Position numbers and translations under genes: made by a program
Notes under the pieces: generated by a model
Seen by the model: the letters and a program-made list of their open reading frames with translations, nothing else
Databases searched by the model: none
What the model was told of the DNA's origin: nothing
DNA from: an uncultured Eubacteriales bacterium
GTDB lineage: Bacteria; Bacillota; Clostridia; Christensenellales; Aristaeellaceae
Assembly: GCA_900318145.1 (NCBI GenBank)
Contig: ONJM01000020.1
Coordinates: 1-41,643 of the forward strand
Length of the DNA stretch: 41,643 nucleotides
Reading direction: 5' to 3'
Shown: positions 1 through 41,643 of the stretch, piece after piece
How the letters are laid out: every line of letters starts with the position of its first letter
Position numbering within the stretch: position 1 is the stretch's first letter

Positions 1-1695
1 AGGATCCAGGGTGATGGGCGTGAACCGGGCTTCGTCTCCCGTCAGCGCGCGGCTGGAGTAGTTCGTGATGCCGGAGTCGACCTGGATGCGGACGTTGGTT
101 GAATCTGTCATGATGTTGTCCTTGTCATCGCCGGAGACCATCAGGCCGTTCTTCGTGACCAGGGGTTCTTCGGCGCCGGACAGGCCTGCGATCAGGCCGG
201 CCATGACTTCCGGATCCCAGCCGGTTTCCTGGAGGGCCTGCTCCAGCAGTTCCGGGTTCTCCGCGTAGAGGCGGAGCACTTCCTCCGGAAGATCCGTCTC
301 CTTCAGGGTGGCGATCACGAAGGACAGGGTCTGCTTTTCACCTTCGTTTGAGATGGAGACAGACAGGGACTGGCCGGCCAGGAGTTCGATATGCCGGGTT
401 TCCCCGGTGAGAGGGTTCGTGCCGTGGACATAGGTGCGGCCGGAAACAGCGACCATCTTTTCGCTGCCCAGGGCCGTCCGGGTGACGAGGGAGGTATTTT
501 GCCAGGAGGGGGCTTCCGAGGCATGGCCGGGTACGGTCCGGAGTTCCGCCTCCGGACAGGTCAGCGCCGTGCCGTCGTACACCTTTTCCGCGCTGCCCGT
601 CCAGGCGACCAGCGGCGCGGGATCCACGACCAGAGTGCCGGAAATTGTCGTGATATTCGTGAAGTGCTTTGTGACGTCTTCGTTTCTGGAATTGTAGATA
701 TGGAAGGGGCCAACCTTGTTTTCGCCCCTGCCGGCGTCTGTGAGGGAGCCGGACGCGGAGACCTCGATGCTGAAGTCGCCGGGCAGGCCGCTGACCAGGA
801 CGCCGGAGGGCCGCATGAGGGGTGTGCCGTCGTAAAGCTTGCTGGCGGACTGGGCGGCCAGGGTGACTTCCTTATCCCAGGTCCAGTCACCGTCCGCGGG
901 ATACGCTGAGGACTGGTCTTCGCCACCGGAAGGTTCTCCGGAGAGGAGCTGAGGGCCCGCAGGGCTGCCGTTCTCAACGCGGCTCACCAGGGTTTCGCTG
1001 TTTTTCACGGTTTCGGCCACAAAGCCCGCGATATCCTCCGGGGTCAGTTCCGAAAGCACGGGAGCCACGCCGGCGGGGGAGCCCGGAACCGTTCCGGAGA
1101 GGTGATCGTCCGGGATGGATACCTTATGCCCGGCGGGAACGTCGAGTACGCGGCGGGAGCCGGAGGTGTCCGTGAAACTGATCTCTCCGGTGCCCTCCAG
1201 GACGCCGATGACGGTCTGGGGCCGTTCAGCGGGGCCGGCGGGAGCGCCGGGCGCGCCCTGGGCGACGTACAGCAGGGTGCCGCGGATTCCGACGGTCATG
1301 GTGGTGGTCTGGACATCGAAGCTTTCGTTTTCATCCAGCTTTTTCTGCACGTCGACGAACAGGGCGCCTTCCAGGAGGTTCAGCAGCAGATGGCCGGACT
1401 CCTGGACGAACGCCACGCGGCTGGAGGCGTCGAGGGTGACGATCTTGGTATCGTCCAGCCCGACGGAGGCCGCGCTGTTCTCCCCGGTGCGCATGGTTTC
1501 ACCGCTGGCGAAGCGGACGTTTTCCAGCACGAAGCGGGAATTCCCGTCCGGATCGAAGATTTCCACCTCTCCGTCATAATGCAGGAGGCGCATGGTGCCG
1601 GCTTCCTGAGTGCTTTCCGCCGCGGCGTAGGGCGCCAGCGCGGCGTACAGAACCAGGACGAGGGCAATCAGGACAAAAAGCGGCTTTTTGTTCAT
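1..1695 (-). CDS. Secreted FecR-domain protein with YDG-type modules (3' end outside window)
   Basis: The gene starts at ATG 1693-1695 behind AAAGGAG and stays open for 565 codons to the window edge, so the C-terminus is missing. Residues 1-27 are a signal peptide (Lys-rich start, hydrophobic core, AYAAA-like cleavage site). Residues about 35-145 match the FecR fold: a GEVEIF strand, the phrase FASGETMRTGENSAASV, and the terminal TTTMTVGIRGT motif that marks FecR domains. After a linker, two segments begin with YDGT (residues 288-291 and 373-376); the first also has the T-D-A-G and H-I-Y-N pattern of immunoglobulin-like YDG modules of bacterial surface proteins. In Bacillota, FecR domains occur in extracellular proteins of mostly unknown role, not only in iron signalling. 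No sigma factor or TonB receptor is nearby, so an iron-signalling role is not supported. A cell-surface or polysaccharide-binding role is inference. Confidence 0.8.
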   Translation of the reverse strand, partial: MNKKPLFVLIALVLVLYAALAPYAAAESTQEAGTMRLLHYDGEVEIFDPDGNSRFVLENVRFASGETMRTGENSAASVGLDDTKIVTLDASSRVAFVQESGHLLLNLLEGALFVDVQKKLDENESFDVQTTTMTVGIRGTLLYVAQGAPGAPAGPAERPQTVIGVLEGTGEISFTDTSGSRRVLDVPAGHKVSIPDDHLSGTVPGSPAGVAPVLSELTPEDIAGFVAETVKNSETLVSRVENGSPAGPQLLSGEPSGGEDQSSAYPADGDWTWDKEVTLAAQSASKLYDGTPLMRPSGVLVSGLPGDFSIEVSASGSLTDAGRGENKVGPFHIYNSRNEDVTKHFTNITTISGTLVVDPAPLVAWTGSAEKVYDGTALTCPEAELRTVPGHASEAPSWQNTSLVTRTALGSEKMVAVSGRTYVHGTNPLTGETRHIELLAGQSLSVSISNEGEKQTLSFVIATLKETDLPEEVLRLYAENPELLEQALQETGWDPEVMAGLIAGLSGAEEPLVTKNGLMVSGDDKDNIMTDSTNVRIQVDSGITNYSSRALTGDEARFTPITLDP

Positions 1696-1796
1696 ATGGA
1701 TGACTCCTTTGGCAAAATCAGCGGTCAGGATTGTAAAAAACAAACTGCACAGTACCGGGAAAGCAGGCTGAACACATACTTTCCCTATTCTGTAAT

Positions 1797-1826
1797 ATGA
1801 TACGGCACAGAAGGGGAGAGCGTCAA
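1797..1826 (-). promoter_or_regulatory. Predicted promoter of the FecR-domain gene
   Basis: On the minus strand TTGACG (1826-1821) is followed after 18 bases by TATCAT (1802-1797), about 100 bases upstream of the start codon at 1695. The rest of this 252-base gap holds only the terminator of the sugar operon and nothing else recognisable. Confidence 0.45.
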
Positions 1827-1900
1827 CAATACACCCGGCGGACCGCAGAAAAACCGCAGGAAAATTGCCGGGGAAAACCTCGGAGCGGGAAATTCCGCAG

Positions 1901-1928
1901 AAAAAAACCCGCGCATTGCCGCGCGGGG
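1901..1928 (-). terminator. Rho-independent terminator of the sugar ABC operon
   Basis: Read on the minus strand, CCCGCGC, a six-base loop and GCGCGGG form a perfect 7-bp GC stem followed directly by seven T. It lies 20 bases past the stop of the last permease gene, so it ends the operon that begins near 6400. Confidence 0.9.
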
Positions 1929-1947
1929 AAGATATCCGGGTGCTTTA

Positions 1948-2799
1948 TCATTTGATACCGGTCAGGGCGATGCCCTCGATAAACTGCCGCTGGAAAATGG
2001 CGTAGACGATGATCAGCGGAATGGTGGCCAGGAGCGCACCGGCCATGATGCTTGGATAATCGGTGATATACTGTCCCTGCAGGTAGCTGAGGCCCGCAGA
2101 GAGCGTCATCTTGCTCTTTTCCGTGTTGACGATCATCGGCCACATCAGGCTGTTCCAGGCAAAACGCAGCGTCAGGACGCCCAGGGAGACCAGGCCGGGC
2201 TTAATCAGCGGCAGCATGATCCGGGCGTAGGTCCTGCCGTGGCCGCAGCCGTCGATCCGGGCGGCGTCCTCCAGCTCCAGCGGAATGCTCATGAAGAACT
2301 GCCGCATCAGGAACGTGCCGAAGGCGCTGAACAGGTTGGGCAGGTAGATGGCGGTCAGCGTGTTCAGCAGCCCCATCTTCTGGATGATCAGGTACTGGGG
2401 CAGGATCAGGAAGGAGCTGGGGATCATCAGCACAGAGAGGCAGAGAACGAACAGGAAGCCGCGCCCCGGGAAATGAATCCGCGCGAAGGCGTACCCCGCC
2501 AGCGAACAGAACAGGAGCTGGCCGGCCACGATGATCAGCGAAGTGAGGATCGTGTTCCAGTACATGCGGAAGAAGGGAAGCTTCTCCGGCAGGGTGGTAT
2601 AGGCGTCCAGCCTCCAGTTGCGGGGAAGGATGGACGGCGGGATGGAGACGGCCTCCACCTGGGTCTTCATCGAGGTCAGGAACATCCAGAGGAAGGGCGC
2701 AAGGGTAATCGCGCAGCCCAGGACCAGGATTGCGTACACCGCCGCTTTTCCGTATTCCGGGCGTTTGCGGGGGCGGGAAAGATTCAGTCTGTTTTCCAT
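1948..2799 (-). CDS. Carbohydrate ABC transporter permease, MalG type
   Basis: The 283-residue protein is an inner-membrane subunit of a CUT1-family sugar importer. It shows six hydrophobic segments, beginning with residues about 18-40, and the cytoplasmic EAA loop near residue 180-205 (EDAARIDGCGHGRTYARI, then LPLIKPG) that docks on the ATPase. Length and the C-terminal GIALTGIK ending are typical of MalG/LacG-like permeases. It is the last gene of the minus-strand operon, 18 bases after the MalF-type gene, with an AAAGGAGG site in front of the ATG. No ATP-binding subunit is encoded in the window; CUT1 systems in Clostridia often share one MsmX-type ATPase encoded elsewhere. The substrate cannot be read from the permease. 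Confidence 0.93.
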   Translation of the reverse strand: MENRLNLSRPRKRPEYGKAAVYAILVLGCAITLAPFLWMFLTSMKTQVEAVSIPPSILPRNWRLDAYTTLPEKLPFFRMYWNTILTSLIIVAGQLLFCSLAGYAFARIHFPGRGFLFVLCLSVLMIPSSFLILPQYLIIQKMGLLNTLTAIYLPNLFSAFGTFLMRQFFMSIPLELEDAARIDGCGHGRTYARIMLPLIKPGLVSLGVLTLRFAWNSLMWPMIVNTEKSKMTLSAGLSYLQGQYITDYPSIMAGALLATIPLIIVYAIFQRQFIEGIALTGIK

Positions 2800-2817
2800 C
2801 GTCGCTTCCTCCTTTCC

Positions 2818-3720
2818 TCAGTCGTAATGGACCCATTTTTTCTGGAACCACATCTGGATCAGCGTCAGCAGCATGATGATCACGAAGAGCAGCACGGCGA
2901 TCGCGCTGGCGTAGCCCTTGGCGGAATACTCGAACGCGTTCCGGTAGAAATACATGACGATGCTCTGGGCATAGGTCATGGCGATGCTCTTGGTCGGGAT
3001 CATCATATAAATCACGTCGAAGATCTGCAGGGTGGAGATCACGGTGGTGATGACCACGAAGAACAGGGTCGGGGTCACCAGGGGGATGGTGATCTTCAGG
3101 AACTGCTGGATTTTACCGGCACCCTCCAGCTCGGCCGCCTCATAATAGGTACTTGAGATCCCCTGGATGCCGGCCAGCAGGATGATCATGTTGTAGCCGA
3201 CACCCATCCAGACCGACACGACGCTGATGCAGAGCAGCACGGTGCTTTCGCTGGACAGCCAGTACTGCGGGGTGCCGCCCAGCGCCTTGACCAGATGGTT
3301 CAGGATGCCGAAATCCCCGTTGAAGATCCATCGCCAGACCATGGAGATCGCGGCGGACATCGTTACCGTCGGGATGAAATAGATCACCCGGAAAACGTCC
3401 CTGCCCCGGATGTTCGTGTTCAGCAGGGCGGCGAGGATCAGCGCGAAGATGACGGTCAGCGGAATGATGATGACCGCGTACATCATGGTGTTTCCGAGGG
3501 ACCGCCACATGGTGCTGTCCTGGAACATCCTGGAGAAGTTGCCCAGGCCGGCCCAGGAGGATCGGTTGAAGGCACCGACGTTGTACAGGCTGTCCCGGAA
3601 GACCCGGAACACCGGATAAAAGTAGAATAAACCCAGGCCGGCCAGCAGCGGCAGAATCATGCCGTAACCCCAGGCCCAGTCGATCCGTTTCTGCCGGGTT
3701 ATGCGCACTTTCCCTGTCAT
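2818..3720 (-). CDS. Carbohydrate ABC transporter permease, MalF/UgpA type
   Basis: The 300-residue membrane protein pairs with the downstream MalG-type subunit to form the channel of a CUT1 importer. The first membrane segment is at about residues 18-38, followed by five more. The EAA loop (YEAAELEGAGKIQQFLKI, then TIPLVTP) is near residue 195-220. The ATG at 3718-3720 is preceded by AAGGAGG at good spacing. The gap to the binding-protein gene in front holds a strong hairpin without a T run, so expression probably steps down here. Family assignment is firm; the transported sugar is unknown, although the neighbouring hexosamine kinase suggests amino-sugar-containing oligosaccharides. Confidence 0.93.
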   Translation of the reverse strand: MTGKVRITRQKRIDWAWGYGMILPLLAGLGLFYFYPVFRVFRDSLYNVGAFNRSSWAGLGNFSRMFQDSTMWRSLGNTMMYAVIIIPLTVIFALILAALLNTNIRGRDVFRVIYFIPTVTMSAAISMVWRWIFNGDFGILNHLVKALGGTPQYWLSSESTVLLCISVVSVWMGVGYNMIILLAGIQGISSTYYEAAELEGAGKIQQFLKITIPLVTPTLFFVVITTVISTLQIFDVIYMMIPTKSIAMTYAQSIVMYFYRNAFEYSAKGYASAIAVLLFVIIMLLTLIQMWFQKKWVHYD

Positions 3721-3743
3721 GCCAGTGCCTCCTTATCAAGAAT

Positions 3744-3775
3744 GCCCGGTCCGGGGACAGGACCCCGGACCGGGC
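3744..3775 (-). promoter_or_regulatory. Intergenic mRNA hairpin behind the sugar-binding-protein gene
   Basis: A perfect 13-bp stem (GCCCGGTCCGGGG pairing with its complement, six-base loop) sits between the binding-protein stop at 3813 and the MalF-type start at 3720. There is no T run behind it on the minus strand, so it is more likely an mRNA-stabilising or processing hairpin than a full terminator. Such elements usually keep binding-protein mRNA in excess over permease mRNA. Confidence 0.75.
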
Positions 3776-3812
3776 TGGTATTTACCGGGAATTTTTTAAC
3801 GCAGAGAGGTGA

Positions 3813-5045
3813 TTACTGTCCCAGACGGGTCATGATGTTGCTGCAGGCTTCATCCACGCTGATCTGCAGGCTGAAGGCCTTGACCAGCTCTTCCCACATG
3901 TAGGTGGTCCATTCCGTGTTGAGGGCGGAGGGATATACATAGGCGTATTCCGCGGCGGCCTTGGAATAGATCTTCATGTTGTACTGGGGATACTTCTCGA
4001 AGAATCCGTCAGAGTAGGCCAGGTAAGAGGTGATGGTAACGCCCATCGGGCCCAGCTTCTCATTGGCTTCGGCGCCGGCCAGGTAGGACACCCAAGCGAA
4101 GGCTTCGTCCGGATGCGCGGTGGTGGCGGAGATGCAGTTGGCCTTGCCGTGGATGACGGTGGCGCGCTTGCCGTTGGGCATCAGGGGCAGCTCGGTGACG
4201 TCGATAACGCCGGACACGGAGCATTCCGGAGAGGCGTATTCCGTGACGACCCAGTCGCCGGAGAAGATCATGCCCAGCTTGCCGGCCATGAACTGCAGGT
4301 ACGCCGCATTCTCTTCCAGGGACTGCTCGGAGGGGGATACGCCAGCTTCCATCAGGTCAACCCAGCACTTGATGCCGGCGCGGGTGTTTTCGTCGTTGAA
4401 GCCGAACTGCTCGTCCTTCACAAACCAGCCGTCGCAAGCGAAGACGGTGTTGTAGAAGCCCTGCTGTTCCTCATAGTTGGCGGCGATGCCGTAGATCCCG
4501 TCTCCCAGGGCGGTGATGGCTTTGGCGGCGGCAACCATGTCGTCCCAGGTCCATTCCGGGGTGGGGTAGGAGATCTGCGCCTTGTCGAACAGGTCCTTGT
4601 TGTACCAGAGGCCGATGGTGTCGTAGTCCATGGGGATTCCGTACTGCACGCCGTTGAAATTGTACATTTCATTCATGGCAGCCGGATAGTTGTTCAGGTC
4701 AATGCCGGAATTGGCGATGAGGCTGTCCAGGGGCGCCAGCACGCCGCCGTCCGCATACTTTTTGATGTTCACGCCGTTCATGTGGAACACATCGGCGATG
4801 CTTCCGCCGGTGGCGGCATTTTCCAGCTTGGTCCAGTACTCATCCCAGGAGGTGGGCTCGAGGATGATCTTCACCCCGGGGTGGGCTGCTTCGAAATCCG
4901 CTTTGCACTGGTTGTAGAACTCTTCCAGGGCGCCGTGCCAGAAGGCATAGTGGATCTCGATGTCTTCTGCTGCCGCGGTTCCGGCCAGGCCGAGGACCAT
5001 GGACATCACCAGCAGCAGTGCCAGCATTTTCACCAGTTTCTTCAT
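3813..5045 (-). CDS. Extracellular sugar-binding protein of the ABC transporter (family 1)
   Basis: The 410-residue protein captures the sugar outside the cell and delivers it to the two permeases downstream. It starts with a classic signal peptide (residues 1-26, ending AGTAAAED) and then reads as a family 1 solute-binding protein: an early I-H-Y-A-F-W strand, FEAAHPGVKI near residue 53-62, the NGVNIKKYADGG stretch, the WTWDDMVAAAKAI helix and the GKLGMIFSGDW strand. The leader has no cysteine, so there is no lipobox; this is unusual because binding proteins of monoderm Bacillota are normally lipoproteins. The start follows GGAGGAGT. It is the second gene of the operon, 65 bases after the oxidoreductase. 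Confidence 0.92.
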   Translation of the reverse strand: MKKLVKMLALLLVMSMVLGLAGTAAAEDIEIHYAFWHGALEEFYNQCKADFEAAHPGVKIILEPTSWDEYWTKLENAATGGSIADVFHMNGVNIKKYADGGVLAPLDSLIANSGIDLNNYPAAMNEMYNFNGVQYGIPMDYDTIGLWYNKDLFDKAQISYPTPEWTWDDMVAAAKAITALGDGIYGIAANYEEQQGFYNTVFACDGWFVKDEQFGFNDENTRAGIKCWVDLMEAGVSPSEQSLEENAAYLQFMAGKLGMIFSGDWVVTEYASPECSVSGVIDVTELPLMPNGKRATVIHGKANCISATTAHPDEAFAWVSYLAGAEANEKLGPMGVTITSYLAYSDGFFEKYPQYNMKIYSKAAAEYAYVYPSALNTEWTTYMWEELVKAFSLQISVDEACSNIMTRLGQ

Positions 5046-5110
5046 GTGTTACTCCTCCCAACTAAATAAAATAGAATTGATATATCCGTCCGGCTTGCCG
5101 CCGGCAAGAT

Positions 5111-6361
5111 TCAGGCTTTCCGCAGGTTCCGGACCCAGGAGGCCATCTCCACGGCCTGTCCGGTTCTGCGGGACTCATCCGCCGCGAAGGCCAGCAGGTG
5201 GCTTTCGACGGAACGGGAAATATCCGACGGGATGTCGGCGCCGCCGGCCTCAGCGGCCAGGAAGGCGTTCACCAGGCCCACATCGCCGCCGCTGTGGTCA
5301 CCGCGGACCTGGCCGATCAGGATCCGCCGCTGCTCCGCGTTCTCCGTCATGGAGGAGCGGAAGCGTGTGACCAGGATTTCGCCCGGATCGTCATCCCCCC
5401 GGATCTCCCCGTGCTCGCACATGATATGGATGGTGCGGTGCATCCGGTCCGTCATGCCGCAGAGGGTGAAAACCGCGGTGGCGCCGTCCTCATATTCCAT
5501 GGCGACGCTTTGGTGGTCGCAGACGTCATTGTCGCAGCGGAAGACGCAGCGCCCGTAGGGACCGGTGCGGAGCGCTTCCAGCACGCCCGCCTCCGTCTGG
5601 TCCTCCGTCAGCACCTGGGCAGGCCAGCTGCCGATATTCGGCAGGTAGGCTTTGCGGGCGTCGAAGCGGCAGCCGGCGGCCGCCGGGCAGTCCAGGCAGC
5701 GGTCCGCGCTCCCGGCGGGAGCGTTCTCCGGCCGGAAGAAGGAAAGGCTCCCCGCGGAAAAGATACGCCGGACGCTTTTCCCGGCCAGCCAGAGGAGCAG
5801 ATCCAGGTCATGGCAGCTCTTCTGGAGGATGATCGGGCTGGACAGCTTTTCGTTCCGCCAGTTGCCGCGGACAAAGCTGTGGGCGATATGGAAATTGCCG
5901 ATATTCTCCGTATGTTCAATGGCGACGATCCGGCCGAGCTCCCCGCTGTCCAGGATCTCCTTCAGCTTCCGGAAGAAGGGAGAGTACCGCAGGACGTGGC
6001 ACACGGCGACCCGGCGCCCAAGCTGCAGCGCGGTGTCCGCGATGTCCAGGGTTTCAGCCGGGTCAGGGGACACGGGCTTTTCCAGGAGCAGATCGTACCC
6101 GAGCCGCATCGCGGGGATGGCCTGGGCATAATGATCCCGGTCCATGGTGGCGATAATGGCGGCGTCCGCCATGCGCGGCCGGCTGAGCAGCTCCTCCGCG
6201 GTACGGAAACAGGCCTCTTCCGGGATATGAAACGCAGAACGGGCTGATTCCCGCCTGGCGCTGTCCGGCTCCGCCACGGCAGCGATCATATGTCCCTGCT
6301 CACTGGCATACCGGGCATACAGCATCCCGCGCTGGCCTGCGCCGATCAGAATCAGATTCAT
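5111..6361 (-). CDS. Gfo/Idh/MocA family oxidoreductase
   Basis: The 416-residue cytoplasmic protein is predicted to oxidise, reduce or epimerise a sugar using a nicotinamide cofactor. The N-terminal Rossmann fold has GAGQRG at residues 7-12, the EKP motif with the usual catalytic-site lysine is at 94-96, and CHDLDLLLWL (183-192) corresponds to the second active-site segment with its Asp-His pair. A cysteine group C222-x2-C225-x5-C231 resembles that of one subgroup of the family and could bind a metal. It is the first gene of the sugar-uptake operon, directly behind the operator pair, which ties its substrate to the imported sugar. The Shine-Dalgarno sequence (AAAGGGG) is weak and rather distant. 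The exact substrate is not known. Confidence 0.88.
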   Translation of the reverse strand: MNLILIGAGQRGMLYARYASEQGHMIAAVAEPDSARRESARSAFHIPEEACFRTAEELLSRPRMADAAIIATMDRDHYAQAIPAMRLGYDLLLEKPVSPDPAETLDIADTALQLGRRVAVCHVLRYSPFFRKLKEILDSGELGRIVAIEHTENIGNFHIAHSFVRGNWRNEKLSSPIILQKSCHDLDLLLWLAGKSVRRIFSAGSLSFFRPENAPAGSADRCLDCPAAAGCRFDARKAYLPNIGSWPAQVLTEDQTEAGVLEALRTGPYGRCVFRCDNDVCDHQSVAMEYEDGATAVFTLCGMTDRMHRTIHIMCEHGEIRGDDDPGEILVTRFRSSMTENAEQRRILIGQVRGDHSGGDVGLVNAFLAAEAGGADIPSDISRSVESHLLAFAADESRRTGQAVEMASWVRNLRKA

Positions 6362-6376
6362 CTCACGCAGTCCCCT

Positions 6377-6402
6377 TTGTTTACTAAACTTGTTTACTAA
6401 AC
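6377..6402. promoter_or_regulatory. Two tandem LacI-type operators (GTTTACTAAAC palindromes)
   Basis: An exact 13-bp sequence, TTGTTTACTAAAC, occurs twice with no gap (6377-6389 and 6390-6402). Each copy contains the 11-base palindrome GTTTA-C-TAAAC at 6379-6389 and 6392-6402. The second copy overlaps the -10 box of the minus-strand operon promoter and the first covers its transcription start region, so a bound repressor would block transcription. The LacI-family gene next door is the obvious binder. Confidence 0.82.
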
Positions 6403-6430
6403 AATATCATATGCCCCGGGCGGATGTCAA
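6401..6430 (-). promoter_or_regulatory. Promoter of the sugar-uptake operon
   Basis: On the minus strand TTGACA (6430-6425), an 18-base spacer and TATTGT (6406-6401) lie 40-70 bases upstream of the oxidoreductase start. The -10 overlaps the upstream member of the operator pair. Confidence 0.72.
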
Positions 6431-6480
6431 CGGGATTTTGAAAAAAGAATATGAAAATCCTGTTATTGTTTCGTCACATC

Positions 6481-6509
6481 TTGACAGAACAACAAGGCGG
6501 ACTTATGAT
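6481..6509 (+). promoter_or_regulatory. Promoter of the LacI-type regulator and kinase genes
   Basis: TTGACA (6481-6486), a 17-base spacer and TATGAT (6504-6509) precede the regulator ATG by about 50 bases. The two operator palindromes lie some 80 bases further upstream, so autoregulation would need looping or may not occur. Confidence 0.8.
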
Positions 6510-6558
6510 GGAAACAACAGAAAGCAACAGGAAGAACCGCGGAAGGGGGAATCGCTGA

Positions 6559-7575
6559 ATGGCGAATATCCGTGACGTTGCAAGGATGGCAGGCGTGTCA
6601 CCCGCAACGGTGTCCCGGGTGCTGAACAACGATACAACATACAAAATGACAGACGAAACAAAGCAGCGGGTGTTTCGTGCCGTGACCGAGCTGGGGTACA
6701 ACCCGCCGCTCCGGAAATCCGACCGGGTGGAGCAGCAGCCCGCGGCGGACCAGCGGTTCACCGTAGGGTGCCTGCTGGCCACGACCCGGGGTAAATACAA
6801 AGACCCGTATTACGTGTCCATCCTCAGCGGCATCGAGGAGGAAACGGAACGGCAGGGCGGGGTGGTTTCCCTGATCCACACGGAGCAGGAGCTGGAGGAT
6901 CCGGACATCCTGAACCGGACGCTGGAGGCGGGGCTGGACGGGCTGGTGATGATGCGCCCGCTGGAGGAACCCCTCTTCAACCGGCTGCGGGCCCGGATCC
7001 CGCACATCGTGGGGATCGACACCGGGCATATGCCGATCGACAACATCGAATACGACCATTTCCGGGTGAGCCGGATGGCGGTGGAGTACCTGTACGGGAA
7101 GGGATACCGGGAGATCGGATTCATCGGCGGCGGCTCCGGACAGCAGCCCATGCGGCGATCCCGGCGGTACCGCAGCTACCTGGAGACTATGGGGGATCTG
7201 GGGCTGGAAACCCGGCCGGAATGGATCCTGGACTGCGGGTGGGACGACCGGAAGTGCATGGAGCTGGTGGCGGCGGTGGCCGCGGGGCCGGGGCTGCCCC
7301 GGGCGTTTTACGCGGCCAGCGACCTGATGGCCATGGCTGCCCTGCGGGCGATGTACCAGCTGGGGATCCGGGTTCCGGAGGAGACGGCGGTGATCGGGAT
7401 GACGGACATCGAGATGAGCCAGTACGCCAATCCGCCGCTGACCACGATCCACGTGCCGGTGGAGGAGCTGGGGCGGACCTGCGCCAGGGTGCTGGCGGAC
7501 CGGATCCGGGGGGACGATTCGCTGCCGAAGCGGATCATCCTGCCTTCGGAGCTGGTTCCGCGGGATTCCGCCTGA
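6559..7575 (+). CDS. LacI-family transcriptional regulator
   Basis: The 338-residue DNA-binding protein has the LacI helix-turn-helix at residues 3-24 (NIRDVARMAGVSPATVSRVL) followed by the hinge helix near 45-55, then a periplasmic-binding-protein-like sensor domain with the usual YYVSILSGIEEE, GLVMMRP and GMTDIEMSQY elements. It starts at ATG 6559 behind GAAGGGGGA. It is divergent from the sugar ABC operon and co-directional with the hexosamine-kinase-like gene 53 bases downstream. The tandem GTTTACTAAAC sites between the divergent genes are the likely targets. The inducer is probably the imported sugar or a derivative of it; that is inference from position. Confidence 0.93.
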   Translation: MANIRDVARMAGVSPATVSRVLNNDTTYKMTDETKQRVFRAVTELGYNPPLRKSDRVEQQPAADQRFTVGCLLATTRGKYKDPYYVSILSGIEEETERQGGVVSLIHTEQELEDPDILNRTLEAGLDGLVMMRPLEEPLFNRLRARIPHIVGIDTGHMPIDNIEYDHFRVSRMAVEYLYGKGYREIGFIGGGSGQQPMRRSRRYRSYLETMGDLGLETRPEWILDCGWDDRKCMELVAAVAAGPGLPRAFYAASDLMAMAALRAMYQLGIRVPEETAVIGMTDIEMSQYANPPLTTIHVPVEELGRTCARVLADRIRGDDSLPKRIILPSELVPRDSA

Positions 7576-7628
7576 CGCTTTTCCCTGTGTACAGCCGGAT
7601 CATTCCGGAGGACAGGAGCGGTGTTTTT

Positions 7629-8705
7629 ATGGAAGAGATTCTTCAGCAATTCCGGACGGACGGGACGCCGGCGCGCTGCGTTCCGTACGGATCGGGGCAT
7701 ATCAACCGGACCTGGCTGGCGGAAACCGACCGGGGGCACCGGTATATCCTGCAGCAGGTGAACACGGCGACGTTCCCGGACGCGGACGGGCTGATGCGGA
7801 ACATCCTGCTGGTGACGGAGCATCTGCGCAGGAAGGACCCGGCGCCGGGGCATGTGCTGACGCTGGTGCAGACCCGGGACGGGCAGTATTACATCAAAAG
7901 GCCCGGGAACGAACTGTGGCGGATGTACGAGTTCATTGCCGGCGGGGTCTGCCTGGACCGGGCGGAGACGCCGGAGGATTTCCGGCGCAGCGGCGAGGCG
8001 TTCGGGCGGTTCCAGCAGCAGATGGCGGATTTCCCCGCGGCGCAGCTGGCAGAGGTGATCCCCGGGTTCCACGACACACCCGCCAGATACCGGGCGTTCC
8101 GGAAGGCGCTGGCGGAGGACCGGGCCGGCCGGGCCGCGGGCGCGGAGGCGGAGATCCGCTTTTACCTGGAGCGGGAGGCAGCCGCGGGGCAGGCGGTATC
8201 CCTGCAGCGGGCAGGAAAACTGCCGCTTCGGGTGACGCACAACGACACAAAACTGAACAACGTGATGCTGGACGCGGAAACCAGGCAGCCGCTGTGCATC
8301 CTGGACCTAGATACGGTGATGCCCGGGCTGGCGGCGAACGACTTCGGGGACGCGATCCGGTTCGGCGCGTCCACCGCGGCGGAGGACGAATCGGACCTGT
8401 CCCGGGTACACCTGGACCTGGGCCTGTACGGCGCCTTCGCGGAAGGCTTCCTGGGGGCCTGCGGCGCGGCGCTGACGGAGGCGGAGCTGGAGTCGCTGCC
8501 GGACGGCGCCCGGCTGATGACGCTGGAATGCGGCGTACGTTTCCTGACAGACTACCTGGCCGGGGACACCTATTTCCACACGGACCGGCCCGGGCAGAAC
8601 CTGGACCGGGCGCGCACGCAGATGGCGCTGGCGCGGGAAATGGAAGCCGAAGAGGGCCGGATCCGGCGGATGACGCGGCAGATCCGGAAGAAGGCGGGCG
8701 TCTGA
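7629..8705 (+). CDS. nahK: N-acetylhexosamine 1-kinase-like phosphotransferase
   Basis: The protein of 358 residues has the aminoglycoside-phosphotransferase fold. The start is ATG 7629 behind ACAGGAG; longer in-frame readings upstream overlap the regulator and are not used. The catalytic loop reads HNDTKLNNVMLD at residues 204-215, with the catalytic Asp at 206, and the metal-binding segment LDLDTVMPG is at 225-233. An early G-S-G-H-I-N-x-T-W strand forms the nucleotide loop. These motifs and the length match NahK of bifidobacteria, which phosphorylates GlcNAc or GalNAc at C1 in the lacto-N-biose/galacto-N-biose pathway. No lacto-N-biose phosphorylase gene is present here, so a related sugar kinase remains possible. 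It probably shares a transcript with the LacI-type gene. Confidence 0.78.
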   Translation: MEEILQQFRTDGTPARCVPYGSGHINRTWLAETDRGHRYILQQVNTATFPDADGLMRNILLVTEHLRRKDPAPGHVLTLVQTRDGQYYIKRPGNELWRMYEFIAGGVCLDRAETPEDFRRSGEAFGRFQQQMADFPAAQLAEVIPGFHDTPARYRAFRKALAEDRAGRAAGAEAEIRFYLEREAAAGQAVSLQRAGKLPLRVTHNDTKLNNVMLDAETRQPLCILDLDTVMPGLAANDFGDAIRFGASTAAEDESDLSRVHLDLGLYGAFAEGFLGACGAALTEAELESLPDGARLMTLECGVRFLTDYLAGDTYFHTDRPGQNLDRARTQMALAREMEAEEGRIRRMTRQIRKKAGV

Positions 8706-8756
8706 CCCGGGCGGCAGAAACAGAAAAAAGGATAAATTCCAGATATACGGGAAATG

Positions 8757-8785
8757 TTGACATCAAAAAAGAAGCGTCATATTCT
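8757..8785 (+). promoter_or_regulatory. Promoter of the sortase gene
   Basis: TTGACA (8757-8762), a 17-base spacer and TATTCT (8780-8785) lie 43 bases before the sortase start, in a short AT-richer gap after the kinase gene. No clear terminator was seen between the kinase stop and this promoter. Confidence 0.72.
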
Positions 8786-8827
8786 GTTATCTGTGACTGC
8801 CGACAACAATCGTTTTTCAGGTGAGAG

Positions 8828-9856
8828 ATGGACGGAAACAAGACACGAAAGCAGGAAAGCCGCAGCCGGAGGATCCGGCTGGGGCTTATTGCCCTGCTGA
8901 CCTGCACCCTGCTGGCCGGGCTGTATGTGCTGATCCGGTACGCGGCTGAACTGATATCCGAGAGAAAAACGGAAGCTGAGCTGCGGGAAACCTATTACGG
9001 CAGTGAAGCGCAGAATCAGCCCCCGGAAGAGCCGGCGGCGCTTTTCACGGCAGCGGATCCGGCCGGAACGGATACGCCGGCGCCGGAGGCTCCGGCGGTA
9101 CCGGCACTGCCGGCAGCAGAGGCAGCGGAGGCCGGCGGAGTTCCGGCGCCGCCGGAAGGGGAGCATCCGGAAAAGAGCCTGCCGACCGGGAAACTGCCGG
9201 CGGCCGCTTACCCGGGCAATCCGAATCTGATCGTTACCGGCCGGTTCCGGGATCTGCGGATGCAGAACAAGGATATCGTGGGGTGGCTGAAGCTGGACAA
9301 GCTGCTGGACCAGACGGTGGTCCAGCGGGACAATACCTTCTACATGACCCACGACGCAAAGAAAAAGGAAAACAAGAACGGGGCAATTTTTCTGGACGCC
9401 GCGGTTTCACTGGAGACGCGGCCGCATACGATCCTGCTTTACGGGCACAATATGCGGAGCGGGGCGATGTTCGGGTGCCTGCGCAATTATGAAGACCAGG
9501 AGTATTACAGGAAGAGCCCCTTCGCGTCGTTTGAAAGCATGTACGAAGAAGGACGCTATGTTATCTTCGCGGCGGGCAGTATCGGAATCGCGCAGACAGA
9601 GCGCAATTATATCGGCGTGTTCACAATGCTCTCGGACCGGCTGGAGGAACGGAGGGAGCTGATTCGGGCGCTGCAGGAAGCTTCCGTATGGGAAAGCCGC
9701 GTGGACGTTCAGCCGGAGGACCAGCTGCTGTTGCTGGTGACATGCGTGGACAGCGACGACCGCCGGAGAGTGGTGGCGGCGAGGCGGCTGCGGGACGGGG
9801 AATCGGAACCGGAACTGCTGCAGATCATCGCGGACAGCCGGCGGGACAGCGAATAA
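8828..9856 (+). CDS. srtB: Class B sortase
   Basis: The 342-residue membrane-anchored transpeptidase should link secreted proteins carrying a sorting signal to the cell wall. Residues 17-37 form the N-terminal membrane anchor. A Pro/Ala/Glu-rich linker spans about 62-125, longer than usual. The catalytic domain follows: NKDIVGWLKL at 147-156, the class B phrase VVQRDNTFYMTHD at 164-176, LLYGHNMRSGAMF with catalytic His207, and LLLVTCVDSDDRRRVVAARR with catalytic Cys306 and an Arg at 312-314. SrtB enzymes commonly anchor haem-related proteins or assemble pili. A giant Cna-B surface protein is encoded 19 kb away, but its C-terminal signal is outside the window, so pairing is not shown. ATG 8828 follows AGGTGAGAG. 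Confidence 0.92.
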   Translation: MDGNKTRKQESRSRRIRLGLIALLTCTLLAGLYVLIRYAAELISERKTEAELRETYYGSEAQNQPPEEPAALFTAADPAGTDTPAPEAPAVPALPAAEAAEAGGVPAPPEGEHPEKSLPTGKLPAAAYPGNPNLIVTGRFRDLRMQNKDIVGWLKLDKLLDQTVVQRDNTFYMTHDAKKKENKNGAIFLDAAVSLETRPHTILLYGHNMRSGAMFGCLRNYEDQEYYRKSPFASFESMYEEGRYVIFAAGSIGIAQTERNYIGVFTMLSDRLEERRELIRALQEASVWESRVDVQPEDQLLLLVTCVDSDDRRRVVAARRLRDGESEPELLQIIADSRRDSE

Positions 9857-9932
9857 TCCGCTCTGAAAATCCCGGCCAATGAGATACGGAAGTATTCTGA
9901 ACAGTGAAAAAACGATAAAAAAAGGATCAGCG

Positions 9933-9961
9933 TTGCCTGATGCAGAAAAGTATGTTATGAT
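9933..9961 (+). promoter_or_regulatory. Promoter of the RsbW-like gene
   Basis: TTGCCT (9933-9938), a 17-base spacer and TATGAT (9956-9961) lie about 60 bases before the start at 10023. The 166-base gap shows nothing else recognisable. Confidence 0.72.
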
Positions 9962-10022
9962 AGACAGGATTTAAGGGAAACAACGAAACAATACCAGCAG
10001 ATTATTACGGGGGGCAGGATGC

Positions 10023-10430
10023 ATGAAAGAAAAAACTTTCAAGGCAACAATTGAAAATACTGCCGCCGCCGTCGCTTTTGTGGAGGAAGCCCTGGAAGAA
10101 GCGGGATGCTCCATGAAGGCGCAGATGCAGATCAACGTCGCGATGGACGAGATGTTCGTCAATATCGCCCGGTACGCCTACGCACCGGGAGAGGGAGACG
10201 CAACGGTGCGGTTTGAGCTGGACGAGACGACGCGCACCGCGAAAATCACGCTGATCGACAGCGGCGTACCCTTCAATCCCCTGGCCGCGGCCGAGCCGGA
10301 CACCACCAGCGCCGCGGAGGACAGGCCTATCGGCGGACTGGGCATTTTCCTGGTGCGCAAGACGATGGACGACGTTCAGTACGAGTACAGGGACGGGCAC
10401 AATGTTTTCTCCATGAAGAAAAAGATCTGA
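10023..10430 (+). CDS. RsbW-like ATP-binding regulatory protein (anti-sigma/serine kinase family)
   Basis: The 135-residue cytoplasmic protein consists of one GHKL/HATPase domain. The N box reads INVAMDEMFVNIARYAY (about residues 38-54), the G1 box is IDSGVPFNPL (about 78-87), and the G2 region GGLGIFLVRKTMDD (about 103-116) forms the ATP lid. These features and the small size match the RsbW/SpoIIAB-like family, which phosphorylates STAS antagonists or holds sigma factors. No STAS protein, PP2C phosphatase or sigma factor gene is adjacent, so it is an orphan and its partner is unknown. It has its own promoter and is followed by a repeat whose hairpin and T run look like a terminator. Confidence 0.85.
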   Translation: MKEKTFKATIENTAAAVAFVEEALEEAGCSMKAQMQINVAMDEMFVNIARYAYAPGEGDATVRFELDETTRTAKITLIDSGVPFNPLAAAEPDTTSAAEDRPIGGLGIFLVRKTMDDVQYEYRDGHNVFSMKKKI

Positions 10431-10468
10431 AGCAACGGGATGCCGGGGGACTGCGCCAGTTGAGGATA

Positions 10469-10545
10469 TGAGTCAGTTGGAAATGTGAGTCAGTTGGGGA
10501 CGGTTCTGCTGACTCATTTTTTTGTCAAAAAACGCGTCAGACAGA
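10469..10545 (+). repeat. Palindromic GGGGACGGTTC repeat, locus A
   Basis: The unit reads TGAGTCAG (10486-10493), a central part with GGGGACGGTTC, and CTGACTCA (10509-10516), followed by seven T. A partial copy, TGAGTCAGTTGG, stands just before it at 10469-10480. Beyond the T run the sequence CAAAAA and GTCAGACAGAA resembles locus B, where it begins a second, inverted unit. The hairpin plus T run can serve as terminator for the RsbW-like gene. Confidence 0.85.
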
Positions 10546-10574
10546 ACAATCTCCACAAATGAGGAGGATAAAAG

Positions 10575-12590
10575 ATGATTGATCTGAAAAATATCCGGAT
10601 TACGGACGAATTCTGGCAGGCGGAACAGGAGCTGGTCCGCACGGAAGTGATTCCGTACCAGTGGGAGGCGCTGAACGACCGGGTGCCGGGCGCGTCCCCC
10701 AGCTACGCGATCCATAACTTCCGGGCAGCCAAAGCGCTCCGGGAGCGGTCGCATATGCCGGGATTCCGGGCGCCGGTTTTCGGAAATGTGCCGTTCCAAG
10801 TGCTGCCGGAGGATCCGGAAAAGGCGGATCCGGACAAATTCTACGGCTTTGTTTTCCAGGATACGGACCTGTACAAGTGGATTGAGGCGGTGGCCTATTC
10901 CCTGACGCGGCATCCGGACGCGCGGCTGCAGGCGACCGCGGACGAAGCGATCCGCCTGATCGCCGACGCCCAGGCGGAGGACGGGTACCTGGACACCTAC
11001 TATATCCTGAACGGGCGGGATAAAACCTTCACAAACCTGAAGGACCACCACGAGCTGTACTGTTTCGGGCACCTGACGGAAGCTGCGGCGGCCTATCACC
11101 GGGCGACGGGAAACGCGGAACTGCTGCGGGTTGCCGAACGCTTCGCGAAATACATCGATCAGCATATCGGCGCGGCGGAAGGGAAGAAGCACGGCTATCC
11201 CGGACACGAGATCGCCGAGATGGCGCTGGTACGGCTGTACGAGGAAACCGGGAAAGAAGAATATCTGGCGCTGAGCCGGTACTTTATCGACGAGCGCGGG
11301 AAAAAGCCGAACTACTTCGCGGAGGCGGAAGGCCAGGGCAGCCCCGGCTTTGAGCGGCCGGAGGAAGCGTTCTCCTATTATCAGGCGCACAAACCCGTGC
11401 GGGAACAGGACGAGGCCAAGGGACACGCGGTCCGGGCGATGTACCTGTACAGCGGGATGGCGGATATCGCGAGGCTGACGGGCGACGAATCCCTGAAGGA
11501 AGCCTGCCGGAAGCTTTTCCGCAGCGTTACCCGGGAAAAGATGTATATCACCGGCGGCGTGGGCTCCACGCATATCGGGGAGGCTTTCACGTTCCCCTTC
11601 GACCTGCCGAATGACCTGGCCTATACCGAATCCTGCGCGGCGATCGGGTTGTGCTTTTTCGCCCGGCGGATGCTGCAGATGGAGCCGAAGGCTGAATACG
11701 CCGACGCGATGGAACGGGCGCTGTACAATAACGTGCTGAGCGGGATCGCGCTGGACGGAAAGAGCTTCTACTACGTGAACCCGCTGGAGGTCTGGCCGGA
11801 GGCTACGCACCGGGACGCCAGGAAGGGCCACGTCAAACCGGTGCGGCAGAAGTGGTTCGGCTGCGCGTGCTGCCCGCCGAACATCGCGCGCATGCTCGGA
11901 TCCCTGGGCGCATACGCGTACACCGAGGACACGGGCACGCTGTACGTCCATCTGTACATGAGCTCGGAAATCACCGGGGACATCGGCGGGCAGGCGGTTT
12001 CCCTGCGCGTGACGGCAGACCGGGAGGATCCGGAAAAATGGCGGATCCGCGTCCAGGCGGACACAAAGGGAAAGGAACAGACGATCGCCTTCCGGATTCC
12101 CGGATGGTGCAAAGGATACACGCTGCGCGGCGCGGAAACAGCTGAAGCAGCGGAAAAAGACGGATATCTGTATGTGCGGAAGGAATGGAAGGACGGGGAG
12201 GAGGCCGTGCTGGAGCTGAACTGCCCGGTGCGGTTTATCCGGGCGGATACCCGCGTGCGGGAGGACAGCGGGAAGATCGCCGTGACCCACGGGCCCTTCG
12301 TCTACTGCATCGAGGAGACGGACAACGGGAAGGACCTGAACCTGGTTTCGATCGCCCGCGGCACGCGGCCGACGGATGTTACCTTTGAAAAAACAACAAT
12401 TGCCGGGCGGCCGGCGGAGGTTCTCCTGGTTCCTGGACAGCGGGAGCCGGAAGTGACGGACCGGGGTCTGTACTTCGAAGCGGACAGCGCCGGAGCGGAA
12501 ACGGCGCCGGTCACGCTGCGGATGATCCCGTACTTCATGTGGGCCAACCGCGGGGAGAACGAGATGCAGGTATGGATTCCGCAGCGGTAA
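10575..12590 (+). CDS. Glycoside hydrolase family 127 (beta-L-arabinofuranosidase-like)
   Basis: The 671-residue protein matches HypBA1-type enzymes, which remove beta-L-arabinofuranose units. An (alpha/alpha)6 barrel region covers about residues 1-440 and beta-sandwich domains follow. The active site can be recognised: GEAF with Glu336, YTESCA with Glu352 and Cys354, and FGCACCPPN with Cys432 and Cys433. The offset to the residues known in HypBA1 (Glu322, Glu338, Cys340, Cys417, Cys418) is a steady 14-15, so the zinc site and the cysteine nucleophile are kept. There is no signal peptide, so it acts in the cytoplasm on imported sugars. It starts at ATG 10575 behind GAGGAGG and is flanked closely by repeat loci A and B. 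Other GH127 specificities cannot be excluded. Confidence 0.9.
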   Translation: MIDLKNIRITDEFWQAEQELVRTEVIPYQWEALNDRVPGASPSYAIHNFRAAKALRERSHMPGFRAPVFGNVPFQVLPEDPEKADPDKFYGFVFQDTDLYKWIEAVAYSLTRHPDARLQATADEAIRLIADAQAEDGYLDTYYILNGRDKTFTNLKDHHELYCFGHLTEAAAAYHRATGNAELLRVAERFAKYIDQHIGAAEGKKHGYPGHEIAEMALVRLYEETGKEEYLALSRYFIDERGKKPNYFAEAEGQGSPGFERPEEAFSYYQAHKPVREQDEAKGHAVRAMYLYSGMADIARLTGDESLKEACRKLFRSVTREKMYITGGVGSTHIGEAFTFPFDLPNDLAYTESCAAIGLCFFARRMLQMEPKAEYADAMERALYNNVLSGIALDGKSFYYVNPLEVWPEATHRDARKGHVKPVRQKWFGCACCPPNIARMLGSLGAYAYTEDTGTLYVHLYMSSEITGDIGGQAVSLRVTADREDPEKWRIRVQADTKGKEQTIAFRIPGWCKGYTLRGAETAEAAEKDGYLYVRKEWKDGEEAVLELNCPVRFIRADTRVREDSGKIAVTHGPFVYCIEETDNGKDLNLVSIARGTRPTDVTFEKTTIAGRPAEVLLVPGQREPEVTDRGLYFEADSAGAETAPVTLRMIPYFMWANRGENEMQVWIPQR

Positions 12591-12599
12591 ACCTGCATG

Positions 12600-12674
12600 T
12601 GAGTCAGTGGGGACGGTTCTACTGACTCATTTTTTTGCAAAAACGTGTCAGACAGAATCGTCCCCCAGACTCAC
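12600..12674. repeat. Palindromic GGGGACGGTTC repeat, locus B (inverted pair)
   Basis: The first unit (12600-12629) has a 9-bp stem, TGAGTCAGT and ACTGACTCA, around GGGGACGGTTCT, then seven T (12630-12636). It starts 10 bases after the GH127 stop and is a likely terminator. The second unit (about 12642-12674) is inverted: on the minus strand it reads GTGAGTCTGGGGGACGATTC and continues TGTCTGAC. It forms the last eight codons and stop of the pseudouridine-synthase gene. The pair of opposed units resembles REP/BIME elements. Confidence 0.85.
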
Positions 12675-13316
12675 GGATTTGAACAAGGTCCAGGGGAAGG
12701 CGGCCGGCGGGAGGGAAGCGGCGTCCACCGCTTTATCCGCGGAAAACGGATGCGGGAAGCTGATCCGCGCGGCCCAGAGGGCCGGCGCATCCGCCCTGAC
12801 TCTGCTGCCGTAGCGGCGGTCTCCGGCCAGGGGCATCCTCCGGGAAGCGAACTGGACGCGGATCTGATGGGTGCGGCCGGTGTGCAGCCGGACCCGGACC
12901 AGGGTCAGGATGCCTTCCGGCGCTTCCGCGGACTCCAGAACCTCCCATTCACAGAAGGCTTCCTTCACGCCTTTGCGGGGCCTGTCCGCCACAAAGGTCT
13001 TGTTGGTCCGCGGGTCGTGATACAGCAGATCGGAAAAAGCACCGGCGGCCGTTTCCGGGACGCCGGAAACAACCGCGAGGTATTCCTTCGTGACTTTGTC
13101 CCGCTGAAACAGCCGCTGCAGGGCCGCGCAGGCGGACGGGGTACGCGCCAGCACGCAGACGCCGCCCGTCGTCCGGTCCAGCCGGTGCGCCGGGAACACA
13201 TCAAACCCCTCCTGACCGCGGATCAGATCCGGCAGGCCGGGCGATTCGGAAGAAACACCGACCGGTTTTTCACAGACAACAAGCGAACTGTCACAGTATA
13301 AAAGGCGAATCGGCAA
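12648..13316 (-). CDS. RluA-family pseudouridine synthase
   Basis: The enzyme isomerises a uridine in rRNA or tRNA to pseudouridine. The motif HRLDRTTGG holds the catalytic Asp, and HTGRTHQIRVQFASRRMPLAGD is the conserved C-terminal core of the RluA group (GDRRYG follows). I place the start at TTG 13314-13316, eight to nine bases after CCGGAGGTG; a longer reading from TTG 13343 would lie upstream of that Shine-Dalgarno site and is less likely. The protein has about 222 residues and lacks an S4 domain. It lies 45 bases after the mannosidase gene and is likely co-transcribed. Its last residues, VSLGDDSV, are encoded entirely by the inverted repeat unit of locus B, so the native C-terminus was probably replaced. 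Confidence 0.88.
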   Translation of the reverse strand: MPIRLLYCDSSLVVCEKPVGVSSESPGLPDLIRGQEGFDVFPAHRLDRTTGGVCVLARTPSACAALQRLFQRDKVTKEYLAVVSGVPETAAGAFSDLLYHDPRTNKTFVADRPRKGVKEAFCEWEVLESAEAPEGILTLVRVRLHTGRTHQIRVQFASRRMPLAGDRRYGSRVRADAPALWAARISFPHPFSADKAVDAASLPPAAFPWTLFKSVSLGDDSV

Positions 13317-13361
13317 GGGAAAAACACCTCCGGAAAGAAACAAAAACCAGATACAGCACGC

Positions 13362-16300
13362 TCAGCCGCCCTTCGCGCTGCCCGCCAGCCGAAGGGTGAC
13401 GATTTCAAAGGGACGGAAAGAGACGGTGAACGTTCCGTCCCTGACGGGAAGAAGCTCACCGGGTTCTTCCTCCAGGGAGCAGAGGCACACCGCGCTGAAC
13501 GGCAGGAAGGGATGGATCACCGCGGTGCGCGTGCCGCCCATGCTCTCATACATGCGGATGACGAGATCTCCCGTTCCGTCCTCCGAAAGCTTGACGCTTT
13601 CCACGGTAATACAGGGGTCGCTGCAGGCCAGAAGGCGCAGCGGGACGGAGGAGCCGGGCACGGTGATCAGCGGGTCGTTCAGGACTTCGGCAGCCTCGGT
13701 TACTCCGCTTGTTTCCAGCGGACCGTCCCACACGCGGAAGGCGTAGATGAACCGGTGCCGCCCGCGGTCCGCCGCGGGATCCGGATAGGTCGGGGAACGC
13801 AGCAGGCTCAGGCTGATAACGCCGTCATTGACGGATACGCCGTATTTGCAGTCGTTCAGCAGCGCCGCGCCGCGGGTGGCGTCACGCAGCGCTGTCCAGG
13901 CATGGGCGCAGACCTCGAACCGGTCCGCGTCGTACTTTCTTGAGCGGTGCGCGGGGCGGGAAATGTAACCGAACTGGATCTGATGGTCCGCGTTATCCGC
14001 ATCGATACCGGTATCGAACGATACCTTCAGCAGGCGGTGGCGCTCCTGCCAGTCGACTTCCGTAATAAATTCCAGCTGCGGTTCCTCCGCCGTCAGCCGG
14101 ATCTGCTGCGTGACAACGGAAGCGGAGAAGCGCGCCGTGACCGTCAGCTCGGCAAAGATCCCGCTCCGGCAGGTGATTTCCGTTTCGTATTCCGCGTCCG
14201 GCGGCACTTCGCGCCGCTCCGTCTGGCTGTCCAGGTCCCAGGCGTCAAAGCGCCGGGGAAGGTCACGGTACAGGTGAAAGACGTTGGAGGCAGCGCGGAT
14301 CCGCTCCCGGCCGTCATGCAGGGTGACCAGGGACACGAGCTCGCCCTTTTCCGAAATCTCCGCGCGCAGGCAGGCGTTCTCCAGGACATAGACGCCGCCC
14401 TGACGGGTGACGGAGACCTCGCTGTGGACCGGTACCTCGGCCGGGTACATCGTCAGCGCGGACATCGGCTCCAGGCAGGCGAGCACCAGCGCCTCGCCGC
14501 GCCAGGGAGCCGCCTGGAAGCGCACGCCGTCCCGGGTGACCGCACCGCCGGCGAAGCGGCTGTCCGCCCGGATCACGCGGGTGATCCGGTGCGAGGAAGG
14601 ATTGAAGACCGTCACGCCCTGGCCGTTCCGGCAGAAGGCGAGCAGCGCCTCGCGCGCGCCGCGCACGGACGCGTCGCGAACCCGGGCGATGTCCGCCCGG
14701 GCTTCCTCATAGACCCGGGCGATCGACGAACCGGGCAAGATATCATGAAACTGATTTGTCAGGAGAAGCTTCCAGTTTTCCTCAATCGCCCCGGCGGGAT
14801 ACTTCGCGCGGCCGGAGAAGGCGGCCATCGCGGCCAGCATCTCCCACGCGCGGAGCACATGCTCCGCCCGGCGGTTTCCCTTCTTGACCATGGCCTGGGT
14901 GGTATACGTCCCGCGATGACAGGGCAGATACAGCTCGCCCCGGTAAACGGGGAGGGGCCCGCCGCTCCGCTTCTTCAGATAATCCTCCGGCGACATCCAG
15001 TAAAGCTTCGGCGTTCCCTGCAGGTCGCGCTGGCGGCGCACCTGCTCCAGATCGGTGCGGGTCGGGCCGCCGCCGCCGTCCCCGTAGCCGAAGGGCAGGT
15101 AGAAATCACGGGAGCCATCCTGCTCAAGGCGGCCGGTCCAGCGGGCGCGCACGGTTTTCACATCCACCCGGGTTTCATAGAACATATGCAGGAAGGCGGG
15201 AACGGCGGTGCCGTCCAGCCCGCGCCAGAGGAACGCGTGGTGCGGGAACGGCTCCGAATCGTTATAGGACCAGAAAATCTTCTGGGTGGTGAGGCCGGCC
15301 ATACCGAAGCCTTTGATGATCTGCGGCAGGGCGGCACTGTAACCGAAGGAATCCGGCAGCCAGGCGACGCGGCTTTCCACGCCGAGCACCTCCCGGAAAT
15401 AGCGCCGGCCATACAGGAACTGGCGGACCAGGGCTTCGCCGCCCGCCAGGTTCGTGTCCGGTTCGACCCACATCCCGCCGTCGGCGATCCAGCGGCCTTC
15501 CGCAATCGCGGCTTTCACCCGTTCAAAGAGCTCCGGATAGTGATTCCGGCACAGCTCGTATTCCGCGCACTGGCTCTGGAGGAACAGGGCCTCCGGGTAC
15601 TCCTCCAGAAGGCGGAGCACGGCGCCGAAGGTGCGCGCGGTCTTGCGGCGCGTTTCCTCCATGGGCCACAGCCAGGCAAGATCCAGGTGCGAGTTGGCGA
15701 CGACGCCCATGGACGCGGCAAAAGTACCGTTGCGCGCGTCCGCCAGCGGCGCGATCATCCGGCGCGCGGCAATGTATGCCTCCCGGCGCTCCCGCAGGGG
15801 AAGCTCCATATCCAGGCTGTCCAGGAGGCGGGCAAAACCGTCCGCCAGGGCTTCACGGAAGGGATCATGCGGCTCCAGGCAGCCGTGCACATCCCGCAGG
15901 ACCGTCAGGTCCAGCCAGAGCTGATAGGCTTCCTCATTCCACCAGCCGAAGGTACTCTGTCCGGCCGCCGCCGGGCCGGTGCCGGTGAAGGACACGCCGT
16001 CCTCCGGGAAAACGGGCCGGCCGGGATGGTCCGGCAGCGGGGTGCCGCCGTACACCTCCAGGGCAACGGAGAAGGTTTCACCGCCTTCCGCTTTGCGGCA
16101 GACCGCCTGATCGGAGATGTACTGGTGCTTCCAGGGCATCCGGTCCCCCCGCCGGGCACCGAAAACCTTCCCGTTCACAAATACCACGGATTCACCGCCG
16201 GGACGCAGGTCCATGACGATCCGCTCGCCACGGGCTTCCTCCGGCACGGTAAAGCTGCCGAACATCCAGGCGTAATCCCAGGGCTTTCCCCAGACGGTTC

Positions 16301-16460
16301 CGGCCGGCATAGGCGCGCGCTCACGCGCTTCCGCCTCCCGCAGGGTCAGCGCACCGGGAGCCAGGAATCCCTCCATGGGAATATCCCCCAGCGGATGGTA
16401 CAGATCCGCCTCAAGGGCATCGATCAGATGCTTCAGCTGCTCCGCAATCTCATTGGTCAT
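13362..16460 (-). CDS. Alpha-mannosidase, glycoside hydrolase family 38
   Basis: The 1,032-residue protein has no signal peptide and should act on mannosides in the cytoplasm. The GH38 catalytic domain begins near residue 250 with ANSHLDLAWLWPMEETRRK, where His258 and Asp260 are zinc ligands. WLPDSFGYSAALPQI carries the expected nucleophile Asp370, and GGMWVEPD (328-335) is another family signature. A lectin-like N-terminal domain precedes it (residues 1-240) and beta-rich domains follow, as in bacterial full-length GH38 proteins. The start at ATG 16458-16460 has only a weak GAGG site. It probably forms a transcript with the pseudouridine synthase. Together with GH127 and the hexosamine kinase it suggests use of complex glycans, for example N-glycans or plant glycoproteins. 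Confidence 0.92.
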   Translation of the reverse strand: MTNEIAEQLKHLIDALEADLYHPLGDIPMEGFLAPGALTLREAEARERAPMPAGTVWGKPWDYAWMFGSFTVPEEARGERIVMDLRPGGESVVFVNGKVFGARRGDRMPWKHQYISDQAVCRKAEGGETFSVALEVYGGTPLPDHPGRPVFPEDGVSFTGTGPAAAGQSTFGWWNEEAYQLWLDLTVLRDVHGCLEPHDPFREALADGFARLLDSLDMELPLRERREAYIAARRMIAPLADARNGTFAASMGVVANSHLDLAWLWPMEETRRKTARTFGAVLRLLEEYPEALFLQSQCAEYELCRNHYPELFERVKAAIAEGRWIADGGMWVEPDTNLAGGEALVRQFLYGRRYFREVLGVESRVAWLPDSFGYSAALPQIIKGFGMAGLTTQKIFWSYNDSEPFPHHAFLWRGLDGTAVPAFLHMFYETRVDVKTVRARWTGRLEQDGSRDFYLPFGYGDGGGGPTRTDLEQVRRQRDLQGTPKLYWMSPEDYLKKRSGGPLPVYRGELYLPCHRGTYTTQAMVKKGNRRAEHVLRAWEMLAAMAAFSGRAKYPAGAIEENWKLLLTNQFHDILPGSSIARVYEEARADIARVRDASVRGAREALLAFCRNGQGVTVFNPSSHRITRVIRADSRFAGGAVTRDGVRFQAAPWRGEALVLACLEPMSALTMYPAEVPVHSEVSVTRQGGVYVLENACLRAEISEKGELVSLVTLHDGRERIRAASNVFHLYRDLPRRFDAWDLDSQTERREVPPDAEYETEITCRSGIFAELTVTARFSASVVTQQIRLTAEEPQLEFITEVDWQERHRLLKVSFDTGIDADNADHQIQFGYISRPAHRSRKYDADRFEVCAHAWTALRDATRGAALLNDCKYGVSVNDGVISLSLLRSPTYPDPAADRGRHRFIYAFRVWDGPLETSGVTEAAEVLNDPLITVPGSSVPLRLLACSDPCITVESVKLSEDGTGDLVIRMYESMGGTRTAVIHPFLPFSAVCLCSLEEEPGELLPVRDGTFTVSFRPFEIVTLRLAGSAKGG

Positions 16461-16487
16461 ACGCCATGCCTCTTCAATGATTTATCA

Positions 16488-16552
16488 GGCGCCGGAAAGC
16501 GCCGTTTTTTTCCAAAATGAGTCAGTGAGAACCGTCCCCGGCGACTCATTTT
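16488..16552. repeat. Palindromic GGGGACGGTTC repeat, locus C
   Basis: AAAATGAGTC (16514-16523) and GACTCATTTT (16543-16552) form a perfect 10-bp stem around GAACCGTCCCC, so this copy is inverted relative to A and B1. It is preceded by a small GGCGC/GCGCC hairpin and seven T (16488-16511). It lies between the divergent mannosidase and aldo/keto reductase genes. Confidence 0.82.
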
Positions 16553-16634
16553 ACCACATTCAGCGCGGGGAAGAAAGGAAAACACGGCGCGGGCGGCGAA
16601 ATCTCCAGCATAAAAATCTGAGGAGGCACAGCAT

Positions 16635-17813
16635 ATGTATTACAACGAAATTTCCGGGGTAAAGGTGTCGGCGCTGGGAATGGGCAATATGCGCCTTCCC
16701 AAAATAGATGGCCAGGGCGAGAAAATCGATTGGGAAAAGGCGCGGGAGATTATTGACTACGCCATGAGCCACGGCATCAACTATTACGACACCGCGTACC
16801 GCTACCACGGGGGAGAATCGGAGCGATTCATCGGGGAGGCGCTGAAGAAATATCCGCGGGACAGCTTCCTGCTGGCGAGCAAATTTCCCGGCCATATGAT
16901 GGAAAAGAAGGAAAACGGCGTCATGCGGTTTACAAGCATGCTGGCGGGGCGTCCGGATACCACGGTGGACGCGCTTTTTCACGAGCAGCTTGAAAAGTGC
17001 CAGGTGGATTATTTTGATTTCTACCTGCTGCACAACATCTGCGAAAACTCGCTGGTTTTCTACAACGACCCGGAAATCCGGATCGTGGATTATGTGCTGA
17101 AGCAGAAGGAGCTTGGCAGGATCCGCCACCTCGGTTTCAGTTCACACGCCGTATCGGCCGCCACCATCGATGAGTTCCTGACCCGGCACCCGGGCGTGTT
17201 TGAGTTTGTGCAGATTCAGCTGAACTACCTGGACTGGAAGCTGCAGGACGCGAAGAGCAAGGTGGAAACAATCGCGAAGCACGGGCTGAAGATCGTGGTG
17301 ATGGAGGGCGTGCGGGGCGGAAGGCTTGCCTCGCTTCCGGAGGCGCAGGAGGCCAGGCTCCGGGCGGCGCGGAAGGAGGATTCCGCCGCGCGCTGGGCAC
17401 TCCGCTGGCTGCAGGGCATTCCTGAGGTCGCGGTAGTTCTGTCCGGCATGTCGACGATGGACCAGATCATTGAAAACACGGAAACCTTCAGGGAACACAA
17501 TCCCGTCAGCGAAGCGGAAAAAGCGCTGCTGACGGAGGTGGCGGAATCGATGCTTTCCTGGGTGCCGTGCACAGCCTGCAGGTACTGCACGGAAGGCTGC
17601 CCCATGGAACTGGAAATACCGAAAATCATCGCGGCCTACAACGGCGTGAAGAACGGTGACCATATGGCATGGTACAACCCGGCGGAGAAGGGCACATCCA
17701 TGGATCCCGCCCGCTGCGCCGGCTGCGGAAGCTGCAGGGCCATCTGCCCGCAGCACATCGATATCCCGGAGATTATGCGGGAATTTACCGAAATGATGAG
17801 GAACCGGAAATAA
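16635..17813 (+). CDS. Aldo/keto reductase with C-terminal 4Fe-4S ferredoxin-type region
   Basis: The 392-residue protein combines a TIM-barrel aldo/keto reductase (about residues 1-290) with a redox tail. The catalytic residues are visible: Asp52 and Tyr55 in YYDTAYRYHGG, and Lys83 in ASKFPG. The tail carries CTACRYCTEGCPMELEIPKI and, 40 residues later, CAGCGSCRAICPQHIDIP, two CxxCxxC-xxx-CP groups expected to bind two 4Fe-4S clusters. Such fusions are common in anaerobic Clostridia and are thought to pass electrons between ferredoxin and a carbonyl substrate; the substrate is unknown. ATG 16635 follows GAGGAGG. It has no obvious functional link to the TRAP genes downstream. Confidence 0.92.
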   Translation: MYYNEISGVKVSALGMGNMRLPKIDGQGEKIDWEKAREIIDYAMSHGINYYDTAYRYHGGESERFIGEALKKYPRDSFLLASKFPGHMMEKKENGVMRFTSMLAGRPDTTVDALFHEQLEKCQVDYFDFYLLHNICENSLVFYNDPEIRIVDYVLKQKELGRIRHLGFSSHAVSAATIDEFLTRHPGVFEFVQIQLNYLDWKLQDAKSKVETIAKHGLKIVVMEGVRGGRLASLPEAQEARLRAARKEDSAARWALRWLQGIPEVAVVLSGMSTMDQIIENTETFREHNPVSEAEKALLTEVAESMLSWVPCTACRYCTEGCPMELEIPKIIAAYNGVKNGDHMAWYNPAEKGTSMDPARCAGCGSCRAICPQHIDIPEIMREFTEMMRNRK

Positions 17814-17849
17814 GAACACCGAATGAACAGAAAACAGGGGATTCGGGTC

Positions 17850-17878
17850 TTTATACTTCGCGGCTGACAATGTATTAT
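17850..17878 (+). promoter_or_regulatory. Possible promoter of the TRAP transporter genes
   Basis: TTTATA (17850-17855), a 17-base spacer and TATTAT (17873-17878) lie 35 bases before the binding-protein start. The -35 is weak. Confidence 0.4.
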
Positions 17879-17912
17879 GTATACACAATCAACCGCAAAG
17901 GAGCTGTGAATA

Positions 17913-18857
17913 ATGAAGAAACTGACCGCGATTATCCTTTCCCTGGCCCTGCTGCTGACGGCGGCTGCCGCGCTGGCGGACAGCAACCTGACCTTCACCA
18001 CCGGCGGTACTGCCGGCACGTACTACGCGTATGGCAACGTGCTCGCACAGTATGTCGCGGGCAACTCTGACGTCAACATCACCGCAGTCGCCGGAAACGG
18101 CTCCGCGGACAACATCGACAAGCTGGATATGCAGGTTGCCCAGCTGGGCTTCGTGCAGAACGACGTCGCCTACTACGCTTTCAACGGCATCCGGATCTAC
18201 GAAGGCGACCCCGTTACCTCCTTCACCGCAATCGCCGCGCTTTATACGGAAACCGTACAGCTCGTTACCTGCAATCCTGAGATCAAGAGCGTCGCGGACC
18301 TGAAGGGAAAGAATGTTTCCATCGGTTCCCAGGGCTCCGGCGTTTATTTCAACGCGATGGACTTCCTGGCCGCCTACGGGATGACGGAAGCTGACATCAG
18401 CCCCACCTACCAGAGTTTCGGAGATTCCGCCGAAGCCCTGAAGGACGGCAAGATTGACGCGGCCTTCGTCGTGGCCGGCGCCCCGACTCCCGCCGTGACA
18501 GACCTGGCAACCAGCAAGGACACGTATCTGGTTTCCCTGGACGACGAACACGTTGAAATCCTGCAGGGAATCTCCGGCGCATACACAAAGAGCCTGATCC
18601 CCGCCGGCACCTACGCCGGGCAGAATGAGGACATCGTGACGGTGGGCGTGAAAGCCACCATCATCGCGAACGGACAGGTGAGCGACGACGAAGCATACGC
18701 CATCGTGAAGACCATCTTCGAAGGCAAGGACAGCATCGCGCACGACAAAGCCAAGGAGCTTGACCTGGCATACGCCTCCGAGTGCGGACTGCCTTACCAT
18801 CCCGGCGCCGCGAAGTATTTCGCCGAGCAGGGCATCACCGTCGAAACGGCCAAGTAA
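17913..18857 (+). CDS. TAXI-family TRAP transporter solute-binding protein
   Basis: The 314-residue secreted protein binds a small organic acid or amino acid outside the cell for the TRAP permease downstream. Residues 1-22 are a signal peptide ending AAALAD, with no cysteine, so it is not a lipoprotein. The TAXI signature is present: TTGGTAGTYYAYGNVLAQYV near residue 29-48, then GNGSADNIDKL, the QLGFVQNDVAYYA strand, LKGKNVSIGSQGSG and the FGDSAEALKDGKIDAAFVVAG segment. ATG 17913 follows AAAGGAG. Sodium-coupled uptake is the norm for TRAP systems; TAXI members often take glutamate or dicarboxylates, but the ligand here cannot be told. Confidence 0.92.
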   Translation: MKKLTAIILSLALLLTAAAALADSNLTFTTGGTAGTYYAYGNVLAQYVAGNSDVNITAVAGNGSADNIDKLDMQVAQLGFVQNDVAYYAFNGIRIYEGDPVTSFTAIAALYTETVQLVTCNPEIKSVADLKGKNVSIGSQGSGVYFNAMDFLAAYGMTEADISPTYQSFGDSAEALKDGKIDAAFVVAGAPTPAVTDLATSKDTYLVSLDDEHVEILQGISGAYTKSLIPAGTYAGQNEDIVTVGVKATIIANGQVSDDEAYAIVKTIFEGKDSIAHDKAKELDLAYASECGLPYHPGAAKYFAEQGITVETAK

Positions 18858-18875
18858 GATTCTGTCCGGAACAGG

Positions 18876-18911
18876 GGAATCCGCTTCCCGGGAGGGCGCG
18901 GATTCCTTTTT
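18876..18911 (+). terminator. Attenuating terminator between TRAP binding protein and permease
   Basis: GGAATCCGC (18876-18884) pairs with GCGGATTCC (18898-18906) in a perfect 9-bp stem followed by five T. It ends most transcripts after the binding-protein gene and leaves less message for the permease, as expected for such a pair. Confidence 0.85.
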
Positions 18912-18941
18912 CGGTTATATGATGATTGAGGAGCGTTATCT

Positions 18942-21221
18942 GTGAAGAAGAAAATTCAGGAACCGATCGATCAGGCAGCGGCGGTGAACGCGGACGAACG
19001 GGAGAAAACCGCGGCGGAGCTTGAAGCGATCATGCGGAAATATGACCGCGAGAGCAATGTCAGAGTCTGGGAAGGCAAGCCGAAGATCTTTGTCGGAATC
19101 GTGCTGGCGGCTTTTTCCATGTACTGCATTTATGTGACCCTTTTCGCCAACCTGCTTGACCAGGTCCGGCTCAGTTCCTTCCTCGGCCTGGTGGTGGTGA
19201 TGGGATACCTGACCTACCCGGCCAGGAAAGGGCACGTGAAGGTCAATCACATGCCGTGGTACGATATCGTACTAATGCTCCTGGGCGCGGCCGCTTTCTT
19301 TTACTATACCTTCAGCGCTTCGACGCTGGTGACGATGCGCGTCGCGAAGAAACTGACGAATCCGCTGTATATTACCGCCGGGGTCGTCGGGATCCTCGTA
19401 CTCTGCGAGCTGTGCCGCCGGAGCGTCGGCCTGCCGATTCTCTGCGTATGCGCCGTGTTCCTCGGCTATACGATCTACTTCTACGTCAAGGACGGGAAGC
19501 TGCTTGCCAATGTGGTGCACGAGCTTTTCTACAATGAGAACGGACTGCTTTCCACCCCCGTGAACGTATGCTCCAAGTATATTGTGGTGTTCATCATATT
19601 CGGCGCGTTTCTGGAGAAGACGGGCATATCCGAGTTTTTCATCGCGCTGGCCAACAGCCTTACGGGGCGCTTCGCCGGCGGCCCGGCCAAGACGGCCGTG
19701 GTTTCCTCGGCACTGTGCGGCATGGTTTCCGGTTCATCCGTGGGCAACACGGTGACGACGGGATCCATGACGATCCCCATGATGAAAAAGACCGGGTATG
19801 ACAAGAATTTCGCCGGCGCGGTGGAAGCCGCGGCTTCCACCGGCGGACAGATCATGCCGCCGATCATGGGCGCGGCCGCGTTCCTGATGGCGGACTATCT
19901 GGGCGTGCCGTACTCCAACATCATTGTGCGCGCGATCCTGCCCGCGTGCCTCTATTTCCTGGGTGTGTTCTTCTCCGTCCATCTGGAAGCGAAACGCGTC
20001 GGACTGAAGGGCCTGAGCAGGGACCAGCTGCCCCGCATCAAGGAGCTGGTCAAGGACAGCTACCTGCTGCTGCCGCTGCTGATCCTGATCTACCTGGTCT
20101 GCTCCAATATGAAGACGATGCAGTTCTCCGCCGCGGTTTCGATTGTGGCGACCATCGTCGCGGGCCTGATCTCCAATTACCTGAAGATGCGCAAGGCGGT
20201 CAAGGATACACAGGCGGAGGAACAGGGTTCGATCAACGAAGCGTACCTGCTGCCGTTCGCAATTCTGGTATACCTGCTTCTGTCCCTGAAGTATGATGTG
20301 GAGACCTCTCTTGTCGCCACAGCGGTCATCAGCGTAGTGGTATGGTTTATCTGCTGCTATATCGTCATGCGGAAGGCTTACCGGAAGCTGCGCACGAAAG
20401 ACGAGGAATTCAGGGTACAGACCGAAGAAGAGGACCGGCAGCTGTTCAAGTCCCTCAACGTGTTCCAGGCGCTGGAGAACGGCGGGCGGAACTGCATTTC
20501 CGTGGCTGTTGCCTGCGGCGTCGCGGGGCTGATCTGCGGCTGCCTGACCGTTACGGGCCTGGCTTCCACGGTGATCAACACGATCGTGACCATCTCCCAG
20601 GGCAAGCTGTTCCTCGGCCTGCTGCTGACCATGATCTGCTGTATCATCCTGGGTATGGGACTGCCCACCACGGCAACCTACTGCATTATGGCTTCCACCT
20701 GCGCGCCGATCCTGATTCAGATGGGCGTTCCCATGCTGGCCGCGCACTTCTTCGTTTTCTACTACGGCATCGTTGCGGACATTACACCGCCTGTCGCGCT
20801 GGCTGCCTATGCCGGTTCCGCCATATCCGGCGGCAGCCCGATGAAGACAGGCCTGAACGCGACCCGGCTCGCAATCGGCGGCTTTATCATCCCGTTCGTT
20901 TTCGCCCTGAGCCCGAGTATGCTGCTGATCAATACGACCTGGTATGATGTGGCGCTGATCACCGTTACCTCCATGGTCGGCATGTACGGCGTCTGCTTCG
21001 GTCTGAGCGGATTCAAGCCCGGGCAGAACCAGGGCGGCATGCTGGCGCTCGGGATCGTACAGCGCGTGCTGTCCGTCGCGGGCGGCCTGATGCTGATCTA
21101 TCCCGGCTGGATCACAGACATTGCCGGTTGCGTCCTGGTTGGCGGCGTTATGCTGTGGCAGAAGCTGAGTTCCGGGAAAAAAACGCCGGATGCGGGAAAA
21201 CCGGCTGAAGCAAACGCATAA
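18942..21221 (+). CDS. Fused TRAP transporter permease (DctQ-DctM type)
   Basis: The 759-residue inner-membrane protein joins the small and large TRAP permease subunits, as is usual for TAXI systems. After a charged cytoplasmic N-terminus (about 45 residues) four hydrophobic segments correspond to the small subunit. The large subunit follows, with the conserved phrases GGPAKTAVVSSALCGMVSGS, STGGQIMPPIMGAAAF and GMGLPTTATYC. A charged cytoplasmic loop lies near residue 480-505. The start is GTG 18942, set by GAGGAG at good distance; no ATG gives a better reading. It works with the binding protein encoded upstream and is followed by a very strong hairpin. Confidence 0.94.
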   Translation: MKKKIQEPIDQAAAVNADEREKTAAELEAIMRKYDRESNVRVWEGKPKIFVGIVLAAFSMYCIYVTLFANLLDQVRLSSFLGLVVVMGYLTYPARKGHVKVNHMPWYDIVLMLLGAAAFFYYTFSASTLVTMRVAKKLTNPLYITAGVVGILVLCELCRRSVGLPILCVCAVFLGYTIYFYVKDGKLLANVVHELFYNENGLLSTPVNVCSKYIVVFIIFGAFLEKTGISEFFIALANSLTGRFAGGPAKTAVVSSALCGMVSGSSVGNTVTTGSMTIPMMKKTGYDKNFAGAVEAAASTGGQIMPPIMGAAAFLMADYLGVPYSNIIVRAILPACLYFLGVFFSVHLEAKRVGLKGLSRDQLPRIKELVKDSYLLLPLLILIYLVCSNMKTMQFSAAVSIVATIVAGLISNYLKMRKAVKDTQAEEQGSINEAYLLPFAILVYLLLSLKYDVETSLVATAVISVVVWFICCYIVMRKAYRKLRTKDEEFRVQTEEEDRQLFKSLNVFQALENGGRNCISVAVACGVAGLICGCLTVTGLASTVINTIVTISQGKLFLGLLLTMICCIILGMGLPTTATYCIMASTCAPILIQMGVPMLAAHFFVFYYGIVADITPPVALAAYAGSAISGGSPMKTGLNATRLAIGGFIIPFVFALSPSMLLINTTWYDVALITVTSMVGMYGVCFGLSGFKPGQNQGGMLALGIVQRVLSVAGGLMLIYPGWITDIAGCVLVGGVMLWQKLSSGKKTPDAGKPAEANA

Positions 21222-21231
21222 ACCGGGAAAC

Positions 21232-21272
21232 AGGACCGGCGCCTTTGCGGTACGCAAAGGCGCCGGTCCTTT
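21232..21272 (+). terminator. Long-stem terminator after the TRAP permease
   Basis: A perfect 18-bp stem (AGGACCGGCGCCTTTGCG at 21232-21249, complement at 21253-21270) with a three-base loop begins 10 bases after the permease stop and is followed by a short T-rich stretch. Its minus-strand side also has some A/T, so it may shield both directions. Confidence 0.85.
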
Positions 21273-21321
21273 ATTGCGGGGGAACTGTTCCCGGAGGGAT
21301 TACGAGCGACCAGTTTTTTCC

Positions 21322-21359
21322 AAAATGAGTCAGTGAGAACCGTCCCCACTGACTCTTTT
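21322..21359. repeat. Palindromic GGGGACGGTTC repeat, locus D
   Basis: GAGTCAGT (21327-21334) and ACTGACTC (21348-21355) pair around GAACCGTCCCC; AAAAT and TTTT extend the arms. The left flank (GTTTTTTCC and AAAATGAGTCAGTGAG) is the same as in locus C. The unit overlaps the 3' end of the degenerate-TIR gene and supplies its last seven codons and stop. Confidence 0.85.
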
Positions 21360-23318
21360 GGCTAGGGCAATCCGGCCGGCGAGGTCCGGGGGGATCTCCT
21401 GCTTTTCCCTGCGCTCGAACACGATGCCGTCAAGGAGAACGGCGGAGGAATGCTGCAGGCCGGATCCGGGATCCGTCGGCCCGTAAGGCAGGTAATTCCC
21501 GAAGGACCAGTCATCCGGCCCGACAACGGAACGGATTGAAGCTACCTTTTCCGGCACCCGCAGATCCCAGACGGAAACGCCCCGGAAACCGGGAATCAGC
21601 GTCAGCCCGTCGGAAGTAAAGAGCGGCGAACGGGCGGAAGAAAGGCCGGACGAGCCTTCATCCGTGAAGGAACGGACCAGGGCTCCGGAATCCAGGTCAT
21701 AGACCGTCCAGCCGCAGGTGAGCCAGCTCCGGCCGTCCGCGCATTCCGAAACGGTGATATATTCATCCTCAACCGGCGTGTCCGTCCCGATCCCTTCCCG
21801 GATCGTATACAGCTCCCGGAAAGGATCCCGGGCAAAGACAGTCAGCCCGCGGCCGCTTCCGATCAGCGTCCGCCTGCCGCCGGCGTCCACGATATCCGTG
21901 ATTCCCTCCAGGGTGTACAGGTACCGGAAGGGACTGCGCTGCCAGACTTCCGTTCCTTCCTCTGTCAGCGCGAACAGGACACCGCATCCGTCATAGCTGA
22001 GAATATTGGTATAGGCGCCTTCGCCTTCCCGCGCGGGGAAACCGCCTTCATCGAAGAAGGGGATGAACTGCCCGGTCCGGAGGTCCGCCCGTTTGGCTTC
22101 GCCGTCCCGGAGCCAGATCAGCGAGTCGTCCTCCAGGATCACCGCGTTATCAGTGATCCCGGTTCCGCCGTGCCGCTCCGGCGCGCCGCACAGGTCCACA
22201 TAACAGTGGTTTCCCTGCGCGTCCCGCAGGAAATAATCCTTTTCCGGCGCGTCCGGATAATGGATCAGGGTGAACCCGGTTTTGCCGGCTTTGCCCGCCA
22301 GGACCATGAGGCCGTATTCCTTTGATTCAGCACGGAGATCATAACGGACGCGAGCGTCCTCCGTTTCCACATCCGGCGGGGGAGGCAGGTGAAGCATCAT
22401 ATCATTCAGGATGGACGGCCGCGGCTCCGGAGACTCCCGGTTCCGGGAAGCCAGATAATCCTGCTTTGACGCCACGGGGACATAGCCGCCGGCGCAGAGC
22501 GTTTTCAGCGCTTCCTCCAGCGCCTCCGCGACGCCTTCCGTTTCCTGCATGTCCGGAAGAATTTCCAGCAGCAGCTCCAAGGCTTTTTCGCTTTTTCCTT
22601 CCGCCAGGGCGCCGCGGGCTTCCAGCGCGACCGTACGGGCATACGCTTCGTATGCCGCTTCCTTCTGCCGGGACGCTTCATCCCGGGCTTCCGCCGCCGC
22701 GTGATACTGCAGGGACAGTTCCCGGTTCTGTGCCGCGATGACCCGCATCCGGTTCACGGCGTAAACGAGAAAGACCAGCGCAGACGCCAGCGCCGCGGCG
22801 CCGGCGATCAGCAGCCGCCGGTTCCGGGCCCTGCGCTTCCGGTCCAGCAGATCGTCAAACCGCACGCCGAGAACCGGCGCCAGCAGGCGGAGCTGCTCCG
22901 TTTCGAGTTTCTTTTTCCAGGCTTTGCCCGCACCGGAGATGTTCGCGGCCAGCGGTTCATGCTCCACGAGGGTGCCGTCTTCCTTTTCTTCAAAACGCAG
23001 GCTGCGGGGAAAGCTTGTATCCGGCGTGCCGTCCGCCAGCAGCGTCAGGATCCGGCTGAACCTGCCCCGGGTGATGAAACCGCCAATCTCCCGGCTGATT
23101 GCCTCATCCCCCGGTGTTTCAGGCGTACAGACCACGATAAGCCATTCCTCATGCACATCCGCGAGGCGCCGGGTCCCTGTCCGCGCGGCGATTCTTGCCG
23201 GAATCCGGAAACGTTCCAGGTTTCCGGCGAGCGTTTCCGTGACCGCCCTGATTTCGTCCGCTTTTCCCCCCGGGGCTTCCGGGCAGACGATCCGGATTTT
23301 TCCGATTTCTTTTATCAT
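21330..23318 (-). CDS. Membrane-anchored degenerate-TIR protein with propeller-like sensor region
   Basis: The 662-residue protein is the second gene of the TIR operon. ATG 23316-23318 overlaps the stop of the upstream gene as ATGA, behind GGAGGGCGG, so translation is coupled. Residues about 1-110 look like the second half of a clostridial TIR domain: FRIPARIAA, EEWLIVVCTPETPGDEAISREIGGF and ILTLLADGTPDTSFPRSL. Both the FISYRH strand and the FRDxDELP loop of the upstream protein are absent, but the glutamate (Glu77) that aligns with its catalytic Glu87 is kept. A membrane segment is at 168-187, a helical/coiled segment at about 190-250, then a beta-rich region with W-D and D-L-R-T repeats. 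It is probably a non-enzymatic or regulatory partner. The last residues VSGDGSH come from repeat locus D. Confidence 0.8.
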   Translation of the reverse strand: MIKEIGKIRIVCPEAPGGKADEIRAVTETLAGNLERFRIPARIAARTGTRRLADVHEEWLIVVCTPETPGDEAISREIGGFITRGRFSRILTLLADGTPDTSFPRSLRFEEKEDGTLVEHEPLAANISGAGKAWKKKLETEQLRLLAPVLGVRFDDLLDRKRRARNRRLLIAGAAALASALVFLVYAVNRMRVIAAQNRELSLQYHAAAEARDEASRQKEAAYEAYARTVALEARGALAEGKSEKALELLLEILPDMQETEGVAEALEEALKTLCAGGYVPVASKQDYLASRNRESPEPRPSILNDMMLHLPPPPDVETEDARVRYDLRAESKEYGLMVLAGKAGKTGFTLIHYPDAPEKDYFLRDAQGNHCYVDLCGAPERHGGTGITDNAVILEDDSLIWLRDGEAKRADLRTGQFIPFFDEGGFPAREGEGAYTNILSYDGCGVLFALTEEGTEVWQRSPFRYLYTLEGITDIVDAGGRRTLIGSGRGLTVFARDPFRELYTIREGIGTDTPVEDEYITVSECADGRSWLTCGWTVYDLDSGALVRSFTDEGSSGLSSARSPLFTSDGLTLIPGFRGVSVWDLRVPEKVASIRSVVGPDDWSFGNYLPYGPTDPGSGLQHSSAVLLDGIVFERREKQEIPPDLAGRIALAKRVSGDGSH

Positions 23319-26251
23319 TGTCCGCCCTCCAGCCATGCTTTTGCTTTTTCGATCAGCGCGCTATCGTCCGTGAGCCGGATCAACGCCGGAAGAAGATCAT
23401 TGGCGAAGACGCAGACGGTCTTTCCGTCCGGGGACAGGACACCGTTTATCTTTCCGGCCCGGAAGGGTCTGAACAGCGGCTCGCCATCCTCCAGACGGAT
23501 GACGGAATAGGCCGAACCGTCGGATGTCTCCCGACATTCGTCCTCCGCCACCATCACATACTGCTCCCCGGAGGTGGTCATGCGCCGGCCGGCTTCGCTG
23601 TCCAGGTCCTCTGCCGGCCCGGTCGTCCCGTCCGGATTCAGCATACAGACGCGGTACAGATATTCGTCCTTCCACTCCGCGGAAGAGCCGCCGGAATAGG
23701 GATAGTACACATAGGCCGCCTCGCCGGCGATGCGGTATTCCCGCAGGATCCGCGAGTCCATATCGAAGCGCCAGAAGAAACGGGTGCCCGGATCTGCTTT
23801 CCGGTAGCCGGAGACCATGATGAGGCGGTTTTCCGGAGAGACATCCAGCGCGGCGATATATTCCTCCTGATCCAGAGAGAGCAGGAGGGTTTCCTCCAGC
23901 AGTTTTCCGGTTTCGGTTTCCAGACGCTGCCAGACGCAGTCTTTTGTCCAGGCCCTGTTATTCAGACTGAGCCGGACGTTGCAGATTTCCCGCCCGTCCG
24001 GAGAGAAGAACAGCTCTTCGCTGCCTTCGCCTTCCCAGAGGATTTCGTCCGCTGCCGGATCGAACACGCAGAATTTACCGCCGTATTCATGCTGCGCGAT
24101 CATCCGTGTTCCGTCCGGGCTTTCGAGCGCCGCGCGGACGCTGAAGCTCCGGCCGGTTACGTCAACAGCGCGGAGCGTTTCCCCTGTCTCCGTATCGACG
24201 CAGTGATAGCCGTTCATATCATCATTTCCGCGCCATATGGTTTTCCCGTCCCGGGAAAGAAACGCGCGGCAGTGCGCGCTGGCCTGCGTGGTCCAGGAAT
24301 GCTCGTTCCGCCACAGAAGCGCTCCGGTTTCCGCGTCCCATTTATAAAGGCTGCCGCGGCCGCCTTCGGTGTATACATACCTGCTGTCCGCGCTGAACAG
24401 AACCGTACGGCATCCGGTCTGGATCCCCGGCGCGTACAGGGTGACGGCATCCGAAACCTTTTCATCATTCTTTACCGTGACACTGTAGAAGTCCGCCGCT
24501 TCCCCGTACAGGACCAGCACGGAACCGCCGGAATGGGGGAAACTCCATTCATCGAACCCGCCCCAGTATACGGCGCGCGGCTCCTCCTCCGTGACGACCG
24601 CGGTGACGAGGGAACCGTCGGAATAACGGTAAACGCGGAAACTGTCCGAACAGCAGGCAAGCAACTGCTTCCTGGCATGGCAGTACCAGATCTGCCGGAT
24701 CGGCGCGGGGGATTCCAGGGTGTAGACTTCCTCGAGCGTGACGGGATCCAGCAGGACTCCGCGCCCGTCCCGCGACGCCGCGAAGAGGCCGTTGGTCGTG
24801 TAGGCGTAGTGGACAAAGCTCCAGGCACCTTCCGCTTCCCCGCGGCATTCCCCGGTTGAAAGATCAAAGAGGCGCAGCCTTCCGCCTTCCTCCACGACCG
24901 CCAGGCGATGATTGCGCCAGCTGACGGACCGGATTTTTCCGGATACATCCAGTTCAGCGACCGCCGCCGACCGGCCTTTGTTATTATCCACGGCAAACAG
25001 CGCGGTACGCGCTTCCTGCCCTTCCGCCGGCTCCTCCAGCGACGCGAGGAGGAAAAATCCGTCGGGGCTCTGCCACAGACGATCTGCAAAGAAGGGCTCT
25101 CCATTCAGCGTGAAATTCCGGGAGGTTACATCGTTTCCGACGACCTGGCGCATCTGCCTGTCCCGGCCGTAATAAATCCGGTTCTCATACTGGTGCGCGA
25201 CCTGATATCCGCGGGCGAAGCCCTCCGCTTCGGCTTCCATCTGCGCCGTACAGGGCTCCCGCGTCATTTCCCCGGCGGAGAAGGAATACTTCCAGACCGA
25301 TTCCGGATCCTGGCCGCTGAAAAAGGTCACGGTATCGGATTCCCAGTATACCGGCGCGGAACGGACCGGGAAACCGGGCTCGATCCGCACGGTTTTTTCA
25401 TAGCCCTCCTTCGGCATCGCCGGGATATTCAGCACCTGCCGGAGGACGTTCACCGCGCGGTAAGAGGCCGGTTCGTCCGGTTCCCGCGGCAGCGCCTCCA
25501 GCGCCTGCTCCACCGCGAAGGTTTCCTCGCCGGCCAGAAGGGCTTTTTCCGCTTCCCCGGCATAATAGTCCGAACGCTTTTTCAGCGCGCCGTTCCGCTG
25601 CGCGAGCGCTTCCGCCTTTTCCTGCCCGGCTTCCAGCGTCGCGGCCGCGATCTCAGTGTTTTTTCCGGAAATCACCGCCGCGGTGCGGACAGCGTACAGC
25701 GCAAACCCGACCGAGGCCGCCGACAGCAGGGCAAGCAGCCCGGAGCACACGGCAATCCGCCTGTTCCGCCGGGCAGCGGTGATTGCGGCCTCCTCCGCGC
25801 CGTACATACGGCTGAGCAGGGAAGGGATGACTTTTTTCATGGTTCCTGGCAGCGTGCGCTCCGGCACATCCCGCAGATCCGCGGCAATGGGAAGGTCCCG
25901 CAGCGGCTCCGGAACCGCCGTTTCAGCGCTCCCGCCGGTCAGCACCGGCAGGATCCGGTCCTTCCGGCCCAGGGAGATATATTCATCGATTTCCCGCATG
26001 CACCAGCGGGACTGTACATATTCATCGGAACACAGGGCGATCAGCCAGCCGCTTTCCGCCAGCGCGTCCTCAATATCCCTGCCGAGGTCGGAACTGGTGG
26101 GCAGCTCATCCGTATCCCGGAAGACACGGCGGCTTCCCGCCGCAAGCTCCCGCGGCAGGGCGTGGGTCTCCAGCCCTTTCCGGAACAGGCCGGAGATCAG
26201 CTGATCCCGGTCCCGGTGCCTGTAGCTGATAAAAGCGAGGTATCTGCCCAT
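23315..26251 (-). CDS. TIR-domain protein with membrane segment and WD40-like propeller region
   Basis: The start is ATG 26249-26251, placed by GGAGG ten bases ahead; a longer reading from 26296 would put that site inside the gene. The 978-residue protein begins with an intact TIR domain: FISYRH at 7-12, FRDTDELP (the BB loop) at 44-51 and SRWCMREIDEY at 81-91, where Glu87 is the expected catalytic residue of TIR NAD-cleaving enzymes. A membrane segment spans about 166-186, followed by a coiled coil to about 240, a short helical EQALEALP segment, and some 700 residues of repeated beta strands with D-x-E-T-G and S-x-D-G-x patterns, probably propellers that sense a ligand. The architecture belongs to a known clostridial TIR family of unknown trigger. 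It is divergent from the adenosine-deaminase-like gene and shares a mirrored promoter with it. A role in phage defence or stress signalling is inference. Confidence 0.88.
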   Translation of the reverse strand: MGRYLAFISYRHRDRDQLISGLFRKGLETHALPRELAAGSRRVFRDTDELPTSSDLGRDIEDALAESGWLIALCSDEYVQSRWCMREIDEYISLGRKDRILPVLTGGSAETAVPEPLRDLPIAADLRDVPERTLPGTMKKVIPSLLSRMYGAEEAAITAARRNRRIAVCSGLLALLSAASVGFALYAVRTAAVISGKNTEIAAATLEAGQEKAEALAQRNGALKKRSDYYAGEAEKALLAGEETFAVEQALEALPREPDEPASYRAVNVLRQVLNIPAMPKEGYEKTVRIEPGFPVRSAPVYWESDTVTFFSGQDPESVWKYSFSAGEMTREPCTAQMEAEAEGFARGYQVAHQYENRIYYGRDRQMRQVVGNDVTSRNFTLNGEPFFADRLWQSPDGFFLLASLEEPAEGQEARTALFAVDNNKGRSAAVAELDVSGKIRSVSWRNHRLAVVEEGGRLRLFDLSTGECRGEAEGAWSFVHYAYTTNGLFAASRDGRGVLLDPVTLEEVYTLESPAPIRQIWYCHARKQLLACCSDSFRVYRYSDGSLVTAVVTEEEPRAVYWGGFDEWSFPHSGGSVLVLYGEAADFYSVTVKNDEKVSDAVTLYAPGIQTGCRTVLFSADSRYVYTEGGRGSLYKWDAETGALLWRNEHSWTTQASAHCRAFLSRDGKTIWRGNDDMNGYHCVDTETGETLRAVDVTGRSFSVRAALESPDGTRMIAQHEYGGKFCVFDPAADEILWEGEGSEELFFSPDGREICNVRLSLNNRAWTKDCVWQRLETETGKLLEETLLLSLDQEEYIAALDVSPENRLIMVSGYRKADPGTRFFWRFDMDSRILREYRIAGEAAYVYYPYSGGSSAEWKDEYLYRVCMLNPDGTTGPAEDLDSEAGRRMTTSGEQYVMVAEDECRETSDGSAYSVIRLEDGEPLFRPFRAGKINGVLSPDGKTVCVFANDLLPALIRLTDDSALIEKAKAWLEGGQ

Positions 26252-26310
26252 CCGGTATTTCCTCCGACAAGGATTATTCATTGCTTTTGCCTTCATTTTC
26301 CGCCGGTTCT

Positions 26311-26339
26311 ATTTTCCGTTCCGCCGCCTTTTCTGTCAA
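26311..26339 (-). promoter_or_regulatory. Promoter of the TIR operon
   Basis: On the minus strand TTGACA (26339-26334), a 17-base spacer and GAAAAT (26316-26311) lie 60 bases before the TIR start. The region is a near copy, in mirror orientation, of the promoter at 26364-26392. Confidence 0.6.
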
Positions 26340-26363
26340 GAGATTCCGGAGTGCTTTCCGATA

Positions 26364-26392
26364 TTGACGGAAGGCAGCGGAACAGATAGAAT
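26364..26392 (+). promoter_or_regulatory. Promoter of the adenosine-deaminase-like gene
   Basis: TTGACG (26364-26369), a 17-base spacer and TAGAAT (26387-26392) precede the start at 26474. Several CGGAA/TTCCG half-sites lie in and around the two divergent promoters and could bind a shared regulator. Confidence 0.72.
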
Positions 26393-26473
26393 TGAATCAA
26401 CACACACGGAAAAAGGAACAAGCACTGCCGGGGAGCGGCACGGGGAAGGCCTGAAATCAGGGAGGGGAGCCGG

Positions 26474-28915
26474 ATGATCTTTTTTCAGAAATTCTACCTG
26501 GACCGGGAAAAGGACCTGGTGACGGACCTGTATCTTCAGGGAGAGCGCCTTTTCTATGTGATCCACACGCCCAACCACCACACCGGCAACCTGATTACGA
26601 ACTTCGCGCGGCTGTGCCGTCTGGAGACCAGCGAGGACGAAAACGGACTGAAGGTGATCCGCGGCGAAATCCCGTGCTATTACAACGGCGACAATGAAAG
26701 GATGTATATCCTGCGGCTGGGAAACACGAAGATCGCCAATATCTATCCGGACGGGCGGGTGGAGCTCAAGGCTTCCATTCCCGCGATCTCCAAGACGCTG
26801 ATGAGCCAGACGAAGGACTACCGGCTGGGCGTGGAAAAAACGATCGTGAAGACCTACATCCGCAGCGACTGCAAGTTCCGGACGGACCTGCACACGCACA
26901 TGAACGGCAACCTGCCGCCGGACGCGCTGACCGCAATCGGGCTGATCCACCAGATCCGCTATCCGTACTACTACATCAAAAAGCTCGGACTGAAATGCAC
27001 GGCGGAACAGACCGCCGCACTGGAAAAAGCCCGGGCGGAGGCGGAGAAGCAGCTGGGGGATACGGGGCTGACCGGGCGGCACAGGGAACGCCGGATCGAC
27101 GACCATACCTTCATCAACTTCGCCGAACTGATCCTCGGGAACCCGAAGGACGCCGCGGAGAACATCGGAAAGATCCGCAATTCCCTGACTATTCCGAAGG
27201 ACGGGCAGGCCGTGTTCGCGGACCTGGAAAAAGTGTACCTGTACCGCTATGTATTCACCCGGGGAAAAGCTTCGGAATCCCTTTTCAGCGGGATCAACAC
27301 GGGCGGCATCCCCGACCCGGAGGTGCGCACCTACGCGGAAAGGATGCAGCGCGACCGGGAGGACGACCGGTACTGCCGGAATACGCTGTATCAGGATCTG
27401 CTGCTGTGGATCGCGCGGGAATACCGGCGCTACGGGATCGAATACGCCGAGATTTCTGACACGATGCTGCTGAACGGCGCGGCATTCCCGGCCCGGCTGC
27501 GGGAGATCCACGAGATCATGCCGCAGATTACCCGGGAAACAGGCGTACGGCTCCGCTTCCTGGCGGGAATCCGGCGGGTGCCGCTGACGATCATGCAGGA
27601 CAGCCGGACGCCGGCGGACTACCTGGCGGAGAGTCTGCGGTGCCTGCGGACGATCGCCGGCGATCCGTACGTGGCGGGCAGCGACATCGTGGGCGAGGAA
27701 ATCAACGATATCCTGGAGCTGCGCGACGTGATCCGGGAGCTGACGGCGATCGCGGGGCAGCATCCCGGATTTGTGATCCGGATCCACGCGGGCGAGAACG
27801 ACAGCCTGCGGGACAACGTGGCGAACAGCATCCGCTGCGTCCGGGAAGCGCTTGCCCCCGGGCAGGAGATGCCGCGGCTGCGCATCGGCCACGGCCTGTA
27901 TACCTGCAACCTGCAGGGCGCGAAAGGGAAGAAGCTGCTGGAGGAAATGCGCGGCAGCCATGTGACCCTCGAATTCCAGATCACCTCCAACGTCCGGCTG
28001 AACAACCTGAGCTCGCTGGAGAAATATCCGCTGCGGCAGTACCTGCAGGCGGGAATCCGCTGCGTGCAGGGCACGGACGGCAGCGCCCTTTACGGAACCA
28101 ACTCCATTGACGAGGAGCTGAGCCTGGAAAAGCTGCTGGGGCTCGGCACGGAGGAGCTGCACCGGATGCAGCAGACGGAATCGGAGCTGCTGGAGGAAAG
28201 CGTCCGCGACTTTGAGCGCAAGCAGGAACGCTTCCGGCAGGAGCGCGCCGGGGAAGATATCGAGCAGTACTATGAAAAGGCGCTCGAAAGAACGGAGAAG
28301 CCGGAGATCCGCCTGCAGCCGGCAGGAAAAACCGTCAGCGCGGAGACGGCGCTGAAGGACCGGATCGCGGCGCTGCCGGAAAACATGCTTCCGATCGTGA
28401 TCTGCGGCGGCAGCTTCAACAGCAGCAGCCGCAGGACCATCGTACGCCGGGAGGAACGGGAACTGATTGACAGGCTGCTGGAACGCGCGGATCCGGACAA
28501 AGTGTTCTTTGTGGTCGGGCACACGCTGACGGGACAGGAGGGCTACCTGGCGCGGCAGGCGGCGGGACGGTTCCGGGTTTACGCCATCGTTCCGAACCGG
28601 CTGACCCGCGCTGCGGCGGAAGCGCTGCGCGCAGCCGGCACCGGCATCCTGATTTCCATTGAGAGTTCCGGACTCGGATTATACAAGAGCGTTTCCTATG
28701 AAGTCTTCCGGAAGACGCCGTCCGTCCTGCTGGCCTTTGACGGCAATTCAGCGGCGCTGAACCTGATCCAGCAAGCGCGGAACAGCAGCAACCGGCATCA
28801 GATTTTCATCAATCCGCGGTCCAGGGGACTGACGGAAAAGGCACGGATGCTGGAAGGCTATGTCCGGCAGATGCCGGACGCGGCCGGCGTATCCGAGCTG
28901 CTCAGCACGGAATAA
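26474..28915 (+). CDS. Adenosine-deaminase-like protein fused to a Rossmann/SLOG-like domain
   Basis: The 813-residue protein has three parts. Residues 1-130 are an unrecognised N-terminal domain. Residues about 135-560 carry the adenosine/AMP deaminase metal site: DLHTHMNG (His140, His142), RIHAGEN (His438, catalytic Glu441), RIGHGLY (His473) and QGTDGSALYGT (Asp535). The usual second Asp after Asp535, which contacts the purine in classical deaminases, is Gly. A charged helical linker (565-610) leads to residues 638-770, which alternate strands and helices with glycine loops (IVICGGSFNSSS, FFVVGHTLTGQEG, GTGILISIESSG) like nucleotide-binding SLOG/LOG folds. It starts at ATG 26474 behind GGGAGGGGAG. 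It resembles RdrB of RADAR in size and deaminase domain, but no RdrA-type ATPase is present. Substrate could be a nucleoside, nucleotide or signalling nucleotide; this is open. Confidence 0.78.
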   Translation: MIFFQKFYLDREKDLVTDLYLQGERLFYVIHTPNHHTGNLITNFARLCRLETSEDENGLKVIRGEIPCYYNGDNERMYILRLGNTKIANIYPDGRVELKASIPAISKTLMSQTKDYRLGVEKTIVKTYIRSDCKFRTDLHTHMNGNLPPDALTAIGLIHQIRYPYYYIKKLGLKCTAEQTAALEKARAEAEKQLGDTGLTGRHRERRIDDHTFINFAELILGNPKDAAENIGKIRNSLTIPKDGQAVFADLEKVYLYRYVFTRGKASESLFSGINTGGIPDPEVRTYAERMQRDREDDRYCRNTLYQDLLLWIAREYRRYGIEYAEISDTMLLNGAAFPARLREIHEIMPQITRETGVRLRFLAGIRRVPLTIMQDSRTPADYLAESLRCLRTIAGDPYVAGSDIVGEEINDILELRDVIRELTAIAGQHPGFVIRIHAGENDSLRDNVANSIRCVREALAPGQEMPRLRIGHGLYTCNLQGAKGKKLLEEMRGSHVTLEFQITSNVRLNNLSSLEKYPLRQYLQAGIRCVQGTDGSALYGTNSIDEELSLEKLLGLGTEELHRMQQTESELLEESVRDFERKQERFRQERAGEDIEQYYEKALERTEKPEIRLQPAGKTVSAETALKDRIAALPENMLPIVICGGSFNSSSRRTIVRREERELIDRLLERADPDKVFFVVGHTLTGQEGYLARQAAGRFRVYAIVPNRLTRAAAEALRAAGTGILISIESSGLGLYKSVSYEVFRKTPSVLLAFDGNSAALNLIQQARNSSNRHQIFINPRSRGLTEKARMLEGYVRQMPDAAGVSELLSTE

Positions 28916-28954
28916 CGGCGCGGAGGCAGAGGGTACGGACGGCGCGCAGCGATG

Positions 28955-29069
28955 TAAGATTAAATAAATACAAATTTTTACAAAATGGAATATTATAGAA
29001 TTAAATTATGATATAATATACTAGTTTTGTATATCATTGATTTGCTGTACCCCAAAACGGTTCAGCAAA
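28955..29069 (+). promoter_or_regulatory. AT-rich promoter region and 5' UTR hairpin of the giant surface-protein gene
   Basis: The bases from about 28955 to 29040 are strikingly AT-rich against a GC-rich background. They hold TATAAT at 29012-29017 and TATTAT at 28991-28996, but no good -35 at standard spacing. Downstream, TTTGCTG (29041-29047) can pair with CAGCAAA (29063-29069), giving a hairpin in the leader. No known riboswitch was recognised. Confidence 0.45.
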
Positions 29070-29124
29070 CGGTATTCCAAATCTCCGGACAAGACAGAAA
29101 CGAAAAACAAGGATGGGAAAAAGC

Positions 29125-32100
29125 GTGAACAGCGGAGCAAAGAAGACGATCGTAAAACTGCTGACACTCCTGGCGGGTCTCTGCCTGCTGACAGGCCTGC
29201 TCTGGACAGCGGACACCGGACTGCGGAGCCTGCCTGCCGCGTATGCGGAAGGCGGCCACAGCGACGACCACAACAACGAGGGAGACGGAAACAAAATCGA
29301 GAGCATCCACATCCACTGGGTTTCGGCGGACACGGTGGATGACAGCGAGGCCGATAATCTGTATATCCGCACTTCCTCGACCTCCGAGCTCACGATGCAG
29401 TATCAGATTGACGTGAGCTTTTCCGGGCAGTTCGACTATGAGCCCGGCGCGATCCGGATTACCCTGCCGCCACAGATCTGGCACCAGCGGGACCTGGGAA
29501 GCAGCAAGGGAGGAACCCTGCCCGGCGGTTATGGCTCCCTGTCCCTTTCTGTTCCGGACGCGAGCATTACCTCGACGGACTGGCACTATGAGATCAATGA
29601 GGATGGAACCTATTCCATCGTCAATACCAAATCGATTGCCGCCACCAGCAAGGCAATGTTCCAGTTCACGATCCGCAAGCTTTATCCCCAGTACATGGTG
29701 GACGAAAACAAGTCGGACGAGCTGATGGCCCACTGCGAGGTTGTCACCCATGAGGGCAACACAATCTGGCTTGATTCCAACGTGCTTACGGCACAGATCG
29801 ATACCCAGGAAACCCTCAGCCATGCCTACAAGAACGGAGAACTGTACGAGGATCCGGATTCCGTTCCCGCGGCGCTGCTGGAGATGCTTCCGGAGGGCGC
29901 GGACCCGAAGAATTATATCTATGTAAAATGGCGGACCTATCCCCAGTACTCCGGCAACCAGTTCTTCAGCCTGGATGTGGAAGACCAGGGCAGCGTGCCC
30001 GTGGACGGGGCATACAGCCCTGAAGCGGATCTGGCGAACAATGTAGGCTGCTACAGGGTGGTCTATGACGAGGAAGGCCATGAACAGGAACTGGTCTGGA
30101 CGGCGCCTGCCGTTATGCTCGGCGAGAGCGGCAAGGGCAGCGTGGACGGCAACATCTGGACCAAGGACGTGCTGACAAATACCTGGAACAACAGCGGCAC
30201 AAGTTCCTACAACAACGCGTGCACCATCTGGACGGCCTACAGCACCGAGGATATGGAGTGGGACACCACCTACCGGCTCCTGAACAAATCCACATGGACG
30301 CTGACAGAGTTTGACCCGGACGCGGATTATCCGGAAGCCCTGGGAGGGACCGACCCGCAGAGAATCACCACAGCGAGCGCCACCAGCTCCGTTACCTATA
30401 CCCGGGCCAAATGGCAGTACCCTCCGGGACGCTTCATGGTATTCAAGTACACCGAGCAGACGGAGACGCACAAGCACAGCACTGCCAGCGCTGATTCATA
30501 CAGAAACGGAAACTATCATCAGAAAAACTATACCTACGAGATGGCACTGAACCGCCTGCGCAAGGGCCAGGACGTGGATATGCAGTATGAAGTGCTGACC
30601 GTAGGCTACGGCTATATCTTTACCGCGGGTCCGCTGGCCAATACCGTGATGTGGGAGGATATCAACGGAGCCGAACACTCAGCCCCGCTGGACAAGGACC
30701 TGGACGAACCGTACGACGACGCGTGGGATTCCGCGGCGTGGGCGGATGATCCGGAACACTACCTGAACTGGTATTACGTGATGGACACCACGGACCGGTG
30801 GAACTGGTTCCAGAACGTGGACGGCGAACCGGAGAGCCAGCTGATCAAATCAAACTCCGACGACTATGAATTCCTGGGCGTTACCATCGCGTCCCCGGAA
30901 ATGTTCGACTGGGACCGGTCCAAGAATCCTACCTATTATTATTCATCACAGGGTTCCACCTTCGGCTTTATCCCGGATGAAACCATCGCAAAGCCCGCTG
31001 TGGAGCTGTGGGTGGAGCTGGACAACGATGCGGCGGACGAGAGCGGATACGCCGTGGACAAGGATGGGTGGGTGTATGTCGGCAGCTACACCGTCCAGAG
31101 CGGCAAAACCCAGTACATCGATTTCAAAGAGCTGGGCTATTCCGGCGTGACCGGATACCGGACCCGCATCGCGTCGAACCAGGCTGCCACGAAGCTGGCC
31201 GTTTACCCGCATATCCGGCTGAAGGCTTCCGAGCGGGTAATGGGCATCGTGGAGGACCTGTTCGCCGAGAGCGAGACCCCCTCCACCACCTACCGGAACG
31301 ACGACATGATGTACGTCGACCTGTATCACCACGCGGAACGCACGGAAGTGGGCGTGGACAAGGACGTGCATCCGAACCAGGCAATGTTCCTGGACGAGGA
31401 TAAATATACACATCTGTATATCTGGAAGGACAACTCCCGGGCGACCCTGACCGGCGCGGGCTACGGCGTTGTGCCGAACAAGAGCGTGCGCTTTGATCCG
31501 GTGGATGACAACGATGTCGTGAACCGGCGGGTGATCCTGCACTATTCCGCCTATGTGGACGAGATGACCAACCTGACCTCCGTGGCCAACTGGCGGGAGG
31601 CAGTGGAGCTGGGCGCCGTCAAGGAGGAAAAGAGCGGCATCTGGTACGACCTGCTGCCGGAAGGCGTAATTCCCCTGACAGACACCGTCAGGCTCCGGGG
31701 CGGGGACAGCATCAATTATGTGCGTACCTACGACAACTGGGGCGGCACCGGACGGATCCTGCTGGTGGTGGACTGCAATCTGAAAGCGGTGCCTGGAAGG
31801 TATAACTCAAACAGCATTATCAGCGACCGGCCGACACTCAGCTTTGACGCCACCTACACCTGGACGGATATCAACAGCCTGGGCGGCCAGCTGGTGAACT
31901 ACGTCGCCTTTGAAAGCGGAGACGACGAGCAGCTGGGCACACTTGCCGGACGTATCGGCGAGCCGGACGCCATGGTCCGCCGGAACAACAACTATACGCC
32001 CAACCGGGAGCCCGCGAATATCGTGAAAGCCCTGACCGATCTGGATCCGGACTCCGACAACGCGCGGTTCGTGTATGCCAAGGCGAATGTGAACCTGACG

Positions 32101-35100
32101 GTCGACCAGATGGCGCAGACGGAGTATGTCAAAAACGTCAAGAACGACCTGGACGGCATCTGGACGCAGGGACTGTCCGGACAGACGCAGGTGAACGTCT
32201 ACGAAGGGCAGACCTATACATACCGGCTGCGGGTTGCCTCCGCGAAGGATACGATCACCAGCAACATGGTGATGTACGACAGCCTGGAAAACTACCTGAT
32301 CCCCGAAGGCGGCGGCCAGGAGCATGACGCCTCCAAGCAGGAGGATCACGACGAGGTGGAATCCAAAAAGGACTGGGACGGAGACTGGGACCGCAAGACC
32401 GTCACTGTCGGCGCGGAAGGCTATGAAGAGGAGATCGAGGTCGGCGGCCAGTGGCGCGGCAGGCTTACGTCCATCGACCTGAACGAGTTTATCGCAAAAG
32501 GCTGCGCACCGATCATCTATTACGCCACGCAGCCCTGGCTCCAGTTCGGCGATACCACGGGAAGCGTGGTCGACGAAAGCATCTTCTTCAATTTTGAAGG
32601 CCGGTACGATCTTTCCGACAATTCGACCTGGACCCGTGTGGGGACCCTTACCAACGGCGTCTGGAACGTACCGGACGGCGTGAATGTGACCGCGATCGCG
32701 CTGGATCTGCGCAAACGGACGGACGGCAGCGAATTCCAGCTGATGAGCCAGGAAGCCGGCGCGGCCTATCTGCACATGATCGCGCCGGATGACCACGGGG
32801 ACGAGAGCGCCTGGCACGCAAAGGGCGCGTACGCGCATATCAACGAGGACGGCAGTGCTTCCACCAATCTGGATATCGACTGGGACGCCGCGCTGGATCC
32901 CGTCAACAACATGCACGCCTACAACAATACCCGCCTGATTGCCCGGGTGACCTATGAGGACGGCGGAGCCTACTCCTTCCTCACCATGATCCGCAACGAC
33001 TATACCCGTGTCGGAATCATGCCCCAGATTATCCGCGTGGAAAAAGTCTGGAACGACGACGACAACCATGACGCAATCCGGCCGGCGAGTGTTACCGTTA
33101 CCATGAAGCGGAAGACTCTGGGAGCAGCCGGGGATTATGAGACAGTCCTCGACGAGACAACCGGCGAACCGGTGACCGTGGTACTGAATGAGGAAAACGA
33201 ATGGTCCGGAATTTTCTTCCAGGCGGACGTGGTGGATAAAAACGGAACACCGTACCTGTATACCTTTGAAGAAGAAGAAATTGAAGGGTACACAGGTTCC
33301 GTCACCCGGATCGACGATACCCATTTCACGCTGACCAACACCCATGAGAATGAAAAGATCTGGATCAGCGGAGAAAAACAGTGGCTGATGCCGGACGGCA
33401 GCGAGCTGCCCGATGAGGCGGAAAGCCTGAAGCCGGCGCAGATCACCGTCAGCGTATACCGGAAGGGAAGCAGCGGGGAAGAGGAATTTGTTACTTCCGG
33501 GACCGTAACGCCGGATGCGGCGACCGGTGACTGGAAATACCTGTTCACCGACCTGGACAAATATGAGCGCGGCGGTTTCGAGTACATCTACAGCGTCGTT
33601 GAAACACCGGTGGATTATTTCTGGTCTTCGACGTCGGACGAATCGGAAATGCCGGACGGATATACCGTTCCCTTCGAGTACGATCCGGACGCGATTGATA
33701 TCATCTATAATTTCTATATTCCCTACGGCGACCTGAGTGTCACCAAGAAGATTGAAAGCGCCACCAGCGTCTCAGAGGAGCAGGAATTTACCTACCATCT
33801 CAGCCTGCTGACCAGGGACGCGGAGGGTGAGGACCTTCCGGTGGAAGAGTCTTTCGAGTACACGATTTATGAAATCGACGGGACAGAGGAAGCGGAAACG
33901 CTGACCCCGGTTTCATCCGGGACCATCGGACACGAAGGCAGCTTCAAGCTGAAAGGCGGCCAGCGGATCATTATCCGGAAGATTCCGGTCGGGGTACGCT
34001 ATACGCTTACGGAAGACGAGGCTGCAGGCTGGACGCAGACGGACACTGTCAACGATACAGGAACCGTTCCCACGGTGACCACCATTGCCGCGGAGTTCAC
34101 CAATACCTATTCCGCCAGCGGCAACGGAACGCTGAAAACCAACAAAAAGCTGACAGGCCACAATATGACCCGGAACAGATTCGTATTCAATATTGTGGAT
34201 AATAATCCGGATTCCGATACCTACGGCAGCGTAATCCGCACGGCCTACAGCCCCGCGGCGGACGGAGAGCGGGACGAAGACGACAACAGCCTCGAGGTAT
34301 CCGCGGAGGTTCTGTTCCCCTCTCTCACATACACCGAGGCAGACGCGGGCAAAACCTTCTACTATATTATCCAGGAAGCGATTCCCGAAAACGCGGCGGA
34401 CAACGGGGACGGAACCTTCACCCTGGACGGTTATACCTACACACTGCAGGAGCGCGAAGCCCGGGTGGACGTGACGGATAACGGCGACAGCACCCTGACG
34501 GTGACGGTCTTCTACAAGAATCCTGATACCGGCGAGTGGCTTGCCGGAACGGATTATCTGCCGGAGCTGACGAACGAGTACACTGCGGAAGGCGAAAACG
34601 CGCTGACAGCCTTCAAGGTGCTGATGAAGCGGGACCTTGAAGACGAGGAGTTCACCTTCGAGCTTCTGGACATGACGGAAGGATCCGAAACCTACGGGCA
34701 GGTGATCCAGACCAAGAAAAACAACGGGGAAGGCATCATCAGCTTCGATCCGATTTCCTACACCGAAACGGACGTGGACCGTACCTTTACCTATCTTGCC
34801 CGCGAGAAGGTTGGCAGCGATGTAACGGTGATCTATTCCGACTCCGTATTCCTGTATCATATCACGGTTCATGACAACAACAACGGGACCCTGTCCTTCA
34901 CGGAAGAGGACCAGGCCGGGACCCGCACCCATACGGAATGCGCCGCGTGCGGCGGGACGGGTATGACGGGCGACCTGGCCTGCGGCACCTGCGCCGGCAT
35001 GGGCTATACCCTGGGTGACGGATATACCGCCGCGGAGGGCAATGCCGCTCCGGTATTCATCAACGACCTGCACAATGGCAAACTGACCCTGAAGAAAACC

Positions 35101-38100
35101 ATTACCTCCGGCGATCCCTCCACGCCCTTCACTTTCCGCGTGAAGTTTACGGGTATCGGCGCCGGGACGATTTCGATCGACCGTGACCAGGGCGACGCCA
35201 CCGGCGGAGAGGACACCGGCGATGACGGTCAGGATGAATCGGATATTTCAGGCATTTTGCCGGTTTACCATGCTGATGACAGTGAAATTACAGGGAGAAC
35301 AGCTTATGCCGCGTTAAATGTCCAAACCGGTGAGCTGATCTTCTTCCGCTGTGATCCGAACGACCGAATGGATCCGTGGGGGAATAACTTCACGATTACC
35401 AGCGGAAACCGGCAAGCGTCCGCGGACGGGAATTTTGTCTGGTACAGCGGAGTGGAATCCGGCAATCATCCCTGGACAAGCACAAGCTATACAGATTACC
35501 AGAAAATTACTTCAGTGAGCATGCGCGATCCGCTGAGGCCGGGCGGGTTTTCATACTTCTTTGAAAACTGCTCAAATCTGGTAAATCTTGACCTCAGCAA
35601 GCTGGACGTACCGGAAGGCAATTCAATCTCCATGTATGGTACATTCAGGAATCTGCAGAGCCTGAAGAGTGTAAACCTTGGAACTGTCAACATGTCCAGG
35701 ACATCTGACGTTCAGTATATGTTCCGGTACTGTTATTCGCTTGAGACTGTGAATATCGGGCACCTGAAGCGTTCCGGAAGTGCACTTACAAGTACCAATT
35801 ACCAAAACTATGCTTTTGACGGACCTGTCATTACACAGATCACCATCGGAAATGAGACTACATTCAGCGCAAGAATGCCCAGCGGGAATGCATGGCAGCG
35901 ACAGTATCCCACGCCGCCTGCCGGTTATGAGGATCTGTGGGTGAACGTCGATACAGATGAACAGCTGACTTCAGCACAATTGTTCACGGAGGGAAACCAT
36001 GGCGGCACCTGGGAGCTGGATCCCAAATACTACATTGTGACATTTGACAACACCGGCGTCGTGGGCAGCATGCAGGACCGCCGGGTGAACGTTCACCGGA
36101 ACTTCTCTGTTGGCAGCACCTTCTACAAGTTCGGATACAAATTTACCGGATACACGGATCAGTTCGGAAACAGCTTCGAGGCGGACGCCAAGGGAAAGAT
36201 CCTTATTCCCGCGGGAACATATAACAGTTATATGTCTGCGGGCGAGGAGCTGACCGTCACGCTGACGCCCACCTGGGAACCGCTTTCCAACGAGCTGGAT
36301 GTGGAAGGCGATACCGTTACCGTGACGCTGTACCCGGGTGAGAGCGTAACGTTCAAGGATATCCCCGCCGGCACTGCCTATGAGATCTGGGAGGAAGTGC
36401 CCACCGGCTGGATTCTGACGGAACGGGTCAACGATTCCGGCGTGATTGAACCGCTGGAAACCGAAGAATCGGAATTTACCAACGAGTACGCACCCGGCTC
36501 GGTAACCGCTTCCCTGACCGCCAGCAAAATGTTTGACGGGCAGCTTTCCGCCAAACCGTTCAACTTCGGCCTGTACGAACTGGCGAACGCGGCGGATACG
36601 GAAGGCACCCTGATCCAGACAAAGGAAAACACCAGGGGCGGCGTCGCCAGCTTTGACATCATCCGTTACAATTATCCCGACGACGTCGGCCAGCATGACT
36701 ACATCATCCGGGAAATTGTTCCTGACGAGGGCGATGAGGATTACGACCCGACGATTGAATATGACACCCATTCCGAACGCGTAACCGTTCTTGTTACGGA
36801 CGACGGCAATGGAAACCTTTCCATCGTGACCAGCTACCGGGACGGCACCGGTGTGTTCGAGAACAATACAAAGCCCGGCACCCTTACCCTCGCAAAGACC
36901 GGTGAGAACATGACGGAAGCCGCGGGCAATTCCCTGTTCACTTTCACTATCCGGTTCCGGGATAAAGACGGCAATCCCGCCGACACCGGCGACGCGTATT
37001 ATGTTTACATCGCAGGATCCGGCGCACCGGAATGGGAGGATCCGGCCAGCTCCGCCGAGAAGGAAACCGGCAAACCCAGTATCACCGTATCCGCGCCCGG
37101 AACCGCGCTGACACTTTTCCATGCCTCGGAGGAGGAACTGGCGGGTGAAGCCTGCGTGGTTATTTCGGACGGGAAGCTGACTTTCATCCGCAGCAATGAG
37201 GCCCCGTCGGGCAACACGATCACGGATATCCACGGAAATTCCTACACAGGAACGATTTTCACAGGTGTGGAAGACAGTTCGTTCTACCGTGAATGGAATA
37301 ACGGGACCTACGCCGTGGAGTTCGTGGATCCCATCAAACCCAGGAGCATGATGGGCTGGTTTGACGGCTGCACAATCAGCAGCATCAATCTGGACAAAGT
37401 GGATACTTCCGCCTGCGCCAGCCTGGCCGGCATGTTCTATGAGGCGACGGTGAACCAGAACCTCGACCTGGGCAGCATGGACCTGTCAGCGGCGACAGAT
37501 CTGAGCAGCATGTTCTGCGGAGCCCATCTCATGAACCTGGTGATGCCTAACCAGACGCTTGCAACCGGTGACGGCGCGCTGCTTGAATTCCTGAAGGGAG
37601 CAACGGCGAACAACATCAACATGAACGGCTGGACGCTGCCGAACGTCACCAATCTGGGAAGCATTTTCACAGGCCTGACCGCGGCCAACCTGAGCGTCAA
37701 CGACTGGACCGCCGCTTCCGCAACATCAACTGTTTACAACGGCGCAAATCTTTTCGGCAACATGACCGTTGACGCGCTGAGCGCGGACAACTGGTCCGTG
37801 CCCAACGTGTCAAGCGTCGGCGGAATACTGGGCGGCAGCGCAATCACCAACGGTGTGAACATGTCCGGGTGGAACGCTCCGAAAGCCAGTACCGGAGGCC
37901 TCTTCTACAATCTGACCACGGACGTTATTACCGCCAACGACTGGACCTTTGGAAACGGCGTCGGCGGCATGTTCAGCAACACCAAAGCGGATACCGCATA
38001 CGCCAACGGATGGACCTCCGAAACCAATACAGGCATGGGCGGCCTGTGCTACAGCTTCGAAGGGCGCGTGCTGCAGCTCAACGACTGGAATTGTCCGGTC

Positions 38101-41100
38101 AGCACAAATTTCGACGGTATTTTCTCAGGCGTTAAGGTCCATACCCTCAGCATGAAGGGGTGGAATGTGCCCGAGGTTTCCACCATGAGAAGCGGCGGTG
38201 CTTCATCCATCACGTACCTCGATCTGAGCGGCTGGCAGCCGACGCCGAAACTGACAAGTGTCACCGGCATGCTTTCCAGCACGGGAAGCCTGCAGAAAGC
38301 GGATATGACAGGCTTTGACGTATCCCATGTGACTGATTTCAGCGGAATGTTCTACCAGTGCGGGGCACTGGAACAGATTGCCGGCGCGGAGAACTGGAAT
38401 GTATCCGCCGGACAGACCTTTACAGGCATGTTCTACGGGACGAAGGTCAATTCGCTGGATCTGAGCGGCTGGACGCCGGCTGGTGTTCAGAATGTCAACA
38501 GTATGTTCAGCGGCTGCGGCAGCCTCGTGTGCCTGGATGTCAGCGGGTTCAACCTGGCCGGGCTGTCCGCGTCAAACAGGACCGACGTACTGGCCGGAAC
38601 CGGCGCACTGCGCCTGCTGAAGATCGGTGACGGATTTGTACTGGGCAACGTATTCCAGGCGGAAACGAAATGGACGGACGGGGAAACCGTACTTACCGCA
38701 CAGCAGCTGATGACTGAGGGCGGCCACGCGGGCACATGGTATCTCGGGGAAAGCGTCAACCGTTTCCCCGTCACCGCGGATATGACGGTCACCCTCCGGG
38801 CAGGCGAGAGCATCGAACTGTATGATCTGCCCGCAGGCATCAAGTATGAAATTGAAGAAACCGGCATCCCGGACGGCTGGAGTTTCAAGGAAAGCGAAAA
38901 CGAGAGCGGAACGATTCTCCCCATTACCAACATTGATTCCGTATTTACCAATACTTACGCTGCCACCGGCTATGCCTCCCTGAAGGCGGAGAAAATGGTG
39001 GAGGGAGAGATTCCTGAAGGCTTCCGTTACACTTTCCGCCTCTATGAAGCCGACGAGAACTGGAACGCCGCGGGCGAAGCCCTGCAGACCAAAACCAACA
39101 ACCCGGTGGACAAGACGGAAAGCATCACGGTGGACGATGAAGAAACGGAGAACCCGGACTACAACAAGTCCATGGTGCTCTTTGACCGTATTTCCTTCAA
39201 TCAGGAAGGAACCTACCGCTTCATTATCAAAGAGGACGCGGAAACGGATGATCCTACGATCATTCCGGACAACCGGGTTATTAAAGCCACCGTTGAAGTG
39301 ACGGATGAGGAAGGCAAAGGTGAACTGACAGCGACCGTCACTTACGAGGAAGGCGACAACGCGGATGAAAACGGCTTCCTGAACAAGCGCAGGGACGGTT
39401 CGCTGAAGATCAGCAAGGAAATCCTGTCTGCCACGGAGGTGTCCGCGGAAGCAGAATTCACCGTGACGATCACGATGGAGGACAAGAACGGCGAACCGGT
39501 TACAGGGGCCTTCGAAGCCACAAGGACCGACAGGGACGGTACGGAATCCGACGAACCGGAAACTGTGACCTTCACAGACGGCCAGACCGATATCGTCCTG
39601 ATGGGCGGCGAAAGCCTGCAGATCGACGGGCTGCCTCACGGCGCGACCTATGAAATCACTGAATCCGCACCGGACGGCTGGACCCAGACGGACGCAGCCG
39701 GCGAAACCGGAACCATCACGGGCGCTCAGATTTCCGAAGCGTCGTTTACCAACACATACGACGCGAACGGAGAAATGACCCTGTCCGTGAGAAAGATTAC
39801 GGATCCGGCGGACCTGGAAATCCCGGACGGAGCGTTCTCCTTTATCCTGAAGCAGAACAAGAGCGAAATTGAACGGGTGGAAAACAACGCCAAAGGCATC
39901 GGAACCTTCACACCCATCCAATACGCCCTGAAGGACGTCGGCCAGACCTTTACCTATACCATACAGGAACAGACCAGCGTCAATATTCCGACGAACATCC
40001 AGTACGCATTTGACAATACGGAATACACCGTCACCGTGACCGTGGAGGACAAGGGGGACGGTACGCTGAAGGCGGAGCCCGTATTTACAAAAGACGGCGA
40101 AACCGTGCCGGAGATCGTTTTCACCAATTCCACCCGGGTCGATATCCCGGTGAGGAAAGAATGGGAAGGCGACGCTGACGTGATCGGCGAACAACGCCCG
40201 GCCCGGGTGGTGGTCCGGCTGCTGGCAGACGGCGAACCCGTGGCGACACGGTCCATCAGCAGCGCCGCCGCAACCGCGGAAAACAGCAACATCTGGGAAA
40301 GCAAGTTTACAGGCATGCCGGAGTACAAAGACGGCAAAAAGATCGTTTACACCGTGGAGGAGGTAACGCCTCCGAACTACGCGACAACGATCAGCAACGA
40401 CGGCGATACGCTGATCCTGGTCAATACCTACTATGAGGATTCTGTGTCGTTCGGCGGAAAGAAAATCGCAAAGGGAATCAGGCTGAAGGAGGAAACATTC
40501 AGCTTCCGTCTCGAACCTCCCTACGGCGCGGCTCCGATGCCTGAAAACGATGTGGTTACCTGCGACGAGGACGGAAACTTCATCTTCGGAGAAGCCACCT
40601 TCCTGCTGAGCGATCTGGACACAGACGATGACGGTAATCTGCTCAACGATACGACGCTGACCTACAGGATCACCGAGGTGATTCCTGAAGGCGCGGTGAA
40701 GACTGAAGACGGAACCGGCTATATCCTGAACGACATCCTCTACGACGCGCAGACCTATGAGATTAACGTTTCGCTGCACTTCGACGCGGAAAACAAGACC
40801 TTCAGCGCGGAAGCGGACAAGGAACCCGCGGACGTGGTGTTCACGAATATCAGAGACTGGACAAGCCTTTCAGTCACCAAGGAATGGGAAGGCCGCACGG
40901 GCGAACCCGTGAGCCTAGTCCTTTACACGGTGAAAGACGGCGTGTACACGGAAGCGGATCCTCAGCCTGAATTTACGCACGAGGACGACGTCTATACCTG
41001 CACAGGCCTGGAGACGTTTGACGAGGACGGAAACGAAATCGTCTACGCCGTGAAGGAAAAGGCAATGGACGGTTACCTGACGGTTTACACGAACCAGAAA

Positions 41101-41643
41101 CCGTATGAAGAAACAGATGACGCCGCATATGACGACGGTATCATCACGAACAAGTATTCAGCGGAAGGCAGATATCAGCCCGGGGCGCTGAAGAAACTGA
41201 CAGGGCTGGCACTGGAAGCGGGCGAATTCAGCTTCACGCTGACGGAGACGGACGCGGACGGCAACGCGGTGACAGGAGATGAAGCCTACAGCGAGACCGT
41301 GAGCAACGCGGAAGACGGAACCGTGACCTTCACGGAAATCACGTATACGGAAAAAGACCTAGAGTCGACGGAAAAAGGCTACGCGGACACGAAGAAGTAC
41401 TATCTGATCAAGGAAGACGTGCCGGACGAGGAGAACCGGAAACCCGGCATGACCTACAGCACTGAAGAGTACTTCATCACCGTGACGCTGCACGACAACG
41501 GAAACGGCGAAATCACGGCAAACGCGGACAAGGAAGCGGACAGTGTCGTATTCGTCAACACGTATTCGACAGAAGGCAGATACCAGCCCGAAGCGCTGAA
41601 GGAACTGACAGGGCTGGCACTGGAAGCGGGCGAATTCAGCTTC
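29125..41643 (+). CDS. Giant secreted multi-domain surface adhesin (Cna-B/pilin-like modules, BspA-like inserts; 3' end outside window)
   Basis: The frame is open for at least 4,173 codons to the right edge. I prefer GTG 29125, ten bases behind AAGGATGG; the in-frame ATG 29113 has no proper Shine-Dalgarno site. Residues 1 to about 36 form a signal peptide ending LPAAYAEGG. About 1,300 residues of unrecognised beta-rich sequence follow (to 33,030), then roughly sixteen modules of the Cna-B, Spy0128-like pilin or DUF5979 style, most ending in FTNTY-like strands: for example 33,040-33,345 (KVWNDDDNHD start), 33,730-34,120, 34,125-34,590, 38,960-39,390 and 39,400-39,760. Such modules form intramolecular isopeptide bonds and build stiff stalks. 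Two BspA-like (DUF285) blocks, a listerial-type repeat and a CXXCxGxG motif are inserted. The protein is expected on the cell wall through a C-terminal sorting signal beyond the window. Confidence 0.9.
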   Translation, partial: MNSGAKKTIVKLLTLLAGLCLLTGLLWTADTGLRSLPAAYAEGGHSDDHNNEGDGNKIESIHIHWVSADTVDDSEADNLYIRTSSTSELTMQYQIDVSFSGQFDYEPGAIRITLPPQIWHQRDLGSSKGGTLPGGYGSLSLSVPDASITSTDWHYEINEDGTYSIVNTKSIAATSKAMFQFTIRKLYPQYMVDENKSDELMAHCEVVTHEGNTIWLDSNVLTAQIDTQETLSHAYKNGELYEDPDSVPAALLEMLPEGADPKNYIYVKWRTYPQYSGNQFFSLDVEDQGSVPVDGAYSPEADLANNVGCYRVVYDEEGHEQELVWTAPAVMLGESGKGSVDGNIWTKDVLTNTWNNSGTSSYNNACTIWTAYSTEDMEWDTTYRLLNKSTWTLTEFDPDADYPEALGGTDPQRITTASATSSVTYTRAKWQYPPGRFMVFKYTEQTETHKHSTASADSYRNGNYHQKNYTYEMALNRLRKGQDVDMQYEVLTVGYGYIFTAGPLANTVMWEDINGAEHSAPLDKDLDEPYDDAWDSAAWADDPEHYLNWYYVMDTTDRWNWFQNVDGEPESQLIKSNSDDYEFLGVTIASPEMFDWDRSKNPTYYYSSQGSTFGFIPDETIAKPAVELWVELDNDAADESGYAVDKDGWVYVGSYTVQSGKTQYIDFKELGYSGVTGYRTRIASNQAATKLAVYPHIRLKASERVMGIVEDLFAESETPSTTYRNDDMMYVDLYHHAERTEVGVDKDVHPNQAMFLDEDKYTHLYIWKDNSRATLTGAGYGVVPNKSVRFDPVDDNDVVNRRVILHYSAYVDEMTNLTSVANWREAVELGAVKEEKSGIWYDLLPEGVIPLTDTVRLRGGDSINYVRTYDNWGGTGRILLVVDCNLKAVPGRYNSNSIISDRPTLSFDATYTWTDINSLGGQLVNYVAFESGDDEQLGTLAGRIGEPDAMVRRNNNYTPNREPANIVKALTDLDPDSDNARFVYAKANVNLTVDQMAQTEYVKNVKNDLDGIWTQGLSGQTQVNVYEGQTYTYRLRVASAKDTITSNMVMYDSLENYLIPEGGGQEHDASKQEDHDEVESKKDWDGDWDRKTVTVGAEGYEEEIEVGGQWRGRLTSIDLNEFIAKGCAPIIYYATQPWLQFGDTTGSVVDESIFFNFEGRYDLSDNSTWTRVGTLTNGVWNVPDGVNVTAIALDLRKRTDGSEFQLMSQEAGAAYLHMIAPDDHGDESAWHAKGAYAHINEDGSASTNLDIDWDAALDPVNNMHAYNNTRLIARVTYEDGGAYSFLTMIRNDYTRVGIMPQIIRVEKVWNDDDNHDAIRPASVTVTMKRKTLGAAGDYETVLDETTGEPVTVVLNEENEWSGIFFQADVVDKNGTPYLYTFEEEEIEGYTGSVTRIDDTHFTLTNTHENEKIWISGEKQWLMPDGSELPDEAESLKPAQITVSVYRKGSSGEEEFVTSGTVTPDAATGDWKYLFTDLDKYERGGFEYIYSVVETPVDYFWSSTSDESEMPDGYTVPFEYDPDAIDIIYNFYIPYGDLSVTKKIESATSVSEEQEFTYHLSLLTRDAEGEDLPVEESFEYTIYEIDGTEEAETLTPVSSGTIGHEGSFKLKGGQRIIIRKIPVGVRYTLTEDEAAGWTQTDTVNDTGTVPTVTTIAAEFTNTYSASGNGTLKTNKKLTGHNMTRNRFVFNIVDNNPDSDTYGSVIRTAYSPAADGERDEDDNSLEVSAEVLFPSLTYTEADAGKTFYYIIQEAIPENAADNGDGTFTLDGYTYTLQEREARVDVTDNGDSTLTVTVFYKNPDTGEWLAGTDYLPELTNEYTAEGENALTAFKVLMKRDLEDEEFTFELLDMTEGSETYGQVIQTKKNNGEGIISFDPISYTETDVDRTFTYLAREKVGSDVTVIYSDSVFLYHITVHDNNNGTLSFTEEDQAGTRTHTECAACGGTGMTGDLACGTCAGMGYTLGDGYTAAEGNAAPVFINDLHNGKLTLKKTITSGDPSTPFTFRVKFTGIGAGTISIDRDQGDATGGEDTGDDGQDESDISGILPVYHADDSEITGRTAYAALNVQTGELIFFRCDPNDRMDPWGNNFTITSGNRQASADGNFVWYSGVESGNHPWTSTSYTDYQKITSVSMRDPLRPGGFSYFFENCSNLVNLDLSKLDVPEGNSISMYGTFRNLQSLKSVNLGTVNMSRTSDVQYMFRYCYSLETVNIGHLKRSGSALTSTNYQNYAFDGPVITQITIGNETTFSARMPSGNAWQRQYPTPPAGYEDLWVNVDTDEQLTSAQLFTEGNHGGTWELDPKYYIVTFDNTGVVGSMQDRRVNVHRNFSVGSTFYKFGYKFTGYTDQFGNSFEADAKGKILIPAGTYNSYMSAGEELTVTLTPTWEPLSNELDVEGDTVTVTLYPGESVTFKDIPAGTAYEIWEEVPTGWILTERVNDSGVIEPLETEESEFTNEYAPGSVTASLTASKMFDGQLSAKPFNFGLYELANAADTEGTLIQTKENTRGGVASFDIIRYNYPDDVGQHDYIIREIVPDEGDEDYDPTIEYDTHSERVTVLVTDDGNGNLSIVTSYRDGTGVFENNTKPGTLTLAKTGENMTEAAGNSLFTFTIRFRDKDGNPADTGDAYYVYIAGSGAPEWEDPASSAEKETGKPSITVSAPGTALTLFHASEEELAGEACVVISDGKLTFIRSNEAPSGNTITDIHGNSYTGTIFTGVEDSSFYREWNNGTYAVEFVDPIKPRSMMGWFDGCTISSINLDKVDTSACASLAGMFYEATVNQNLDLGSMDLSAATDLSSMFCGAHLMNLVMPNQTLATGDGALLEFLKGATANNINMNGWTLPNVTNLGSIFTGLTAANLSVNDWTAASATSTVYNGANLFGNMTVDALSADNWSVPNVSSVGGILGGSAITNGVNMSGWNAPKASTGGLFYNLTTDVITANDWTFGNGVGGMFSNTKADTAYANGWTSETNTGMGGLCYSFEGRVLQLNDWNCPVSTNFDGIFSGVKVHTLSMKGWNVPEVSTMRSGGASSITYLDLSGWQPTPKLTSVTGMLSSTGSLQKADMTGFDVSHVTDFSGMFYQCGALEQIAGAENWNVSAGQTFTGMFYGTKVNSLDLSGWTPAGVQNVNSMFSGCGSLVCLDVSGFNLAGLSASNRTDVLAGTGALRLLKIGDGFVLGNVFQAETKWTDGETVLTAQQLMTEGGHAGTWYLGESVNRFPVTADMTVTLRAGESIELYDLPAGIKYEIEETGIPDGWSFKESENESGTILPITNIDSVFTNTYAATGYASLKAEKMVEGEIPEGFRYTFRLYEADENWNAAGEALQTKTNNPVDKTESITVDDEETENPDYNKSMVLFDRISFNQEGTYRFIIKEDAETDDPTIIPDNRVIKATVEVTDEEGKGELTATVTYEEGDNADENGFLNKRRDGSLKISKEILSATEVSAEAEFTVTITMEDKNGEPVTGAFEATRTDRDGTESDEPETVTFTDGQTDIVLMGGESLQIDGLPHGATYEITESAPDGWTQTDAAGETGTITGAQISEASFTNTYDANGEMTLSVRKITDPADLEIPDGAFSFILKQNKSEIERVENNAKGIGTFTPIQYALKDVGQTFTYTIQEQTSVNIPTNIQYAFDNTEYTVTVTVEDKGDGTLKAEPVFTKDGETVPEIVFTNSTRVDIPVRKEWEGDADVIGEQRPARVVVRLLADGEPVATRSISSAAATAENSNIWESKFTGMPEYKDGKKIVYTVEEVTPPNYATTISNDGDTLILVNTYYEDSVSFGGKKIAKGIRLKEETFSFRLEPPYGAAPMPENDVVTCDEDGNFIFGEATFLLSDLDTDDDGNLLNDTTLTYRITEVIPEGAVKTEDGTGYILNDILYDAQTYEINVSLHFDAENKTFSAEADKEPADVVFTNIRDWTSLSVTKEWEGRTGEPVSLVLYTVKDGVYTEADPQPEFTHEDDVYTCTGLETFDEDGNEIVYAVKEKAMDGYLTVYTNQKPYEETDDAAYDDGIITNKYSAEGRYQPGALKKLTGLALEAGEFSFTLTETDADGNAVTGDEAYSETVSNAEDGTVTFTEITYTEKDLESTEKGYADTKKYYLIKEDVPDEENRKPGMTYSTEEYFITVTLHDNGNGEITANADKEADSVVFVNTYSTEGRYQPEALKELTGLALEAGEFSF
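34939..35004 (+). other. DnaJ-like double CXXCxGxG motif inside the adhesin
   Basis: The encoded peptide has CAACGGTG and, after a short spacer, CGTCAGMG. This pair is the zinc-binding pattern of DnaJ-type cysteine-rich domains, here placed near the end of a Cna-B-like module of a secreted protein. Confidence 0.85.
35503..35890 (+). other. First BspA-like (DUF285) repeat block inside the adhesin
   Basis: Repeats of the form x-x-MFxxCxSLxxVNLGxL (for instance FFENCSNLVNLDLSKLDV and MFRYCYSLETVNIGHLKR) occupy this stretch. The surrounding 35,230-36,000 bases are visibly richer in A and T than the flanking modules. BspA-like repeats mediate binding to host or bacterial surfaces in other proteins. 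Confidence 0.75.
36031..36288 (+). other. Listeria-Bacteroides type (Flg_new/InlB B-like) repeat inside the adhesin
   Basis: The segment reads YIVTFDNTGVVGSM, then YKFGYKFTGYTDQFGNSF and LTVTLTPTW, which follows the VTFDxNGG...GYxFxGW...vTLxxxW pattern of these beta-grasp repeats. Only one copy is seen. Confidence 0.65.
37340..38600 (+). other. Second, longer BspA-like (DUF285) repeat block inside the adhesin
   Basis: About fifteen units of 20-25 residues repeat the pattern LxxxGWxxPxVxxxxGMFxG, for example LDLSGWTPAGVQNVNSMFSG and ADMTGFDVSHVTDFSGMF. It is embedded between the first and last strands of one Cna-B-like module, as is the first block. Confidence 0.85.
41158..41643 (+). repeat. 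Start of a 408-bp (136-residue) tandem repeat series in the adhesin
   Basis: The module starting at 41158 (S-A-E-G-R-Y-Q-P) restarts at 41566 as S-T-E-G-R-Y-Q-P and is nearly identical at base level over the 78 bases that remain, including LTGLALEAGEFSF. Period is 408 bp. Further copies probably follow beyond the edge. Confidence 0.85.

Follow-up and report, generated by a model that had tools for sequence, protein, structure and literature searches.

In the window (the whole stretch of 41,643 nucleotides analyzed), an adenosine deaminase fused to a predicted SLOG domain (ADA-SLOG; P0001) lies divergent from two overlapping genes encoding a TIR protein (P0002) and a degenerate TIR partner (P0003), and the deaminase and the TIR pair most likely represent two modules that are independent of each other and adjacent by chance. 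The initial annotation had proposed a single three-gene signaling or defense system; this proposal was rejected because TIR genes were missing from all 80 deaminase loci compared (the best 80 of 114) and the deaminase was missing from five of the six genomes carrying the TIR pair. With that system set aside, two units remain: a sensor-fused deaminase, which could be the self-contained equivalent of Cad1, and a TIR/pseudo-TIR pair with overlapping genes; that the former is a stand-alone, ligand-gated enzyme unrelated to the membrane TIR pair is the reading we favor with moderate confidence. Among the papers listed in open-literature searches, none was recognized as describing the ADA-SLOG fusion or this TIR pair; SLOG systems were reportedly surveyed earlier by Burroughs (2015).

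Gene layout and domain composition

The three long open reading frames of the initial annotation were all present in the window (Table 1), and its domain calls—TIR, degenerate TIR, and adenosine deaminase fused to SLOG—were borne out by Pfam, alignment, and fold prediction. The start of P0003 is probably at 23318 (662 aa), with GGAGGG upstream and the ATG overlapping the P0002 stop codon as ATGA, and that of P0002 probably at 26251, preceded by GGAGG and near the point at which its aligned relatives begin. The mirrored promoters also described in the initial annotation correspond to two divergent sigma-70-like sites between P0001 and P0002, recognized by consensus match only, against a mean of 0.3 such sites after shuffling. 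Elsewhere in the window, as judged by eye, 17913-21221 (+) resembles a TRAP-type transporter, encoding a binding protein whose start looks like a signal peptide and, after it, a large membrane protein with multiple spans. One uninterrupted frame, also judged by eye and perhaps encoding a giant surface protein, runs from 29113 to 41643 (+) and past the window end; it comprises at least 4177 aa, and its hydrophobic N-terminus resembles a signal peptide.

Table 1. Features of the deaminase and TIR-pair region, in window coordinates
Feature	Position	Strand	Basis
P0001, ADA-SLOG fusion, 813 aa	26474-28915	+	A_deaminase match and predicted C-terminal SLOG fold
P0001 parts: N-terminal domain, residues 1-118; ADA core, about 119-583; linker; C-terminal SLOG, about 636-800			
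C-terminal SLOG-fold domain of P0001, residues 624-813	28343-28912	+	fold prediction
P0002, TIR - transmembrane - candidate beta-propeller protein, 993 aa	23315-26296	-	TIR_2, alignment with 4 relatives
P0003, degenerate TIR - transmembrane partner with C-terminal half	21330-23336	-	similarity to P0002, alignment
ATGA stop/start overlap of P0002 and P0003, 4 nt	23315-23318	-	
Sigma-70-like promoter 5' of the deaminase, TTGACG-17-TAGAAT	26364-26392	+	consensus match only
Sigma-70-like promoter 5' of the TIR pair, TTGACA-17-GAAAAT	26311-26339	-	consensus match only

P0001 matches Pfam A_deaminase (E 2.3e-14), and the features of the ADA superfamily, namely a TIM-barrel fold with HxH, H, E, H, and D residues, were all found in it. 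The presumed metal/catalytic residues (H140, H142, H438, E441, H473, and D535) are invariant in 78 of 78 ADA-SLOG sequences, and the metal site looks intact. The C-terminus is predicted to adopt the Rossmannoid fold of the SLOG superfamily; a Pfam scan of this part gave no informative model, while the fold search returned LOG proteins among its structure matches. Compared with the SLOG domains of TRPM (MHR1/2), DprA, and Moco carriers, to which it is 9-17% identical, that of P0001 differs in being fused to an ADA domain; its putative pocket includes conserved GGSF and YKS motifs. Neither RdrB nor ThsA appeared among the 50 structure matches listed, and these matches barely reach residues 1-118.

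Linkage and co-occurrence of the deaminase and the TIR pair

Deaminase loci from other records were compared as the best 80 of 114 in the species collection, with at least 1 kb of upstream flank at 74 of them, at least 3 kb upstream at 66, and 3 kb on both sides at 55. Searched against these 80 loci by tblastn, P0002, its TIR region, and P0003 gave nothing better than E 0.5. Deaminase homologs without TIR neighbors, the very observation that the initial annotation had said would break its proposed link, are therefore what these best 80 of 114 loci present. The TIR/pseudo-TIR pair, with up to four candidates scored per genome, was found at eight loci in six of the 300 genomes sampled within the same family: three in the window's own genome, with single loci in G021, G083 (where the pair ends at a contig end), G182, G224, and G250 (identified by coordinates only). 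Only one of these six genomes, the window's own, contains the deaminase, as compared with 96 of 300 overall. The five others, in which none was detected at E<=0.001, are 80-93% complete, so that single absences could be gaps; occurrence of the pair away from the deaminase in five of six genomes is nevertheless the second of the two observations that the initial annotation had named as breaking its link.

In the three-gene system, NAD-derived signals made by the TIR protein would bind the SLOG domain and turn on the deaminase. It is in line with the adjacency of the divergent genes and their promoter-like sites, and with Thoeris, in which SLOG senses a TIR product (PMC12948488). The likeness to Thoeris (ThsB TIR plus ThsA SIR2-SLOG) lies in TIR genes adjoining a SLOG-fold protein, in this one genome only; in contrast to Thoeris, the effector would be a deaminase rather than SIR2, and the TIR linkage is missing at the best 80 of 114 loci. 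No SIR2 family matched P0001, P0002, or P0003 at E<=1, and the SIR2 component of ThsA was thus not found.

At the genome level, TIR_2 genes are enriched in deaminase-positive genomes (21 of 37, vs. 26 of 113 negative ones; Fisher OR 4.4, p 2e-4; 150 genomes), which speaks for a connection, whereas a DNA-methylase control in the same genomes gave nonsignificant odds ratios of 1.3 (strong matches) and 1.25 (any match). However, when labels were shuffled within genera, the 21 observed co-occurrences compared with 19.9 expected (p = 0.32) for genomes of listed genus only, and p was 0.20 with two more genomes placed by handle order; an unrealistic, extreme placement of the 25 genomes of unlisted genus brought p below 0.001. 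With six or seven informative genera, this shuffle has little power, and leaving out those 25 genomes, which are negative for both genes, favors the null. A weaker connection in trans may exist, but the co-occurrence may or may not outlast correction for kinship. The odds for the three-gene system, which we consider extremely unlikely, are set by the missing linkage and are unchanged by the shuffle result. In another version, ADA-SLOG would be a one-gene, horizontally spreading immune effector, namely a (d)ATP deaminase gated by SLOG, which NAD-derived signals of unlinked TIRs would activate in trans. This version appears unlikely; if true, deamination would poison nucleotides by a third route in addition to those of Cad1 and RADAR.

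Distribution and possible function of ADA-SLOG

ADA-SLOG is a single-gene family. At E<=0.001, the deaminase was detected in the 96 genomes of the same family mentioned above, including weak short matches in G295 and G297 and some proteins cut off at the edge of a contig. These genomes fall in only 12 of the 50 genera sampled, and the window's own genus accounts for 31 of them (out of 37 genomes; two by weak matches). Across the wider phylum, P0001 has matches in 11 of 398 genomes, full-length only in its own genome and G441 and over short ADA stretches in the others. By hand count, the record titles of 65 of the 80 deaminase loci (best 80 of 114) carry RUG, RGIG, or sheep labels, RUG presumably standing for rumen.

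Indirect observations point to horizontal spread of ADA-SLOG, which probably moves between gut Clostridia as an accessory gene on its own. Among 23 genomes in which both genes were recovered, the nearest relative lay in another genus for nine of the deaminases and for none of the RpoB proteins, with mean between-genus identities of 75.6% and 73.8%, respectively; these genomes are a subset of those with the 29 top-ranking P0001 matches, a sampling that favors cross-genus similarity, and the window's own genome, in which RpoB was not found, was left out. Furthermore, any homologous gene within 6 kb was shared by nine of nine deaminase pairs above 90% identity, 38 of 93 at 80-90%, and 16 of 222 at 75-80%, and this fall in flank sharing with identity fits a gene moving alone, although rearrangement could contribute. 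Carriage by phages or plasmids was considered and rejected: no relative of P0001 was found in the viral contigs, phage, or plasmid collections searched, and a PHROGs search gave chance-level matches only.

Clustering of the ORFs within 6 kb of the deaminase at 81 loci, with ORFs picked longest-first and antisense frames thus possible, yielded no family present at more than 15 loci, and the largest cluster occurs on both sides and on both strands. Scans of 128 of the 152 nearest ORFs showed that the 25 commonest of 147 Pfam families are mostly metabolic, transport, and signaling families, and no PADLOC family was matched by more than one of the 128. Thus, the neighborhoods lend no support to a defense island.

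The nature of these neighbors is consistent with a purine-salvage enzyme, in which SLOG would either sense a ligand allosterically or provide a second catalytic activity of the nucleoside hydrolase-like kind. This serious rival, possible though on balance unlikely, is also favored by the canonical ADA residues, by the LOG proteins among the SLOG fold matches, and by its presence in 96 of the 300 genomes sampled in the family; the 31-of-37 prevalence within the own genus could likewise fit a metabolic role and counts against the reading that we favor. However, confinement to 12 of 50 genera and the cross-genus nearest neighbors of the deaminase weigh against salvage. LOG enzymes carry a PGGxGT motif, and this motif was not seen in the P0001 sequence.

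A deaminase of RADAR or of type III CRISPR (Cad1) that has lost its partner, which we judge to be very unlikely, would account for the match of the PADLOC CARF_ADA model to P0001 (E 1.1e-7), confined to residues 340-555 in the ADA part. In Cad1 of type III CRISPR, the adenosine deaminase is fused to an N-terminal CARF domain, whereas in ADA-SLOG no CARF was recognized at the N-terminus, where structure matches barely reach residues 1-118, and the SLOG domain sits at the C-terminus of a longer protein (813 aa vs. about 600 aa). Csm1 exceeded its cut-off in four of 150 genomes, only one of them among the 37 deaminase-positive genomes and none of them the window's own, and an association with type III-A was thus not found; at E<=0.001, Csm1 was matched in 9 of 37 deaminase-positive and 22 of 113 negative genomes, with the remainder below the cut-off. 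As for RADAR, the RdrB description (PMC9994260) places HxH at H152/H154, and P0001, with HxH at 140/142, resembles RdrB, as judged by that description, in its large ADA, the long N-terminal extension before HxH, and the long stretch before HAGE, but differs in its added SLOG domain and in having no recurring defense-type neighbor. No RADAR-named family was among the PADLOC and NCBIfam matches of P0001 at E<=1, and of the 11 PADLOC families to which the 128 neighbors gave matches at E<=1e-10, none bears the name RdrA; these results count only insofar as the libraries contain such models.

Returning to the stand-alone deaminase, the best-supported mechanism for P0001, which we infer by analogy, is that of a ligand-gated deaminase working like Cad1 and RdrB, although it may belong to neither family. 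The SLOG domain would most likely bind a nucleotide-type ligand, and the ligand-bound domain may in turn switch the ADA domain, which would then convert a purine (nucleotide) to its inosine form, as in the ATP-to-ITP conversion of Cad1 and RdrB.

The TIR/pseudo-TIR pair

In P0002, Pfam TIR_2 covers residues 22-142 (E 1.2e-11), residues 180-205 or thereabouts form a hydrophobic segment, and there are several beta-propeller-type Pfam matches, the majority below the curated cut-off. In its SRWCMREI stretch, W98, C99, and E102 are invariant in five of five aligned sequences, so that the glutamate of the WCxxE region of TIR NADases is present. P0003 resembles P0002 across P0002 residues 84-270 (BLAST E 1.7e-8) and has a hydrophobic segment at about residues 173-195; no Pfam domain was detected in it at E<=0.001, with three weak matches (E 0.14-0.69), one of them WD40. 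In all five pairs aligned, the partner protein is missing both the WC motif and the segment aligned to FRDTDELPTSSDLG..IE.AL, which we take, by the name used for TIR structures, to be the BB-loop region. P0003 thus does not show the combination of BB loop and WCxxE expected of a TIR NADase. The glutamate adjoining the lost WC is kept in two of the five partners in the alignment, including P0003; by eye, it is kept in G224 and lost in G182.

The coupling of the two TIR genes suggested in the initial annotation was confirmed as a recurring overlapping unit (eight loci in six genomes). The overlap is the same 4 nt (ATGA) at six of seven junctions (the window, C36, C23, G021, G083, and G182) and 8-11 nt at the seventh (G224). 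By BLAST, the TIR members are 26-55% identical to P0002 and the partners 31-56% identical to P0003 (46% over 120 aa for the incomplete G083 partner), and given these identities of 26-56%, the arrangement is probably old. The remaining matches to the partner profile cover its N-terminal part only. Because all five partners have lost the BB-loop region, the partner may have a regulatory or scaffold role; P0002 and P0003 would probably form a hetero-complex in which the pseudo-TIR P0003 may regulate or scaffold the presumably active TIR P0002.

The G224 pair is nearer to the window's pair (55-56%) than is the own genome's C36 pair (32-34%). Nevertheless, the TIR pairs at L158 (G000:C36) and L224 (G224:C21), from two species of one genus, seem by eye to have the same upstream minus-strand neighbor. 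Some genomes of the family show an expansion of TIR genes, with 13 TIR_2 matches in G115 and nine in G148.
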